64,000 bases of DNA from Streptomyces sp. NBC_00344. GTDB lineage: Bacteria; Actinomycetota; Actinomycetes; Streptomycetales; Streptomycetaceae. The translations under genes and the position numbers were made by a program. The notes beneath the pieces were generated by a model. The model made no database searches. It was not told the origin of the DNA and saw nothing but the letters and a program-made list of their open reading frames with translations. The stretch is taken from positions 2,376,501 through 2,440,500 of the forward strand of contig NZ_CP107996.1 in assembly GCF_036088315.1 (NCBI RefSeq), given 5' to 3'. Below, in pieces: positions 1 through 64,000 of this stretch (positions are counted from its first letter, which is position 1; every line of letters begins with the position of its first letter).

Positions 1-190
1 GGCCCAGCTCGGGCGCCTGCCGCATGTTCTTGACCGTCATTCGCGCCACGAGGGGCGGGACCTCGTGCACGGTCGCCAGGGGCTCGCCGGTGACGCCGCG
101 CAGGACGCGGGTGTCGCGGGAGGTGCGTTCCTCCCCGGCGCGGAGAGCGGGTACGGACACGGGTACGGGTACGGGTACGGGTAACAGCAC
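1..190 (-). CDS. N-terminus of a possible aldehyde dehydrogenase / LuxC-like acyl reductase (runs off left edge)
   Basis: Partial gene: 63 residues are visible, beginning at a GTG at 188-190 with an AGGAAG ribosome site about 10 nt upstream. The product starts MLLPVPVPVPVSVP (the PV run comes from a hexamer repeat) and continues through VTGEPLATVHEVPPL to the window edge. That stretch resembles the start of NAD(P)-dependent aldehyde dehydrogenases or LuxC-type acyl reductases, but the catalytic region is outside the window. It follows the cyclase-family gene in the same direction, about 100 bp away. If it is LuxC-like it would pair naturally with the LuxE-like enzyme at 2.5 kb, activating and then reducing a carboxylate to an aldehyde. 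The family assignment is weak. Confidence 0.4.
   Translation of the reverse strand, partial: MLLPVPVPVPVSVPALRAGEERTSRDTRVLRGVTGEPLATVHEVPPLVARMTVKNMRQAPELG
161..182. repeat. GGGTAC hexamer tandem repeat
   Basis: Three full copies and a partial copy of GGGTAC lie inside the first codons of the partial leftward gene. On that strand they encode the Pro-Val run. Such a run can change length by slippage in steps of two residues. Confidence 0.8.
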
Positions 191-292
191 GCCAGATCAA
201 CTTCCTGCGGTCCGGGCCGGTTCGGTGGTCCGCTCAGCCACACCGGCCCCGGACTGCGCCCGGAACCGGTGTGGGTCGCGGCTGCGGCAGGG

Positions 293-964
293 TCAGAATG
301 GCCAGCCGTCGAAGACCACGGCGCGGGCGGGCGCGGCCTCCACGTCGGCGACCTTGATGGGGAGCGCCATGAGCTGGACGACGGGGTTGGTGATGTGCCC
401 GAGGTTCTGGATGTTCTCCAGGATCGGGATGCCGGCGGAGAGCAGCCGGCGGTGCACCTGGCCGCTGCGGTCGTCCGGCCGCTCGGTGATGCAGTCCATC
501 CCGACGAGCGTGGTGCCGTTGTCGGCCATCCAGTCGGCCGCCGAGACGGTGAGGTACGGGGGCCTGTCCCAGTAGTCCTCGCGTCCGAGGTACCGGTCGG
601 GGTGGTCGGTCCGGATCAACAGCCGGTCCCCTTCCTGCCACACGTCGCGCACGGCCTTCTCCAGGTCCTCACCCGTCACCGGGTCGAGGTCGCGCTTGTG
701 GGAGAGGTCCGCGACGACAGCGCGGCCGACGAACGTGCTGAGCGGCACCTCGTCGATCTTCTCGCGGTCCTCGAAGAAGTGGTAGCCGGCCTCAACATGT
801 GTCCCGTTGTGGGGAAATATCTCCAGGTTGGAGAAGGTCCTGCCGGTCCCGGACGGATCGGAGGCCGGCGTCATGGCGCGCCGAATATGAAATTCCGGAT
901 ACCACGGGGCGTCGTAGGCGGGCATGCCCTCGGACCAGCCCTGACTAATGTCAATCAGCTTCAC
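293..964 (-). CDS. Cyclase / kynurenine formamidase-like metal-dependent hydrolase
   Basis: About 223 residues, matching the cyclase family (Pfam Cyclase; kynurenine formamidase, isatin hydrolase). The metal-binding region is visible as NGTHVEAGYHF, a variant of the usual HxGTHxDxPxH. I chose the GTG at 962-964 because GGAG lies 6 nt upstream and the protein then opens MKLIDISQGWSEGMP, as family members do; upstream ATG and GTG codons extend it by up to 22 residues without a better ribosome site. Known members hydrolyse amide or lactam bonds or dehydrate ring compounds using Mn or Zn. It is transcribed away from the DAHP synthase across an AT-rich gap and probably acts on a cluster intermediate. 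The substrate cannot be read from sequence. Confidence 0.75.
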   Translation of the reverse strand: MKLIDISQGWSEGMPAYDAPWYPEFHIRRAMTPASDPSGTGRTFSNLEIFPHNGTHVEAGYHFFEDREKIDEVPLSTFVGRAVVADLSHKRDLDPVTGEDLEKAVRDVWQEGDRLLIRTDHPDRYLGREDYWDRPPYLTVSAADWMADNGTTLVGMDCITERPDDRSGQVHRRLLSAGIPILENIQNLGHITNPVVQLMALPIKVADVEAAPARAVVFDGWPF

Positions 965-1441
965 GCTGCACTCCATCACCTGGACGGAAACAACCCCGCC
1001 AGGGCGGCGGGACCCGGGAGAAAGTAGCACGCCCCGGAGAGGAATCCACGAAAATAATTAACTAAAGATTCAACCAAATATGGAGTCTTTAATTCCAGGA
1101 AAGCACCGACCAAACAGGAAGTATTGCATTTAAGTAATCCCTGCTTTATTCTCACTTCCTTTACCGATCATTTACATGCAGCACACACTTACGCCCGGAT
1201 CATCCCCTTGCGTCGATCGGATTGTCTGGATTCAACCTCATCGCACCCTTGCTAGCGTTTACGCGCATCAATCACGTTTACGCACGTGAGGAGCGGAAGG
1301 GTCGTTTTGACTGTTTCGACCCGTTCGCCCCTCGCCGCATTCCTGCTTGCGGCCCGGCGAGAGGCTCGGCTACTGTCACCGTCGGCTCAAAAGTCGGCTC
1401 GAAAAGAGAAACGCACAGTAAGCCCATGGAAGGCCAATTCC
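965..1441. promoter_or_regulatory. AT-rich divergent promoter region of the cluster, with paired CGTTTACGC repeats
   Basis: This 477-bp gap separates the leftward cyclase gene from the rightward DAHP synthase. Positions 1050-1180 are strikingly AT-rich for this genome. CGTTTACGC occurs twice (1256-1264 and 1275-1283), 19 bp apart start to start, or about two helical turns on the same face. That spacing suits a dimeric regulator. About 160 bp separate the second repeat from the DAHP synthase start, so a long leader is likely. No gene is supported here. Confidence 0.5.
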
Positions 1442-2503
1442 GTGATCGTGATACTGGATTCGACCGCACCCCGAGAAATTGCCGGAATCGTCGCCGAGAC
1501 TCTTTCAAAAAGCGGAGTTGACACCACCTTAACAAAACTCGGGAATACAGCAGTGCTCGTTTCCGAGAGTTCCGGCACGCCGGAACTGGCCGCAATGCTG
1601 GAAAGCCTCCCGGCCGTCGCCCGCGTTCTGCGGGTGCCAGGACCGCAGCGGCTCACGAGCCGCGCCTTCCGCGAGGAGAACTCCCGCGTTCGTGTCGGCG
1701 AGAATGTCCAAGCAGTATTCGGCGGGGACGAGTTCGTCGTCATCGCCGGCCCCTGCGCGGTGGAGAGTGCCGAACAAATGACCGGGATCGTGAACCTGGT
1801 GCACGCCGGGGGCGCGATCATGCTGCGGGGCGGCGCCTTCAAGCCCCGCACCTCCCCGTACAGCTTCCAGGGGCTCGGACTCGCGGGGCTCACACTGCTC
1901 GCGGAACAGCGCCGGCGCACGGGGCTTCCCGTCGTCACCGAAGTCGTCACCCCCAAGGACGTCGAGTGCGTCGCCGAAGAGAGCGACATGCTCCAGATCG
2001 GCGCGCGCAACATGCAGAACTTCGAGTTGCTGCGCGAAGCAGGTGCGTCGGGCAAGCCCGTCCTTCTCAAACGAGGGATGTCCGCCACCATCGAGGAGTG
2101 GCTGCTGGCGGCCGAGTACCTCCTCCACATGGGCAACGACGACGTCGTCCTGTGTGAACGCGGCATTCGCAGCTATGACCGCAGCACCCGTTTCACGCTG
2201 GATCTCAGCGCGGTGGCCGAGGCCAAACGCCTCACCCATCTCCCGGTGATCGTCGACCCGAGTCACAGCACCGGAAAACCGCACCTGGTCGGCCCGATGT
2301 CGCTGGCCGCGGCCGCCGCCGGGGCCGACGGGCTCATCATCGATGTACACACCGACGCCGGTGCCGCGCTGTGCGACGGCGCCCAGGCTCTCGACGGCGC
2401 GCAGTTCGCCGCCCTCATGGACAAGCTGGGCCCCCTTCTGCAAGCCGTGGGCCGCAGGCTCGCACCGACCGTCCGCCCCGCCGGTTCCCTCGCCTCGGCC
2501 TGA
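1442..2503 (+). CDS. 3-deoxy-7-phosphoheptulonate (DAHP) synthase, type I-beta
   Basis: 353 residues. It condenses phosphoenolpyruvate with erythrose 4-phosphate, the first step of the shikimate pathway. A small N-terminal ferredoxin/ACT-like domain (about 1-75) precedes the barrel, which carries AGPCAVES, GGAFKPRTSPYSFQG, LLKRG and IVDPSHSTG. This is the architecture of the Thermotoga/Bacillus AroA type, whereas housekeeping Streptomyces DAHP synthase is usually the unrelated type II. The GTG start at 1442 has GGAAGG 8 nt upstream; longer reading to 1286 adds unconserved residues. Codon 30 is TTA (1529-1531), so translation probably needs the bldA tRNA. Codons near the 5' end are unusually AT-rich. 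As first gene of the rightward operon it would boost chorismate supply for the isochorismate synthase. Confidence 0.93.
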   Translation: MIVILDSTAPREIAGIVAETLSKSGVDTTLTKLGNTAVLVSESSGTPELAAMLESLPAVARVLRVPGPQRLTSRAFREENSRVRVGENVQAVFGGDEFVVIAGPCAVESAEQMTGIVNLVHAGGAIMLRGGAFKPRTSPYSFQGLGLAGLTLLAEQRRRTGLPVVTEVVTPKDVECVAEESDMLQIGARNMQNFELLREAGASGKPVLLKRGMSATIEEWLLAAEYLLHMGNDDVVLCERGIRSYDRSTRFTLDLSAVAEAKRLTHLPVIVDPSHSTGKPHLVGPMSLAAAAAGADGLIIDVHTDAGAALCDGAQALDGAQFAALMDKLGPLLQAVGRRLAPTVRPAGSLASA

Positions 2504-2523
2504 CCGCCCCCTGGAGACGCAGC

Positions 2524-3618
2524 ATGTCGCGCCACACCACTGACCCGTTCACCACGGACCTCGGGCCGGACGAGTTCGTGCCCGCAGCGATGCGGTGGCA
2601 CTTCTCCGCCGAAACCGGCTCTCCCTACTGGCTCAAGCGCGCCGCCGACCTCGGCTTCGACCCCCTGACGGACATCCGCACCTGGGAGGACCTCGACCTC
2701 TTCCCCGACGTCAGCGAGGAATGGCGCACCCTTGCGGTCGACGACCTCATACCGGCCGGAACCACCGCCGACCCCTGGGAGTTCCAGGTCTTCGACAGCG
2801 GCGGCACGACCGGCTCGCCCAAGCGCATCGTCGAGGCCCGCTCTCGGCGCAACGGCGTTCACTGGGTCAGCGAGGTCCTCGCCGCGCACGGAATACCCGG
2901 GCGCGGTGAGGGGCACTGGCTGCACATAGGACCCACCGGGCCCCACATCGTGGGCCGTTCGGTCGGCCTGCTCGCCCAGCTGCGCGCGACGTTCTGCCAC
3001 TACATCGACTTCGATCCCCGCTGGGTGAAGAGCTGCGTCAAACAGGGCAGGGGCGAAGAAGCCGGGCGCTACGTCAAGCACATCCTCGCGCAGGCCGGTG
3101 ACGTACTCGCCACGCAGCCCGTCTCCGTCCTCTTCGCCACCCCACCGGTGCTGGAGGCGCTCTGCGCCGACGACGCCCTCCTCGACCTCGTGCAGCGCAA
3201 GGTGCGGGGCATCGTCTGGGCGGGCACCAGTGTGAGCCCGGAGACACTGCGTGCCTTCGAGGAGGAGCTGTTCCCCAACGCCACCCTCGTCGGGCTGTAC
3301 GGCAACACCATGATGGGCATCGCCCCGCAGCGCCCCCGGGAGACGGACGACACGCACCCGTGCGTCTTCATCCCGTACCACCCGTACAGCAGGGTCAAGG
3401 TCGTCGAGCCCGAGCAGCCGACCCGCGAGGTGGCGCACGGCGAGCGCGGACAGGCGCGCATCAGCCTCCTCTCCCGGGACCTGCTGGTGCCCTGGACGCT
3501 GGAGCGGGACTCGCTCGTCCGCGTCGCGCCGACCACGCGCTACCCGCAGGACGGGCTCGCCGACATCCAGGTGCACTCGGGGGAGAGCGGCCAGTCCATC
3601 ATCGAGGGGGTGTACTAG
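2524..3618 (+). CDS. LuxE / phenylacetate-CoA ligase-like acyl-adenylating enzyme
   Basis: 364 residues, starting 20 nt after the DAHP synthase stop with GGAG before the ATG. The AMP-forming signature is visible as FDSGGTTGSPKRIVEA (about 96-111), followed by VWAGTSVSPETL and LVGLYGNTMMG. The length and the lack of a full C-terminal ligase domain fit the LuxE acyl-protein synthetase branch better than PaaK, which is about 430 residues. LuxE-type proteins activate a carboxylate as acyl-AMP and hold it as a thioester for a LuxC-type reductase. Here it may activate an aromatic acid from isochorismate, either for reduction to an aldehyde or for transfer. The carboxylate substrate is unknown. Confidence 0.75.
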   Translation: MSRHTTDPFTTDLGPDEFVPAAMRWHFSAETGSPYWLKRAADLGFDPLTDIRTWEDLDLFPDVSEEWRTLAVDDLIPAGTTADPWEFQVFDSGGTTGSPKRIVEARSRRNGVHWVSEVLAAHGIPGRGEGHWLHIGPTGPHIVGRSVGLLAQLRATFCHYIDFDPRWVKSCVKQGRGEEAGRYVKHILAQAGDVLATQPVSVLFATPPVLEALCADDALLDLVQRKVRGIVWAGTSVSPETLRAFEEELFPNATLVGLYGNTMMGIAPQRPRETDDTHPCVFIPYHPYSRVKVVEPEQPTREVAHGERGQARISLLSRDLLVPWTLERDSLVRVAPTTRYPQDGLADIQVHSGESGQSIIEGVY

Positions 3619-3620
3619 CG

Positions 3621-5087
3621 ATGACCGTGGACATCGCGCCGGCCCCCGGCGAGTTCACCCTCACCCCCGACGACCACACCGCGCTCGTGGACGCCTGCAA
3701 CGCGGGCGTCGAGCGGGCGCGCGCCACCGGTCGCCACGCCCTCGTCAGCTGGGCCCGTCCGTGCGCGCTCGCCGACCCCTACGCGACCTGGGCGGGAGCC
3801 CGGGCGCGCACGGGGCGCTCCCTGTACTGGCAGTCGGCGTGGGACGGCACGACCGTCCTCGCCTTCGGCAGCGCCCATGACCTGCGCGGCGCGGGGGCGG
3901 GCCGCCTCCCCGCGATCCGCTCCGCCTGGACGGAACTGGTGCGCGAGACGATCACCGCGGGCCGGGACGGGTCCGGGGCGGGGCCGCTCGCCGTCGGCGG
4001 CTTTGCCTTCGGCGGCAGTACACACCTCCCACCGGGTGTGTTACCCGAGGCCCTGCTGTGGGTGCCGCTGGTGCAACTGCGCTGCACGGTGCCGGACGAG
4101 GCGGGGGCGGTGTCCGGCACTCTCACGGCGGAACTGCGGCTCAACGCTCTCGTGGACGGGAGCGACGACCCCGAACTGCTCACCAAGGCACTGACACTGC
4201 GGGCCGAGCGGTGCATGGCCGCCCGGGACACGCGCGGGCCACACCCCGCCCCCCGTCCCCGCGCGAGCGTCGAGACACCCGCCGCCGGGGACTGGAAGGA
4301 CCTCGTGCGCCGCGCCACGGGCCGGATGCGGGCGGGCGATTTCGAGAAGGTGGTGCTCGCCCGGCGCCTGGACGTCACCGCCGACCGGGAGTTCGACGTC
4401 CCCGCAGCGGTCCGCCGGATGCGGGAGGCCTACGCAGGTACGACGGTCTTCGCCCTCGGCCACGGCGACACCACCTTTCTCGGCGCGACACCCGAGTACC
4501 TCGTCCGGGTCGAGGAGCGAGAGGTGCAGGCGCTCGGCCTCGCCGGCACCACCCCGCGCGGGGACACCCCCGCTGAGGACCGGGCGCTGGAGGCCGAGCT
4601 CTCCGGCAGCGCGAAGCTCCGGCACGAGCACGAGGTCGTGGTCCGGATGCTGAGCGAGGCACTCGCCGAGTCCTGCACCCAGGTCACAGCCGAGGCAGAG
4701 CCCCAGGTGCTCAAACTCGCCAACGTTCAGCACCTGTCGACGCCGGTACGGGGACGGCTGCCCGAGGGCTCTGCGGAGGGAGTCCTCGATCTCGCTGCCC
4801 GCCTCCACCCGACGCCTGCGCTCGGCGGTCACCCCCGCGCCGAGGCGCTGGAGTGGCTCGCCCGCAACGAGGGCTTCGACCGCGGCTGGTACGCGGGCGG
4901 CATCGGCTGGACCGACGGAGAAGGGAACGGGCAGTTCGCCGTGGCGATACGCTCCGCGCTCGTGCGGGGCGACTCGGCCTCGCTGTACGCCGGTTGCGGC
5001 CTCGTGGCGGATTCCGATCCCGAGGTCGAGTACGCCGAGACCTGCGCCAAGCTCCGCCCCATGCGCGCCGCCCTCGGACTCGACTGA
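3621..5087 (+). CDS. Isochorismate synthase (MenF/EntC/DhbC type)
   Basis: 488 residues, starting two bases after the preceding stop, so translation is probably coupled. It belongs to the chorismate-utilising enzymes. C-terminal motifs include FEKVVLARRLDV, FLGATPEYLV, KLRHEHEVV, HLSTPVRG and LHPTPALGGHPR. The HPTPALGG form is typical of isochorismate synthases rather than anthranilate or aminodeoxychorismate synthases. It would hydroxylate chorismate at C2 with water to give isochorismate. Codon 141 is TTA (4041-4043), a second bldA-dependent codon in precursor supply. No isochorismatase, pyruvate lyase or MenD accompanies it, so the fate of isochorismate is open. A strong hairpin follows the stop. 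Confidence 0.92.
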   Translation: MTVDIAPAPGEFTLTPDDHTALVDACNAGVERARATGRHALVSWARPCALADPYATWAGARARTGRSLYWQSAWDGTTVLAFGSAHDLRGAGAGRLPAIRSAWTELVRETITAGRDGSGAGPLAVGGFAFGGSTHLPPGVLPEALLWVPLVQLRCTVPDEAGAVSGTLTAELRLNALVDGSDDPELLTKALTLRAERCMAARDTRGPHPAPRPRASVETPAAGDWKDLVRRATGRMRAGDFEKVVLARRLDVTADREFDVPAAVRRMREAYAGTTVFALGHGDTTFLGATPEYLVRVEEREVQALGLAGTTPRGDTPAEDRALEAELSGSAKLRHEHEVVVRMLSEALAESCTQVTAEAEPQVLKLANVQHLSTPVRGRLPEGSAEGVLDLAARLHPTPALGGHPRAEALEWLARNEGFDRGWYAGGIGWTDGEGNGQFAVAIRSALVRGDSASLYAGCGLVADSDPEVEYAETCAKLRPMRAALGLD

Positions 5088-5093
5088 GGGCCG

Positions 5094-5132
5094 GGCCCCG
5101 GCGCCGCCCTCGCGCGGGACGGCGCCGGGGCC
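5094..5132. terminator. GC-rich hairpin after the isochorismate synthase gene
   Basis: Perfect 12-bp inverted repeat (5094-5105 with 5121-5132) and a 15-nt loop, just after the stop codon. There is no U tract; a pyrimidine run follows (5135-5173). It may terminate or attenuate the first three genes, splitting the rightward operon in two. Confidence 0.65.
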
Positions 5133-5196
5133 TGTTCCCCCCCTCCCCCTCCCCCTCCCCCCTTTCCCTCCCCATCGGCCACGGAGAACTGGCACC

Positions 5197-6396
5197 TTGA
5201 CTCTGGAGAACATCGTCGTCGTCGGCGGCGGACTTGCCGGCTCGCACGTCGCCGGGGCGCTTCGCGCCCGCGGCTACCGGAGCGCGCTCACCCTCGTCGG
5301 CGCGGAGCCCCACCCGCCGTACGACCGCCCGCCGCTCACCAAGTCGGTGCTGGCCGGCGAGGAGGAGGACACTTCCTTCCCCACCGACTGGGAGGGCTTG
5401 GGCCTCGGCCTGCGCCTCGGCGAACGTGCCGAGGCCCTCGACCTGCACGACCGCCTGCCGGGCGGCGTTCTGAAGACGACGGCGGGCGCACTCGCCTTCG
5501 ACGGGCTCGTTCTCGCGACCGGCGCGGAGCCCGTCCGGCTGCCCGGCGAGGGAAGGCAGTACGTGGTCCGCACCGTGGATGACGTGCGCGCGCTGCGCCC
5601 GCTGCTGCGGACGGGCACGCACCTCGCACTCGTCGGCGCCGGGTGGATCGGCGCCGAGGTCGCCACGATCGCGGCCACGAAGGGGTGCCAGGTCACGGTC
5701 CTGGAGGCCGGCCGGGCTCCGCTCGCCGCCGCGGTCGGCGACCGGATCGGCGCGTTGACGGCCCCCTGGTACGCGGCGGCCGGGGTCACCCTGCGCTGCG
5801 GAACCTCCGTCACCTCGGTGGACCCCGGCGGACTGCGCCTGACGGACGGGCAGTTCCTCGCGGCGGACGTCGTGGTGGTGGGCGTCGGCGCCCGCCCCGC
5901 CGTCGGCTGGCTCAGGGACTCCGGCCTGGAAATCGCGCGCGGCGTGGTCGTCGACGAGTCCCTGCGGACCACGAGGCCCGAGGTGGTGGCGCTCGGCGAC
6001 TGCGCCGCCTGGTGGTCACGGCGGTACGGGCGGCACATGGTGGTCGAGCACTGGGACACCGCGCTGAAGGCGAGCGAACCGGCCGCCGCCGCGTTGCTGG
6101 GTGAGGACGTGTGCCATGACCCCGTTCCGTACTTCTGGTCGGAGCAGTTCGGCCGGACGGTGCAGTACGCGGGCGACCACCAGGGCACCGACCAGGTGGT
6201 GATGCGGGGCTCACCGGAGGACCCGCAGTGGGCCGTCCTGTGGCTGGCGGACGAACGCCTCCGCGCGGTCCTCACCGTGGACCGCCCCCGCGACCTGGTA
6301 CAGGCACGCCGCGCCCTCATCAACGGTTGCGTGGTCGACCTCCCGGCCGCCACCGATCCCGGCACCCCGCTGCGCGACGCCCTGCACGCGGCCTGA
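5197..6396 (+). CDS. FAD/NAD(P)-dependent ferredoxin-reductase-like oxidoreductase
   Basis: 399 residues with a TTG start at 5197 and GGAG 10 nt upstream. An N-terminal FAD-binding fold (VVVGGGLAGSHVAGALR), a second dinucleotide site (LVGAGWIGAEVATIA, about 148-162), GDCAAWW near the third FAD contact, and a C-terminal reductase domain place it with BphA4/putidaredoxin-reductase proteins. These usually pass electrons from NAD(P)H through a ferredoxin to a Rieske oxygenase or P450. Neither partner is visible within the cluster, so it may use a distant ferredoxin, have a partner left of the window, or act directly on a cluster intermediate. It lies after the internal hairpin and 26 nt before the aminotransferase. 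Confidence 0.85.
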   Translation: MTLENIVVVGGGLAGSHVAGALRARGYRSALTLVGAEPHPPYDRPPLTKSVLAGEEEDTSFPTDWEGLGLGLRLGERAEALDLHDRLPGGVLKTTAGALAFDGLVLATGAEPVRLPGEGRQYVVRTVDDVRALRPLLRTGTHLALVGAGWIGAEVATIAATKGCQVTVLEAGRAPLAAAVGDRIGALTAPWYAAAGVTLRCGTSVTSVDPGGLRLTDGQFLAADVVVVGVGARPAVGWLRDSGLEIARGVVVDESLRTTRPEVVALGDCAAWWSRRYGRHMVVEHWDTALKASEPAAAALLGEDVCHDPVPYFWSEQFGRTVQYAGDHQGTDQVVMRGSPEDPQWAVLWLADERLRAVLTVDRPRDLVQARRALINGCVVDLPAATDPGTPLRDALHAA

Positions 6397-6421
6397 ACAA
6401 CGCGGAGAGGACAACCCTTTC

Positions 6422-7501
6422 ATGACCACAACGGAAGATCTGCCACGGTTCCGCGCGGCACTGAGTCAACTCGTGAGCTACCGGCCCGAGAAGCCGGCGC
6501 TCTCGCCCGAGGGCCGTTCCTACGCCCTTGCCGCCAACGAGACGCCATTCGGCCCGCTGCCGAAGGTGGCACGGGCGATCGAGCAGCAGATCGAGAGCAT
6601 CAACCGCTACCCCGACAACGGCGGCCAGGCCCTCACCGCGGAGCTGGCGCAGCGGTTCGGGCTCGAACCGGAGGGCATCGCACTCGGCTGCGGTTCGGTC
6701 GGCGTCGCCCAGCAGCTGATCACCTCCGTCGCCGAACCGGGCGATGAAGTCCTCTACGCCTGGCCCTCGTTCGAGGCGTACCCGATCCTCACCCGGCTCG
6801 CCGGGGCGACCCCCGTCGAGGTGCCACTGCGCGAGGGCGTCCACGATCTCGCAGCGATGGCGGAGCACATCACCGACCGCACCCGGCTGGTCTTCGTCTG
6901 CAACCCGAACAACCCGACCGGCACGGCCGTCGGCCGCGCGGAGCTCGAGAAGTTCCTGGGACGCGTGCCCGCCGGCTGCCTCGTCGTCCTGGACGAGGCC
7001 TACCACGAGTACGTGCGCGCCGCGGATGTGCCCAACGGGCTCTCCCTCCTCACCGGCCGCCCCCACCTGGTCGTCCTGCGCACCTTCTCGAAGGCTTACG
7101 GACTCGCCGGGCTGCGCATCGGCTACGCGGCCGGCCACCCCGAGGTGATCGGCACCCTGCGCAAGGCCTACCTGCCGTACAGCGCGGGCAGTGTGGCCCA
7201 GGCGGCGGCGATCGCGGCGCTGCGCTCGGGGGACGAGGTGGCGAGGAGGACGGACGTCGTCACGGCGGAACGCGCGCGCGTCGCCGCCGCGCTCGAAGCG
7301 CGGGGATGGCGTCTGCCCAGGAGCGAGGCCAATTTCCTCTGGCTGCCGCTCGGCGGGCGCGCCACCGCCTTCGGCGCGCACTGCGCGAGCGCGGGTGTCT
7401 GCGTACGGGCCGTGGCGGGCACCGGTGTCCGCGTCACCCTGGGCCTGCCCGCCGACAACGACGCCTTCCTGGCGGCGGCCACCACCTTCCCGCCCGCCTG
7501 A
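6422..7501 (+). CDS. HisC-like PLP-dependent class I/II aminotransferase
   Basis: 359 residues, close to the usual HisC length. The PLP lysine is K224 in RTFSKAYGLAGLRIGYAAG, with NPNNPTG and LDEAYHEY upstream as in fold-type I enzymes. HisC relatives also transaminate aromatic 2-oxo acids. Inside an isochorismate cluster, and away from any his genes, amination of an arylpyruvate-like or ring-oxo intermediate is more likely than histidine synthesis. GGAGAGG lies upstream of the ATG. Substrate assignment is inference. Confidence 0.85.
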   Translation: MTTTEDLPRFRAALSQLVSYRPEKPALSPEGRSYALAANETPFGPLPKVARAIEQQIESINRYPDNGGQALTAELAQRFGLEPEGIALGCGSVGVAQQLITSVAEPGDEVLYAWPSFEAYPILTRLAGATPVEVPLREGVHDLAAMAEHITDRTRLVFVCNPNNPTGTAVGRAELEKFLGRVPAGCLVVLDEAYHEYVRAADVPNGLSLLTGRPHLVVLRTFSKAYGLAGLRIGYAAGHPEVIGTLRKAYLPYSAGSVAQAAAIAALRSGDEVARRTDVVTAERARVAAALEARGWRLPRSEANFLWLPLGGRATAFGAHCASAGVCVRAVAGTGVRVTLGLPADNDAFLAAATTFPPA

Positions 7502-7548
7502 CCCCGCACCTGCCAGGAGCCGGCCCCCGGCTCGACATTGGGAGACGC

Positions 7549-8826
7549 ATGTCCTTTCTCCGCCCCAGGTTCCCGGGCGAACGCGCCCTGGTCTCCGGAA
7601 TCGCCGTGGACGCGGTCGGCTCCGGGATGTACGTTCCCTTCAGCCTGGTGTTCTTCCGTCATGTCACAGGCCTGCCACTACCGCTGATCGGGCTGGTGCT
7701 CACCGTCACCGGGCTCGTCGGCATCGCCGCCGTCCCCGTGGTGGGCATCGCCGTGGACCGCTTCGGCGCCCGCACGATGCAGATCTCTCTGTACGTCGTG
7801 CGGGGGCTGAGCTTCGCGTGTTTCCCGCTCGCCCACGCGCTGCCGGTCTTCGCCGTCGTCGCACTGCTCACCTCGGTGGGGACACGCGCCTTCCGCCCCG
7901 CCCAGGACGCGCGGATCGCCGAACTCGCCGATGGCACCGCCCGGGACCACCTGCAGGCTCTCAGCCGCAGTCTGAGCAACGCCGGTCTCGGCGCAGGCAC
8001 CCTGATCGCCTCGGTCGTCATCGCCACCGCGGGCGATTTCGGCTACACGATCACGGCGTGGCTCAACGGGGCGAGCTTCATCGCCGCGGGCTTCCTCGCC
8101 TCGCGCACCCCGGCCGCCCCGCCCCGCTCCCCGGTGATCCCGCGCGCACCCGGCGGTGGCTACCGCGTCGTCGCCAGGGACCGGCCCTTCCTCGGCCTCG
8201 TGTGCGCCAACCTTCTCGTCGCCCTCGGCTTCTCGGCGCTCACCTCGCTCCTCCCGCTGTACGCGACGGGCTCGCTGGACCTGCCCGAAGGTCTCGTCGG
8301 CAGCGCCTTCCTCCTCAACACCGTGCTGTGCGCGACCCTCGGCGTTCCTGTCGCCGCCCTCGCCCGGCGCTGCTTCGCCACCCGCCCCCGGGCCGCCGCC
8401 GCCGGCGCCGCGCTCTTCTCCCTCTCCTTCCTCGCCCAGGCGGCGCTCGGCACCGTCCGGCCGCACGGCGTACCGCTCCTGCTCGCCGGCCTGCTTGGCG
8501 CGGTCCTCGTCATGACGGTGGGCGAGATGGTGTACAGCCCCTCCTCCGGAGCGCTGTCGCAGTTCGCCGCGCCCCAGCGGCTGCGCGGCCGCTACCTCGC
8601 CACCTACCAGTTGTCCTGGTCACTGGCGTACGCCCTGGGCCCGACGGTGTTCACCTCGCTGCTCACCGTCGACGGCCGCCTGCCGTGGCTGCTCGTGGCG
8701 GTCACGGCGGCGCTCGGGTCGCTCCTGCTGACGCGTGTCGAACGGCACCTTCCGGCCGAGGCCGTCGCCTTCGTCCCCGCGCCCGCGCCCGCGCCCGGGA
8801 GTGCGGCCACGACCGTCGCCAAGTGA
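7549..8826 (+). CDS. MFS exporter (cluster)
   Basis: 425 residues with about 12 hydrophobic segments and the MFS arrangement of two six-helix halves. The conserved loop after helix 2 is visible as GIAVDRFGAR. The ATG is preceded by GGAG in the 47-bp gap after the aminotransferase gene. The tail is Pro-Ala rich. Its place in the middle of the biosynthetic operon suggests export of the product or self-protection. A second, distinct MFS gene ends the cluster at 12.6 kb. Confidence 0.85.
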   Translation: MSFLRPRFPGERALVSGIAVDAVGSGMYVPFSLVFFRHVTGLPLPLIGLVLTVTGLVGIAAVPVVGIAVDRFGARTMQISLYVVRGLSFACFPLAHALPVFAVVALLTSVGTRAFRPAQDARIAELADGTARDHLQALSRSLSNAGLGAGTLIASVVIATAGDFGYTITAWLNGASFIAAGFLASRTPAAPPRSPVIPRAPGGGYRVVARDRPFLGLVCANLLVALGFSALTSLLPLYATGSLDLPEGLVGSAFLLNTVLCATLGVPVAALARRCFATRPRAAAAGAALFSLSFLAQAALGTVRPHGVPLLLAGLLGAVLVMTVGEMVYSPSSGALSQFAAPQRLRGRYLATYQLSWSLAYALGPTVFTSLLTVDGRLPWLLVAVTAALGSLLLTRVERHLPAEAVAFVPAPAPAPGSAATTVAK

Positions 8827-8902
8827 TGCCGCGCCTCGTACCCCACACAGAGTCATGGCGGCGGGCGCGCCCGCCCACCGCACCACGATCAGGAGACAAG
8901 AC

Positions 8903-10276
8903 ATGGACCGCATCACCTTGACCGAGGAGTATCTGACGGAGCTGGAGGCCGCGGGGCTGTCGAGTGAGGAGCTGCTGGGCGGCCTGCCGCAGAACAAGAT
9001 CCTCAACAGCGACAAGCCGAACGGCATGGGCAAGTGGCTCGCGCGCCCGGTCTTCCTCGGTGGCGAGGAACTTGCCCGGCTCGCCGCCGATCTCGACAAC
9101 CTCCTCACGGCGCTGGACAGCCTGCCCGAGAAGCTCTTCGGCGGGGACTTCGCCGCCTTCGCGCGCGCGGTCGGGCTGACCGAGCCGCAGGTCGACGCGG
9201 TCCTGCAGAACCGGGGAGAGCGGATGACCCGGCAGAGCCGGGCCGACCTGGTCTGCGAAGGAGCCGGCTTCAAGCTCCTCGAACTCAACATCGGCAGCGC
9301 GATAGGCGGTGTCGACAACGTCGACGTCTGCCGCGAACTCCTGGAGGTCCCCGTCCTCGCCCGCTTCGCCGAGCGCCACGGGCTGACCTTCGTCGACTCG
9401 CTCCGCGAGCAGGTCCACAACATCCTCACCGAGAGCGGCTTCTCGGCGGAGGACCACCCTGTCGTCGCGCTCACCGAATGGCCTTCGGCCTTCTCCGACG
9501 AGCTGCCGTACATGACGCAGCTGTGCGAGCGCTGGGGCGACCTGGGCCTTGACGCCACCCCTTGTCATCTCGGTCAACTCGAGGTGCGTGAGGGGCGCGT
9601 GTGGCTCGCGGACAGGCCGGTCGACATCATCGTGCGCACCTTCCTCATCCGTGACGTCGTGAGCCCGGACGCCCCCCGGCTGACCGCCCCCGTCTTCGAC
9701 GCCGCGCGCCGGGGCGAAGTAAAGATCTTCACACCGCTCGACACCTCCGCCTACGCGAGCAAGGCGGCCCTCGCGCTGCTCTCGGAGGAGGGCAACCGGC
9801 ACCTGTTCCCGGACGAGGTCCTCGCGAGCCTCGACCGCATCCTGCCGTGGACGCGGCGGGCGCGCCGCGGGGAGGTGACGCTGGAGGACGGCGAACGGGT
9901 CGACCTCGTCGAGTACGCCCTGTCTCACGCCGAGGAGCTGGTGCTCAAGCCCACGTCGCTCTCCGGCGGGAAGGGCGTCGTGCTCGGCTGGGCCGACGGC
10001 CTCACCCCTGAGGCATGGCGGGCACACGTCCTCGCCGCGCTCGACAGCCCGCACGTTCTGCAACGGCGGGTGCGGCCCGCCCAGGAGACCGTCCCCGTCC
10101 CGGGCGGCGGGGTGGACCGGTTCCGTCCCGTGTGGGGGATCATCACGGGTGTCAACGGTTTCATCGGCGGCAGTGTGCGAGCCATCCCCTCCGCCGCCGG
10201 CGATGTCGTGGTGAACGTCGCCAACGGCGCCCACGTCGGTGCCCTGCTGCACGAGGCGGCGGCTCCCTCCAGCTGA
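8903..10276 (+). CDS. ATP-grasp-like carboxylate-amine ligase (putative)
   Basis: 457 residues, ATG with AGGAGAC upstream. The central part carries LLELNIGSAIGGVDNVDV, and the C-terminal part LVLKPTSLSGGKGVVLGW, which looks like the nucleotide-binding lysine and glycine-rich loop of the ATP-grasp fold. The order of these elements suggests a circularly permuted ATP-grasp or glutathionylspermidine-synthase-like fold. Such enzymes form amide or peptide bonds through acyl phosphates. In a cluster without an NRPS it is the best candidate for joining the aminated intermediate to an amino acid or amine. Fold assignment is moderate; the partners are unknown. Confidence 0.6.
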   Translation: MDRITLTEEYLTELEAAGLSSEELLGGLPQNKILNSDKPNGMGKWLARPVFLGGEELARLAADLDNLLTALDSLPEKLFGGDFAAFARAVGLTEPQVDAVLQNRGERMTRQSRADLVCEGAGFKLLELNIGSAIGGVDNVDVCRELLEVPVLARFAERHGLTFVDSLREQVHNILTESGFSAEDHPVVALTEWPSAFSDELPYMTQLCERWGDLGLDATPCHLGQLEVREGRVWLADRPVDIIVRTFLIRDVVSPDAPRLTAPVFDAARRGEVKIFTPLDTSAYASKAALALLSEEGNRHLFPDEVLASLDRILPWTRRARRGEVTLEDGERVDLVEYALSHAEELVLKPTSLSGGKGVVLGWADGLTPEAWRAHVLAALDSPHVLQRRVRPAQETVPVPGGGVDRFRPVWGIITGVNGFIGGSVRAIPSAAGDVVVNVANGAHVGALLHEAAAPSS

Positions 10277-10349
10277 GCCCGCCGCCCGGCCGGCCTCACC
10301 ACCCCTCGTACCGAGGCGCTTCCGGCGCCGTCCCAAGGAGACCACTGTC

Positions 10350-11402
10350 ATGAGAGCCGCTGTATTCCACGGCAGGCGCGACGTACGGGTCCAGGAGTGG
10401 CCCGACCCCCCGGCCCCCGGGCCCGGGGAGATCCAGCTCGCCGTGGTACGCGCGGGCATCTGCGGTACGGACGTCGAGGAGTTCGCCTCCGGACCGCACC
10501 TCATCCCGTTCGCCGGGCCGCACTTCGCGAGCGGTCACCAGGGCCCGCTGGTCATCGGCCACGAGATGGTCGGCGAGGTCATCGCGACCGGCCCCGGTGT
10601 CGACGCCTTCACACCGGGCGACCTGGTCGTCCCGGGCTCCGGGGTCTCGTGCGGGAACTGCCGCTGGTGTGCTCGGGGGCGGACAAACGTCTGCGCGCGG
10701 TACTACACGCTCGGGCTGCATGTGGACGGCGGTCTCGCCGAGCGGGTCAACGTCCCGGCCGGCATCAGCCGTTCTGCGGGCGGGCTCACCCCTGACGTCG
10801 CCATCATGGCGCAGCCGCTCGCCGTGGCGCTGCGGGCGGTACGCGGTATCGCTCCCGAACCGGACAGGACCGTCGTGGTGATCGGCCTGGGCGGCATCGG
10901 GTCGCTCGCGGTCGCCGCCTGCGCGGCCCGGGGAGTGGAGACGATCGGTGTCGACGTCTCGGCCGCCCGGCTGGAGACGGGGCGCCGCGCCGGCGCGGGG
11001 CTGCTGATCGACGCCTCGCGCGAGGACGCCGCCACCGCGATCCGGGCGGCAACGGCCGGTCACGGCGCGGACGTGGTGATCGAGGCCTCGGGGGTGACCG
11101 CCGGACTTGCGACCGCGATGAACTCGGTCTGCCGGGGCGGGCACGTCCGCCTGGTCGGCCTCCACCGCGACCCCTCGCCACTCGACCTGACCCGGCTGGT
11201 CCTGGAGGAGATCACGCTCGACACCTCGAAGGTCCACGTCTGCGACCGGGACCTCCCCGAGGCCCTGGCCCTGCTCACCGCGCACCCGGAGATCGCCACG
11301 ACGGCGCTCGACGAGGTCATCACCCTGGACAGGCTCGTCCCGGACGGCCTCGAACGCGTCGAGCGGGGGGACGCCACCGGCAAGATCGTCGTACGCCCCT
11401 AG
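10350..11402 (+). CDS. Zinc-dependent medium-chain alcohol dehydrogenase
   Basis: 350 residues with AAGGAG before the ATG. Catalytic zinc ligands are visible at C38 (GICGTD) and H71-E72 (IGHEMVGEV). The structural zinc cysteines are in SCGNCRWCARGRTNVC (about 102-117), and the NAD(P) Rossmann motif is VVIGLGGIGSLA. It resembles the threonine dehydrogenase/butanediol dehydrogenase branch. It could oxidise a ring hydroxyl or reduce an aldehyde made by the LuxE/LuxC-like pair. It is the last gene of the rightward run and ends at a strong terminator. Confidence 0.87.
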   Translation: MRAAVFHGRRDVRVQEWPDPPAPGPGEIQLAVVRAGICGTDVEEFASGPHLIPFAGPHFASGHQGPLVIGHEMVGEVIATGPGVDAFTPGDLVVPGSGVSCGNCRWCARGRTNVCARYYTLGLHVDGGLAERVNVPAGISRSAGGLTPDVAIMAQPLAVALRAVRGIAPEPDRTVVVIGLGGIGSLAVAACAARGVETIGVDVSAARLETGRRAGAGLLIDASREDAATAIRAATAGHGADVVIEASGVTAGLATAMNSVCRGGHVRLVGLHRDPSPLDLTRLVLEEITLDTSKVHVCDRDLPEALALLTAHPEIATTALDEVITLDRLVPDGLERVERGDATGKIVVRP

Positions 11403-11411
11403 CCGGGAACA

Positions 11412-11455
11412 GCGGTACGGGGCAGGGACGCACACGGTGCCCTGCCCCGTACCGC
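11412..11455. terminator. Terminator between the cluster operon and its convergent regulator
   Basis: Perfect 16-bp inverted repeat (11412-11427 with 11440-11455) and a 12-nt loop. It lies 10 bp past the dehydrogenase stop and faces the 3' end of the leftward regulator, so it can serve both strands. Confidence 0.8.
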
Positions 11456-11517
11456 TTGCCGCGCAAGGCGGTGCCGGGCCACGCGCGCGGCCCGGGGCCC
11501 CACCGCGTGCCCGCCGC

Positions 11518-12495
11518 TCAGCCCGGCCGGGTTCCGAGCAGTTCGTCGGCGACCGACGTGCGCGCGTACAGCACGGAGCGGCCGGCGCGGTGCGCGCTGA
11601 CGAGTCCGGCGTCGCGCATCGCGGTGAGGAACTGGGAGACCCCTGCCGGCGAGATGCCGGTGCGCCGGGCCAGTTCGGTGGTCGAGGCGGGCGCTTGGAG
11701 CTCGGTGAGCAGCAGGGTGCGCGAGCGGCCGAGCACGGCGGAGACCGCCTCGGACCGGGAAGGAGCGGGCCGCTCCCACAGGACGCCCACGCCGCGCGAA
11801 GGATAGGCCAGTTGCAGCGGCTCCGGATCCCGTACCACCGTCAGCACGCCCGGCCCGGCGAAGACCGAGGGGATGAGAAGGAGCCCCGCCCCCTTCGTCG
11901 CGCGGTGGAGCGTCTCCGGCCGGCGGACGAGCCGCAGCGTGTTGTCGTCCCAGCTCACCTTGGCGTGCAGCCCGTTGAAGAGGGCACCCGCGCCGTACTC
12001 GGCGACCTGGCGCGCGCGGTGGAAGATGTCGGCGTCGAGGACGGTGCGCATCCGCTGCCAGTACGGCGCGAGCGCGATCTCCCAGTACCTCTCGATCTCC
12101 GCCGTGAGTTCGACCAGTTGGCCCCCCGGGTCGGCGTGCAGAGACCGTATACGCGATGCGGGCCTGCCCAGGTGCCGCCCCAGGTGGTCCAGGTCCCGGC
12201 GCACCTCGGCGGCCGCCGAGCCCCGCACCGCGTCCAGCTCCTCGCGCAGCGAGGGGGCGTGGCCGGCCGGGACGGGGTTGAGGAAGTCCGCGAGGTAGCC
12301 GCTCGGCGGGATGAGCGCGGCAAGCCAGCCACGATCCAGTTCGGCCGCCGCGAGGCGGGGGCGCACCTGCTCGACCCACGGGAGATGAACGGCGGCCGGG
12401 CGGGCGGAGCGCAGCAGCCGATAGCTCGTCACGACCTCCCACATGGGCGAGATCGAGAACCGCATGCGCGCCAGGTCGCTCGCCGAGAACTCCAT
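11518..12495 (-). CDS. DUF5937/ArsR-type winged-helix regulator
   Basis: 325 residues. The N-terminal DUF5937-like domain opens LARMRFSISPMWEV, and the C-terminal 70 residues form an ArsR-type helix-turn-helix (TELARRTGISPAGVSQFLTAMRDAGLV). I prefer the ATG at 12493-12495, which gives MEFSASDLARMRF as in relatives; an ATG at 12520-12522 adds nine residues and would leave the message nearly leaderless. It is divergent from an MFS exporter with an inverted repeat in the short gap. That suggests it represses the exporter and itself, perhaps released by the cluster product. Confidence 0.8.
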   Translation of the reverse strand: MEFSASDLARMRFSISPMWEVVTSYRLLRSARPAAVHLPWVEQVRPRLAAAELDRGWLAALIPPSGYLADFLNPVPAGHAPSLREELDAVRGSAAAEVRRDLDHLGRHLGRPASRIRSLHADPGGQLVELTAEIERYWEIALAPYWQRMRTVLDADIFHRARQVAEYGAGALFNGLHAKVSWDDNTLRLVRRPETLHRATKGAGLLLIPSVFAGPGVLTVVRDPEPLQLAYPSRGVGVLWERPAPSRSEAVSAVLGRSRTLLLTELQAPASTTELARRTGISPAGVSQFLTAMRDAGLVSAHRAGRSVLYARTSVADELLGTRPG

Positions 12496-12520
12496 TTCCG
12501 CCAGGGCGAATCCCCCCACC

Positions 12521-12538
12521 ATTCAGTCATCGCTGAAT
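12521..12538. promoter_or_regulatory. Inverted repeat ATTCAG-N6-CTGAAT, likely operator
   Basis: A perfect 6-bp dyad with a 6-bp spacer in the 81-bp gap between the ArsR-type regulator and the divergent MFS gene. Size and position suit an operator that controls both genes. Confidence 0.6.
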
Positions 12539-12576
12539 CATTTGCCGGGCCCCCGAGAGCCGCACATCATGCGGAC

Positions 12577-13803
12577 ATGTTCTCTTCGTACAAGGGCCTG
12601 CCACGCACCGCCTGGGTCATCTTCAGCGGGACGATCGTGAACCGCCTGGGCTTCATGGTAGTGCCCTTTTTGGTCTACTACCTAGGGTCACGAGGCGTCA
12701 GCACATCTCAAGTCACCTATGTGCTCGGCTGTTTGGGAATCGGTACACTCGTGGGCCCGCTGCTCAGCGGACTGCTCGCGGACCACTGGGGCCGTCGCTC
12801 GACCATGGTCACCGGGCTGGTGGGCACGGCCGTCTCGCACGGTCTGCTCTTCGCGGCGCCCAACCTGGTGACGCTCGCGCTCGCGGCCGCCGTCCTCAGC
12901 GTCTGCGGCACCATGGTCAGCCCCTCCGCCAACGCGCTCCTCGCCGAGTCCGTCGGCGCGGAACGCCGTCGCAACGCCTTCTCGCTCGTCTACTGGGCGG
13001 TCAACATCGGCAGCGCCGGGGCCGGCATCCTCGGCGGCTTCCTCGCCGCGCACGGCTACTGGCTGCTCTTCGTGATCGACGGAAGCAGCTCCCTCGCCTT
13101 CGCCCTCATCGCCGCGCGCCTGCTCCCCGCCGGCAAGCGATCCGCGCCCCCCGCGACAGGCCAGGGCGGCGGCTACGGAGTGGTCCTGCGCGACCCGCTG
13201 ATGCGCGCGCTGCTCCCCCTCTTCGGCATCACCCTCGCCATCTACTCCCTGACCGAGGCGGGCCTGCCGCTCGCGATCCGCGACGATGGCCTCTCGCCCA
13301 AGGTCCTCGGTCTGATGGCCACGCTCAATGCGGTCCTGGTCGTCATCCTTCAGCCCATCGCCACCACGGTCCTCGCCAAGGTCCGGCCGCTCGTCGTCTA
13401 CGTCTTCGCGGCCGGACTCATCGCACTCGGCGTCGCGCTCACCGGCCTCGCCGACGACGTGTGGACCTACGGCGCCACCGTCGCGGTGTGGTCGCTCGGC
13501 GAGGCGGCCATCGGCGGCATCCACTCGGCGACGATCCAGAGCATCGCGCCCGAACACGCCCGAGGCCGCTACCAGGGTGCCTTCCAGTGGCTGTGGGGCT
13601 CATCGCGCTTCGTCGCCCTGACCGTGGGGACCGCCGTCTACGCCCACGCGGGAGCCGCCGTCCTGTGGGGGTTCTGCGCGGTGGCCGGTCTCGTCGCCCC
13701 GCTGGGGGTTCTCGCGCTGGGCCCGGCCATCGAGCGGCGTGCGGCCGAGGCGGAGAAGAAGGAGGAGGAGCCGGAGGAGGAGGCCGTGCTGTCGGCCGAG
13801 TAG
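12577..13803 (+). CDS. MFS exporter divergent from the ArsR-type regulator
   Basis: 408 residues, starting MFSSYKGLPRTAWVIF, with about 12 transmembrane segments. The loop-2 motif is visible as GLLADHWGRRSTM. The tail is very acidic (EEEPEEEAVLSAE). It has its own regulator and operator, so it probably provides inducible export or self-resistance, unlike the MFS gene inside the operon. It is the last gene of the recognisable cluster; the vapBC and repeat region follows. Confidence 0.85.
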   Translation: MFSSYKGLPRTAWVIFSGTIVNRLGFMVVPFLVYYLGSRGVSTSQVTYVLGCLGIGTLVGPLLSGLLADHWGRRSTMVTGLVGTAVSHGLLFAAPNLVTLALAAAVLSVCGTMVSPSANALLAESVGAERRRNAFSLVYWAVNIGSAGAGILGGFLAAHGYWLLFVIDGSSSLAFALIAARLLPAGKRSAPPATGQGGGYGVVLRDPLMRALLPLFGITLAIYSLTEAGLPLAIRDDGLSPKVLGLMATLNAVLVVILQPIATTVLAKVRPLVVYVFAAGLIALGVALTGLADDVWTYGATVAVWSLGEAAIGGIHSATIQSIAPEHARGRYQGAFQWLWGSSRFVALTVGTAVYAHAGAAVLWGFCAVAGLVAPLGVLALGPAIERRAAEAEKKEEEPEEEAVLSAE

Positions 13804-14174
13804 GTACGCGCACCACCCCATCCCGGCGCCGCCCGTACCGCCACCCCTGGCTCACCGGCTCATCGCGCCGCTCGGCACCGAGGCCGGGTCGCACCAGCGC
13901 AAGGACGGCAGACTGACCGCCGGGCAGCGCGATCCACGGGGAACCCAGCCGCTCCCCCGCCGCGCCGGACTCATTCGGCGGGCTGCTAAATCCGCGCGGA
14001 CCGCAAAGGCCACCCAACCCGCTCCGGCGCAGGTCGGACGGTCGTTCGCCGGACGTATCGGACGTTGAAGCGGAACTCCACCACAACCCGTCCGACCTGC
14101 GGAAAGCCAACGATGCACAGGCTCGACCCACAGCCATCGAAGCACTCGCCGGCACGGCGTGCGGCGGTCCCAGC
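13804..14174. other. Gene-poor 371-bp junction with repeat copy and dyad
   Basis: I see no convincing gene. The stretch holds the left copy of the 23-bp ychF-end repeat (14062-14084). A 10-bp inverted repeat (GGTCGGACGG at 14032-14041, CCGTCCGACC at 14088-14097) encloses that copy. Frames here look like degraded sequence rather than a known protein. Confidence 0.5.
14062..14084. repeat. Left copy of 23-bp ychF-3'-end direct repeat (possible att site)
   Basis: Identical over 23 bp to 15102-15124, which is part of the ychF coding end (residues VVEFRFN). Read on the minus strand, this copy also encodes VVEFRFNV but continues without a stop. Similarity ends abruptly on both sides. A dyad surrounds it, as in recombinase core sites. 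It is likely an attachment-site duplication left by an integrated element. Confidence 0.65.
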
Positions 14175-14591
14175 TCAGTCGGCGGTGCCGGGCTCCACGA
14201 CCCACTCGGCTTGCAGCCCACTCACCGAGGCGATCATGTCGAAGTCGCCGTCGTAATGCAGGACCGTGGCCCGATGCCGCTCGGCGGTTGCCGCGATGAG
14301 GACGTCGGCCAGCGACAGCGCCCGGTGAAAGCCAGCGTTCAGGGCCAGGGCCTGGATCTCGAGTGCCCGCTCGAACTCCTCGTCATCGCAGGGCAGGTAG
14401 TCGAATCCACGAAGCAGGGTACGCAGTCGCAGCGCCTCGGGCTTTCCGCGCGCCGAGTACAGAACCTCATACTCAGTCGGGGCGCACACCGCGAGGAGCC
14501 CGTCGCGGTCCAGCGCATCCAGCCGCATCCGCACTGCCGGTTTGCCCCGGCGGGCCAGCGCGGACTTATCGACGAGATAGTGCCCCTTCAC
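14175..14591 (-). CDS. vapC: VapC-type PIN-domain ribonuclease toxin
   Basis: 138 residues. PIN-domain acidic residues are visible: D8 (LVDKSAL), a Glu near 40 (CAPTEYEVLYS), Asp in SLADVLIAATAE (about 95) and Asp in YDGDFDMIA (about 114-117). VapC toxins are Mg-dependent endoribonucleases that cut tRNA or rRNA. The start ATG overlaps the vapB stop by 4 nt, so translation is coupled. It sits beside the cluster and between the two 23-bp repeats, so it may stabilise the accessory segment. Confidence 0.88.
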   Translation of the reverse strand: MKGHYLVDKSALARRGKPAVRMRLDALDRDGLLAVCAPTEYEVLYSARGKPEALRLRTLLRGFDYLPCDDEEFERALEIQALALNAGFHRALSLADVLIAATAERHRATVLHYDGDFDMIASVSGLQAEWVVEPGTAD

Positions 14592-14839
14592 GCCGCCGAG
14601 GCCCCGCCATCGCGCTTCAGCGAGCCGTCCGGATTCCGCGGCCCCGTCTGCGAGCGGATCTCCGCGAACGCGTCATCAAACTCACCATCGTCAATGGCAT
14701 CGAACAGCTCCCGGCGCAGCCGCAGCCTCACCCCCTCCTCCATGGCCGCCCGCACTGCGGCGGCCTTCGTCTTCGCCCCGTACACCCGCATCGCCTGCTC
14801 GACGATCTCCTCGTCCAGATCGATCACAGTCCTGGCCAT
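14588..14839 (-). CDS. vapB: VapB-type antitoxin
   Basis: 83 residues. The N-terminal ribbon-helix-helix-like part (MARTVIDLDEEIVEQAMRVY) and AAVRAAMEEGV are typical of VapB. The C-terminal half, rich in Asp/Glu, would wrap VapC. GGAGGG lies 8 nt before the ATG. A palindromic operator candidate lies just upstream, fitting autorepression by the VapBC complex. Confidence 0.87.
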   Translation of the reverse strand: MARTVIDLDEEIVEQAMRVYGAKTKAAAVRAAMEEGVRLRLRRELFDAIDDGEFDDAFAEIRSQTGPRNPDGSLKRDGGASAA

Positions 14840-14874
14840 CAGTTAGTCCCTCCGGAGCCCGACATCCCAACGAC

Positions 14875-14903
14875 GATATCATTCTAGGCACAGAAATGAC
14901 ATC
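14875..14903. promoter_or_regulatory. vapBC promoter/operator
   Basis: An imperfect inverted repeat GATATCATT...AATGACATC (8 of 9 bases, 11-bp spacer) lies 36 bp upstream of vapB. On the minus strand TAGAAT (14881-14886) inside the dyad can serve as a -10 element. Antitoxin binding would therefore block the promoter. Confidence 0.5.
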
Positions 14904-15018
14904 AGGATGCTGGAGCGCCTCGACGACACCTCGATCAGGGCGGGAGCACGGCCAGAGACCGATCACCATCTGAAGCGTTCAGGTGACGAGGGGTCAGCCA
15001 TCCCAGCACGGGAAAAAC

Positions 15019-15050
15019 ATAGGGTCCGACCCCGAAGAGTCGGACCCTAT
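15019..15050 (-). terminator. Intrinsic terminator downstream of ychF
   Basis: Perfect 12-bp stem (15019-15030 with 15039-15050) and an 8-nt loop. On the minus strand it is followed by GTTTTT, a proper U tract. It lies 48 bp past the ychF stop. Confidence 0.85.
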
Positions 15051-15097
15051 CTGACCTGCATGTTTGCTAGATCAGCGGCGTGGCGATACGTCAGCCG

Positions 15098-16186
15098 CTA
15101 CACGTTGAAGCGGAACTCCACCACGTCGCCGTCCTGCATGACGTACTCCTTGCCCTCCATACGGGCCTTGCCCTTCGCGCGCGCCTCGGCGACCGAGCCC
15201 ATCTCGATGAGGTCGGCGAACGAGATCACCTCGGCCTTGATGAAGCCCTTCTGGAAGTCGGTGTGGATCACACCGGCGGCCTCGGGGGCCGTCGCGCCCT
15301 TCTTGATCGTCCAGGCGCGGGACTCCTTGGGGCCTGCCGTGAGATACGTCTGCAGGCCCAGCGTGGTGAAGCCGACCCGGCCGAGAGTGGCGAGACCCGG
15401 CTCCTCCTGGCCCATGGACTGGAGGAGTTCCAGTGCCTCGTCGTCGTCGAGCTCGATCAGCTCGGACTCGATCTTCGCGTTGAGGAAGATCGCCTCGGCG
15501 GGGGCGACCAGCGCGCGCTGCTCGTCCTTGAATGCCTCGTCGACCAGTTCGTCCTCGTCGACGTTGAAGACGTACAGGAAGGGCTTGGTGGTGAGGAGGT
15601 GCAGCTCGTGCAGGAGGCGGCCCTTCTCGGTGCCGGCGGTGATCCCGGCGGCGAAGAGGGTCGTGCCGGCCTCGAGGATCTTCTGGGCCTCCTCGACGGC
15701 GGCGAGGACGGCGACCTTCTCCTTCTGGAGACGGGACTCCTTCGCCAGGCGCGGGACCGCCTTCTCCACGGACTGGAGGTCGGCCAGGATGAGCTCGGTG
15801 TTGATGGTCTCGATGTCGTCCTTGGGCGAGACCTTGCCGTCGACATGGACGACGTTCTCGTCCTTGAAGGCGCGGATGACCTGGCAGATCGCGTCGGATT
15901 CCCGGATGTTCGCGAGGAACTTGTTGCCCAGGCCCTCACCCTCCGATGCGCCGCGCACGATGCCCGCGATGTCGACGAAATCGACCGTGGCCGGGATGAT
16001 CTTCTGCGAGGCGAAGACCTCGGCGAGCTTCGCCAGGCGTGTGTCGGGGACACCGACGACGCCGACGTTCGGCTCGATGGTGGCGAACGGGTAGTTGGCC
16101 GCCAGCACGTCGTTCTTGGTCAGGGCGTTGAACAGGGTCGACTTACCGACATTCGGCAGACCGACGATTCCGATCGTGAGCGACAC
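15098..16186 (-). CDS. ychF: Redox-regulated ATPase YchF (Obg-family)
   Basis: 362 residues, the standard YchF length. The P-loop is GLPNVGKSTLFNAL, followed by DFVDIAGIVRGASEGEG (G3). The C-terminal TGS domain ends DVVEFRFNV. YchF prefers ATP to GTP and interacts with the ribosome. The GTG at 16184-16186 has GGAAG upstream and gives the family start MSLTIGIVGLPNVGK. The last residues overlap one copy of the 23-bp repeat, so the 3' end appears to be an integration target that was restored intact. Confidence 0.95.
   Translation of the reverse strand: MSLTIGIVGLPNVGKSTLFNALTKNDVLAANYPFATIEPNVGVVGVPDTRLAKLAEVFASQKIIPATVDFVDIAGIVRGASEGEGLGNKFLANIRESDAICQVIRAFKDENVVHVDGKVSPKDDIETINTELILADLQSVEKAVPRLAKESRLQKEKVAVLAAVEEAQKILEAGTTLFAAGITAGTEKGRLLHELHLLTTKPFLYVFNVDEDELVDEAFKDEQRALVAPAEAIFLNAKIESELIELDDDEALELLQSMGQEEPGLATLGRVGFTTLGLQTYLTAGPKESRAWTIKKGATAPEAAGVIHTDFQKGFIKAEVISFADLIEMGSVAEARAKGKARMEGKEYVMQDGDVVEFRFNV
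15102..15124. repeat. Right copy of the 23-bp direct repeat within the ychF end
   Basis: Identical to 14062-14084, and part of the intact ychF reading frame, just before its stop. Restoring a target gene's 3' end is the usual result of site-specific integration into a gene end. Confidence 0.65.
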
Positions 16187-16363
16187 GTTGGCGACTTCCC
16201 GTAGCGAGAGCTGATGTACCCGGCCCGGAGGTGGGCCGATCCACCAGTTTACGGGCGTGTCGCGGGGGTCTCGGCGTCCCGGCGGATCGAACGCATCGGC
16301 AAGCTCGGCCAAAGCGCGTGTCCAACGCCTGATTCCTCCCACCTTGCGACCTAACGTGGTCGA

Positions 16364-16879
16364 GTGGAGCAGCAACCGAGGATCCGCGCCTCTCGGCCCG
16401 AAGGGCCCCCCGAGCACAGAATCACGGCGACAGTCCCGGCGACCGTGTACCGGGCATCCGCGTCCCGGGGCAGGCGCGAGGCGCCGGTGGTGCTCGCGCT
16501 GCGCCGGATGCCGAACCCGCGGCTGACGGGTCTGGGCGGCGGGATCTTCTCCGCAGCCGTGATGTTCATGATCGGTTGCCTGGACAGTCTGCTGTTCGAT
16601 GGCGGACCACTGATGTACGGACTGCTGTTCCTGCCGGTCGGTGCGCTGACCGCGCTCTGGGTGCGTCCGGCGGATCTGGTGACGGCGCCGATCAGTGCGC
16701 CGATCGCCTTCGCCTTCGGTGCCCTGCCGATCACGGACAGCGGTGGATTCGGCGGGCGCCTGATGGCCCTGATCACCACACTCGCGCTGAATGCGGGCTG
16801 GCTGTACGGCGGGACCCTGGTCGCCGGGGTGATCGCGACCGTCCGGAAGGTACGCCAGATCCGGCGGCGCTACCGCTGA
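16364..16879 (+). CDS. DUF6542 membrane protein
   Basis: 171 residues with a GTG start. A basic N-terminal tail of about 50 residues is followed by four hydrophobic segments (GGIFSAAVMFMIGCL, LLFLPVGALTALWV, ITAPIAFAFGALP-like, ALNAGWLYGGTLVAG) and a basic C-terminus (KVRQIRRRYR). This matches the DUF6542 family of actinobacterial membrane proteins. It is divergent from ychF. Function is unknown. Confidence 0.75.
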   Translation: MEQQPRIRASRPEGPPEHRITATVPATVYRASASRGRREAPVVLALRRMPNPRLTGLGGGIFSAAVMFMIGCLDSLLFDGGPLMYGLLFLPVGALTALWVRPADLVTAPISAPIAFAFGALPITDSGGFGGRLMALITTLALNAGWLYGGTLVAGVIATVRKVRQIRRRYR

Positions 16880-16942
16880 TCCGCCGGGCAGGCCCCGGGG
16901 GATCAGCGGTGCGGCGGCCGGGCCGCGCCCCCGCCGCGGTGC

Positions 16943-17680
16943 TCAGCGGCTTGAGGCCGCCATGGCAGCGCCCACGATGCCCGCGTTGTTCTGCAGCTGG
17001 GCCGGGACGATCTCGGCGTCGATCTTCTCGATGAGGGGAAGGAACTTCTCGGCCTTGCGGCTCACGCCGCCACCGATGATGAAGAGCTCGGGCGAGAACA
17101 GCATCTCCACATGGGCCAGGTATTTCTGCACCCGGTGGGCCCAGTGGTGCCAGCTCAGGTCCTCGTCCTCCTTGGCCTTGGTCGACGCGCGCTTCTCCGC
17201 GTCGTGGCCGTGCAGTTCGAGGTGGCCCAGCTCGGTGTTGGGCACGAGGTTGCCGGCGTGGAAGACCGCGGAGCCGATTCCGGTGCCGAACGTCAGCAGG
17301 ATGACGGTGCCCTTGCGGTCACGGCCCGCCCCGAAGGTCATCTCCGCGATACCCGCCGCGTCACCGTCGTTGAGCACGGTGACGGGAAGGCTCAGCCGGT
17401 CTCCGATCAGGGTCGCCGCGTCGACGCCCACCCAGCTCTTGTCGACATTGGCCGCGGTACGGACCGTACCGTCCGTGACGACACCGGGGAAGGTGATGCC
17501 CACCGGGCCCGACCAGTCGAAGTTCCGGACGACCTCGACCACACCGTCGGCCACCCCGTCGGGTGTGGCCGGATGCGGGGTCAGGACTTTGTGGCGCTCC
17601 TGCGCCAGGTCTCCGCGGTCCAGGTCAACGGGAGCACCCTTGATCCCGGATCCGCCGATATCCACACCGAAGATCTGCAT
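16943..17680 (-). CDS. ppgK: Polyphosphate glucokinase (ROK family)
   Basis: 245 residues. The phosphate-binding [16 protein letters not shown] opens the protein, and VLNDGDAAG and [12 protein letters not shown] follow. The length and motifs match actinobacterial PpgK, which phosphorylates glucose using polyphosphate or ATP in the cytoplasm. It is monocistronic, with ispH 171 bp beyond its 5' end in the same direction. Confidence 0.94.
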
Positions 17681-17851
17681 GGACCCAACGTTACGACGTG
17701 CAGCGGACCGTTACGTGCCGGACGCCTCTCTTGCCCGCAGCACGGTGTCACTCCCGCACGCCGGCACGGAGTCGCTCCTGTCCCGAGCCCCGTGCCGCCA
17801 CCCGCCGGAGCGGGAGCCGTGGACCGTCCGGCGGCCCGCCGGACGTGTCCG

Positions 17852-18883
17852 TCAGCTGCCCGACAGGTCCGCCGCCTCGGCGCGCAGGTCCCGGCGGAGC
17901 TCCTTCGGCAGCGAGAAGGTGATCGATTCCTCGGCCGCCTTCACGATCTCCACGTCGCCGAAGCCGCGTGCGGCCAGCCACTCCAGGACTCCGTCGACCA
18001 GGATCTCCGGGACGGAGGCGCCCGATGTGACACCCACGGTGGTGACGCCCTCGAGCCATGCCTCGTCGAGTTCGTCGGCGAAGTCGACGAGGTGGGAGGT
18101 CCGGGCGCCGGCACCGAGGGCGACCTCGACCAGCCGCACCGAGTTCGACGAGTTCTTGGATCCGACGACGATGACCAGATCGGCGTCGGCACCCATCTGC
18201 TTGACGGCAGTCTGGCGGTTCTGGGTCGCGTAGCAGATGTCGTCGCTCGGCGGCGAGATCAGCCCGGGGAATTTGGTCTTCAGTGCGTCGACCGTCTCCA
18301 TCGTCTCGTCGACCGAGAGGGTGGTCTGGGAGAGCCAGACGACCTTCGACTCGTCCCGGACAGTGACGTTGGCGACGTCGTCGGGTCCGTCGACGAGCGT
18401 GATGTGCTCCGGCGCCTCACCACTCGTACCGACGACCTCCTCATGGCCCTCGTGGCCGATCAGCAGGATGTCGTAGTCGTCCTTCGCGTAGCGGACGGCT
18501 TCCTTGTGGACCTTGGTGACCAGCGGGCAGGTGGCGTCGATGGTCGCCAGTCCGCGCTGGGCGGCCTCGTCGTGGACGACGGGCGCGACACCGTGTGCCG
18601 AGAACACCACGATGGAGCCTTCGGGCACCTCCTGTGTCTCGTCGACGAAGATCGCGCCCTTCTTCTCCAGGGTCTGCACGACGTACTTGTTGTGGACGAT
18701 CTCCTTGCGCACGTAGACGGGCGCACCGTACTGCTCCAGGGCCTTCTCGACAGCGATCACGGCACGGTCCACGCCTGCGCAGTACCCACGGGGAGCGGCG
18801 AGCAGGACACGGCGGGCGCCGTCGCGGCGCGCAGCGTCCCCGCTCGGGGTGTCGGCGGGTGAGGGGCTGGACGTTGCAGTCAT
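17852..18883 (-). CDS. ispH: 4-hydroxy-3-methylbut-2-enyl diphosphate reductase
   Basis: 343 residues. Cluster ligand cysteines are visible in [28 protein letters not shown] and [11 protein letters not shown], matching the three-cysteine [4Fe-4S] site of IspH/LytB. It makes IPP and DMAPP in the last step of the MEP pathway. The start is set at [11 protein letters not shown] (18883); an in-frame ATG three codons upstream is possible. The N-terminal 25 residues are low-complexity. Confidence 0.95.
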
Positions 18884-18944
18884 GCCGTCCATCGTAAGGC
18901 CGTGTCCGAAGGGCCGGGGGGCCGCCTTGCGGGAGACTGACGCC

Positions 18945-20327
18945 ATGACTACGGACAGTGGTGGGGCGGGCAGCTCGGCAGCGGCGCCGGCGCTTCGGCG
19001 GAATCTCGGTTTCCGGGACCTCGTGGTCTACGGGCTGCTCTTCATCGCTCCGATGGCCCCGGTCGGGATCTTCGGCACCCTCGACGCCAAGTCGCACGGG
19101 GCTGTCGCCCTGGTCTATGTCGCCGCCACCGTCGCGATGGCGTTCACCGCATTCAGCTACGCGCAGATGGTGCGGGTGGTGCCCCGCGCCGGTTCGGTGT
19201 TCTCCTACGCGACCAAGGGCCTCGGCCCCGGGCCCGGTTTCATCGCCGGCTGGATGGCGATGCTCGACTATCTGCTGATCCCGGCGGTCGCCTATCTCTT
19301 CTCGGGAATCGCGATGAACGCGCTGGTTCCTTCGGTGTCGCGGTGGGTGTGGACGGCCATCGCCGTGGTGGTGACCACCCTGCTGAATCTCTGGGGGGTG
19401 AAGGCTGCCGCCCGGGTGGGTTTCGCGGTGCTGGCCCTTGAGATCGTGGCACTCGGGGTGTTCGTGGTGGCGGCGGTGGTGGTTCTGGTCCGGGACGGGG
19501 CGCAGCGCGGCTGGCTCTCGCCGTTCACCGGCGATGCGGGGTTCTCCGCGGGCGCGGTGCTGGGGGCGGTGTCCGTGGCTGTCCTCTCCTACCTGGGCTT
19601 CGACGCGATCGCGTCGTTCGCGGAGGAGGTCACCGGGGGGTCCGCGCGGGTGGCGCGTGCGGTGCTGTTCTGTCTGGTGCTCGCGGGTGCGCTGTTCATC
19701 GTGCAGTCGTATCTGGCGGCAGTGCTCGAACCGATGTCGTCGGCGCAGCTGGCCGCCGATCCGGTCGCTCAGGGCTCGGCCTTCTACGACACGGTCGACT
19801 CGGCGGCGGGCAGCTGGCTGCACGACCTGGTGGCGTCGAGCAAGGCGCTCGGTGCGGCCTTCGCCGCGCTGGCCGGACAGGCGGCAGCCGGCCGGCTGCT
19901 CTTCGCGATGGGAAGGGACCGGCGGCTGCCACGGCTGCTCTCCAAGGTGGACGGCTCCTCCGGGGTGCCGCGGCCGGCGCTGCTGCTGGCCGCGGTGGTG
20001 ACGCTGCTGGCCGCGGTGTGGGCGGCCCGGCGGGACGACGGCCTCGACCGGCTGGTGTCGGTGGTCGACATCGGGGCACTCACCGCCTTCCTTCTGCTGC
20101 ACGCATCGGTGGTGGGCTGGTTCGCGGTACGGAAGGGCGAAGGAGCACCGGTCTGGTGGCGGCATGTGCTCATGCCGGTGCTGGGCGCGGCGGTGACTGT
20201 CGCGGTGATCGTGAAGGCCACCGCCGTGGCGCAGTGGGCCGGTCTGATCTGGCTGGCCGCCGGGCTGGTGGTGGTCGGCGTGCAGGGGGCCCGTCGTGAC
20301 GGCCGCGATGTCGGTGGCACCCCGTAG
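18945..20327 (+). CDS. APC-superfamily amino acid permease
   Basis: 460 residues with about 12 hydrophobic segments. The first is [18 protein letters not shown], and [20 protein letters not shown] is the conserved APC motif after helix 2. It probably imports an amino acid or amine by proton symport. It is divergent from ispH, and xseA begins 9 bp after its stop, so the two may be co-transcribed. Substrate cannot be assigned. Confidence 0.88.
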
Positions 20328-20336
20328 CCTGCCTGC

Positions 20337-21557
20337 ATGGCTCTGAATACGAGTGCGGATGCGCCGCTGCCGGTCGGCGAGGTGTCACGGCTCATCGGGG
20401 GGTGGATCGACCGGCTCGGTGCGGTGTGGGTCGAGGGTCAGATCACACAGCTCTCGCGCCGGCCGGGTGCCGGGGTGGTCTTTCTGACGCTCCGCGACCC
20501 CTCGTACGACATCTCGCTGTCGGTGACCTGCTTCCGGCAGGTCTTCGACGCGGTCGCCGACGTGGTGTCGGAGGGGGCGCGGGTCGTCGTCCGTGCCAAG
20601 CCGGAGTGGTATGCGCCGCGCGGGCAGCTGTCGCTGCGCGCTGTGGAGATACGGCCCGTGGGCATCGGTGAACTGCTCGTCCGTCTTGAGCAGTTGAAGA
20701 AGTCGCTGGCCGGGGAGGGACTGTTCGCGCCGGACCGCAAGAGGCCGGTGCCGTTTCTGCCCCAGCTGATCGGTCTGGTGACCGGCCGGGCGTCGGCGGC
20801 CGAGCGTGACGTGCTGGAGAACGCCCGTCGGCGCTGGCCCGCGGTGCGCTTCGAGGTGCGGAACGTGGCGGTTCAGGGGGTGCGTGCGGTGGCGCAGGTG
20901 GTCGACGCGGTGCAGGAGCTCGACCGGCTGCCGGACGTGGACGTGATCATCGTGGCCCGCGGCGGCGGCAGCGTGGAGGATCTGCTGCCGTTCTCCGACG
21001 AGCAGCTGATCCGGGCGGTGGCAGCGTGCGGTACACCCGTGGTGTCGGCCATCGGGCACGAGCCGGATTCACCTCTGCTCGATCTGGTCGCGGACGTCCG
21101 GGCATCCACACCGACGGACGCGGCGAAGAAGGTCGTCCCGGACGTCGGCGAGGAGCTGGACCGGGTGAGGCTGCTGCGTGACCGTTCGCTGCGGACGCTC
21201 CAGGGGCTGCTCGACCGGGAGCAGCGCGGGCTGGCCGCCGCGCTGGCCAGGCCTTCGATGGAGCGGCCGCAGCTGATGGTGGAGGAACGCCGGGAAGCCG
21301 TCGACGCGCTGGTCGAGCGGAGCCGGCGCACTCTGCGCCATCTGCTGGACCGCGCGGACTCGGAGCTCTCGCACACCCGGGCGCGGGTGATCGCGTTGTC
21401 CCCGGCGGCCACGCTTGAGCGCGGGTACGCGGTGCTCCAGCGAGCGGACGGGGCGGTGGTGCGGTCCCCCGGCGAGGTGTCGGACGGTGAGCCGCTGCGG
21501 GCCCGGGTTTCCGGCGGGGAGCTGCACCTGACGGTCGTACCGGGGGAACAGGACTAG
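20337..21557 (+). CDS. xseA: Exodeoxyribonuclease VII large subunit
   Basis: 406 residues. The N-terminal OB fold ([17 protein letters not shown]) is followed by the catalytic region with [34 protein letters not shown] and [17 protein letters not shown], then a long coiled-coil region. With XseB it degrades single-stranded DNA. It precedes xseB by about 30 bp. Confidence 0.95.
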
Positions 21558-21586
21558 CCGGATGAGGCGGAATCAGGGTGGATGAG

Positions 21587-21811
21587 ATGGCCAAGGCAAA
21601 GCCGGAGGAGACAGCTCCGGGGTACGAGCAGGCGCGGGACGAACTGATCGACGTCGTACGGCGGCTGGAGGCGGGCGGGACGACGCTGGAGGAGTCCCTG
21701 GCGCTGTGGGAGCGCGGCGAGGAGCTGGCGAAGGTGTGCCGGGGGTGGCTCGAGGGTGCGCGGGCACGGCTGGACGCGGCCCTCGCGGGGACGGACGCCG
21801 AGGAGGAGTGA
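21587..21811 (+). CDS. xseB: Exodeoxyribonuclease VII small subunit
   Basis: 74 residues with the family signature [35 protein letters not shown]. The ATG at 21587 has GGTGG at ordinary spacing; a GTG nine bases earlier is possible. A Glu-rich C-terminus follows the helical hairpin that binds XseA. Confidence 0.92.
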
Positions 21812-21947
21812 GGGGACGCCCGCCGCCGGACATCCCGGTCCCGGTGAGCGGGGGCGTTCCCCACTGGACACGCGCTGCCGGCCGGCCGCGAGGCGGCCCG
21901 TTCTGCGGGGGTGCGTTGTGAGGCCCGTCACCACGGGCACGATTTAG

Positions 21948-21977
21948 TTGAAACTTAATACATCACGGTCGTAGAGT
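21948..21977 (+). promoter_or_regulatory. Promoter of the nitroreductase gene, with AT-rich dyad
   Basis: TTGAAA (21948-21953) and TAGAGT (21972-21977) are 18 bp apart, a good sigma-70-like promoter. The -35 lies in an AT-rich, partly symmetric stretch (TTAGTTGAAACTTAA) that stands out in this genome and could bind a MarR-like repressor. Confidence 0.55.
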
Positions 21978-22020
21978 CGGGCCGTCGCTTGATCCACTGC
22001 ATGCCCGGAAGGTACGAAAG

Positions 22021-22611
22021 ATGTCGCTCGTTCTCGACCCCGCCGCCCAGGACCTCCTCTTCCGCGAGGCTCGCACCGCCAACACCTTCACGGAGGAGCC
22101 GGTCACCGAAGAGCAGGTGCAGGCGATCTACGACCTGGTCAAGTTCGGGCCGACCGCCTTCAACCAGTCGCCGCTCCGGGTCACCCTGGTCCGCTCCCCC
22201 GAGGCCCGTGAGCGCCTGGTGCCGCTGATGGCCGAGGGCAACCGGCCGAAGACCGCCACCGCGCCGCTGGTCGCGATCCTCTCCGCGGACAATGAGTTCC
22301 ACGAGGAACTTCCGCAGCTGCTCCCGCACTTCCCGCAGGCCAAGGACGTCTTCTTCTCCGAGCGCCCGGCCCGCGAGCAGGCCGCCGCGCTGAACGCCGC
22401 GCTGCAGGCCGGCTACTTCATCGTCGGCGTCCGCGCCGCCGGACTGGCCGCAGGTCCGATGACCGGCTTCGACTTCGGCGCCGTCCAGAAGGAGTTCCTG
22501 GACGACGACCACACCCCGCTGATGATCGTCAACATCGGCAAGCCGGGCGACGACGCCTGGTTCCCGCGCAGCCCGCGCCTCGGCTTCGACGAGGTCGTCA
22601 CCACGGTCTGA
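22021..22611 (+). CDS. Nitroreductase family protein (malonic semialdehyde reductase RutE-like)
   Basis: 196 residues. FMN-binding nitroreductase features include FGPTAFNQSPLRVTLV and the C-terminal IVNIGKPGDDAWFPRSPRL. The overall match is to the RutE/YdfG-partner branch that reduces malonic semialdehyde to 3-hydroxypropionate; no other rut genes are nearby, so the substrate may differ. It is monocistronic, with its own promoter and a strong terminator. Confidence 0.85.
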   Translation: MSLVLDPAAQDLLFREARTANTFTEEPVTEEQVQAIYDLVKFGPTAFNQSPLRVTLVRSPEARERLVPLMAEGNRPKTATAPLVAILSADNEFHEELPQLLPHFPQAKDVFFSERPAREQAAALNAALQAGYFIVGVRAAGLAAGPMTGFDFGAVQKEFLDDDHTPLMIVNIGKPGDDAWFPRSPRLGFDEVVTTV

Positions 22612-22642
22612 GCACCGCAGGCACAGCCCGCACCAACCGGAA

Positions 22643-22674
22643 GGCCGCCGCTCCCCCGGGAGCGGCGGCCTTTT
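22643..22674 (+). terminator. Intrinsic terminator after the nitroreductase gene
   Basis: Perfect 13-bp stem (22643-22655 with 22658-22670) followed by TTTT. It sits between convergent genes. Confidence 0.9.
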
Positions 22675-22693
22675 GTCGTGCCCCCGTTCAGGA

Positions 22694-23230
22694 CTACGGC
22701 GCCGCCGGCTGCGGCCCGGCCTGCAGCGCCGACGCCATCGTGGCCAGCTGCCCGTACGGGGCGGTACCCGTCACCACCGTCGTGGAGCCCTTGTCCCTGC
22801 GCACCAGGGCGTCGTACTTCGGGCCCTTCCAGCGCTGCCAGGTCTCCCCGTCCACCTGCTGCGTCCGGGACGTCCTGGCCGCGTCCTCGGTGACGTCGGC
22901 GACGAACCGATCCGACTGCCCGCTGGACTGCTCCACCGCGACGTACTCCCCCTCCGGGTCCAGGAACCCGAGGTGCCAGGCGTTGCCGGCCTGTCCGTCG
23001 TACGAGACCGACGTCGGCTTCCACTTGCCCGGGAGCCCGACCGGCGCCTGGACCGGATACGGTGCCGCACGCCGCGCGGTGAGCAGCTCGACGCGGTAGT
23101 CGACCGCCTTCATCGGTTCCGAACTGCCGCCGTGCGGCACGAACACATAGATGCATGCGACGACGGCGCCGATGACGACCATCGACTGCACCAGTCCCCG
23201 CACCGTCTGCTTGCCTCGAGTAGCTGCCAC
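22694..23230 (-). CDS. DUF4245 membrane-anchored protein
   Basis: 178 residues. One N-terminal transmembrane segment (VQSMVVIGAVVACIYVFVP) leads to an extracytoplasmic domain with YPVQAPVGLP and WKPTSVSYDG, typical of DUF4245. Function is unknown. It is divergent from glpX, the usual arrangement in actinobacteria as I recall it. Confidence 0.82.
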   Translation of the reverse strand: MAATRGKQTVRGLVQSMVVIGAVVACIYVFVPHGGSSEPMKAVDYRVELLTARRAAPYPVQAPVGLPGKWKPTSVSYDGQAGNAWHLGFLDPEGEYVAVEQSSGQSDRFVADVTEDAARTSRTQQVDGETWQRWKGPKYDALVRRDKGSTTVVTGTAPYGQLATMASALQAGPQPAAP

Positions 23231-23356
23231 TCCCCCATGTTCTCAGGTGCCCCTCATGCTCATCCGTGGGGCCCACTGCTCATTCTGTCGACCTGACGAT
23301 AGGATCGGAAGAACCCTCTACATACGGCCGTCGTCGTATCAGAAAGGTGCGTGCCG

Positions 23357-24388
23357 ATGACCGAGCATCACCTCCCCTCGCCGCTCGAGGTCTCTCCCGA
23401 GGCCCCCGACCGCAACCTCGCCCTGGAACTCGTCCGGGTGACCGAGGCCGCCGCTATGGCCGCAGGCCGCTGGGTGGGACGCGGTGACAAGATCGGCGCG
23501 GACGGCGCCGCGGTCAACGCGATGCGCACGCTCGTCTCCACCGTCTCGATGAACGGCATCGTCGTCATCGGCGAGGGCGAGAAGGACGAAGCCCCGATGC
23601 TCTTCAACGGGGAGCACATCGGTGACGGCACCGGCGCCGAGGTCGACATCGCCGTCGACCCGATCGACGGCACCACGCTCAACGCCAAGGGCATGCCCAA
23701 CGCCATCGCCGTACTGGCGGCGGCCGACCGAGGCTCCATGTTCGACCCGTCCGCGGTCTTCTACATGGACAAACTGGTCACCGGACCGGAGGCCGCCGAC
23801 TTCGTCGACATCAACGCCCCGGTCTCCGTCAACATCCGGCGGGTCGCCAAGGCGAAGCACTCCTCGCCCGAGGACGTGACGGTCGTCATCCTCGACCGCC
23901 CCCGTCACGAGGGCATCGTCAAGGAGATCCGGGAGACCGGCGCACGGATCAAGTTCATCTCCGACGGCGATGTGGCCGGCTCCATCATGGCCGTCCGGGA
24001 AGGCACCGGCGTCGATCTGCTGATGGGCATCGGCGGTACGCCCGAGGGCATCATCAGCGCCTGCGCGATCAAGTGCCTCGGCGGCACCATCCAGGGCAAG
24101 CTCTGGCCGAAGGACGACGCTGAGCGGCAGCGCGCGATCGACGCGGGCCACGACCTGGACCGGGTGCTCTCCACGACCGATCTGGTCAGCGGCGACAACG
24201 TGTTCTTCGTCGCCACCGGCATCACCGACGGCGAGCTGCTGCGCGGTGTGCGCTACCGGGCCGAGACCGCGACGACGCAGTCCCTCGTCATGCGTTCCAA
24301 GTCCGGCACGATCCGTCAGATCGACTCGACGCACCGCCTTTCGAAGCTGCGCGCCTACAGCGCGGTGGACTTCGACCGCGCCAAGTAG
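23357..24388 (+). CDS. glpX: Class II fructose-1,6-bisphosphatase
   Basis: 343 residues. GlpX motifs include [28 protein letters not shown] (metal and substrate site) and GIGGTPEG. It hydrolyses fructose 1,6-bisphosphate in gluconeogenesis. The ATG at 23357 has AAGG at proper spacing; a GTG at 23351 is in frame. It ends at a terminator shared with the convergent WhiB-like gene. Confidence 0.95.
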
Positions 24389-24437
24389 CGCCGGTCACCG
24401 CAGGCAGACCCGTACGGCCGATGGCGTCCGTACGCAG

Positions 24438-24480
24438 GAGAAGGGGTGCCCCCCGCGTGCGGCCGGGAGCACCCCTTCTC
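24438..24480. terminator. Bidirectional hairpin between glpX and the WhiB-like gene
   Basis: Perfect 12-bp inverted repeat (24438-24449 with 24469-24480) and a 19-nt loop, between two convergent genes. Confidence 0.8.
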
Positions 24481-24487
24481 CGCGTGT

Positions 24488-24853
24488 TCAGCCCGCCTGG
24501 GCCATCGGATCCGGGACCGCGCTCCTGAGCTCGGCCTCGCGCCGCCTGCGCCGGGCGAGCACCACTCGGCGCTCGGCCGCGGTCAGCCCGCCCCACACGC
24601 CGTAGGGCTCGGGCTGCAGCAGTGCGTGCTCCCGGCATTCGACCATCACCGGACAGCGGGCGCAGACCCGCTTCGCGGCCTCCTCACGGGCGAGCCGAGC
24701 GGCGGTCGGCTCCTTCGAGGGGGCGAAGAAGAGTCCCGCCTCGTCCCGGCGGCACACCGCCTCAGAATGCCAAGGCCCTGCCTCGTCCTCCCGAGGACCG
24801 CGCTGCGCCGGAACGGCAGCTACCTGCAAGGACTGATGCGGCGGATGCAGCAC
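24488..24853 (-). CDS. wblI: WhiB-like iron-sulfur regulator (WblI-like)
   Basis: 121 residues. Four cluster cysteines occur as one (EAVCRRDEAGLFF) and then CARCPVMVEC. The turn motif GVWGGLTAAER and a basic tail (RRRRREAEL) complete the Wbl pattern. Wbl proteins bind a redox- or NO-sensitive [4Fe-4S] cluster and act with sigma factors. I use the name WblI because of its place next to glpX, from memory; the family call is firm, the name less so. The exact start is uncertain, since the first 30 residues are not conserved. Confidence 0.85.
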   Translation of the reverse strand: MLHPPHQSLQVAAVPAQRGPREDEAGPWHSEAVCRRDEAGLFFAPSKEPTAARLAREEAAKRVCARCPVMVECREHALLQPEPYGVWGGLTAAERRVVLARRRRREAELRSAVPDPMAQAG

Positions 24854-24997
24854 GGTCTACTCCTGACGACGGCTTCGCGAGCGAGAGACGATGCAGGGCT
24901 CCCTACCCGCTGTGCGCGCGCCTATGCACTGAGTTCCGAAGCACGCACAATTCCGGTGCCGCCGTAAAGACCGCGGCGAACCGTCGCCGGACGGCCT

Positions 24998-25669
24998 TCA
25001 GGACAGGTGTTTGCGCAGCTTGTCCTGGATGCGGTCGTGGAGGTCGGCGATCAGCTTCCCGCGCTTCGGCCTGGCCTCGATGCTGCCGAACACCGCGCTT
25101 CCGTTGACCACGACGACCGGCGCCTGCGGATTCTCCGACTCCAGCGTGACCACCCCGAACGTACCGAAGATTCCGGTGCCGCTGCCGCGGAGCGTGATGT
25201 TCTCGGGGACACGGATGTCGACGCTGCCGAAGATCGCGGTGGCGTTGATGACCGTGAGCCGCTGCTCGAACAGCGCCTCGGTGAGATCGATCTCCACGCT
25301 GCCGAAGAGCGAGAACGCGTTGGTCCTCCGGCCGATCCGCCACCGGCCCTTGCGCGTGGAACTGGAGAAGATCGCCACCAGGTTCTCAGCCGTCACCGGG
25401 GTGTCCGGGTCGTCCGCGGCCGGTGCGTACACGCCCGCCGCGGGCTCCCGGCGGGCACCGGCCGCCGGCAGGTCCTGGACCAGCGGCTCCAGCTCGGCGA
25501 GGGTCTTGGCCCGGTAGACCGACTCGATCCGCTCCGCATGCTCGTCGGAGTCCAGGCGGCCCTCGGCCAGGGCATCCCTGAGGATGTCCGCGATCCGGTC
25601 GCGGTCGGCGTCGGAAGCGCGGATACCGACGGGCGGCGGCGGTTGCTGGGGGTGCTTTTCGAGGTCCAC
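24998..25669 (-). CDS. DUF1707 protein with LiaF-like C-terminal domain
   Basis: 223 residues. The DUF1707 domain at the start (VGIRASDADRDRIADILRDA, then LAEGRLDSDEHAERI) is followed by repeated beta-strand motifs (FSLFGSVEIDLTEA, AIFGSVDIRVPE, AVFGSIEARP) typical of cell-wall-stress LiaF-like proteins. It has no transmembrane segment. It may sense or tune envelope signals; no two-component genes adjoin. Confidence 0.82.
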   Translation of the reverse strand: MDLEKHPQQPPPPVGIRASDADRDRIADILRDALAEGRLDSDEHAERIESVYRAKTLAELEPLVQDLPAAGARREPAAGVYAPAADDPDTPVTAENLVAIFSSSTRKGRWRIGRRTNAFSLFGSVEIDLTEALFEQRLTVINATAIFGSVDIRVPENITLRGSGTGIFGTFGVVTLESENPQAPVVVVNGSAVFGSIEARPKRGKLIADLHDRIQDKLRKHLS

Positions 25670-25963
25670 CGGCCCAGCGTACCCAAACGCGATAGATCGC
25701 GACTAGCAGGATGCCGAAGAACTTGGCCGCGCGCCCGGCCGGCCCCCTGGCGTCCTGCCGGAACGCGTCCGGCACACGGTCACAGGAATCGCCGGAGGGC
25801 CATCACGGGGGTCGCAGCGGAATTCCGCCGGGCACGCCGCCCGGCGGGCCCGGCCGCGAACTGAGCCCTACCTCACAACCGCCGCGTCTCCCGGGGGTTC
25901 TACGCTGGTGGACGCTGTGCCAATGGAGGCCAGCCCGCGTCTGCCGAGTGAGGAATGGCCGTC

Positions 25964-27631
<1,668 letters not shown>

Positions 27632-27784
27632 GCCCTGTCTGAGCAGTCCGGACCCGCGACACCCAGCCGGTGCCGCGCTCCCGGGCGGAGGACCCGCACC
27701 GCCGCACGCCGGATGTGTGATCTTCCGCCCGGGACCGGGAACACCCTCCTTCAGGACGTTGCTGTCCGATGAGGAGGTACGACG

Positions 27785-29173
<1,389 letters not shown>

Positions 29174-29260
29174 CGGGCGGGCGCCCCCGGTGGAGGTTCC
29201 GGCGGCCGGCCGGTGACGCGGATCGCTGCGGAACCCGGCCGGTGCTCCTAAGATCTCCGC

Positions 29261-29926
29261 ATGACAGGTGCAGGAGGAACACATCACTGGACGCCCGGAG
29301 ACCATATTCTCTGGCGCTATCGCGGCAACGCGTCCGACACCCTGCACATCTGCCGCCCGGTGACCGTCGTGCAGGACACCGCCGATCTGCTCGCCGTCTG
29401 GGTCGCCCCCGGCACCGAGTGCGTGAAGCCGGCCCTCGCCGACGGGACACCCGTGCACCAGGAACCGCTCGCCACCCGGTACACCAAGCCGCGCACCATC
29501 GTGCGCGAGGAGTGGTGGGGCACCGGGGTGCTGAAGCTTGCGCGCCCGGGGGAGCCGTGGTCGGTGTGGTTGTGGTGGGAGCGGGGCTGGCGCTTCAAGA
29601 GCTGGTACGTGAATCTGGAGGAGCCGTATCTGCGGTGGTCGGGCGGAATCGACTCGGAGGACCATTTCCTCGACATCTCGGTTTTCCCCGACCGCAGTTG
29701 GGAGTGGCTCGACGAGGACGAGTTCGCGCAGGCCCAGCGGGTGGGCCTGATGGGCGCCGCGCAGGCGCGGCGGGTGCGGCGGGCCGGCAGGGCCGCGGTC
29801 GAGCTCATCGAGGCCTGGGGGTCGCCGTTCTCCGACGGCTGGGAGGACTGGCGGCCGGACCCGGCATGGACCGTGCCCGCACTTCCGGCCGACTGGGACC
29901 GCACGCCCGCGCGCATGCCGTCGTGA
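29261..29926 (+). CDS. DUF402 (FomD/Ntdp-like) phosphatase-like protein
   Basis: 221 residues. It matches the DUF402 barrel family: WTPGDHILWRYRG, WKSWYVNLEEP-like segment (residues near 125) and an acidic DEDEFAQAQ. Family members hydrolyse nucleoside di/triphosphates or nucleotidyl esters using divalent metals. The specific substrate is unknown. It is between fumC and the SpoIIE-type phosphatase, in the same direction. Confidence 0.8.
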   Translation: MTGAGGTHHWTPGDHILWRYRGNASDTLHICRPVTVVQDTADLLAVWVAPGTECVKPALADGTPVHQEPLATRYTKPRTIVREEWWGTGVLKLARPGEPWSVWLWWERGWRFKSWYVNLEEPYLRWSGGIDSEDHFLDISVFPDRSWEWLDEDEFAQAQRVGLMGAAQARRVRRAGRAAVELIEAWGSPFSDGWEDWRPDPAWTVPALPADWDRTPARMPS

Positions 29927-30113
29927 GACCCTTGATGCGCCCCGGGGGTTCAAACGTAGGATCGTCCTCCGCAAGACTGCGCCCTACAACCATCCAATTC
30001 AGCAGATGACCTGACCGAATGTCACTACAGGGGGGTGCAGCCATGACAGCGGGTATACGACCCCTTGAAACGGTTGCATCGCACACCTGCCCCGGACGGA
30101 CGGAATCCCTCGC

Positions 30114-31937
30114 GTGACGGAGCACACCACCTCCCACGAAGGCCGGCAGCCCACCGCTGCAAGGCCGCACGATCACACCCGCCCCCGGCAGCAGGACGCG
30201 GATGTGGCGGCCGCAGGTGCCATCCCGGCGCCTCCACCGACACCACCCGCCTCTCCCGCACGCAGCGAGGGCGACAGACTCCGGTTCGTGGGTGCGGCCA
30301 CCCGCCGTATCGCCCGCGGCATGGACCTCGACGAGATCGTGCTGGGGCTGTGCAGGGCGACCGTCCCGACGTTCTCCGACGCGATACTCGTCTTCCTCCG
30401 AGACCCGCTGCCGGTGGGCGACGAGCGGCCGGCCGTGCCGTTCGTGCTGCGGCTGCGCCGTACCGACCGGCTGCGTTTAGTCGACGAGGAAGAGACCGAC
30501 GAACCGCTGGAGCCACTCGCCGCCGAGCTGTGCGAAGTACGGTCCGGGGGCGCCCTCGCCGAGGTGCTGCGGGGTGTACGCCCGGTCTTCGGGGACTCCG
30601 CTGCCGCTCGCGCCGCGCTGCCCGAGCTGCTGGGACCGGACAGGACCGTGCCCAACGGGCACCGTACGATCCTTGCCCCGCTCCGGGGCAGACGCCGGGT
30701 GATCGGAGCCGCGGTGTTCGTCCGCCGCCCCGACAGGCCCGCCTTCGAAGCCAACGACCTGCTGGTAGCGGCGCAGTTGGCGACCCACACGGCTCTCGGC
30801 ATCGACAAGGCCATGCTGTACGGGCGTGAGGCCTATATCGCCGACGAACTACAGCGCACCATGCTGCCCGACTCGCTTCCCCAGCCGACCGGCGTCAAGC
30901 TCGCGTCCCGTTATCTGCCCGCCGCCGAGACGGCCCGGGTGGGCGGCGACTGGTACGACGCCATCCCGCTGCCCGGCAGCCGGGTGGCGCTGGTGGTGGG
31001 CGATGTGATGGGGCACTCCATGACATCGGCCGCGATCATGGGCCAGCTCCGGACGACGGCCCAGACCCTGGCCCAGCTGGACCTGCCCCCCGCGGAGGTG
31101 CTGCACCATCTCGACGAGCAGGCCCAGCGCCTCGGCTCGGACCGGATGGCGACCTGCCTGTACGCCGTGTACGACCCGGTGGCCCACCGGATCACCATCG
31201 CCAATGCCGGCCATCCGCCACCGGTGCTGCTGCATCTGGGCGGCCGTGCGGAGGTGCTCCGGGTACCGCCGGGTGCTCCGATCGGCGTGGGCGGCGTGGA
31301 CTTCGAGGCGGTCGAGCTGGACGCCCCGGCCGGTGCGACCCTGCTGCTCTACACGGACGGTCTCGTGGAGTCCCGGCTGCGTGATGTCTGGACCGGCATC
31401 GAGCAGCTGCGGGAGCGGCTCGCCACGACCGCGGGGCTGACCGGGCCCGACCACTCGCCGCCGCTGGAGGCGCTCTGCGACGACGTGCTCGACATGCTCG
31501 GCCCCGGTGACAGGGACGACGACATCGCGCTGCTCGCCGCCCGTTTCGACGGGATCGCGCCGAGTGATGTGGCGTACTGGTTCCTGGATCCGGAGGAGCA
31601 GGCCCCGGGACGAGCCCGGCGGCTGGTGCGCAGAGCACTGGAGCGCTGGGGCCTGGACGACCTGTCCGACTCGGTGGAGCTGCTGGTCAGTGAGGTGGTG
31701 ACCAATGCGGTGCGCTACGCCGAGCGCCCGGTGACGCTGCGGTTGCTCCGTACGGACGTCCTGCGGTGCGAGGTGGGCGACGACTCCCCGCAGCTGCCGC
31801 GGCAGCGCAGAGCCAGGGACACCGACGAGGGCGGTCGCGGTCTGTTCCTGGTGAACCGGCTGGCCAGACGGTGGGGCGCGACCCGGCTCTCCACCGGCAA
31901 GGTGGTCTGGTTCGAGATCGCGGCGCCACAGCGCTGA
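30114..31937 (+). CDS. SpoIIE-type PP2C phosphatase with GAF and HATPase domains
   Basis: 607 residues with a GTG start. A Pro/His-rich N-terminus leads to a GAF-like sensor domain (about 60-230). A PP2C catalytic domain follows (about 245-460; GGDWYDAIPLPG, VVGDVMGHS, LYTDGLVES), then an anti-sigma-type HATPase domain (about 485-605; LVSEVVTNAVRYA, EGGRGLFLV). Such proteins both dephosphorylate STAS antagonists and bind sigma factors, setting stress or developmental sigma activity. Codon 122 is TTA (30477-30479), implying bldA-dependent translation and so a developmental role. A STAS protein lies at 55 kb, but a link is not shown. Confidence 0.9.
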   Translation: MTEHTTSHEGRQPTAARPHDHTRPRQQDADVAAAGAIPAPPPTPPASPARSEGDRLRFVGAATRRIARGMDLDEIVLGLCRATVPTFSDAILVFLRDPLPVGDERPAVPFVLRLRRTDRLRLVDEEETDEPLEPLAAELCEVRSGGALAEVLRGVRPVFGDSAAARAALPELLGPDRTVPNGHRTILAPLRGRRRVIGAAVFVRRPDRPAFEANDLLVAAQLATHTALGIDKAMLYGREAYIADELQRTMLPDSLPQPTGVKLASRYLPAAETARVGGDWYDAIPLPGSRVALVVGDVMGHSMTSAAIMGQLRTTAQTLAQLDLPPAEVLHHLDEQAQRLGSDRMATCLYAVYDPVAHRITIANAGHPPPVLLHLGGRAEVLRVPPGAPIGVGGVDFEAVELDAPAGATLLLYTDGLVESRLRDVWTGIEQLRERLATTAGLTGPDHSPPLEALCDDVLDMLGPGDRDDDIALLAARFDGIAPSDVAYWFLDPEEQAPGRARRLVRRALERWGLDDLSDSVELLVSEVVTNAVRYAERPVTLRLLRTDVLRCEVGDDSPQLPRQRRARDTDEGGRGLFLVNRLARRWGATRLSTGKVVWFEIAAPQR

Positions 31938-32114
31938 GCGCTCTGCCGCCCCGGTGGGCCCGCAGTTCCCGTGCGGGCCCACCGCCGTGTCCGGGACCCT
32001 GGAGCCGGGCCGGGCCCGAACGACGTCCAGCTGTTGCCGACCCTGTGTGGGAAGGGTTCACTGGGGCACGCGGACGAAGCGACCTCAACCCCCTCAAACG
32101 ATGGGAGGACGCTC

Positions 32115-33581
32115 GTGAGTGAGGCATCCAAGAAGGCCCCGTACACCACGACCAACACCGGCATCCCGGTAGAGAGCGACGAACACTCGCTCACCGTCGG
32201 CCCCGACGGTCCGATCCTGCTCCAGGATCACTACAACATCGAGAAGATGGCCCAGTTCAACCGGGAGCGGGTCCCCGAGCGTGTGGTGCACGCCAAGGGC
32301 GCGGGTGCGTACGGCACCTTCGAAGTGACGAACGACGTGAGCCAGTTCACCAAGGCCGATCTCTTCCAGCCGGGCAAGCGCACCGAGATGCTGGCCCGCT
32401 TCTCGACGGTCGCCGGCGAGCTGGGCTCACCCGACACCTGGCGTGACCCCCGCGGTTTCGCGCTGAAGTTCTACACGGAGCAGGGCAACTACGACATGGT
32501 CGGCAACAACACGCCGGTCTTCTTCGTACGCGACACGATCAAGTTCCAGGACTTCATCCGCTCACAGAAGCGCCATCCGGCCACCGGACTGCGCAGCAAC
32601 GACATGCAGTGGGACTTCTGGACCCTCTCGCCGGAGTCGGCGCATCAGGTGACCTGGCTGATGGGTGACCGGGGCATCCCCAAATCCTTCCGCCACATGA
32701 ACGGCTACAGCTCGCACACCTATATGTGGGTGAACGCGGGCGGTGAACGTTTCTGGGTCAAATACCACTTCAAGACCGACCAGGGAATCGACTACCTCAC
32801 GCAGTCCGACGCGGACGCGATGGCGGGTTCGGACGCGGACCATCACCGCAGGGATCTGTACGAGTCGATCGAGAACGGGAACGCGCCGACATGGTCCCTC
32901 AAGGTCCAGGTCATGCCGTTCGAGGATGCGCCCGGCTACCGCTTCAACCCGTTCGACCTGACGAAGGTGTGGCCGCACGCGGACTACCCACTGATCGACG
33001 TCGGCCGGATGACCCTGAACAAGAATCCGGACAACTTCTTCATCCACATCGAACAGGCCGCTTTCGAGCCGTCGAACATGGTGCCCGGCATCGGCCCCTC
33101 CCCGGACAAGATGCTGCTGGGCCGGCTCTTCTCGTACCCGGACACGCACCGCTACCGGATCGGGCCGAACTACGCTCAGCTGCCGCCCAACCGGCCGCAC
33201 TCCCCGGTGAACTCGTACTCCAAGGACGGTCCGATGCGTTACGTCGCGTCGAACGCCGCCATGCCGTACGCGCCGAACTCCTACGGCGGTCCGGCGGCCG
33301 ACACGGAACGCTTCGGAGACCCCGCCGGGTGGGAGACGTCCGGCGAGATGGTGCGCGAGGCGTACAAACTGCACCGTGAGGACGACGACTGGGGCCAGGC
33401 GGGCACCATGGTGCGCAAGGTGCTGGACGACGCCGCGCGGGCGCGGCTCGTCGACAATGTCTCCGGCCACCTCCTCCAGGGCGTGTCCGCCCCGGTGCTG
33501 GACCGGGCGATCCAGTACTGGCGCAACATCGACAAGGACACCGGCGACCGGATCGCGGCCAAGGCCAAGCCGAACGGCTGA
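32115..33581 (+). CDS. Monofunctional heme catalase
   Basis: 488 residues, small-subunit clade length. The distal His is in [13 protein letters not shown], the distal Asn in [11 protein letters not shown], and the proximal Tyr in [11 protein letters not shown]. The GTG at 32115 is preceded by GGGAGG; an upstream frame to 31971 is unconserved. It decomposes hydrogen peroxide. No CatR/Fur gene adjoins, though oxyR lies 9 kb away. It ends at a strong terminator facing the PBP gene. Confidence 0.95.
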
Positions 33582-33599
33582 CCGCACGGTGTGCACGAC

Positions 33600-33629
33600 G
33601 GGGGCCCGCGGCATTCGCCGCGGGCCCCC
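33600..33629. terminator. Hairpin between the catalase and PBP genes
   Basis: A 13-bp stem (33600-33612 with 33617-33629) with the 4-nt loop ATTC, in the gap between convergent stops. Confidence 0.85.
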
Positions 33630-33637
33630 CGTCCGTG

Positions 33638-36064
33638 TCACTGCAGGTTCTGGTCGTCGTTCCCGCCGACACCGGTGTCGGTGCCACCACCGCCGTTGGC
33701 GGTTCCGGTACCGGCGTCGGTGCCACCGCCGTTCGCGGTACCCGTCCCGGCATTGGCCCCACCGCCGTTGGCGGTACCCGTCCCGGCATTGGTGCCACCG
33801 CCGTTCGCGGTGCCCGTCCCGGCATTGGTGCCACCGCCGTTCGCGGTACCCGTCCCGGCATTGGCCCCACCGCCGTTCGCGGTACCCGTCCCCGCGTTGG
33901 CCCCACCGCCGTTCGCGGTGCCCTTACCGGTGTCGCTCGGGTCGGGGTCCGGCGAATCCGACGGCGACTTGGAAGGCGAATTCGACGGGCTGATCGTCGG
34001 GCTCGGGGACGAGGTGGCAGACGGGATCTCCGTCGGGGCGACCGCGGCACCCTGGTCGGTGTCCAGGTCGAACTTGCTGGGCGTCATGTCCAGGCCGAAG
34101 GTGTACGCCGCCCAGATCTGCGCCGGGAAGCCGGCGCCGTTGATACGGCCGGTGGGGCTGCCGGCCGCCCCGCTCATGGTGACCTGCGCCCCCTTGAGGA
34201 TCGTCTTGCCGTCCACCGTGTGCTTCTTGGACGCCTCACCGAACAGGCCGACCGAGGTCACCAGGTTCGGGGTGTAGCCGGTGAACCAGGCGGACTTGTT
34301 GTTGTCCGACGTACCGGTCTTGCCCGCGACCTTCTGCTCCTTGTTCCGTACGGCGGTACCCGTACCGTTCTGGACCACGCCGGTCAGCACCGAGGTCACC
34401 GCGTCAGCCGTCTGCCGGCTCACCACCTGGTCGCCGATCGCCTTCTGCGGTGCGACCGGCGCGTGCCTCGCATTGGTCGCCGACTTCACGATCGTCGGCG
34501 TGACCTTCTTGCCGTGGTTGTCGAAGGTCGCGTAGATGCCGGCCATCTCCATCGGACTCGCTCCGTAGGAACCGAGCGTCATGGCGGGCACCGCCTGCGC
34601 CGACTTCATGGAGCTCATCCCGAGGTCGAGACCCAGCTTCCTGATCTTGTCGAGGCCGACGTCCTCACCCATCTGCGCGAACACCGAGTTCACGGAGTCG
34701 TTCATGGCCTTCTGCACCTTGACGGAGCCATAGCTGACGTTGTCCTCGTTCGGCGGTGCGAACCCCACCTTGTTGCCGTTGGCGTCGACCACCGGGCGTT
34801 TGCTGGTGCCGTCGTAATAGGTGTCAGCGGTGATCAGCTTGCCGTCCTGAGTCTTGGCCCCGGACTCTATGGCGGCCGCGAGAATCAGCGGCTTGAAGGT
34901 CGACGCCGGCTGGTAGTCGGTGCGCTTGGCGTTGCTGTACTCGTGCTTGTAGTAGTCCTTGCCGCCGTACATCGCGAGGATCCTGCCGGTGTGCGGGTCC
35001 ACCGAGACGGCGCCCGCCTGGAGGTCGGCGTCGACCGGACGCGTCTTGGGTGTCAGCTTGTCGGTCAGCTGCTGCTTGAGCGTCTTCTCGAGCGCGGCCT
35101 GCTTCTTCGGGTCGATGTTGAGCGTGACCGTCCAGCCACCGGCGTCGATATCCGCTTCGTCGATGCCCTGCGCCATCAGCTCCTGCTTGGCGGCCTTGAC
35201 CAGATAGCCCGTCTGACCCTGCAGGCCGGCTTCCGGCTTGGGCTTCTGCGGATACGGGAACTTCTGCGCGGCGCGATCCGACTGGCTGATCCAGTTCATC
35301 TCGGCCATGTTGTTGAGGGTGTACGCCCAGCGGTTCTTCACCAGCCGCTGGCCCTCCGGGGTCGCCGATGACCAGTCGTACTGGCTCGGTGCCTGGAGCA
35401 GCGACGCGAGATAGGCGCCCTGAGAGACGTTCAGCTTCTTGGCGTCGATCCCGTAGTACGCCTGCGAGGCGGCCTGGATGCCGAAAGCCTGACGCCCGAA
35501 GTAAGCGGTGTTGATGTAACCCTCGAGGATCTGGTCCTTGGACTGCTTCTGGTCGAGCTTGAGGGAGATCACCAGCTCGTTGAGCTTACGGGTCACCGTC
35601 TGGTCGGACGTGAGGTAGTAGTTCTTGACGTACTGCTGGGTGATGGTCGAGCCACCCTGCTTACGGCCCCTGAGGGTGCTGTAGAGCCCGCGGGCCGTGC
35701 CCTTGAAGTCGACGCCGTGGTCCTTGTAGAAGGTCTTGTTCTCCGCGGCCACGAAGGTGTGCTGGACGTCCAGCGGCACGTCGGCGATCGGGACCTTCTC
35801 GCGGTTGACCTTGCCGGTGCGGGCCAGCACCTTGCCGTTGCTGAGCTTGTAGACGTTGCTCTGCAGGTCGGCGTCGGCGTTCGCCGTCGGCACGTCGACG
35901 TACAGGTAAAGCGCGAAGAACGCGCCCATCGCCAGCAGGCAGAGCCCGAAGAACGTGCCCAGCATCTTCTTCCAGGTGAAGAGCCGGCGTATGCCGCCGC
36001 CCTTACTGGTCTTGGCCCGGCGCGCCCCGCGCTGCCGGGCCCGTCGCTCATCCGCTCGGCCCAT
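33638..36064 (-). CDS. Class A penicillin-binding protein (transglycosylase/transpeptidase)
   Basis: 808 residues. A basic cytoplasmic tail, one transmembrane segment (TFFGLCLLAMGAFFALYLYV), a GT51 domain (AAENKTFYKDHGVD, QGGSTITQQYVKN) and a transpeptidase domain follow in order. Transpeptidase motifs are ASTFKPLI (nucleophile Ser), NDSVNSVFAQ and VAGKTGTSDNNKSAW. It polymerises and crosslinks peptidoglycan outside the membrane. After a Ser/Pro linker the protein ends in a repeat tail rich in Gly, Thr, Asn and Ala. The ATG at 36062-36064 has GGAG upstream. Confidence 0.94.
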   Translation of the reverse strand: MGRADERRARQRGARRAKTSKGGGIRRLFTWKKMLGTFFGLCLLAMGAFFALYLYVDVPTANADADLQSNVYKLSNGKVLARTGKVNREKVPIADVPLDVQHTFVAAENKTFYKDHGVDFKGTARGLYSTLRGRKQGGSTITQQYVKNYYLTSDQTVTRKLNELVISLKLDQKQSKDQILEGYINTAYFGRQAFGIQAASQAYYGIDAKKLNVSQGAYLASLLQAPSQYDWSSATPEGQRLVKNRWAYTLNNMAEMNWISQSDRAAQKFPYPQKPKPEAGLQGQTGYLVKAAKQELMAQGIDEADIDAGGWTVTLNIDPKKQAALEKTLKQQLTDKLTPKTRPVDADLQAGAVSVDPHTGRILAMYGGKDYYKHEYSNAKRTDYQPASTFKPLILAAAIESGAKTQDGKLITADTYYDGTSKRPVVDANGNKVGFAPPNEDNVSYGSVKVQKAMNDSVNSVFAQMGEDVGLDKIRKLGLDLGMSSMKSAQAVPAMTLGSYGASPMEMAGIYATFDNHGKKVTPTIVKSATNARHAPVAPQKAIGDQVVSRQTADAVTSVLTGVVQNGTGTAVRNKEQKVAGKTGTSDNNKSAWFTGYTPNLVTSVGLFGEASKKHTVDGKTILKGAQVTMSGAAGSPTGRINGAGFPAQIWAAYTFGLDMTPSKFDLDTDQGAAVAPTEIPSATSSPSPTISPSNSPSKSPSDSPDPDPSDTGKGTANGGGANAGTGTANGGGANAGTGTANGGGTNAGTGTANGGGTNAGTGTANGGGANAGTGTANGGGTDAGTGTANGGGGTDTGVGGNDDQNLQ
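33686..33928. repeat. 36-bp tandem repeats encoding the PBP C-terminal tail
   Basis: About seven in-frame units encode GTGTANGGG followed by A/T and NA/DA, 12 residues each, ending just before the C-terminus. Third-base differences between units show that the protein sequence is conserved, yet the high DNA identity allows copy-number change. It is an extracellular flexible tail. Confidence 0.88.
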
Positions 36065-36302
36065 CGCTCTGTGACTCCGCCTTCTACTCACCCAGGTCAG
36101 CTGACGAAAGCTAACACCGCACCTTTGGACACAGGACGCCACACCGGTGCTTTGTCTTGGTGACAATCAGCACCCGTCTCTCAGGAGACGACGCCCAGGA
36201 GCCTTGCAAGGTTGCCGTATCCGGCCGATCTTTCCTACACATCTCGTCGAATTAGGGCGAATTCGACACTAATGTCACGACCATTTTTTACTATGCGCAC
36301 TT

Positions 36303-36323
36303 GGTATACACAGGAGGTATACC
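36303..36323. promoter_or_regulatory. GGTATAC-N7-GTATACC operator over the ribosome site
   Basis: A perfect 7-bp dyad whose centre holds the AGGAGG (36312-36317) of the following small gene. Upstream sequence (36230-36300) is AT-rich. The PadR protein encoded downstream is the obvious candidate ligand. Confidence 0.6.
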
Positions 36324-36325
36324 GG

Positions 36326-36511
36326 GTGCGTATAGTCGTCGACATGCCATCCCCGCCTTCGTTGCTCAGCGCAACCGGCCTCCACACGACCTACGGTCCG
36401 ACCCCGGAACTGGCCGGAGCGGACTTCGCCATATCCTCCGGCGAGACCTACTCCGACCGCGAGATCGTCGTGCGCGACGGCAGGTCCCGCGACCTGGAGC
36501 ACATCGGATGA
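36326..36511 (+). pseudogene. Internally deleted ABC-transporter ATPase remnant
   Basis: A 61-codon frame with excellent AGGAGG 8 nt before its GTG. Residues 13-42 or so match the N-terminus of the intact ATPase at 39.4 kb (YGPTPELAGADFAISSGE against YGPTPALDGASFSVHPGE). The last 20 residues (YSDREIVVRDGRSRDLEHIG) match its C-terminus exactly. About 175 residues between are gone, including Walker A, signature and Walker B. It cannot hydrolyse ATP, but it keeps its start and the overlapping stop/start with the permease. It may therefore survive as a leader for coupled translation of the permease. Confidence 0.85.
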
Positions 36512-36573
36512 GCTGGACCCGGGATCTCACGATGGGGGCGAAGTTCGCCCTCGGCGGTGGCCGTGAGGGCTGG
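36447..36573. repeat. 127-bp block repeated at 40029-40155 (copy 1)
   Basis: 125 of 127 bases are identical to 40029-40155. The block spans the end of the ATPase frame, the ATGA overlap and the first codons of the permease. Flanking permease sequence is far more diverged, so this block was recently converted or is the recombination joint. Confidence 0.9.
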
Positions 36574-38832
36574 ACCCGCACCCTGCTCACCGCGGTGGGG
36601 GTGGCCCTGGGAGTGACGCTGCTGCTCACCGCGTCCTCCGTCCCGCATCTGATCAGTCTGCAGGCGGCACGGGGCCAGGCACGCACCGTGGCCGATCCCG
36701 ACCGCTCCGCCCCGCCGCCGCGCAGTGGCACCACGCTGCTGTACGGCCACGCCGAGAGCGACTTCCACGACGCCACCGTCGACGGCGGTCTGCTGCGTCC
36801 GGACGGCGCCCACCCGGTCACCCCGCCCGGTGTCGACCGGATTCCGGCGCCCGGCCGGATGCTCGTCTCCCCTGCGCTGAAGGACCTCCTCGGATCCGAC
36901 GGGGGGAGACTGCTCCGTGAGCGCCTTCCCTACCGCATCGCCGGAACCATCGGGCAGGCCGGGCTGAGCAACCCCGGCGAGCTGTACTTCTACGCGGGCA
37001 GCTCCACCCTCACCACGCACACCGGGGCCCACCGGATCTCGCACTTCGGGGACGGCCGCCACAGCCCGCCGCTACCACCGTCGCTGGCCGTTCTCACCGT
37101 GCTGATCTGCGTCGCCCTGCTCACCCCCGTGGCCATCTTCATCGCCACAGCCGTGCGTTTCGGCGGCGAACGCCGAGACCGTCGGCTGGCCTCGCTGCGG
37201 CTGGTCGGAGCCGATATCCGGACGACCCGCCGGGTCGCGGCCGGCGAGGCGCTGGCGGGCTCGGTCCTCGGGCTGCTGCTCGGCTGGGTGTTCTTCCTGA
37301 CCGGGCGGCAGTTCATCGGCGGCATCGAGATGTGGAACGTCTCCACCTTCCCCTCCGATCTCGCACCGAAGCCCTCACTGGCGATACTGATCGCCGTCGC
37401 CGTCCCGGTATCGGCGGTCGCGGTCACGCTCTTCGCGATGCGCTCCGTCACCGTGGAACCGCTCGGGGTCGTACGACAGGCCGCCCCCCGGGCCCGCCGC
37501 CTCTGGTGGCGGCTGGCTCTGCCGGTGATGGGGCTCGGCGTACTGCTGACGGCCCACCGGGTCACCGGGGACACGACGTTCGTCGACCCCTATCCCATCG
37601 CGGCCGGAGCACTGCTGGTGCTCGCCGGGCTCACCGCCCTGCTGCCCTGGGCCGTCGAAGCCGTCGTGGCCCGGCTGCGCGGCGGCCCCGTGCCCTTTCA
37701 GCTGGCCGCCCGCAGACTCCAGTTGAGCAGCGGGCCGGCGGCCCGCGCGGTGAGCGGCATCACTGTCGCGGTCGCCGGGGCGGTCGCGCTGCAGATGTAC
37801 TTCGCCGGAGTGCAGGACGACTTCAACAGGATGACGGGGCAGGACCCCGCACGCGCCCAGATGAGTATCAGCGCGTCCTTCCCCAGCGGGGAACGGGCCA
37901 GGCGGATGCTCGATGCGTTCCAGCACACCAAGGGCGTCCGGGCGGTCATCGGCACCGTCGAGACCTACGCCGACAAACCGGGTGGCAAGCCCGGCGCCAT
38001 GGGGCCCTGGCCCACCACCGTCGTCACCGTCGGCGACTGCCCGACGCTGCGCGAACTCGCCCGCCTCCCCTCCTGCGAGGACGGCGACACCTTCGTCGCC
38101 CACATCAAGGGGCGCACGGAGGGCAACGACTGGGTGGACCGGACCGTGCGGCCCGGCGGCAGGCTCAACGTCGGCACCGATGCCGAGCCCGTCCTGTGGA
38201 CCCTCCCCGCGTCCTCGCCGATCGTCCTGGCGCATCCCGACCCGATGGGCGAACAGCGGGACGGCATTTTCGTCACGCCGTCCGCGATCAGCACCTCGCA
38301 ACTGCCGCAGGCGGAGACCAAGGCCGTGGTGAAGATCGACCGGTCGGTGCCCGATGCCGGGGAGTACGTACGCAACACCGCGGCCGCGATCGACCCGGTC
38401 ATGCGGGTGTGGGACATCAGGGTGGTCACCCGTGACACGCGCTATGCGAGCGTCGAGAGCGGGCTGCTGGCCGGCGCGACCGCGACCATGCTGCTGATCG
38501 CCGCCTCCCTCCTGGTCTCCCAGATCGAGCAACTGCGTGAACGCAAGAGGCTGCTGTCCGTTCTGGTCGCCTTCGGCACCCGCCGCCCCACCCTCGGCTG
38601 GTCGGTTCTGTGGCAGACCGCGCTCCCGGTGGCGCTCGGTTTCACGCTCGCCGTCGCCGGCGGTCTGGGACTCGGCGCCGCACTGCTCCGGCTGGTGGGC
38701 AAGCCGGTCACCGACTGGTGGGGATTCGTCCCGCTGACCGGCGCGGGTGGCGGCGTCATCCTGCTGGTCACCCTCCTCAGCCTCCCTCCGCTGTGGCGCA
38801 TGATGCGTCCGGACGGCCTCCGTACCGAATGA
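36508..38832 (+). CDS. FtsX-like ABC transporter permease (copy 1)
   Basis: 774 residues with about 10 hydrophobic segments in the FtsX arrangement: an N-terminal one (TLLTAVGVALGVTLLLTAS), three around 190-320, a group in the middle, and three at the end. It ends LSLPPLWRMMRPDGLRTE. It is paralogous to the permease at 40.1 kb. Its start overlaps the stop of the degenerate ATPase, so it now lacks a dedicated ATPase and may borrow the one at 39.4 kb. It is probably an exporter or envelope-stress transporter. Confidence 0.87.
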   Translation: MSWTRDLTMGAKFALGGGREGWTRTLLTAVGVALGVTLLLTASSVPHLISLQAARGQARTVADPDRSAPPPRSGTTLLYGHAESDFHDATVDGGLLRPDGAHPVTPPGVDRIPAPGRMLVSPALKDLLGSDGGRLLRERLPYRIAGTIGQAGLSNPGELYFYAGSSTLTTHTGAHRISHFGDGRHSPPLPPSLAVLTVLICVALLTPVAIFIATAVRFGGERRDRRLASLRLVGADIRTTRRVAAGEALAGSVLGLLLGWVFFLTGRQFIGGIEMWNVSTFPSDLAPKPSLAILIAVAVPVSAVAVTLFAMRSVTVEPLGVVRQAAPRARRLWWRLALPVMGLGVLLTAHRVTGDTTFVDPYPIAAGALLVLAGLTALLPWAVEAVVARLRGGPVPFQLAARRLQLSSGPAARAVSGITVAVAGAVALQMYFAGVQDDFNRMTGQDPARAQMSISASFPSGERARRMLDAFQHTKGVRAVIGTVETYADKPGGKPGAMGPWPTTVVTVGDCPTLRELARLPSCEDGDTFVAHIKGRTEGNDWVDRTVRPGGRLNVGTDAEPVLWTLPASSPIVLAHPDPMGEQRDGIFVTPSAISTSQLPQAETKAVVKIDRSVPDAGEYVRNTAAAIDPVMRVWDIRVVTRDTRYASVESGLLAGATATMLLIAASLLVSQIEQLRERKRLLSVLVAFGTRRPTLGWSVLWQTALPVALGFTLAVAGGLGLGAALLRLVGKPVTDWWGFVPLTGAGGGVILLVTLLSLPPLWRMMRPDGLRTE

Positions 38833-38885
38833 AAAGTCCCCACCGAACACCGCTCCCCACCGCATCCGGATCAGAAAGGCCCTCC

Positions 38886-39410
38886 ATGTCCATCGGCCAC
38901 ACCCTGCTCGGCATCCTGGAGTCGGGCCCACGCCATGGGTACGACCTCAAGCGCGCCTTCGACGAGAAGTTCGGTCACGACCGACCGCTGCACTACGGGC
39001 AGGTCTACTCGACCATGTCCCGGCTGCTGAAGAACGGCCTTGTCGAGGTCGACGCCCTTGAGGCCGGCGGCGGTCCCGAGCGCAAGCGGTACGCGATCAC
39101 CGACGCCGGTGTCAGCGACGTCGAGCAGTGGCTCGCCCAGCCCGAGAAGCCCGAGCCGTACCTCCAGTCGACGCTCTACACCAAGGTCGTCCTCGCCCTG
39201 CTCACCGGACGCAGCGCCGCCGATCTGCTGGACACCCAGCGCTCGGAACATCTGCGGCTGATGCGCATCCTCACCGACCGCAAGCGCCGCGGCGACCTCG
39301 CCGACCAGTTGATCTGCGACCACGCCCTGTTCCATCTCGAAGCCGACCTGCGCTGGCTCGAGCTGACCGCGGCACGGCTCGGTCAGCTCGCGAAGGAGGT
39401 GCGGGCATGA
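38886..39410 (+). CDS. PadR-family transcriptional regulator
   Basis: 174 residues. The N-terminal winged helix (LLGILESGPRHGYDLKRAF, then YGQVYSTMSRLLKNGLV) and C-terminal dimerisation helices are typical of PadR with a Vir_act_alpha_C domain. The stop overlaps the ATPase ATG by 2 nt. PadR proteins next to ABC exporters usually repress them until a drug-like ligand binds. It begins 53 bp after permease 1, so it could be read from both promoters. Confidence 0.9.
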   Translation: MSIGHTLLGILESGPRHGYDLKRAFDEKFGHDRPLHYGQVYSTMSRLLKNGLVEVDALEAGGGPERKRYAITDAGVSDVEQWLAQPEKPEPYLQSTLYTKVVLALLTGRSAADLLDTQRSEHLRLMRILTDRKRRGDLADQLICDHALFHLEADLRWLELTAARLGQLAKEVRA

Positions 39411-40093
39411 CCCCCGCGGGTTCCCTTCTGCACGCCGTCGACCTGCACAAGGCGTACGGTCCGACCCCGGCCCTGGACGGTGCGTCCTTCTCCGTGCATC
39501 CCGGCGAGATAGTCGCCGTGATGGGTCCTTCGGGCTCCGGCAAGTCCACACTGCTGCACTGCCTGGCCGGGATCGTCCGGCCCGACAGCGGATCGATCAC
39601 CTACAGCGGGCGCGAACTGACCTCGATGCCGGACGCCGAACGCAGTGCGCTGCGCCGCAGCGACTTCGGCTTCGTCTTCCAGTTCGGCCAGCTCGTCCCC
39701 GAACTGACCTGCACGGAGAACGTCGCCCTGCCGCTCAGACTGAACGGCATCAAACGCAAGGCAGCCGAACACCGCGCGCTCGAGTGGATGGACCGCCTGG
39801 AAGTCTCCGCACTCGGTCACAAACGCCCCGGCGAGGTCTCCGGCGGACAGGGCCAACGAGTCGCCGTAGCCCGGTCCCTGGTGACCGAACCACGAGTGAT
39901 CTTCGCCGACGAACCGACCGGCGCCCTCGACTCCCTCAACGGCGAACGCGTCATGGAACTCTTCACCCAGGCCGCCCGCTCCACCAACGCCGCCGTCGTC
40001 CTCGTCACCCACGAGGCCCGGGTCGCCGCCTACTCCGACCGCGAGATCGTCGTACGCGACGGCAGGTCCCGCGACCTGGAGCACATCGGATGA
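39407..40093 (+). CDS. ABC transporter ATP-binding protein (MacB/LolD type)
   Basis: 228 residues. Walker A is GPSGSGKS (40-47), the signature VSGGQGQRVAVA, Walker B VIFADEPTGALDS, and the H-loop VTHEA. This is the MacB/LolD group that pairs with FtsX-like permeases. The start overlaps padR and the stop overlaps permease 2. It is the only intact ATPase in the locus. Confidence 0.94.
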   Translation: MTPAGSLLHAVDLHKAYGPTPALDGASFSVHPGEIVAVMGPSGSGKSTLLHCLAGIVRPDSGSITYSGRELTSMPDAERSALRRSDFGFVFQFGQLVPELTCTENVALPLRLNGIKRKAAEHRALEWMDRLEVSALGHKRPGEVSGGQGQRVAVARSLVTEPRVIFADEPTGALDSLNGERVMELFTQAARSTNAAVVLVTHEARVAAYSDREIVVRDGRSRDLEHIG

Positions 40094-40155
40094 GCTGGAC
40101 CCGGGATCTCACGATGGGGGCGAAGTTCGCCGTCGGCGGTGGCCGTGAGGGCTGG
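40029..40155. repeat. 127-bp block repeated at 36447-36573 (copy 2)
   Basis: Partner of the copy at 36447-36573, with two mismatches. It lies in the intact ATPase-permease junction. Confidence 0.9.
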
Positions 40156-42390
40156 CTGCGTACCCTGCTGACGGCTGTCGGCGTCGGCCTGGGGGTGGCT
40201 CTGCTGCTCTGCACCACCGCGATACCCAGCGCCCTCGCCGCGCGGGACGCCCGCGAGGACAACCGCAACGACTACGGCGCGACCATGGTCGGCAGAGCCG
40301 CCCGGGACACCATGCTGCTGGGCAGGTCCGACACCACCTTCCGGGGCAAGGACGTACGCGGCCGGCTGCTGCACGCCGAAGGCCCGGATGCCCCGGTGCC
40401 GCCGGGCACAGCGGCGCTGCCGGGCGACGGCGAGATGCTGGTGTCGCCGGCCCTCGCCGGACTCCTCTCGTCGGACACGGGAGAGCTGCTGCGTGAGCGG
40501 CTGCCGTACCGGATCAGCGGCACCATCGGCGACACCGGGCTGACCGGACCGCATGAACTCGCCTACTACGCGGGCAGCGACCACCTGCGCATGCGGGACG
40601 GCGAGGACATCCGACGGATCAGCGCCTTCGCCGCCATTCCCGCGCGGGACGGCATGGATCCGGTCCTCGCGCTGCTGGTGGTCATCATCTTCGTCGTCCT
40701 GCTGACGCCGGTGGCCGTCTTCATCGCGGCCGCCGTCCGCTTCGGCAGCGACAGCCGCGACCGGCGGCTCGCCGCTCTGCGGATGGTGGGCACCGACTCA
40801 CGGATGACCCGGCGCATCGCGGCGGGTGAGGCACTGGCCGGCGCGCTGCTCGGCGTGCTCCTCGGCGCCGGATTCTTCCTGGTGGCCCGGAGCTTCGTGG
40901 GCGACATCGACCTGGCCGGGGTCAATCTGTTCCCCTCGGACGTGGACCCGAGCTGGGGACTGGCCGCACTCGTAGGTGTCGCCGTACCGGCCGCGGCCGT
41001 CGCGGTCACGCTGTTCGCCCTGCGCGGTGTGGTCATCGAACCGCTCGGCGTGGTCCGCACCGCGGCCCCGCGCCGTCGCCGCGTCTGGTGGCGGGTGCTG
41101 CCGCCGGCCGCCGGGCTCGTCCTGCTCTACCCGATGATGGGAAGAGGCCGCACCGGTGGCACCTTCAACCAGGCCGAGGTCATCAGCGGCACCGTACTGC
41201 TGCTGATCGGGGTGACCGCCCTGCTGCCCTGGCTGGTGGAAGCCGTGGTCAACCGTCTGGGCGGTGGGGCCACCGCATGGCAACTGGCCGTCCGCAGGCT
41301 CCAGATGACCAGCGGTACCGCCGCCAGACTGGTCAACGGCATCGCGGTCGCGGTGGCCGGGGCCATCGCCCTGCAGATGATGTTCGCCGGCATCGACGGC
41401 GACTACAGCAGGAGCACCGGCGCCGACACATCCCGCGCCCAGATGATCGTGGAAGCCGCCCACTCGGGCGATGCGGTGACCGCGGGGCTGCGCTCCACCG
41501 AAGGTGTCACCGAGGCGCTCTCCGTCAGCAGGGCCTCCATCGGTGCCTCCAAGGGTGCCGGGGACGTCACCGACGTCGATGTCGGGGACTGCGCCTCGTT
41601 GCGCGAGCTCGCGCGGATCCCGTCGTGCGAGGACGGTGACGCCTTCATCGCGACAGGCGGCTGGGACGAGCGGGTCACACACATCGCCGAGCCCGGCAAA
41701 CGGCTCTGGATCAGCCCCTCCTTCGGGGGCGGCACCCGTCCGCTCGCCTGGACCCTGCCGGCCGGCGCCCGCACGGTGCAGGTGCGGACCGACCCGTCCG
41801 GCGGATCCGCCGCCGGTGGTGTACTCATCACCCCCGGCGCGCTGCCTGCGGGCAGCACCCCGGCCATGCTGCGGGTCATCTACGTCGGCCTCGACCCCGA
41901 CGTGCCGGACGCGGTGGACCACGTCCGTAACACCGTGGCGAAGACCGACCCGATGTTCCAGGCCGACGCCCTCCAGGAGGTACGGGTCGACAACCGCTTC
42001 GGGAGTGTCCGCCGGGGCCTGTACATCGGCGCGGCCGCCGTACTGCTGCTGATCGGTGCCAGCCTGCTGGTCTCGGTCCTCGAACAACTGCGGGACCGCA
42101 GAAGGCTGCTGGCGGCGCTGACCGCGTTCGGAACCCGACGCTCCACGATGAGCTGGTCCGTGCTGTGGCAGACGGCGGTGCCGGTCGCTCTCGGGCTGGC
42201 ACTCGCCACGGTCGCGGGGCTCGGTCTGGGGTCGGTACTGCTGCGCATGGTCGGCCACGAGGTGTCGGTGAACTGGGGAGCGGTCGCGGCGATGACCGGG
42301 ATCGGGGCCGGGGTGGTGCTGCTGGTGACACTGCTCAGTCTGCCGCCGCTGTGGCGTCTGATGCGGCCCGAGGGGCTGCGTACCGAGTGA
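40090..42390 (+). CDS. FtsX-like ABC transporter permease (copy 2)
   Basis: 766 residues with the same topology as copy 1 and shared landmarks (SWTRDLTMGAKFAVGGGREGW at the start, LARIPSCEDGDAF mid-protein, LSLPPLWRLMRPEGLRTE at the end). The ATG overlaps the ATPase stop (ATGA), giving coupled translation. It forms the complete transporter with the ATPase; the PadR protein is likely its regulator. Confidence 0.88.
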   Translation: MSWTRDLTMGAKFAVGGGREGWLRTLLTAVGVGLGVALLLCTTAIPSALAARDAREDNRNDYGATMVGRAARDTMLLGRSDTTFRGKDVRGRLLHAEGPDAPVPPGTAALPGDGEMLVSPALAGLLSSDTGELLRERLPYRISGTIGDTGLTGPHELAYYAGSDHLRMRDGEDIRRISAFAAIPARDGMDPVLALLVVIIFVVLLTPVAVFIAAAVRFGSDSRDRRLAALRMVGTDSRMTRRIAAGEALAGALLGVLLGAGFFLVARSFVGDIDLAGVNLFPSDVDPSWGLAALVGVAVPAAAVAVTLFALRGVVIEPLGVVRTAAPRRRRVWWRVLPPAAGLVLLYPMMGRGRTGGTFNQAEVISGTVLLLIGVTALLPWLVEAVVNRLGGGATAWQLAVRRLQMTSGTAARLVNGIAVAVAGAIALQMMFAGIDGDYSRSTGADTSRAQMIVEAAHSGDAVTAGLRSTEGVTEALSVSRASIGASKGAGDVTDVDVGDCASLRELARIPSCEDGDAFIATGGWDERVTHIAEPGKRLWISPSFGGGTRPLAWTLPAGARTVQVRTDPSGGSAAGGVLITPGALPAGSTPAMLRVIYVGLDPDVPDAVDHVRNTVAKTDPMFQADALQEVRVDNRFGSVRRGLYIGAAAVLLLIGASLLVSVLEQLRDRRRLLAALTAFGTRRSTMSWSVLWQTAVPVALGLALATVAGLGLGSVLLRMVGHEVSVNWGAVAAMTGIGAGVVLLVTLLSLPPLWRLMRPEGLRTE

Positions 42391-42397
42391 GGGCCGG

Positions 42398-42428
42398 CAT
42401 GCCCGGCATCCAGGTGGTGCCGGGCATG
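42398..42428. terminator. Hairpin between permease 2 and oxyR
   Basis: Perfect 11-bp inverted repeat (42398-42408 with 42418-42428) between convergent stops. Confidence 0.8.
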
Positions 42429-42432
42429 TCCG

Positions 42433-43383
42433 CTAGGCCAGCCACACCGGCAGCGACCGCACCGCCTCGCGCAGGGCACCCGCGAACGCGGCGAACTCCC
42501 CCTGCCGGGCGGCCCCCGCCCGCATGGCCAGCGCGATTCTGCGCATCGGCGCCGGCTCGGCGAAGTACGCCGTGGCCAGCTGCTCATTCCGGCCGGTCTC
42601 CACCCGCACCGCCGTCCGGGGCAGCAGGGTCACTCCGAGGCCGCCCGCCACCAGCTGGACCAGGGTGGAGAGGCCGGCCGCCGTGGTCGTCACGGGCGCC
42701 CCGCCCGCGCGCCCGGCCTCCCGGCAGATGTCCAGGGTCTGGTCCCGCAGGCAGTGACCTTCGTCCAGCAGCAGCAGATCCAGTTCCCGCAGTGCGTCCC
42801 GCGAGATGTCCTCCCGGCCTGCCAGCCAGTGCTCCCGCGGCGTGACCAGCACGAACTCCTCGTCGAACAGGGGAAGTTCGGTGACGCCCGGCATGCCAAG
42901 GGGCACCGCGAGCAGCAGCAGGTCCAGTCGCCCGGCGGTCAGTCCTTCGAGCAGTGAGGATGTCTGCTCCTCATGCACCTGCAGATCCAGCTCGGGGTAC
43001 TCCCGGTGGACCAGCCGCAGCACGGTGGGCAGCAGATACGGGGCGACGGTCGGGATGACCCCCAGTCTGAGCACACCGGTGAAGGGGGCCCGCACCGCCT
43101 CCGCCTCCTCCATCAGCTCGCCGACCGCGTCAAGCACCACCTTGGCACGCGCCGCGAGGCGCTCCCCCGCGGGCGACAGCAGCACCTTGCGGGTGGTCCG
43201 CTCCAGAAGCTGCACGCCGAGGTTCTCCTCCAGCGCGGACACGGCCCCCGAGAGCGCGGGCTGGCTCATGCCGATCGCCGCCGCCGCGTCCCTGAAGTGC
43301 AGGTATTCGGCAACGGCGGCGAATGCGCGCAGCTGGGCCAGGCTGGGCTGCTTCGTTCTCTGCGACGAACCGACTGACGTCAC
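42433..43383 (-). CDS. oxyR: Peroxide sensor OxyR (LysR family)
   Basis: 316 residues. The helix-turn-helix is near the start (FRDAAAAIGMSQPALSGAVSALE). The redox pair is visible in LDEGHCLRDQTLDIC, with the two cysteines eight residues apart as in enteric OxyR (GHCLRDQ is conserved). Hydrogen peroxide would form the disulfide and activate ahpCD. The GTG at 43381-43383 has GGAGG upstream. It is divergent from ahpC. Confidence 0.95.
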   Translation of the reverse strand: MTSVGSSQRTKQPSLAQLRAFAAVAEYLHFRDAAAAIGMSQPALSGAVSALEENLGVQLLERTTRKVLLSPAGERLAARAKVVLDAVGELMEEAEAVRAPFTGVLRLGVIPTVAPYLLPTVLRLVHREYPELDLQVHEEQTSSLLEGLTAGRLDLLLLAVPLGMPGVTELPLFDEEFVLVTPREHWLAGREDISRDALRELDLLLLDEGHCLRDQTLDICREAGRAGGAPVTTTAAGLSTLVQLVAGGLGVTLLPRTAVRVETGRNEQLATAYFAEPAPMRRIALAMRAGAARQGEFAAFAGALREAVRSLPVWLA

Positions 43384-43385
43384 TG

Positions 43386-43437
43386 ATAGGTACCTCCGAT
43401 CACGTCCACCGAGTCTAGCTATTTCTGTGATCAATAG
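43386..43437. promoter_or_regulatory. oxyR-ahpC intergenic control region with ATAG/CTAT half-sites
   Basis: OxyR half-site-like elements occur as ATAG (43386-43389), CTAT (43419-43422) and ATAG (43434-43437), in an AT-rich stretch between the divergent genes. The first two are 33 bp apart, three times the 11-bp OxyR period; the third is off register. Binding by OxyR is likely, but the exact site is uncertain. Confidence 0.5.
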
Positions 43438-43512
43438 AACCTGTGTCAGTCTGTAACCCGTCCAACCCCAGGAACACCCCAAAAGGGATTTCCTAAGCTG
43501 CAAGGAGAGTAC

Positions 43513-44067
43513 GTGCTCACTGTCGGTGACAAGTTCCCCCAGTTCGACCTGACTGCTTGTGTCTCGCTGGAAAGCGGCAAGGAGTTCGAGCAGATCAACC
43601 ACAAGACCTACGAGGGCAAGTGGAAGATCGTCTTCGCGTGGCCCAAGGACTTCACCTTCGTGTGCCCCACCGAGATCGCCGCCTTCGGCAAGCTGAACGA
43701 GGAGTTCGCCGACCGCGACGCACAGGTCCTCGGCTTCTCGGGTGACTCCGAGTTCGTGCACCACGCCTGGCGCAAGGACCACCCGGACCTGACCGACCTG
43801 CCCTTCCCGATGCTGGCCGACTCGAAGCACGAGCTCATGCGCGACCTGGGCATCGAGGGCGAGGACGGCTTCGCGCAGCGCGCCGTCTTCATCGTCGACC
43901 AGAACAACGAGATCCAGTTCACGATGGTGACCGCCGGTTCCGTGGGCCGTAACCCCAAGGAGGTCCTGCGGGTCCTCGACGCCCTGCAGACCGACGAGCT
44001 GTGCCCGTGCAACTGGACCCAGGGCGAGAAGACCCTGGACCCGGTCGCGCTCCTCTCGGGCGAGTGA
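43513..44067 (+). CDS. ahpC: Alkyl hydroperoxide reductase subunit C (peroxiredoxin)
   Basis: 184 residues with a GTG start and AAGGAGAG upstream. The peroxidatic cysteine is in DFTFVCPTEIAAFG (about residue 60) and the resolving cysteine in TDELCPCNWTQG near the end. It reduces peroxides and is recycled through AhpD. It is the first gene of the OxyR target operon. Confidence 0.96.
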   Translation: MLTVGDKFPQFDLTACVSLESGKEFEQINHKTYEGKWKIVFAWPKDFTFVCPTEIAAFGKLNEEFADRDAQVLGFSGDSEFVHHAWRKDHPDLTDLPFPMLADSKHELMRDLGIEGEDGFAQRAVFIVDQNNEIQFTMVTAGSVGRNPKEVLRVLDALQTDELCPCNWTQGEKTLDPVALLSGE

Positions 44068-44073
44068 GCTGAT

Positions 44074-44610
44074 ATGTCACTCGACGAACTCAAGTCCGCC
44101 GTACCGGACTACGCCAAGGACCTGAAGCTGAACCTCGGTTCGGTGATAGGCAACAGCGATCTGCCCGAGCAGCAGCTGTGGGGCACCGTCCTCGCCTGCG
44201 CCATCGCGTCGCGTTCGCCGAAGGTTCTGCGTGAGCTGGAGCCCGAGGCGAAGGCGCGTCTCTCCCCGGAGGCGTACACCGCGGCCAAGTCCGCCGCGGC
44301 CGTCATGGCGATGAACAACGTCTTCTACCGGACCCGCCACCTGCTGTCGGACCCCGAGTACGGGACGCTGCGCGCGGGTCTGCGGATGAACGTCATCGGC
44401 AACCCCGGTGTGGAGAAGACCGACTTCGAGCTGTGGTCGCTCGCCGTCTCCGCGATCAACGGCTGCGGCCAGTGCCTCGACTCGCACGAGCAGGTGCTCC
44501 GCAAGGCCGGCGTGGACCGCGAGACGATCCAGGAGGCGTTCAAGATCGCCGCTGTGGTGCAGGCGGTCGGTGTGACCCTCGACTCCGAGGCCGTTCTGGC
44601 CGGGCAGTAG
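44074..44610 (+). CDS. ahpD: Alkyl hydroperoxidase AhpD
   Basis: 178 residues, 6 nt after ahpC. The catalytic [11 protein letters not shown] carries the CxxC pair and the proton-relay His. In actinobacteria AhpD passes electrons from dihydrolipoamide proteins to AhpC. A strong terminator follows. Confidence 0.96.
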
Positions 44611-44625
44611 CCGCAATACCGCACA

Positions 44626-44667
44626 GGGCCCCGTCCGCATGGTCACCATGCGGACGGGGCCCTTTTT
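44626..44667 (+). terminator. Intrinsic terminator after ahpD
   Basis: Perfect 17-bp stem (44626-44642 with 44646-44662), a 3-nt loop, then TTTTT. Confidence 0.95.
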
Positions 44668-44675
44668 GCCGCCCC

Positions 44676-45446
44676 TCAGGCCGAGTGTCCGCTCCTGAGC
44701 CGTTCCATCAGCGCCTTCAGGTCCGAGATCATGGCCGGTTCGTAACTCTTCAGCTCGGGCTGGGCCGGGTGCTCCGCACCCGGCCCTTCATCCGAGTCCG
44801 GGTTGTTCCCGGCGTAGGAGACGTCGGAGGCCAGGTTCAGCACGAACACCGCGCCCCCGTCCAGAACTCGCAGCTCCTGCGACTGCCCGCCGTCGTCTTC
44901 GGTCATCAGATACGCCTCGTCGCCCAGGCCGGGGACTTCCTCGACCTTCGCGGCGCGTCGCAGCGAAGCGTCGTCCCCGGCGGGCTGCGCTTCGAACTCC
45001 GCCCGCGGATCGGTCTTAGTGTGCAGGGAGACCGCAACGTTGACCGTGTAGCTGAGCCACCAGCCTTTACGGGTCCGCGCGCCGCCCGGAGCCAGCTCGA
45101 TGAAACATGCGCCCCGGTCCAGTACATGCTGCTGGTTCAGCCTGAGCGGAACCTCCGACGTCCTGTCCCGCGAACCGAGTTCGGAGGAGAGCGCCGTGAG
45201 CGCGGTCTCGTCGCAGAGGTTCGCGCCCATCGTGTAGCCCCGTCCTTCGGGCCCCTGATGGTGCGCGGACCCGTAGGCGTACAGGCCGCCCGCCCATACT
45301 GCGGATGCCACAACCACCCCGCCCAGCGCCCAGGCCCAGGGCTTGCGCGCCTGCGGAGCGTGCGAAGCCGGCCCGTCGACGCCTCCCACGACGTCCCCGC
45401 CGACCGGCGGACCGAAGTCCCCGGCCATCTCCGGCTCGGATATCAC
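44676..45446 (-). CDS. Hypothetical membrane-anchored protein
   Basis: 256 residues. A cytoplasmic Pro/Gly-rich N-terminus, one transmembrane segment (ALGGVVVASAVWAGGLYAYG, about 40-59) and an extracytoplasmic domain with two cysteines (GANLCDETAL, DRGACFIELAP) are visible. I do not recognise the family; it resembles DUF3558-like exported proteins in layout only. The start overlaps the AI-2E transporter stop by 4 nt, so the two are co-translated. Confidence 0.7.
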   Translation of the reverse strand: MISEPEMAGDFGPPVGGDVVGGVDGPASHAPQARKPWAWALGGVVVASAVWAGGLYAYGSAHHQGPEGRGYTMGANLCDETALTALSSELGSRDRTSEVPLRLNQQHVLDRGACFIELAPGGARTRKGWWLSYTVNVAVSLHTKTDPRAEFEAQPAGDDASLRRAAKVEEVPGLGDEAYLMTEDDGGQSQELRVLDGGAVFVLNLASDVSYAGNNPDSDEGPGAEHPAQPELKSYEPAMISDLKALMERLRSGHSA

Positions 45447-46855
45447 GCCCCGCCCTCAGGAACGGCTTCCGGCGCGGCCGATGGCTGCCCGGCCGATGGC
45501 TGCGCGGCCGATGGCTGCGCGGACGAGGGCTGCGCGGACGAGGGCTGCACCGGCGCCAGATCCACCGCGGTCGCGCCGTGCGGCGCGGGCGCCGCCTTCA
45601 TGACGCTCTCCCTGCTGTAGGCGCGCAGATAGCCCACCACCGTGTTGGTCACCGCCACCAGCGGTACGGCAACCACCGCGCCGCCGATGCCCGCGATCAT
45701 GCCGCCCGCCGCAACCGAGAGGACCACGGCCAGCGGATGGACCCGTACCGCACGGCCCAGGATGAAGGGCTGCAGCACATGCCCCTCGATCTGCTGTACG
45801 GCAAGCACCACGATCAGCACCATCAGGGCGGCGAACACCCCCTGGGTGACCAGTGCGACCACGACCGCGAGGGCCCCGGAGACCACGGCGCCCACCAGCG
45901 GGATGAACGCGAACAGGAAGATGAAGACGGCCAGCGGCACCGCCATCGGGACATCGAGGAAGAAGATTCCCAGCCCGATGAAGATCGCATCGATCATCGC
46001 CACGATCACCGTGCCGCGCACATACGCGGTCAGTGTCCGCCAGGCACGCGGACCCGCGCCCGCCACACCGGGGCGGGCCTGGGCGGGGACCAGCTTCAGG
46101 ACCCACTGCCAGATGCGTGGGCCGTCGTACAGCAGGAAGAGCGTCGAGAACATCGCGAGCAGAATCCCGGTGAGGATCTCGACCATCACCGTGACGCCCT
46201 GCAGACCGGCCGACGTGATCTCGTTCGTGTTGGTGCCGACGGTGTCGCTCAGGTTCTTGGCTATGTCGTTGATCTGCTTGTCCGTCACATGGAACGGACT
46301 GTTGAGCAGCCAGCGCCTGAGCTCCTGGATACCGTCCTGGACACGCTCGGAGAGCGTGTCCAGGTTCTCCATCACCTGCCAGACCACGAACCAGCCGACC
46401 AGACCCATCACGACGAAGCCCAGTACGGCGGTGAGCGCCGTGGCCAGGCCGCGCGGCAGACCGGCGCGCCTGAGCCTGGAGACCGTCGGCTGGAGCAGCG
46501 CGGTGACGAGCAGCGCGGCGACGAAGGCCAGCACCACCAGCTGGATGGCGCTGATGACCCGCATCAGTACCCAGAGCGTGCCCGCGAGCACCAGCAGCCG
46601 CCAGCCGGCCTCGGCCGCGACGCGCATCCCCCAGGGGACCGCCGCGACCGGATCGGGGCGGGCCGCCACTGCGGGCGCGTAGTCCGGAGGCGCGGGCACC
46701 CGGTCCTGTACGGCCGGATGACTGCCACCCGCCCCGGCGTCCGCGGAGTCCGGGTGGTCGGGATCGTCGGCCAGGGTTCTGCGCTCTTCCAAACGCTCCC
46801 CCAAGTGGGTCAGTTCCGAGCCCACTCGTTCCAGCCAGTCCGGCAGTTTCGACAT
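45443..46855 (-). CDS. AI-2E family transporter
   Basis: 470 residues with about eight hydrophobic segments. Family landmarks are FVAALLVTALLQPTVSRLRRAGLPRGLA and the C-terminal VHPLAVVLSVAAGGMIAGIGGAVVAVPL. The ATG at 46853-46855 has GAGGAA upstream. The C-terminal tail is a run of QPSxA units (about five), reflecting a GC-rich repeat at 45460-45560. Transport substrate is unknown; relatives include TqsA/PerM-like and antiporter proteins. Confidence 0.88.
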   Translation of the reverse strand: MSKLPDWLERVGSELTHLGERLEERRTLADDPDHPDSADAGAGGSHPAVQDRVPAPPDYAPAVAARPDPVAAVPWGMRVAAEAGWRLLVLAGTLWVLMRVISAIQLVVLAFVAALLVTALLQPTVSRLRRAGLPRGLATALTAVLGFVVMGLVGWFVVWQVMENLDTLSERVQDGIQELRRWLLNSPFHVTDKQINDIAKNLSDTVGTNTNEITSAGLQGVTVMVEILTGILLAMFSTLFLLYDGPRIWQWVLKLVPAQARPGVAGAGPRAWRTLTAYVRGTVIVAMIDAIFIGLGIFFLDVPMAVPLAVFIFLFAFIPLVGAVVSGALAVVVALVTQGVFAALMVLIVVLAVQQIEGHVLQPFILGRAVRVHPLAVVLSVAAGGMIAGIGGAVVAVPLVAVTNTVVGYLRAYSRESVMKAAPAPHGATAVDLAPVQPSSAQPSSAQPSAAQPSAGQPSAAPEAVPEGGA

Positions 46856-46911
46856 GCTGGTTCCTCTTCCCCCGCCCACTCGGTTCACTCGGAGCCCGAC
46901 GCTACACGCGC

Positions 46912-46948
46912 GCGGAGCCCCTCGCCGTAGGACGGCGAGGGGCTCCGC
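46912..46948 (-). terminator. Terminator of the transglycosylase gene
   Basis: Perfect 16-bp stem (46912-46927 with 46933-46948) and a 5-nt loop, just past the transglycosylase stop and before the AI-2E gene. Confidence 0.85.
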
Positions 46949-46972
46949 GGAGTTGAGCGTCGGGCGACTGCT

Positions 46973-47671
46973 CTAGTACCAGCTGTTGGCCTGCCAGAAC
47001 GACCAGGCGCCGCAGGGGCTCTGGTAGCGGGAGTCCATGTAGTTCAGACCCCACTTGATCTGGGTGGCCGGGTTGCTCTGCCAGTCAGCCCCGGCGGAGG
47101 ACATCTTGGAGCCGGGCAGAGCCTGGACGAGACCGTATGCGCCGGAGCCGGCGTTGGTCGCCTTGTAGTTCCAGCCGGATTCGTGGCTCACGATATTGCT
47201 GAAGCACTGGAACTGGTCGGACGGCATCATCTGCCGCGCCATGGCCTGGACCTGGGAGACGGTGTAGGCGCTCTGTGCCGAGAAGCTGGTGGCGTCGCGC
47301 ACAGAGGAACGGCTTGCGGCCTGTTCCTTCGCCTCGCGCTCCTTCTTGGCCTTCGCCACTGCCTCGTCGGCAGCGTCCTTCTTCGTCTTCGCGTCCTTGG
47401 CGGCCTGGATGCGGGCCGATTCCTCCGCGGACTTCTTGGCCGCAGCGTCGGCCTGCACCGCCTGGGTGTCGGCCTGCTGCGTCAGCGATGCGACCTGGGC
47501 CTGCTGGCCGTCAGGGATGTCTGCGAGGGTCGTCGTGTCCGCGGCGGAGGCTGCGTCGAGGTTGTCGCCCGCGGGGACAGTGCTGCCCGACGCGACACCT
47601 ACAACGGCTCCTACGGTGGTGACCGCAGTGGCAGATGCCACCGCGAATCCCCGGACCGAAATCCGGCTCAC
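46973..47671 (-). CDS. Secreted SLT-fold transglycosylase
   Basis: 232 residues. A signal sequence (VRGFAVASATAVTTVGAVVGVASG) is followed by a charged Ala/Lys/Glu coiled-coil (about 65-130) and a C-terminal lytic transglycosylase-like domain: IVSHESGWNYKATNAGSGAYGLVQALPGSKM, with the catalytic Glu in HESGW. The end, CGAWSFWQANSWY, is typical of actinobacterial resuscitation/transglycosylase proteins. GTG at 47669-47671 with GGAAGG upstream. It would remodel peptidoglycan outside the cell, and has a long structured leader. Confidence 0.9.
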   Translation of the reverse strand: MSRISVRGFAVASATAVTTVGAVVGVASGSTVPAGDNLDAASAADTTTLADIPDGQQAQVASLTQQADTQAVQADAAAKKSAEESARIQAAKDAKTKKDAADEAVAKAKKEREAKEQAASRSSVRDATSFSAQSAYTVSQVQAMARQMMPSDQFQCFSNIVSHESGWNYKATNAGSGAYGLVQALPGSKMSSAGADWQSNPATQIKWGLNYMDSRYQSPCGAWSFWQANSWY

Positions 47672-47900
47672 ACGGTTTCCTTCCAGCAGCGACCGCTCGT
47701 GACCTCGCGGACGCAATCGTGCCCCTGGCGCTGGCCTCCCAACTTCAGGTCACGGGAGGCACGGACCCGGTGGGCAACTCCCTGGCGGAAGTGCCGCGTG
47801 GTGCTCGGGCGGCATGCGGCGGCAAGTGTTGAGTTGTGTGGTGCTGCACCCCTGGGGGTGTACGTGTGCCGCATGCGGGGCCTGACGAAAGCAAGACTCT
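47672..47900 (-). promoter_or_regulatory. Structured 5' leader of the transglycosylase gene
   Basis: Three helices can be drawn in the leader: GCCTCCC with GGGAGGC (47734-47740, 47754-47760), CACCCC-TG-GGGGTG (47847-47860), and a long-range GCATGCGGC with GCCGCATGC pair (47813-47821, 47869-47877) enclosing the second. Cell-wall hydrolase genes of streptomycetes are known to be under c-di-AMP (ydaO) riboswitches, but I could not match the ydaO consensus here. It is a candidate structured RNA only. Confidence 0.45.
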
Positions 47901-47995
47901 GCCCGACGGGAACACCGCAACGCAAACCTCGGCCGAGTGGGATAGGTCACACCCCGTTTGGCGCACCAGTTTTCTGGAGAACCCTGCGCAGCACA

Positions 47996-48035
47996 GAGCC
48001 GCCCGGCTAGGCTCCTGCGCCTTACCGGGCGGCTC
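47996..48035 (-). terminator. Hairpin downstream of the PhoH gene
   Basis: Perfect 11-bp inverted repeat (47996-48006 with 48025-48035), 18 bp past the PhoH stop. No U tract. Confidence 0.65.
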
Positions 48036-48052
48036 CAACTGGCCAGTTGGGG

Positions 48053-49375
48053 TCAGATCGTTCCATCCTCCAGCATTTCGGTCACCAGTGCGGCGATCTG
48101 CGAGCGCTCCGAGCGGGTGAGGGTGACATGCGCGAAGAGCGGATGCCCCTTCAGTTTCTCCACCACGGCGACCACTCCGTCGTACCGGCCCACCCTCAGG
48201 TTGTCCCGCTGGGCGACGTCATGAGTGAGCACCACCCGCGAATTCGACCCGATCCTGGACAACACGGTCAGCAGGACATTCCGCTCCAGGGACTGGGCCT
48301 CGTCCACGATGACGAAAGCGTCATGGAGCGAACGCCCGCGGATATGAGTGAGCGGCAGGACCTCCAGCATGCCCCGGCCGACCACTTCCTCGATCACATC
48401 CCGGCTGGTCACCGAGGACAGCGTGTCGAAGACCGCCTGCGCCCAGGGGCCCATCTTCTCGGACTCGGAGCCGGGCAGATAGCCCAGCTCCTGACCGCCG
48501 ACCGCGTAGAGCGGTCTGAAGACCATCACCTTCTGATGCTGCCTGCGCTCCAGCACGGCCTCCAGGCCGGCGCAGAGCGCGAGTGCGGACTTCCCGGTGC
48601 CCGCCCTGCCTCCCATCGAGATGATGCCGATGTCCGGGTCGAGCAGCAGATCGAGGGCGATGCGCTGCTCTGCGCTGCGGCCGTGCAGCCCGAAGGCCTC
48701 CCGGTCGCCCCGTACGAGCCGGACGTTGCCCTCCGACGTGATCCGGCCCAGCGCCTTGCCGCGCTCCGACTGGAGCACCAGTCCGGTGTGCACCGGCAGA
48801 TCCGCCGCCTCGGGCACGTACAGCGTTTCCTCGGTGAACAGAAGATCCACCTGATCGGGCGAGAGCGTCAGTTCGCTCATCCCGGTGAAGCCGGAGTCGG
48901 TGATCGCCAGCTCGGCGCGGTACTCCTCGGCGAGCAGCCCCACCGACGAGGCCTTGATGCGCAGCGGCAGATCCTTGGACACGACGGTGACGTCGAAGCC
49001 CTCGGCCTGGAGATTGCGCGCGACAGCGAGAATCCGTGAGTCGTTGTCCCCCAACCTGTAGCCAGCGGGAAGCACGCTGGGATCGGAGTGGTTGAGCTCG
49101 ACACGCAGGGTCCCGCCCAGCTCGCCCATGGGAAGCGGGGCGTCGAGGCGTCCGTACCTCACCCGGAAGTCGTCGAGCAGGCGCAGGGCCTGCCGGGCGA
49201 AGTATCCGAGCTCCGGATGGTGCCTCTTGGCCTCCAACTCCGTGACCACGACGATCGGCAGCACGACTTCGTGCTCCTCGAACCGGGCCATGGCGTTCGG
49301 GTCGGCCAGCAGGACGCTGGTGTCGAGAACGTAAGTGCGCCTGTCGGGCATGCGGCGCTTTGTGCTGGTCACCAC
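48053..49375 (-). CDS. PIN domain-PhoH ATPase
   Basis: 440 residues. An N-terminal PIN domain ([27 protein letters not shown]) is fused to a PhoH ATPase with Walker [15 protein letters not shown], Walker [12 protein letters not shown] and [12 protein letters not shown]. Such PhoH2-type proteins are ATP-driven RNA helicase/RNases. Tandem GTG codons begin the gene, so the start may be 49375 or 49372. Unlike VapC-PhoH2 systems, no antitoxin gene adjoins. Confidence 0.92.
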
Positions 49376-49942
49376 GGAAGGACGTACCCCCTCGGATGAG
49401 GTCGGGGAGCGACGACGTCGCGGGCTGCTGGGACCGGGGCGCCTGCCTCCAGTACGGAGGCCGGGTCCCGGCCCTCCGCGTCACCCGTGCGTGTCGCACG
49501 GTCGTCCTGGTGCAAAGGGCCTCCCGGGTGAGTGGACTCGTGCCGCTCACTGAGATACGACATCCGTGGACCGGACATCGACCTGATGGGGGTATTCCCT
49601 CGAACGTGCGCCGCCATGCCACGCCATATGGCGAGTTCCTGACGGTCCCGGCGGCCGGGAGCCCCGGCCCGGGGGCCGCAGGTGCCCTACGGATGGCCCT
49701 GGAGCCCGGCCGCACCGGGGCACCGGGCGGCCCGGCCCCCGGTGCGGCCACGGATCGTTTTACCTGCTGTCCACCGGCCGGCAGCGCTCACGACCACCGG
49801 AATGCGCCGTATATCCATACGGGACGGGCGGGGTCGGCGGGCCGCTGTCGCCCCGCCTGTCGCCCCGCGCCGTATTCCGGTCCGCGGGTGGCCGGAAATT
49901 CGCCGGGGCAATGCGGCAAACAGGGGAACGGGTCCCCGCTAT
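49376..49942. other. 567-bp gap without a supported gene
   Basis: Both strands read as low-complexity Pro/Arg/Gly frames with no recognisable domain or ribosome site. The left part should hold the PhoH promoter. A small GGGGA-N5-TCCCC hairpin at 49923-49937 may end the cis-prenyltransferase transcript. Confidence 0.5.
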
Positions 49943-50704
49943 TCAGGCTCCGTAGCGACGGTGTCGCGCAGCGTAATCACGGAGGGCGCGCAGAAAATCG
50001 ACCTTCCGGAATGCCGGCCAGAACACTTCACAGAAGTAGTACTCGGAGTGCGCGCTCTGCCAGAGCATGAAGCCCGAAAGGCGCTGCTCCCCACTCGTGC
50101 GGATCACCAGATCCGGATCCGGCTGACCCCGCGTATAGAGGTGCTCCGAGATCCGTTCCACATCGACGATCTCCGCGAGCTCCTCGAAGGACGTCCCCTT
50201 CTTCGCGTGCTCGTGGAGCAGCGAGCGCACCGCATCGGCGATCTCCTGCCGGCCGCCGTAGCCGACCGCGACGTTCACCAGTATTCCCTCGGTGCCCGAC
50301 GTGGCCTCCTCGGCCTCCTTCAGCACCGACTGGGTACGGCCGGGCAGCAGATCGAGGGTGCCCACGTGGTGGACCCGCCACCGGCCGTCCGCCGCCAGAT
50401 TCCGGACCGTGTCCTCGATGATCCCGAGCAGCGGGATCAGCTCGTCCTCGGGGCGGTCGAAGTTGTCCGTGGAGAGCATCCAGAGTGTGACGACCTCGAC
50501 ATCGGTCTCGGCACACCATCCGAGGAACTCGGAGATCTTGTCGGCCCCGGCGCGGTGCCCCTGGGCGGCCGTGCCGCCGGAGGCCTTCGCCCAGCGGCGA
50601 TTGCCGTCCAGGATGACGCCGATGTGCTTGGGGACCTGGTCATGGTCGAGGCGGCCTTCCACCCGACGTGCGTAGAGCCCGTAGACCAGGTCGCGCAAGT
50701 TCAC
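49943..50704 (-). CDS. cis-Prenyltransferase (isoprenyl/undecaprenyl diphosphate synthase family)
   Basis: 253 residues. The pyrophosphate-binding HIGVILDGNRRWAK is near the start, and the C-terminal IRTSGEQRLSGFMLWQ and SEYYFCEVFWP complete the family signature. It condenses IPP onto allylic diphosphates in the cytoplasm. The GTG at 50702-50704 has GGAGGG 9 nt upstream. Streptomycetes often hold several paralogs, so product length (undecaprenyl or shorter) is undecided. Confidence 0.93.
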   Translation of the reverse strand: MNLRDLVYGLYARRVEGRLDHDQVPKHIGVILDGNRRWAKASGGTAAQGHRAGADKISEFLGWCAETDVEVVTLWMLSTDNFDRPEDELIPLLGIIEDTVRNLAADGRWRVHHVGTLDLLPGRTQSVLKEAEEATSGTEGILVNVAVGYGGRQEIADAVRSLLHEHAKKGTSFEELAEIVDVERISEHLYTRGQPDPDLVIRTSGEQRLSGFMLWQSAHSEYYFCEVFWPAFRKVDFLRALRDYAARHRRYGA

Positions 50705-50812
50705 TGAGTTCAACCCTCCGTGCAATAGCAATCACCCGAGCCGCCACAGTACTGCGCACTGGTCACGACAGCCCAACCCGGTCTGTCACAAGTCCGTGAT
50801 AAGGAAGGGACT

Positions 50813-51850
50813 GTGACTGATTCTCTTCCTTATAACGCCGCGGGCGACCGGTACGACTCCATGGAGTACCGGCGCAGCGGCCGCAGTGGGCTGAAACTGC
50901 CCGCCATCTCTCTCGGCCTGTGGCACAACTTCGGCGACGACCGCACTCTGGACTCGCAGCGCGAGATCCTGCGCCGCGCCTTCGACACCGGCGTGACCCA
51001 CTTCGACCTGGCGAACAACTACGGGCCGCCGGCCGGTTCCGCCGAGCTCAATTTCGGCAAGCTCTTCGCGCAGGATTTCACGCCGTACCGAGATGAGCTG
51101 CTCATCTCGACCAAGGCCGGATATCTGATGCATCCCGGCCCTTACGGCGAGTGGGGCTCACGCAAGTACCTGCTGTCGTCACTGGACGCTTCGCTGTCGC
51201 GGATGGGTCTCGACTACGTCGACATCTTCTACTCCCACCGCTTCGACCCGGAGACTCCTCTCGAGGAGACCATGGGAGCGCTCGCATCAGCTGTGCAGCA
51301 GGGCAAGGCCCTGTATGTGGGTGTCTCCTCCTACACCAGCGAGCAGACCGCGGAGGCGGCCCGCATCCTGAAGGAGATGGGCGTGCCCGCCCTCATCCAT
51401 CAGCCCTCCTACTCCATGATCAACCGCTGGACCGAGGACGACGGCCTGCTCGACACCCTGGAGAGCGCCGGAATGGGCTGCATCTCCTTTGTGCCGCTCG
51501 CCCAGGGCCTGCTCACGGGCAAGTACCTGAAGGGCATCCCGCAGGGCTCCCGTGCCACGCAGGGCAAGTCCCTGGACCCCGATCTGCTGTCGGACGAGGT
51601 GGTGCGCCGACTCAACGGTCTCAATGAGATCGCCGGGCGGCGCGGGCAGTCGCTCGCGCAGCTCGCGCTCAACTGGGTGCTCCGCGATCCGCGGATGACC
51701 TCGGCTCTCATCGGCGCATCCAGCGTGAAGCAGCTGGACGAGAACGTGGCGGCGCTGTCCGCGGCGCCGCTCACCACCGACGAGCTGAAGGAGATCGACT
51801 CGTTCGCGGTGGACACCGAGGGCACCAACATCTGGGCCGGCCGCAGCTGA
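50813..51850 (+). CDS. Aldo/keto reductase (YghZ/Gpr-type)
   Basis: 345 residues. The catalytic Asp-Tyr pair lies in HFDLANNYGPPAG, the Lys in LLISTKAGY and the His in IFYSHRFDPETP. NADPH-site residues are near the end (ALIGASSVKQLDENVAAL). It resembles E. coli YghZ, an L-glyceraldehyde 3-phosphate reductase. GTG start. The stop lies inside a short duplicated segment. Confidence 0.92.
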   Translation: MTDSLPYNAAGDRYDSMEYRRSGRSGLKLPAISLGLWHNFGDDRTLDSQREILRRAFDTGVTHFDLANNYGPPAGSAELNFGKLFAQDFTPYRDELLISTKAGYLMHPGPYGEWGSRKYLLSSLDASLSRMGLDYVDIFYSHRFDPETPLEETMGALASAVQQGKALYVGVSSYTSEQTAEAARILKEMGVPALIHQPSYSMINRWTEDDGLLDTLESAGMGCISFVPLAQGLLTGKYLKGIPQGSRATQGKSLDPDLLSDEVVRRLNGLNEIAGRRGQSLAQLALNWVLRDPRMTSALIGASSVKQLDENVAALSAAPLTTDELKEIDSFAVDTEGTNIWAGRS

Positions 51851-51900
51851 CGGTCCACTGCAGCCGGGCCGGTCGCAGCTGGTGACGGTCCACTGCAGCC
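51842..51900. repeat. Short tandem duplication over the reductase stop codon
   Basis: The stretch 51842-51865 is repeated at 51874-51900 with a 3-nt insertion (GTG). The first copy contains the aldo/keto reductase stop. It looks like a local duplication that could shift the protein end. Confidence 0.8.
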
Positions 51901-51949
51901 CGGCCGGGCGCGAATGACGCGACGCCGCCCGCCCGCGGACACAGAAAAC

Positions 51950-51984
51950 GGGCCGGTCCGTGGGGGGGGGATACGGACCGGCCC
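51950..51984. terminator. Terminator between the aldo/keto reductase and prepilin peptidase genes
   Basis: Perfect 11-bp stem (51950-51960 with 51974-51984) with a G-run loop. On the minus strand it is followed by GTTTT, so it best serves the prepilin peptidase gene. Confidence 0.8.
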
Positions 51985-52044
51985 GAGGGGGGGTTTCCAC
52001 CATAACCCTTCGTAAGTGCTGACCGGTGCATCGCCGTGCCGTGA

Positions 52045-52764
52045 TTACGCGCCGAATCCGCCGAGCAGCAGACCGGTGAATGCTCCGGCCACCATGAAGG
52101 GCCCGAACGGCATCACGGTCTTACGGCCCGCTCGCCTGCGGAGTATCAGGACGGCGCCGTACACCCCGCCGTAGAGGAATCCGGCGAAGGCACCCAGCAG
52201 CAGCACCCCCCAGCCGTACCACCCAAGAGCGACACCGAGTCCGGTCGCCAGCTTGACGTCACCGAATCCCATGCCGTTCGGGTTGATGAGGAAGAGCACG
52301 AAATACCCACCGCCGAGGGCGAGTCCGCCGAGCAGTGCGGTCGGCCAGGACCCCATGGCACCCGGCACCAGCGCAACGGCCCCCAGCAGGAGCGCGGTCA
52401 CCGCGGCGATCGGCAGGGTCAGGACATCGGGGAGCCGCTGCACCGTGCGGTCGACCGTCCCCAGCAGGACCAGCCCGGGCACGAGCAGCATCCATACCGC
52501 GAGCTCCGGCACCGGCCCGGCCGCGGCGGCGAGCGCCGCGCAGCCCGCGGCGGTGAGCAGGGCGACGACCGGCGTGCTCGGCCCGTACCATCCGCCGCCC
52601 GCCCGGGCCGGGCCGAGCCAGCCTCTGATGGGGACACCCGTGGGGGCGCTGCCGAGCCATGGGTCTCCGGGCGGGACGGAGAGCCGGTAGGCGGGGCGGG
52701 GGACGAGGACGCCCAGGGCTGCGCCGAAACAGGCGGCCAGGACTGTCAGAAGGGCGGCGGGCAC
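52045..52764 (-). CDS. Type IV prepilin peptidase (A24 family)
   Basis: 239 residues with about seven hydrophobic segments. The aspartyl protease motif is NGMGFGDVKLATGLG (GxGD), and an upstream Asp lies in LLGTVDRTVQRLPDVLTL. There is no cysteine-rich N-terminal methylase domain, as in short actinobacterial forms. It should process the Flp pilin encoded at 62.7 kb, although 10 kb separates them. Confidence 0.9.
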   Translation of the reverse strand: MPAALLTVLAACFGAALGVLVPRPAYRLSVPPGDPWLGSAPTGVPIRGWLGPARAGGGWYGPSTPVVALLTAAGCAALAAAAGPVPELAVWMLLVPGLVLLGTVDRTVQRLPDVLTLPIAAVTALLLGAVALVPGAMGSWPTALLGGLALGGGYFVLFLINPNGMGFGDVKLATGLGVALGWYGWGVLLLGAFAGFLYGGVYGAVLILRRRAGRKTVMPFGPFMVAGAFTGLLLGGFGA

Positions 52765-53043
52765 CAGCCGAGTCTAAAGGGCTGCCCGTAGCCGTCGGCG
52801 GGTCGGTGCACGGCGGCGGATGCGGTGCACCGCACGGTGGAGGGGCGCCCGCGTACCGGAATCCCGGCTTCCTGCGACGCGGCGAGGTGTCACAGCTTTC
52901 GTCGTGCGCCTACCGCGGATTCGCGGGACGCCCCTGCTGCCGTGCCGTCCTCTCCCGGCCTTCGGCCGGGCGGCCCGATTCGGCCGGGGCGTCCCGTCGA
53001 ACCAGGCCGGGATCTGTCCTCATTGCGTCCTACCCTCGACCGC

Positions 53044-54183
53044 ATGACGACGCGACGCACGGTCACCTGGACCCGGGCCAACGCCCGGCGGCTCGCCCGG
53101 CAGCACCTCACCGTCCCCGCCACCGCCTCAACGCCCGCCGATGCCGCGGCCGCCATGCTCGGCGCCCATGCGCAGGTCATCACGGCAGCCGAACTCTCCA
53201 TCGGGCTGCGCATGGAGGGGACGACGCGCACCCGGGTCCGGGAGGCTCTCCGGGGAGCGGACCCCGGTCTGGTCAAGACCTACGGCCCGCGCGGCACCGT
53301 GCACCTCCTGCCGGCCGCCGACCTGCCCCTGTGGACCGGAGCCCTCTCCGCAGTTCCCCGTCGGAGCCCCTTCCCGCAAGACCTGCGGATGACCGCGGAC
53401 CGGACCGAGCAGGTCCTCACCGCGATCGGTGAGGCGCTCGACGGCACCGAACTCGTCATCGGTGAACTGTCCGACGAGGTCGTGGCACGCACCGGGCCCT
53501 GGGCAGGCGATCTCGTGGTGCCGGCGTTCCAGACCATGTGGCCTCGCTGGCGCCAGGTGATGCACATCGCCGCACACCGCGGACTGCTCGCCTTCGGCGG
53601 CGGCCGAGGCCGCCAGGTCACGTACCTCAATCCGGGCTGCGTGCCGCTGGACGGCGCCCGCGCCCGGGCGGAACTGCTGCGCCGCTATCTCCACGCGTAC
53701 GGGCCGGCCACCCCGGCCGACTTCGCCAACTGGCTCGCCGCGCCGGGCAGGTGGTCCACCACCGCCTTCGACACGGCGGCCGCGTCAGCGGAGATCGAGG
53801 AGACCGGGCTCGGCTGGGTGGTGGCAGGAGACACGTCCTTCACCGACGAACCGCCGTGCGGGGTGAGGCTGCTGCCCTACTTCGACGCGTACCTCATCGC
53901 GTCCCGCCCCCGCGAACTGCTGTATCCCGGGGCCGCCTACGAGCGGGCGCTGGCGGGCGGGCAGGCCGGGAACTTTCCGGTTCTGCTGATCGACGGGATC
54001 GCGGCCGGGGTCTGGCATGCGAAGCGGTCGGGAAAGAAGCTCGCCGTGACGGTGGAGCCACTGGTGGAGCTGACCGCTGCCCGGCTGCGGGAGCTGAAGG
54101 CTCAGGTGGAGCGAACCGGCGAGATCATGGAGGGCAGGCCGGAACTGACTGTCGGAAAGGTGACGGTCGGCCCGCACGCCTGA
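53044..54183 (+). CDS. Winged-helix DNA-binding (AlkZ/HTH_42-like) protein
   Basis: 379 residues. Matches the HTH_42 family (LTWxRxNARRLARQHL-like start, GTVHLLPAADLPLW, LLPYFDAYLIASRPRELL, VDGIAAGVWHAK-like segment). Family members include the DNA glycosylase AlkZ that removes crosslinks, but most are uncharacterised. The 278 bp before it shows no gene. Confidence 0.8.
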   Translation: MTTRRTVTWTRANARRLARQHLTVPATASTPADAAAAMLGAHAQVITAAELSIGLRMEGTTRTRVREALRGADPGLVKTYGPRGTVHLLPAADLPLWTGALSAVPRRSPFPQDLRMTADRTEQVLTAIGEALDGTELVIGELSDEVVARTGPWAGDLVVPAFQTMWPRWRQVMHIAAHRGLLAFGGGRGRQVTYLNPGCVPLDGARARAELLRRYLHAYGPATPADFANWLAAPGRWSTTAFDTAAASAEIEETGLGWVVAGDTSFTDEPPCGVRLLPYFDAYLIASRPRELLYPGAAYERALAGGQAGNFPVLLIDGIAAGVWHAKRSGKKLAVTVEPLVELTAARLRELKAQVERTGEIMEGRPELTVGKVTVGPHA

Positions 54184-54289
54184 GCGCTGCCGGTCGCAGC
54201 GGCCGCGCGGGTCACGCCGGGCACGCGGACCGCGGGGCCCCCGTGTCACACCGGACGCTGGGCCCGCGGGGGCAGTCGGGTCGCGCGGG

Positions 54290-55048
54290 TCACGCCGGAC
54301 GCCGCGCCTCGATCAGAAAGCGCGTGGTGGTCGCCACGAAAGGCCCTCCGGCCTCGAGCCGGTCATGGAGCGACCGGAGTTGGGGCAGATACGCGCCGAC
54401 GGTGAAGCCCGGAACCATCCAGATCACCTTGCGCAGGAAGTAGACGACCGCTCCGATGTCGTGGAACTCGGTGCGCAGTTCCTCCAGCCGCAGATCGACG
54501 ACGTCCAGGCCTGCGGCCTCCGCCTCGGCACGCGCGTTCTCCGGATCCCGTCCCTTGCGACCTTCGGGCTGCGGACCGAGGAAGTACTCGACAAGTTCGA
54601 AAACGCTGGCCGGGCCGACCTCCTGGGAGAAGTACGTGCCGCCGGGTGCCAGCACCCGGGCGATCTCCGACCAGAACGCCTTCACCGGGTGGCGGCTGAC
54701 CACCAGGTCGAACGTGGCGTCGGCGAAGGGCAGCGGAGGCTCGTCGGCGTCGGCCACCACCGCGACCCCGCGCGGACCGAGCAGCGCGGTGGCCTTGGCG
54801 ACATTCGGCGGCCACCCCTCGGTGGCCACGGTGAGCGGTGGCAGCTTCGGCACCGAGGCGAGTACCTCACCCCCGCCGGTCTGGATGTCCAGCGCCGCCG
54901 ACGCGCGGCCCATCCGCTCCCCCATGGACCGGGCATAGCCCCAGGAAGGGCGCTGCTCGGTGGCCCGTCCTTCCAGCCAGGAGAAGTCCCAGCCTGCGAC
55001 GGACACAGCGCTCGCTTCGGCCACCAGCTCTTCGAACGTCCGGGACAT
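54290..55048 (-). CDS. SAM-dependent methyltransferase
   Basis: 252 residues, start chosen at MSRTFEELVAEA; an ATG four codons earlier is possible, while longer frames run into low-complexity sequence. Class I fold: LDIQTGGGEVLAS is the SAM-binding loop, then VAVVADADEPPLPFADATFDLVVSRH and LAPGGTYFSQEVG. Similar to uncharacterised small-molecule methyltransferases. It is convergent with the AlkZ-like gene. Confidence 0.85.
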   Translation of the reverse strand: MSRTFEELVAEASAVSVAGWDFSWLEGRATEQRPSWGYARSMGERMGRASAALDIQTGGGEVLASVPKLPPLTVATEGWPPNVAKATALLGPRGVAVVADADEPPLPFADATFDLVVSRHPVKAFWSEIARVLAPGGTYFSQEVGPASVFELVEYFLGPQPEGRKGRDPENARAEAEAAGLDVVDLRLEELRTEFHDIGAVVYFLRKVIWMVPGFTVGAYLPQLRSLHDRLEAGGPFVATTTRFLIEARRPA

Positions 55049-55226
55049 GGTTCCAGGCATGGGCGCGATTGTGGCAGCCGTGCAGCGGCCGCTGCCAGGC
55101 GTTTTCGCCCCGGGCCCGAATCCGCCGGGTCGTGGCCACTGGGTCCGGGCCCGCTCGGTCCGGGCCCGCCGCATCACACCGGCGGACGCGTCCGGTGGGG
55201 CAGCGGCTGCTGCCCGCGTCGCAACG

Positions 55227-55604
55227 TCAGCACCCGCGGCAGGCGACATCGGAGACCGTGGCACGGCCGGGGAAGTAACCGTCCAGACCTGCCGTACGCA
55301 GAATGCACAGATGCCATGGCCGGGTGCAGACCAGATCGACGGATCCGCCCCGGTCCAGGGCGCGTCGCCTGGTGCGGCACAGCAGCCGCAGCGCGGAGCA
55401 GTCGATGAAGGTGGCAGGACGCAGATCGATGATCACCCGCGCCCCGGGTGAGGAGGTGGCCGCGTCCGTGTGGACCTGAGCGGCCTCGGCCGACACGAGG
55501 TCGATCTCGCCCAGCAGTTCCACCACGGTGAAGCGGCCCACGAGGTAGCTCCGGGCACTGGGGCCGGGGGCCGGCAGCAGCCCCGTCAGTTCCTGAACGT
55601 CCAT
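55227..55604 (-). CDS. STAS-domain anti-sigma factor antagonist
   Basis: 125 residues. The STAS core is visible as FTVVELLGEIDLVSAEAAQ and VIIDLRPATFIDCSALRLL, where the Ser in FIDCSALR corresponds to the phosphorylated Ser of SpoIIAA. It would relieve a sigma factor from its anti-sigma kinase. ATG at 55602-55604 with GGGGGT upstream. A CRGC C-terminus is unusual. Confidence 0.85.
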   Translation of the reverse strand: MDVQELTGLLPAPGPSARSYLVGRFTVVELLGEIDLVSAEAAQVHTDAATSSPGARVIIDLRPATFIDCSALRLLCRTRRRALDRGGSVDLVCTRPWHLCILRTAGLDGYFPGRATVSDVACRGC

Positions 55605-55929
55605 GACAGACCCCCGGTCGGTTTCGTGACAGCAGTCAGTCGGCGGGGGCCAGGGCGACATCACACACCCTAGAAACGGCCGTGGCGCAGAAACGTGCAT
55701 GCTTGCCTGGATTCACCTGAGCGGGTGAAGGAGCCCGGTGAGCCCCACGGATCGGTCAGGACTTGATAAGGAAACCGCCGCTCGCGGGCGACGGGTTCCG
55801 CACGGGCGTACGGCGACACCGCCCGAACGGTACCCGGGCGCGATGGCTTGCCATGGAGAGCACTCCAGCATGCAGACTCCCCCTCGGAGCCCGTCGTTGA
55901 CGGCGGGCCCGCCACGAGGGGAACTCTCC
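55605..55929. other. 325-bp divergent gap
   Basis: Between the divergent STAS and second aldo/keto reductase genes. It must hold both promoters. A frame extending the reductase upstream is open but unconserved. I see no gene or clear dyad. Confidence 0.5.
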
Positions 55930-56916
55930 ATGCGTTACCGCACCATCGGCACCGACCCCGGTACCCGGCGTGAAGTGAGCGTCCTGAGCCTCGGTGCCAT
56001 GCTCTTCGGAACGGCCACCGACGAAGCGACCTCGTTCGCGATTCTCGACCGGTACGCCGAGGCCGGCGGCACCTTCATCGACACCTCCGACAACTACGCG
56101 TTCTGGGTCAACGGCACCCGGGGCGGCGAGAGCGAGGCGTTGCTCGGCCGCTGGCGCCGCAGCCGGGGCATCGGCGACGAGATCGTCATCGCCACCAAGC
56201 TCGGCGCACGGCCGGACGCACCCACCTCGACCTTCACCAGAAACATCGAGGGGCTGTCCGCGAGGGTCATCCGGGAGTCGGCCGAGCGGAGCCGTGAACT
56301 GCTCGGCGTCGAGAAGCTGGACCTCCTCTACGCCCATGTGGAGGATTCGGCAGTGCCCTTGCGGGAGACGGTGGAAGGGTTCGCCGCGCTGGTCTCGGAG
56401 GGCACGGTCGGAGTGCTCGGCGCGAGCAACCACTGGGCGTGGCGGGTGGAACGGGCCCGCAGTCTGGCAGCGGCCGCCGGCCTGCCCGGCTACGAGGTGC
56501 TGCAGTACCACCACACCTATCTGCGCCGGCACAGCGACAGGCCGACCCTGCGCTCGTCCGACGGCAACCCCGGGGTGACCGGCGGGAGCCTGCTCAGCTA
56601 CCTCCGCGAGGAACCCGCACTGGCTCTCGTCGCCTATTCGCCGCTGCTTTCCGGTGGTTACACACGCGAGGACAAGCCGCTCGGCGAGGACTTCGACCAC
56701 CCGGGCACACCGGTACGGCTGGCGGCGCTGCGCAGGGTGGCCAAGGACACCGGCGCCACCGTCAACCAGGTCGTGCTGGCCTGGCTGATCGGTGCGGACG
56801 TGCCGGCGATCCCGCTGGTGGGCGCCTCATCGGTGGCCCAGTTGAACGAGAGCCTGGCGGCCGCCGACCTGGAGCTCACGCCGGAACAGCGCGCCGAACT
56901 GGACGCCGCGCAGTAG
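55930..56916 (+). CDS. Aldo/keto reductase
   Basis: 328 residues. Catalytic Asp and Tyr in TFIDTSDNYAFWV, Lys in IVIATKLGA, His in LLYAHVEDS. NADPH-site residues near the end (PLVGASSVAQLNESLAAA). ATG at 55930 with GAGGGG upstream. It ends 46 bp from the convergent P450. Substrate unknown. Confidence 0.9.
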   Translation: MRYRTIGTDPGTRREVSVLSLGAMLFGTATDEATSFAILDRYAEAGGTFIDTSDNYAFWVNGTRGGESEALLGRWRRSRGIGDEIVIATKLGARPDAPTSTFTRNIEGLSARVIRESAERSRELLGVEKLDLLYAHVEDSAVPLRETVEGFAALVSEGTVGVLGASNHWAWRVERARSLAAAAGLPGYEVLQYHHTYLRRHSDRPTLRSSDGNPGVTGGSLLSYLREEPALALVAYSPLLSGGYTREDKPLGEDFDHPGTPVRLAALRRVAKDTGATVNQVVLAWLIGADVPAIPLVGASSVAQLNESLAAADLELTPEQRAELDAAQ

Positions 56917-56962
56917 GCCGGACAACAGGCCGGGCAGCACCCTGCGGGCATCCGCCGTGGGC

Positions 56963-58189
56963 TCAGGCGCCGTACCGGACCAGCACCTCGCGCGGCCCCC
57001 GGGTGAAGACGCCCTGTTCGACGGGTGTGAACCCCTCGGCCGGCCTCATGTCCGGTATCGCGTCCAACAGTTGATTGACCGCCGTGGTCACCTCGGCCCT
57101 CGCCAGCAGCGCGCCCACGCAGAAATGGCGGCCCAGGGCGAAGGCCAGGTGGTCGGCGGCGGCCGAGAACGCGGTGGTGGCCGTCAGGTCGTCGCGGAAG
57201 ATGTTGAAGGTGTCCGGGTCGGTGTAGCGGTCCCCGTCGCGGTTCGCCGAGCCGATCAGGCAAGTGACGGTGGCGCCGGCCGGAACCGTTCCCCCGCTCA
57301 GCACGACCTCCCGCGCGGTCTGCCGCATGATCATGTGGACCGGCGGTGTGCAGCGCAGGGTTTCGGCGAAGGCCCGATCGATGAGGCTGCGGTCCGCGCG
57401 TACGGCAGCGAGCTGCTCGGGGTGGGCCAGCAGATTGGCGAAGATGCTCGCGATCGCCTTGTCGGTGGTCTCCCCGCCCGCCGCGAGGAGGAGGCTGCAG
57501 AAGGCCTTGATGTCCTCGTCGGTCATCCGCACGCCGTCGATCTCCGCCGCACAGAGGGTGGAGAGCAGATCGTCACCCAGGTTCGCACGGCGGCGCTGGA
57601 TGACCGGGATCATGTAGGCGGCGAACTCCTGGCGGGTGCGCTCCCCCGCCGCTGCGACCTCGGGATCCCCGGCGAGATTCCCGAGAAAAGCGATCACGGT
57701 CGTGTACCAGCCGTGGAACTTCTGGTGGTCGGCCCTGTCGAGTCCGAGCATGTCCGCGATGACGTTGACCGGAAAGCGGGTGGCGAAGTCGGCGACGAGA
57801 TCCACGGCCCCGTTGTCCGCGGCGTTACGGAAGCCGTCGATCAGGTCCGCCGCATTGCGCTCGATGACCGGCAGGAACCTCTGTTCCAGATCGCTGCCCC
57901 GGAAGGCCGGCGCCACCAGGGCCCTGCGGACCGCGTGCTCCCGCCCGCTGAGCTGCAGGATCGTCCTGCCGTGCACGGGTTCGAGCTGCCAGTCGTAGTT
58001 GTCCGTGGTGAAGACCGCCTCACGGTCCTTGAAGGCCCGTTCGACGTCTTCGTACCGGGAGATGATGTAGCTCCGCATCCCCTCGTGCCAGAACAGCGGA
58101 GCCGACTCCCGCATGGCCCGGTAGACGGGTTAAGGGTTCGCCGCGAACTGCGGCGAGAGGATGTCGGGTATCTCCTGGGCGGTGGCCAT
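56963..58189 (-). pseudogene. Cytochrome P450 with an in-frame stop at codon 20
   Basis: Intact P450 features run from residue ~25 on: the I-helix LLLAAGGETTDKA, ExxR (AETLRCTPP), and heme loop FALGRHFCVGALLARAE. The natural start is the ATG at 58187-58189, which has GGGAGC upstream and gives MATAQEIPDILSPQFAANP. The next codon is TAA (58130-58132), where P450s of this group have NPYPVY; frame and similarity resume at once with PVYRAMRESAPLF. A single change from TAC or TAT explains it. Internal ATGs (58112-58114) lack a ribosome site. Either a recent pseudogene or a base error. Confidence 0.85.
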
Positions 58190-58369
58190 AAGCGCTCCCT
58201 GTTCTGCGGTCATTCCGCGTTCTGCGGTCACTCTGCGGTTCCGACCTTCCCTTCGAAACCGCAAAGTAAGTCCGCCGCACCACAGTTGACCCCGTCAGGG
58301 ACCTTTCAGGGGCGTCCCGGGGTCCGGCCCTGATGCCTGCCCTTCCCGGCCCGGACCACCCTGTAGCGC

Positions 58370-59566
58370 ATGGAACCTGCACCCTCAGCGAGCCCGGTGA
58401 GCGGGCCCCGCACCCGGCGTCCCTCCCGGCGGACCGTGATCGGCGCCGCGGTGGCCGCCGCCGCTCTGTCCGCCCTTCCGCACCCCGCGCAAGCCGCACC
58501 GGGTACCCGATCCCGCGTCGTCCCGCCCCTCGATCCCAAGGCGCTGCGCGCCGCCATCGACGATCTCCGGCACCCCCGGGTGACCGCAGCCCAGCTGAGG
58601 ATCGGCGGGCCGGCGGGCAGTTGGTACGGGGCCTCGGGTGCCGCGGACATCCAAAGAGAACGGTCGCCCCGGTCCGATGACCGGGTGCGGATCGGCAGCG
58701 TCAGCAAGGCCTTCGTGGCGACGGTGCTGCTGCAACTCGCCGCCGAACGCCGGGTGTCCCTGGACGCCACCGTGCAGCGCTGCCTGCCCGGCCTGCTGCC
58801 GGACCGTTTCGCTCCGATCACCCCGGCGCAACTGCTCGACCACACCAGCGGACTGCCCGACTCGGCCGAGCCGGAACCGGTCACCCCGGAGGAGATCGTC
58901 GCGTACCGGCACAACCACCGGACACCCGGGCAGATCGTCGCGGCGGTGAGCGGGCAGAGGGCCATGAAGTTCCGCCCGGGGACCAAGCAGGAGTACCGCG
59001 GCATCAACTACGTCCTCGCCGCTCTGGTCATCGAGCGGGTGACCGGCCGGCCGTACGGGCGCGAGATCGGGTCCCGTATCGTCCGGCCACTGGGCCTGCA
59101 CGGCACGTCGGTGCCCGGCGACGATCCGCTGGTGCACGGACCGCGTGTGCACGGCTATGTGGAGATGAGCGACGGCACCCTTCGGGACATCACCCGCTAC
59201 AACCAGGGCTTCTCCTGGGGCGAGGGCGAGATGATCTCCACCGCACACGACCTCGACCGCTTCGTCACCGCGCTCTACTCGGGTGCGCTGCTGCCACCGG
59301 ACATGCTGGACCGCATGTTCACACTGCCCGCCGGCGTGAAGATGCTGGATGGCAGCCCGGCCCGATACGGCCAGGGCCTGCAGACCGGCGAGATGAACGG
59401 CGTGACGCTGTGGGGCAAGAGCGGCTGGCAGTACGGATACAACTCCGGCATGCTCGCCACCCGCGATCTGCAGCGACGGCTGGTGTTCTCGTTCTCCCCC
59501 ACCCGTCAGACCGGCGACGAGGAGCAGATGACACAGCGCATCGTGAAAGCCGCGACAGCGCCCTGA
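58370..59566 (+). CDS. Tat-exported serine hydrolase (beta-lactamase/DD-peptidase family)
   Basis: 398 residues. The Tat signal is RRPSRRTVIGAAVAAAALSALPHPAQA in outline (twin Arg at about 16-21). The nucleophile is in RIGSVSKAFVATVLL (SxxK), and the third motif in WGKSGWQYGYNSG (KSG). The second motif, usually YSN, reads YRG in EYRGINYVLAAL, so the conserved Asn is replaced. It resembles R61 DD-peptidase/EstB proteins. Exported beyond the membrane. Activity may be altered. Confidence 0.88.
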   Translation: MEPAPSASPVSGPRTRRPSRRTVIGAAVAAAALSALPHPAQAAPGTRSRVVPPLDPKALRAAIDDLRHPRVTAAQLRIGGPAGSWYGASGAADIQRERSPRSDDRVRIGSVSKAFVATVLLQLAAERRVSLDATVQRCLPGLLPDRFAPITPAQLLDHTSGLPDSAEPEPVTPEEIVAYRHNHRTPGQIVAAVSGQRAMKFRPGTKQEYRGINYVLAALVIERVTGRPYGREIGSRIVRPLGLHGTSVPGDDPLVHGPRVHGYVEMSDGTLRDITRYNQGFSWGEGEMISTAHDLDRFVTALYSGALLPPDMLDRMFTLPAGVKMLDGSPARYGQGLQTGEMNGVTLWGKSGWQYGYNSGMLATRDLQRRLVFSFSPTRQTGDEEQMTQRIVKAATAP

Positions 59567-59709
59567 TCCTGCCGGCGACGGAACAGCTCTCTCGCCGAAG
59601 GGTGCCCATCCCCTCGCGTCTTGTCGGCGTACATGTGTCGGACGGCGAAGCGTGCGGGCTGCGAGACGGCCGGGTCCGGTGTGAGGCCGCCGCGCAGCCT
59701 GGCAGGCAC

Positions 59710-60398
59710 TTACAGGTGGGAGCTGATCACACCGCCGTTGCTGAGCACGATGTACACGCCGTTGGCGTCGAGCCCGGCGTCGTGCTGGTTCGCCTCCAAC
59801 GTGGCATCCACCCCGCCCTCGTGGCCGATGATCTGCGCGCGGTACCGCAGCTCGCCGATCTTCGTGACCTTGGCCTTCCAACCGCCGGCGAGCTTGAAGG
59901 TGCCCGGCCCGGGTGCCCTCCGCCCATCCAGGAATGGACCTGGCCGCTCAGCGTGAGCACCACGAACATGTCATTGGCGTCGAGCCCGGTGTCGGCCTGG
60001 TTCGTCTCCAGCGTGGCAACAACCGAACCGCGGCTGACGATCTTGGCGCGGTAGTGCTGGGCACCGAGCTCGTAGATCTTGGCCGTGCTGCCGTCCGCCA
60101 GGGTCTGGGTGCGGACCGGGGTTGCCGTCTTGGCCGTGGCGGCTCGTGCGGTGGTGCGGTGCGTTGCGGACGCCTCGCTCCGCACGCTGGTCCGAACCTC
60201 GTCTGCACCGGCCTTGGCGCCGCTGGGCGCACCGTCGCCACCGGTGGAGCGGGAGGCGGAGCTGGAGATCTTCTTCTCCGGGCCGGCGGCGGCGTCGTTG
60301 CCCCCGTTCTGGCAGGCGGTCAGCGAGAACGCCGCAGTGGCGGCGAGGGCCACCAGGCCTGCGGAACGGGCGGTACGGCGAGCACGGCGAGTGGTCAT
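59710..60398 (-). pseudogene. Two-repeat lipoprotein interrupted by a frameshift
   Basis: The N-terminus has a lipoprotein signal with lipobox LTAC (LAATAAFSLTAC). Frame 1 encodes a domain (HYRAKIVSRGSVVATLETNQAD, then TGLDANDMFVVLTLSG). A second, similar domain (RYRAQIIGHEGGVDATLEANQ, then DAGLDANGVYIVLSNGG) follows in another frame and ends at the TAA at 59710-59712. A single-base loss near 59901-59925, in a C/G-rich run, joins them. Read in frame 1 alone, the end is nonsense. I do not know the function of the repeated domain. Confidence 0.75.
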
Positions 60399-60742
60399 GA
60401 TGAAAGTCCCCCCATGGGATATCAGGATGCGGCACCTGCGCCTGCTCCGGCAGGGCGACCGGCCGCATCCGCTGTTCGCTACACCCCGTGAGATGGCACC
60501 CCGGGCAGAAGTCGTTCACCGACTCTTGTCCGCACCTCGTAACAAAGGAACCGGGGGCCGTCGCGCGAGACCTCCCGTCCTCGAGCCACGCCGTTGCTCG
60601 AGGCGGTGAAAGCAGCAGTCGAGGCGTGCCTCAGCGCGGACGCGCACGCGATCGGCAATCATGCCGAGGCTGAGACCGCGACAGCCGCGATATGAAGCGG
60701 GCGGTGAGGTGGTGCAGCCGAACCTGGGATCCCACCCGCCCG
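60399..60742. other. 344-bp gap without a supported gene
   Basis: A short rightward frame ending at 60694 reads like protein (EAVKAAVEACLSADAHA) but has no start or ribosome site. An 8-bp dyad (60697-60704, 60736-60743) at the OmpA-gene end may terminate the pilus operon. Confidence 0.45.
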
Positions 60743-61381
60743 CTACGAGGCCGTGCCTGCCCCGGGCTTCTCGCCGCGGGGGAAGGAGATCTCCACCCTT
60801 CGGTTCTTCGTGCGTCCCTCCTCGGTGTCGTTCGTAGCGATCGGGTAGTCCTCGCTGTAACCCCGGATGTCGAAGGTGACGTCCGAGCTGAGCGATTTCG
60901 CCAGTTCCTGCTGCACCGAGTCGGCCCGGCGCTTGGAGAGCACCTTGCCGTGTTCGTACGAGCCGAGGTTGTCGGTGAACCCGAAGACCCGCACCTTGGT
61001 GGCGTGCTGGGCGACGGCTTCGTCAGCGATGGCCTTGATACGGGCTCTGGCCTCGGGGTTCAGCTTGGGACTGTCCTTGGCGAAGAGAACCTCGGCCTGG
61101 AGCGCGAAAGTCACATCCGAGTTGGTGTCCTCGCGGCGCTCCTCACCCCCGAGGTCTTCGACGACGGACTTGATGTCGAGTACATGCGAGGCGGCGAGCG
61201 TCGCACCGTCGCCGAGCTTGAGGCCGGGTGCAGCCGGGTCGATCGTGGGCGGCGCGGACGAGGTCGTGCTGTCCGGGGGCGCGCTGGGGGTGGGCCCCTC
61301 GGCACGCGCCACGGTGACGGACCCGCCGGTGAGCAGGACGGTCACGGCTAGGACGGCCGCGGAGCGGCGTGGTCGTTTCAT
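60743..61381 (-). CDS. OmpA-domain secreted protein of the Tad locus
   Basis: 212 residues. A signal peptide (RRSAAVLAVTVLLTGGSVTVARA) is followed by a linker and a C-terminal OmpA/MotB-like domain: VRVFGFTDNLGSYEHGKVLSKRRAD and NRRVEISFPRG, the peptidoglycan-binding pattern. It begins 7 nt after the lipoprotein gene and is last in the leftward pilus operon. It may anchor the Tad apparatus to the wall. Confidence 0.88.
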   Translation of the reverse strand: MKRPRRSAAVLAVTVLLTGGSVTVARAEGPTPSAPPDSTTSSAPPTIDPAAPGLKLGDGATLAASHVLDIKSVVEDLGGEERREDTNSDVTFALQAEVLFAKDSPKLNPEARARIKAIADEAVAQHATKVRVFGFTDNLGSYEHGKVLSKRRADSVQQELAKSLSSDVTFDIRGYSEDYPIATNDTEEGRTKNRRVEISFPRGEKPGAGTAS

Positions 61382-61388
61382 GGGCCGG

Positions 61389-61979
61389 TCACTGCCCCTC
61401 GGAGATGTCGATGGTGGCGGGGGGCATGTCCCCGACCTGGAATTCGACGGACTTGGTGGCGGCGGGCGGGGCGGGGAACTGGGCGTAGAAGGCCTTGGCC
61501 TCGTTCGAGTCGAAGCCGCCGGTGAACCGTGTACAGAGGCAGCGGCCCTGCGTGTCGCGTAGGACGAGGTACTTCTTCTTACCCGTCGAGTCGACGAGAG
61601 AGGCGCCTGCCATGGAAGCGGAGTTTCCGGCCAGCTCCTGCTCGTCACCGGCCCATTGGGCCGGATTCCAGAATTTCCCGCTTCCGTTGGTGACCTCACC
61701 GGTGACGGTGAGAAAACCGCCCGCGTCCCGGATCGCGGAAGCAACGGTGAGCGTGATGTTGTCTCCACCTTTGACCTCGGCCAATACCTTGTCGTCCGAC
61801 GCGGGCGAGCGATCCTGCGTTTTGCTTCCACTCGGTACCGTCTTGGCCGGAGGGGAGGAATCATTCGACTTCTTGCCGCCACCGTCGCCGCCGCATCCTG
61901 CCACCGTGAGTGCCAGGCCCGCCGTGATCGCCACAGCGCTCATGGCCCGACGGACCTTCAAGGTGTGCCGCACGCTCAT
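61389..61979 (-). CDS. Lipoprotein of the Tad locus
   Basis: 196 residues. Lipoprotein signal with lipobox VAGC (ITAGLALTVAGC), a Ser/Lys linker, and a beta-rich domain (FLTVTGEVTNGSGKFW; RCLCTRFTGGFDSNEAKAF) with a CLC cysteine pair. Family not recognised. Between TadE/G-like and OmpA genes with gaps of 13 and 7 nt, so one operon. Confidence 0.8.
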   Translation of the reverse strand: MSVRHTLKVRRAMSAVAITAGLALTVAGCGGDGGGKKSNDSSPPAKTVPSGSKTQDRSPASDDKVLAEVKGGDNITLTVASAIRDAGGFLTVTGEVTNGSGKFWNPAQWAGDEQELAGNSASMAGASLVDSTGKKKYLVLRDTQGRCLCTRFTGGFDSNEAKAFYAQFPAPPAATKSVEFQVGDMPPATIDISEGQ

Positions 61980-61992
61980 CTCCTACTCATCC

Positions 61993-62601
61993 TCACTCGG
62001 CCAGGTGGACGGCGAACAGGTCTTTCGCCTCTGGCAGTTCGATGTCGTCGAGCTTCTTGGGGTCGATCGACCAATGCTGACCGCCGTCGCAGTCGAACTC
62101 GATTGCCTTCTTCGAGTCGTCCGACGGTGTGACCGAGCAGCGGGGTTCGATCATCGCGACGGCGTGGGCCTTCGCGTGCCTCCCCGATGTCACGGGAAGG
62201 ATCGACTTTCCCACCGTGAAGCGCGTCGTGATGCTTGCCTGGAATGCGGGGTAGCCGTTGATCGTGGTCGGAGTGATTCCGTCAAGTGACGAGTTGTTTT
62301 CGCCGGCCAACTGGGCCGCTGCCGCGTTGCCGGTACCGGGGACGGTCTCGTCGCCCTGAAGCCAGGCGGCCCAGTCACCCTTTTGCTGGAGAGAGCTGGT
62401 GAATCCATCGGCCATCTCGTCGCGAACGGACTGTGCTGCCGCCAGCGCTGCCGCATCAGCGGCCGATTGAGCGCCGTTTCGGGCCATGGCGGCCTGCGCG
62501 AAGGCGAAATAGGCGAATGCCGCAAAGAGCAGACCCGCCACCACGACGACGTAGATCAGGATTGTCTGGCCCGAGTCGTCACGCAGTCCACCCGGCCTCA
62601 G
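61993..62601 (-). CDS. TadE/TadG-like pilus assembly protein
   Basis: About 202 residues. The N-terminal hydrophobic segment is preceded by DDSGQTILIYVVVVAGLLFAAF, a prepilin-like G|xxxxE-lacking start as in TadG, then AQAAMARNGAQSAADAAALAAAQ, the classical TadG/Flp-associated motif. The start codon is uncertain: a CTG at 62599-62601 overlapping the Flp stop is the only nearby candidate, or a rare codon. Likely a minor pilin or envelope component. Confidence 0.75.
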   Translation of the reverse strand: MRPGGLRDDSGQTILIYVVVVAGLLFAAFAYFAFAQAAMARNGAQSAADAAALAAAQSVRDEMADGFTSSLQQKGDWAAWLQGDETVPGTGNAAAAQLAGENNSSLDGITPTTINGYPAFQASITTRFTVGKSILPVTSGRHAKAHAVAMIEPRCSVTPSDDSKKAIEFDCDGGQHWSIDPKKLDDIELPEAKDLFAVHLAE

Positions 62602-62828
62602 GTTCCGCCAGTGATCGACTTTACGGCGCCGCCAATGGCGCTGGAAATGATCCCCTGCAACCCCAGCCCCCGCACCGCCACCACGATCAGAGCGATGATC
62701 ACCAGCAGCCCGCCGTACTCCACAATGCTCGCGCCACTGTCTCCGGCGTGCCTGCGCATCCGTGTCGCGACGGTGTCGCGCCACGCGGCGAGCGCGAGGT
62801 GCGCTTTCGCCGTGATGTTCTTGGTCAT
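62598..62828 (-). CDS. Flp-family pilin
   Basis: 76 residues. The prepilin site is RHAGDSGASIVEYGGLLVII: cleavage after Gly leaves Ala at +1 and Glu at +5, as in Flp pilins, followed by a hydrophobic stretch. It is the major subunit of the Tad pilus and needs the A24 peptidase (52 kb). AAGGGA precedes the ATG. Confidence 0.9.
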   Translation of the reverse strand: MTKNITAKAHLALAAWRDTVATRMRRHAGDSGASIVEYGGLLVIIALIVVAVRGLGLQGIISSAIGGAVKSITGGT

Positions 62829-63097
62829 GGTGCGTCCCTTCAGGAAGTTTCACCAAGTGGTCGGGGTCGTTCTTGGCATCTTTCACGCCGTTGAAAAGGC
62901 CGGCGGCGGTGCGGGGAGCATTCATGCTCGTCGTGAAGCGGTGCATCGCCTCCGCCTCCCTCGGACCGGTCCTGAGTCACGCCCCTGGGGAGAGAGTGAC
63001 ATGTCGGATTCCGGCTGCGAATCAGTCGGTGCAAACTGGCTGGATATCTCCCCTGACGGTGGTCCGCACCTTGAAATCCCCATCCCCGGTCCGCCCC

Positions 63098-63988
63098 TCA
63101 ATTCCCGAAAACGGAGCCGAAGTCGGTGGACGAGCCCAGAAACATGTTCGTCACGATCAGGATCAGCGTGGCCGGCACCATGGTGATCAGGGTGACCACG
63201 GTGGCCTGCGGGATGGCCTTGGCGGCGCGGCGGCGGGAGTTCTGCGCGTCGGTGCGCCGCATGTCGTTGGCGATCTGGATGAGGGTGTCGGCGATGGGCG
63301 CGCCGAGCTCCTCACCCTGCTGGAGTGCGCTGACGAACTGCGAGACCTGCTCGGACTCATTGCGCCTGCGCAGTTCGTCGAAGGCCTGGCGGCGGCTGAC
63401 ACCCATGTCCATCTGGCGCAGGGTGATGCGGAGTTCGTCCGCCCAGGGGCCCTCGTATTTCTCCGCCACCCGCTCCAGGGCCTGCCGGAACCCGAGTCCC
63501 GCGCTCACGACGACGGCGAGCACGTCGAGGAAGTCGGGCAGCGTCCGCTCGATGATGTCCTTGCGCTTGCGGATGGCCTGCCAGATGGTGGCGTCGGCGG
63601 CGAACGCACCGTAGGCGAAGGCGAGGACGGCGAGGACCGGGCTGCCGTTGGTGAGCAGGGCGAGACCGGCCAGGCCGCCGAATATCCCGTAGACCGCGCG
63701 GCGGGCGGCGTAACGGTCGATGGTCAGCCCGCCGGGGTTGCCCGCCATGTCGATCCTGCGGCGCTTCTTCTCCACGGACCCGCGCCCCATGGCCTTGAGC
63801 ACGGCGGGCGCGAAGCGCATGCCGGCCCGGTCGATGGCGGACTCCACGCCGCCGACCCGGGTCGCGCCGACTTCGAGGGCGATAGCGAGGTCGCTCGGAA
63901 TCCTGGCATCGGCGCGGTACATCCGGATGCCCTGGAAGATTCCGGCCACGGCCGCGCCGAGCGCGAGGGCGAGCAGCAGTCCCATCAT
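63098..63988 (-). CDS. TadC-like type II/IV secretion F-family protein
   Basis: 296 residues. GspF/TadC family: an N-terminal membrane segment, DFLDVLAVVVSAGLGFRQALERVAEKYEGP in outline (about 150-180), LQQGEELGAPIADTL, and a C-terminal membrane segment (VTLITMVPATLILIVTNMFLG). It is the inner-membrane platform of the Tad secretion ATPase system. The start is ATG-ATG at 63983-63988, near the window edge; tadB/tadA should lie to the right. The 269-bp gap before Flp probably holds a second promoter. Confidence 0.9.
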   Translation of the reverse strand: MMGLLLALALGAAVAGIFQGIRMYRADARIPSDLAIALEVGATRVGGVESAIDRAGMRFAPAVLKAMGRGSVEKKRRRIDMAGNPGGLTIDRYAARRAVYGIFGGLAGLALLTNGSPVLAVLAFAYGAFAADATIWQAIRKRKDIIERTLPDFLDVLAVVVSAGLGFRQALERVAEKYEGPWADELRITLRQMDMGVSRRQAFDELRRRNESEQVSQFVSALQQGEELGAPIADTLIQIANDMRRTDAQNSRRRAAKAIPQATVVTLITMVPATLILIVTNMFLGSSTDFGSVFGN

Positions 63989-64000
63989 GTTCCCGGTCCC

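Follow-up and report, generated by a model that had tools for sequence, protein, structure and literature searches.

We describe a cluster of 15 genes, at about -4912 to 13803 of the window, which in our judgement has an even chance of being an NRPS-free route to a small peptide that carries an isochorismate-derived modified tyrosine. The window is the whole stretch of 64,000 nucleotides of Streptomyces sp. NBC_00344 DNA that was analysed, and negative positions lie to the left of its first letter. The sequence work itself establishes gene content, protein families, conservation, a predicted fold for the heme enzyme and the separate occurrence of two dehydrogenase candidates; every substrate, the order of the steps and the product are predicted.

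In the proposed pathway, the dedicated DAHP synthase (DAHPS) would supply the shikimate pathway and isochorismate synthase (ICS) would yield isochorismate, which would be converted to isoprephenate either spontaneously or with the aid of a cyclase-family protein. The Zn-dependent alcohol dehydrogenase (ZnADH), a predicted isoprephenate dehydrogenase, would oxidise the ring carbinol and so aromatise the compound to 3-carboxy-4-hydroxyphenylpyruvate, and transamination by the HisC-type enzyme would give 3-carboxytyrosine. Reduction of its ring carboxylate by the EhpF-type enzyme and the aldehyde dehydrogenase (ALDH) would yield the aldehyde 3-formyltyrosine (a salicylaldehyde), while the SfmD-like heme oxygenase (HDAO), with the FAD reductase (FdR) as its possible electron source, would hydroxylate the free ortho position. 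ATP-grasp ligases would assemble a di- to tetrapeptide, and the MFS pumps would export the product.

Extent and gene content of the cluster

An earlier note on this DNA had placed an isochorismate-based cluster at positions 1..13803. Pfam and NCBIfam scoring together with gene calling found each of the gene classes that it listed in this interval, in a coherent arrangement (Table 1). Genes of the same cluster continue leftward to about -4912, with ALDH, HDAO and two ATP-grasp ligases lying left of window position 1; the cluster is thus bigger than the gene set of the note. All gene maps were made with a simple GC-frame gene caller, which performs poorly at lower GC. An Rfam scan of window positions 1-20000 gave no match.

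Table 1. Genes of the cluster in window coordinates
Feature	Position	Strand	Remark
ATP-grasp L-amino-acid ligase 2 (ATPgrasp2)	-4912..-3656	-	left end of the cluster
ATP-grasp ligase 1	-3659..-2469	-	
SfmD-like heme oxygenase (HDAO)	-2376..-1270	-	
ALDH (PF00171), EhpG/GriD-type acyl reductase partner (predicted)	160 to ~-1177	-	N-terminal part is 1..160; Pfam
Cyclase-family (PF04199) metal hydrolase fold	293..961	-	
Dedicated DAHP synthase (DAHPS)	~1430..2503	+	start approximate
EhpF-type adenylate-forming enzyme, AMP-binding	2524..3618	+	PDB 3hgu/3l2k match
Isochorismate synthase (ICS)	3621..5087	+	
FAD ferredoxin/NAD reductase (FdR), HcaD-like	5197..6396	+	
HisC-type aminotransferase (predicted aromatic), PRK03321 subfamily	6422..7501	+	477 bits, cut-off 374
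MFS exporter 1 (MFS1)	7549..8826	+	
Circularly permuted ATP-grasp-like ligase (putative)	8903..10276	+	weak family match, below cut-off
Zn-dependent alcohol dehydrogenase (ZnADH)	10350..11402	+	
ArsR-type HTH/DUF5937 regulator	11518..12522	-	
MFS exporter 2 (MFS2)	~12616..13803	+	start approximate; right end of the cluster

The absence of NRPS and PKS genes, which the note had also stated, extends beyond the cluster. Over ~38.5 kb left of the window simple gene calling gave no gene longer than 811 aa, therefore this stretch holds no modular NRPS or PKS; nor does an assembly line stand directly to the left, where the nearest genes are those of the same cluster. Readings of the locus as a salicylate synthase, phenazine, siderophore-NRPS or menaquinone system were ruled out by gene content, and Pfam and NCBIfam found no PhzD-, PhzF- or PhzG-type gene and no PhzE-type synthase among the cluster proteins. 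Database entries mostly call the key proteins a 'hypothetical', 'AMP-binding' or 'phenazine biosynthesis' protein. A methionine aminopeptidase (M24, window -5776..-5009) was considered as a self-resistance target, but at E 1e-8 nothing in the other loci matched it, and it was therefore taken as a neighbour only.

The chorismate-binding protein resembles isochorismate synthases

The best relatives of ICS are isochorismate synthases (DhbC, 1e-47; EntC, 3e-43; versus 1.5e-22 for MbtI). It scores 299 bits against TIGR00543 (cut-off 225), and its Lys243, which we take to be the general base, aligns with Lys147 of EntC. Assignment as a salicylate synthase of the MbtI/Irp9 kind was rejected (TIGR03494, 120 bits versus a cut-off of 325), and no glutaminase domain was found in this protein by Pfam. 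Pfam (NCBIfam for MFS2) revealed neither an isochorismate mutase (AroQ/PchB) nor a prephenate-dehydrogenase-like gene among those of the cluster, therefore two steps of the pathway depend on proteins whose part in them is only putative. The cyclase-family protein, encoded by a conserved core gene, is a candidate for the isochorismate/isoprephenate step.

PF04199 proteins are hydrolases, however, and a Zn dehydrogenase could stand in for EntA, hence a benzoate route has to be weighed. Here, the cyclase-family hydrolase would act as an isochorismatase does and cut the enolpyruvyl ether, ZnADH would turn the diol into 2,3-dihydroxybenzoate, EhpF and ALDH would make an aromatic aldehyde, and HisC would serve a separate building block. 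The earlier note had found no isochorismatase; this is true of the conserved block, but an isochorismatase-family gene (PF00857, window -9184..-8633) does lie ~9 kb to the left, as such a route might employ. It stands outside the conserved block. At E 1e-8 nothing in the fetched sister stretches (each at most ~21 kb) matches it, and weak matches are confined to Pantoea and Burkholderia phenazine loci. Moreover, the cyclase scores 92 bits against the arylformamidase family TIGR03035 (cut-off 223) and its metal motif, HNGTHVE, has Glu at the Asp position of kynurenine formamidase (HxGTHxD) in 13 of the 13 rows listed; assignment as a kynurenine formamidase was rejected on these grounds. An SfmD-like hydroxylase also fits tyrosine and not benzoate. 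We thus consider the benzoate route decidedly unlikely and prefer isoprephenate as the intermediate.

A predicted aryl-carboxylate reductase of the EhpF type

The gene described in the earlier note as LuxE-like does appear to encode a carboxylate activator, yet of the EhpF and not the luciferase type: the 364-aa protein matches EhpF (PDB 3hgu/3l2k) over residues 16-364 (E 7e-55) and is 33% identical to Pantoea EhpF. Similarly, the 'possible LuxC-like start' belongs to a genuine gene, but one for a PF00171 ALDH; a phenazine locus of Pantoea encodes, next to EhpF, an ALDH that shares 30% identity with it over 438 aa (E 1.5e-60). Judged by these similarities, the EhpF-type enzyme and the EhpG-like ALDH should form an aryl-carboxylate reductase. 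The pairs EhpF/EhpG (D-alanylgriseoluteic acid) and GriC/GriD (grixazone) have in common with it a truncated adenylating enzyme plus an ALDH; the comparison was made with the Pantoea pair, GriC/GriD being set beside it by type only. In contrast to these systems, phenazine genes are absent here, the predicted substrate is an amino-acid-type acid, and the two genes are non-adjacent and lie in divergent operons, whereas those of the characterised pairs are adjacent.

The SfmD-like heme oxygenase favours a tyrosine branch

The predicted fold of HDAO, shared with SfmD, TyrH and IDO, places it in the heme-dependent aromatic oxygenase superfamily. Its H182 and H311, presumably the distal and proximal heme histidines, are invariant (20/20) and align with TyrH and SfmD. 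HDAO is closest to SfmD; however, the Cys of HxxxC, which we take to be the SfmD motif for thioether-linked heme, is replaced by Thr or Ala in all 20 sequences, and an SfmD subtype with thioether-linked heme was therefore rejected. The cluster also differs from the SfmD and TyrH systems in being NRPS-free. In Nonomuraea loci a flavin reductase gene follows HDAO.

Since SfmD acts on a phenolic, 3-substituted tyrosine, HDAO favours the carboxy-/formyl-tyrosine branch over carboxyphenylalanine. In the latter case isoprephenate would lose water, spontaneously or through the cyclase protein, and the resulting 3-carboxyphenylpyruvate would lead to 3-carboxy- or 3-formylphenylalanine, with ZnADH acting on the aldehyde or alcohol and the heme enzyme on another amino acid, e.g., tyrosine. 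Thermal degradation of isochorismate yields 3-carboxyphenylpyruvate according to the accessible text of a plant study (PMC11416591), and one locus (L012, S. fildesensis) is devoid of an intact ZnADH, DUF362 or FAD oxidase-kind enzyme. Nevertheless, 17 of the 18 HDAO loci carry at least one of these three, which together with the kinship to SfmD makes this branch unlikely, and the tyrosine branch is retained.

SfmD-type hydroxylation of 3-carboxytyrosine would, on the other hand, give a 2,3-dihydroxybenzoate-like ring, and the product might then be a metal chelator, i.e., a catechol amino-acid peptide or its imine, within a siderophore-like system. Genes for siderophore-interacting (SIP) reductases in L013, L015, L017 and L020 agree with this idea. 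However, neither a SIP match nor an uptake gene was found among the 15 genes described here, and the SIP proteins may simply be flavin reductases of HDAO, by comparison with the Nonomuraea gene. A chelator thus seems very unlikely.

ATP-grasp ligases and known dipeptide pathways

ATPgrasp2 is homologous over its full length to the L-amino acid ligase 30vh (E 2e-69, residues 4-405); it scores 223 bits against DdaF (cut-off 840) and its match to BacD is weak. The protein of 8903-10276 gave no Pfam match at 0.001; with the limit relaxed, it matched CP_ATPgrasp_1 (E 0.0045) and CP_ATPgrasp_2 (E 0.0076), in each case under Pfam's cut-offs, and a 12-sequence profile had no PDB match up to E 1. It may, on this weak similarity, be a circularly permuted ATP-grasp-like ligase. 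A few of its database relatives carry the name 'circularly permuted ATP-grasp' or 'glutathionylspermidine synthase'.

The NRPS-free dipeptides bacilysin and dapdiamide follow the same logic, in which an unusual amino acid is joined by an ATP-grasp L-amino-acid ligase. Their precursor is prephenate or diaminopropionate, whereas here it would be isochorismate, and the present cluster adds a predicted carboxylate reductase and a heme oxygenase. A closer parallel in product is the ATP-grasp cluster of Pseudoalteromonas tunicata D2, which in E. coli gave 3-formyl-L-tyrosine and the dipeptide 3-formyl-Tyr-Thr (PMC3151524), and whose FtyB is an L-amino-acid ligase (PMC6920838), as stated in the accessible parts of both papers. 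Compared by product description and not by genes, this fty cluster shares with ours ATP-grasp ligation and the 3-formyltyrosine predicted here; the window's cluster has in addition an SfmD-like heme oxygenase and three ATP-grasp genes. The suggestion of the earlier note that the pathway may be new is limited by these two known compounds.

The gene block recurs in four genera

The same block of genes recurs in Streptomyces, Kitasatospora, Nonomuraea and Actinoplanes, therefore the arrangement exceeds chance. Among 18 HDAO loci, 12 (L011-L020, L022, L023) show both flanks of HDAO, and in these the cyclase, EhpF and ATPgrasp2 are each present in 12/12. DAHPS and ICS were each found in 11 of the 12, both misses being at a locus or contig edge, and ALDH likewise in 11, the twelfth being found in L085. 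A search of 392 Streptomyces genomes with EhpF gave 12 matches, the window's own among them. Seven of these loci were fetched: the core was present in 4/4 with at least 68% identity (three of them new, G225, G335 and G206, and G218 resembling L013) and in 0/3 with 50-52%. When L024-L028 were rechecked by tblastn, only HDAO was found, plus a partial ALDH match (29%) in L024.

Conservation is uneven within the block. In four loci (L016, L021, L022, L060) FdR, HisC, MFS1 and ZnADH are 84-94% identical to those of the window, versus 57-81% for cyclase, EhpF, ICS, ALDH, HDAO and ATPgrasp2 and 72-86% for DAHPS where seen; the two gene sets therefore have different histories. This could mean that an isochorismate/aldehyde cluster has merged with a separate FdR-HisC-MFS1-ZnADH unit that has its own product, and the S. 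fildesensis locus indeed lacks that whole unit. However, ZnADH accompanies the core in HDAO-free clusters that are devoid of FdR, HisC and MFS1 (L029, L065), and FdR and HisC accompany it in more distant loci. Two merged pathways are thus highly improbable, and we treat the 15 genes as one.

ZnADH and DUF362 do not occur together

ZnADH is present in 9 and DUF362 in 6 of the 18 HDAO loci, and both together in none. Genes for nickel-pincer synthesis (LarE/LarB/LarC) accompany DUF362 in 6/6 loci and occur in 0/10 others; the Fisher values (0.009 and 1.2e-4) take no account of the kinship between loci and are indicative only. Since the two are never found together, the pincer genes track DUF362, and DUF362 fragments remain in its slot in four loci, the exclusion suggests displacement at one hydride-transfer step, of a nickel-cofactor enzyme by a zinc one. 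The last codons of a DUF362 gene seem to stand before ALDH in L020, and perhaps in the window, overlapping the ribosome-binding region of ALDH, and weak DUF362 matches occur in L013 and L015 (E 0.002); none of these was counted.

DUF362 and LarA belong to one Pfam clan, CL0471, and DUF362 served as the outgroup in work on LarA (PMC11770544, accessible text). In hhalign the DUF362 and LarA profiles matched with 93.3% probability (E 2.7e-7; 11 control profiles at most 6.8%); a comparison based on few sequences was weak (E 0.042, 1.3%). H147 and K157 are present in 11/11 DUF362 sequences and align with the His and Lys of Actinomycetota LarA proteins (His174/Lys184 equivalents). An alignment of DUF362 found no relative among PDB sequences (best E 1.1) and its predicted model is poor (pLDDT 51.8). 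Use of the nickel-pincer cofactor is thus putative, from the company of LarE/LarB/LarC genes. That DUF362 catalyses the same net oxidation as ZnADH is also only putative, because known LarA enzymes, in the accessible text of two papers, are racemases or epimerases and redox-neutral overall (PMC11770544, PMC12611868).

The S. fildesensis locus has the core and HDAO, but ZnADH, HisC and FdR are absent from it; a 69% identical ZnADH lies elsewhere in that genome with no cluster genes around. Lone relatives also occur in L043 and L044, away from cluster genes, and the ZnADH family may therefore have other roles.

Implications

The pathway drawn in the earlier note was largely right: our prediction still has an aromatic amino acid that derives from isochorismate, a carboxylate that is activated and reduced, and ligation free of NRPS and PKS, with an EhpF/EhpG or GriC/GriD-type pair in place of the luciferase-type one. 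We go further only tentatively, and on balance with doubt, in proposing that actinomycete NRPS-free clusters oxidise isoprephenate by a dedicated dehydrogenase, that in the HDAO type the ancestor of this enzyme was a nickel-pincer DUF362 protein displaced by ZnADH in the window's cluster, and that the products are 3-formyl-5-hydroxytyrosine peptides, of which we found no description in open-licence literature.

If the pathway is right, this would be a recurrent cluster type that diverts isochorismate into aldehyde-bearing tyrosines, the aldehyde being a warhead that can react with lysines to give imines. An isoprephenate dehydrogenase would also be supplied, for a reaction that plant work has proposed and whose enzyme is not named in its accessible text (PMC11416591). 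The DUF362 protein would gain a testable role and, should the displacement hold true, would be the first case of the nickel-pincer nucleotide cofactor in a specialised-metabolite cluster.

The cluster extends beyond the left edge of the window

All gene classes that the earlier note listed for this isochorismate-based cluster are present in the window sequence. When the sequence was extended leftward, as that note had advised, the cluster was found to be cut by the window edge, and more cluster genes lie on the left flank (Table). The conserved block comprises 15 genes, from about window position -4912 to 13803, in a genome of 7.06 Mb. By simple gene calling, no gene in the ~38.5 kb left of the window exceeds 811 aa, and modular NRPS/PKS genes are therefore absent there. 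An M24 (methionine-aminopeptidase-type) gene adjoins the left end of the cluster, an isochorismatase-family hydrolase gene lies further left next to MFS and MarR genes, and a PIN/VapB toxin-antitoxin pair follows directly on the right; the M24 and isochorismatase-family genes are unmatched in the fetched sister stretches.

Table. Coordinates of the features discussed (window coordinates, negative to its left; L004, fetched left flank, whose positions less 19500 give window coordinates; other L handles, fetched loci of other genomes)
Feature	Location	Strand	Remark
ALDH	left of window position 160	-	PF00171
HDAO	left of window position 160	-	no usable Pfam hit; identified as heme-dependent aromatic oxygenase
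Two ATP-grasp ligases	left of window position 160	-	L-amino-acid-ligase C-terminal domain matches
M24 gene	-5776..-5009 (L004:13724-14491)		
Isochorismatase-family gene	-9184..-8633 (L004:10316-10867)		
PIN/VapB pair	14175-14839		
FdR-HisC-MFS1-ZnADH block	5197-11402		
Decayed DUF362 fragments	L012:8125-8550; L016:8144-8590; L022:8419-8577; L060:13072-13524		gene intact in this slot in sister clusters
LarE/LarB/LarC	L014:5764-8717; L017:2-2738; L019:1736-4516		
LarE/LarB/LarC	L023:1-2592; L062:18411-19901 with L063:279-1466; L084:6155-8986		
Second cluster type	L029:6362-19766; L065:10218-19750 with L066:872-3569		
Nonomuraea HDAO homologues	L024:10001-11763; L025:6594-8385; L026:6286-8066		51-54%

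A rare oxygenase and a conserved core

The HDAO alignment was searched against 84,980 species (one genome each) and recovered 18 loci, 13 of which are clusters of the window's kind (L011-L023, including L021, a short contig beginning at HDAO). For 12 loci the DNA flanking HDAO can be seen on both sides; the cyclase-family, EhpF-type and ATPgrasp2 ligase genes occur in all of these, and DAHP synthase, isochorismate synthase (ICS) and ALDH in 11 each; the remaining ALDH was found in L085, and misses fall at locus or contig edges. HDAO matches are rare, occurring in 6 of 100 relatives searched including the window's genome, with identities of at most 39% in the other five. EhpF matches at E <= 1e-110 occur in 12 of 392 Streptomyces genomes, the window's own counted. 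Seven of these were fetched: the core was present in 4/4 with identity of at least 68% (three new; G218 resembles L013) and in 0/3 at 50-52%. The others are three resembling L011, L016 and L022, G249 at a contig edge, and the window itself.

In Nonomuraea (L024-L026) the HDAO homologues sit beside NRPS-like genes of large size, together with a flavin reductase and a LuxR-type regulator, a setting for this enzyme family that is unrelated to the window's cluster; by tblastn, L024-L028 lack the core genes apart from a partial ALDH match (29%) in L024.

A second cluster type combines the core and ZnADH without HDAO (L029, on a plasmid of Streptomyces NBC_00998, and L065/L066), and carries instead an SDR, a carbamoyltransferase, an ATP-grasp ligase and an amino-acid permease, which suggests carbamoyloxymethyl-tyrosine as its product. 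The FdR-HisC-MFS1-ZnADH block of the window is 84-94% identical to those of L016, L021, L022 and L060, versus 57-81% for most core genes, a gap pointing to probable module exchange among clusters.

ZnADH and DUF362 exclude each other

An in-cluster ZnADH gene occurs in nine loci (window, L011/L045, L016, L020, L021, L022, L060, L029, L065) while six (L014, L017, L018, L019, L023, L062) keep DUF362 intact in the slot flanked by cyclase and ALDH; no locus has both, and three (L012, L013, L015) have neither gene intact. A GlcD-like FAD oxidase is found in L013 and L015, and in L018 besides DUF362. Genome searches for ZnADH orthologues (at least 69% identity) were positive in 0/5 DUF362 genomes tested and in 6/7 others; in the L012 and L013 genomes the orthologue lies outside the cluster, with no cluster genes in the surrounding 19 kb. 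By tblastn, remnants of DUF362 persist in four cyclase-ALDH slots, those of L012, L016, L022 and L060, with E from 1e-37 to 1.6e-4.

The nickel-pincer cofactor genes LarE, LarB and LarC, above curated cut-offs in L014, lie downstream of ICS in 6/6 DUF362 loci and in 0/10 other loci with that DNA visible (L015 and L021 fall outside this count). These genes are found inside specialised-metabolite clusters. DUF362 and the LarA domain are described as sharing a Pfam clan (PMC11770544), and Actinomycetota genomes contain nine sites that both models match, in some cases weakly, with E values as high as 6e-4. Profile comparison of the two gave a probability of 93.3% (11 control profiles, <=6.8%) and placed two DUF362 residues, H147 and K157, opposite a His and a Lys that Actinomycetota LarA proteins carry. 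Judged by motif and spacing, the latter would correspond to His174, which is catalytic, and Lys184, which holds the cofactor, of the L. plantarum protein (PMC11770544). LarA takes a hydride from the hydroxy acid, although the LarA enzymes described so far are racemases/epimerases, net redox-neutral (PMC12611868, PMC11770544).

One step thus appears to be filled by three unrelated carbinol-acting enzymes (ZnADH, DUF362 and the FAD oxidase), a pattern of probable enzyme displacement; isoprephenate oxidation is its natural, though unproven, candidate.

A predicted route through 3-formyltyrosine

Isochorismate rearranges non-enzymatically to isoprephenate (PMC6153503). Two fates of isoprephenate before transamination are proposed in plants, namely dehydration to 3-carboxyphenylpyruvate and oxidation to 3-carboxy-4-hydroxyphenylpyruvate (PMC11416591). 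The oxidation branch is consistent with the cluster's dehydrogenase, aminotransferase and SfmD-related heme hydroxylase, SfmD itself hydroxylating 3-methyltyrosine (PMC11791213). A carboxylate reductase would yield 3-formyltyrosine from its presumed substrate; we infer every substrate in this proposed pathway. TyrH and SfmD use H2O2 when oxidised, and O2 plus a reductant when reduced (PMC11791213); the reductases near HDAO across loci (FdR, SIP, flavin reductase) match the latter need.

Searches of open-licence literature found no description of the hydroxylated variant, the additional ligases or the exchangeable dehydrogenase. The building block has precedent, since an ATP-grasp cluster of Pseudoalteromonas tunicata gave 3-formyl-L-tyrosine and 3-formyl-Tyr-Thr in E. 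coli (PMC3151524). As a predicted pathway, the earlier proposal that an isochorismate-derived acid is aminated, reduced or activated at a carboxylate and joined to a partner is thus largely right, and is here refined and extended.
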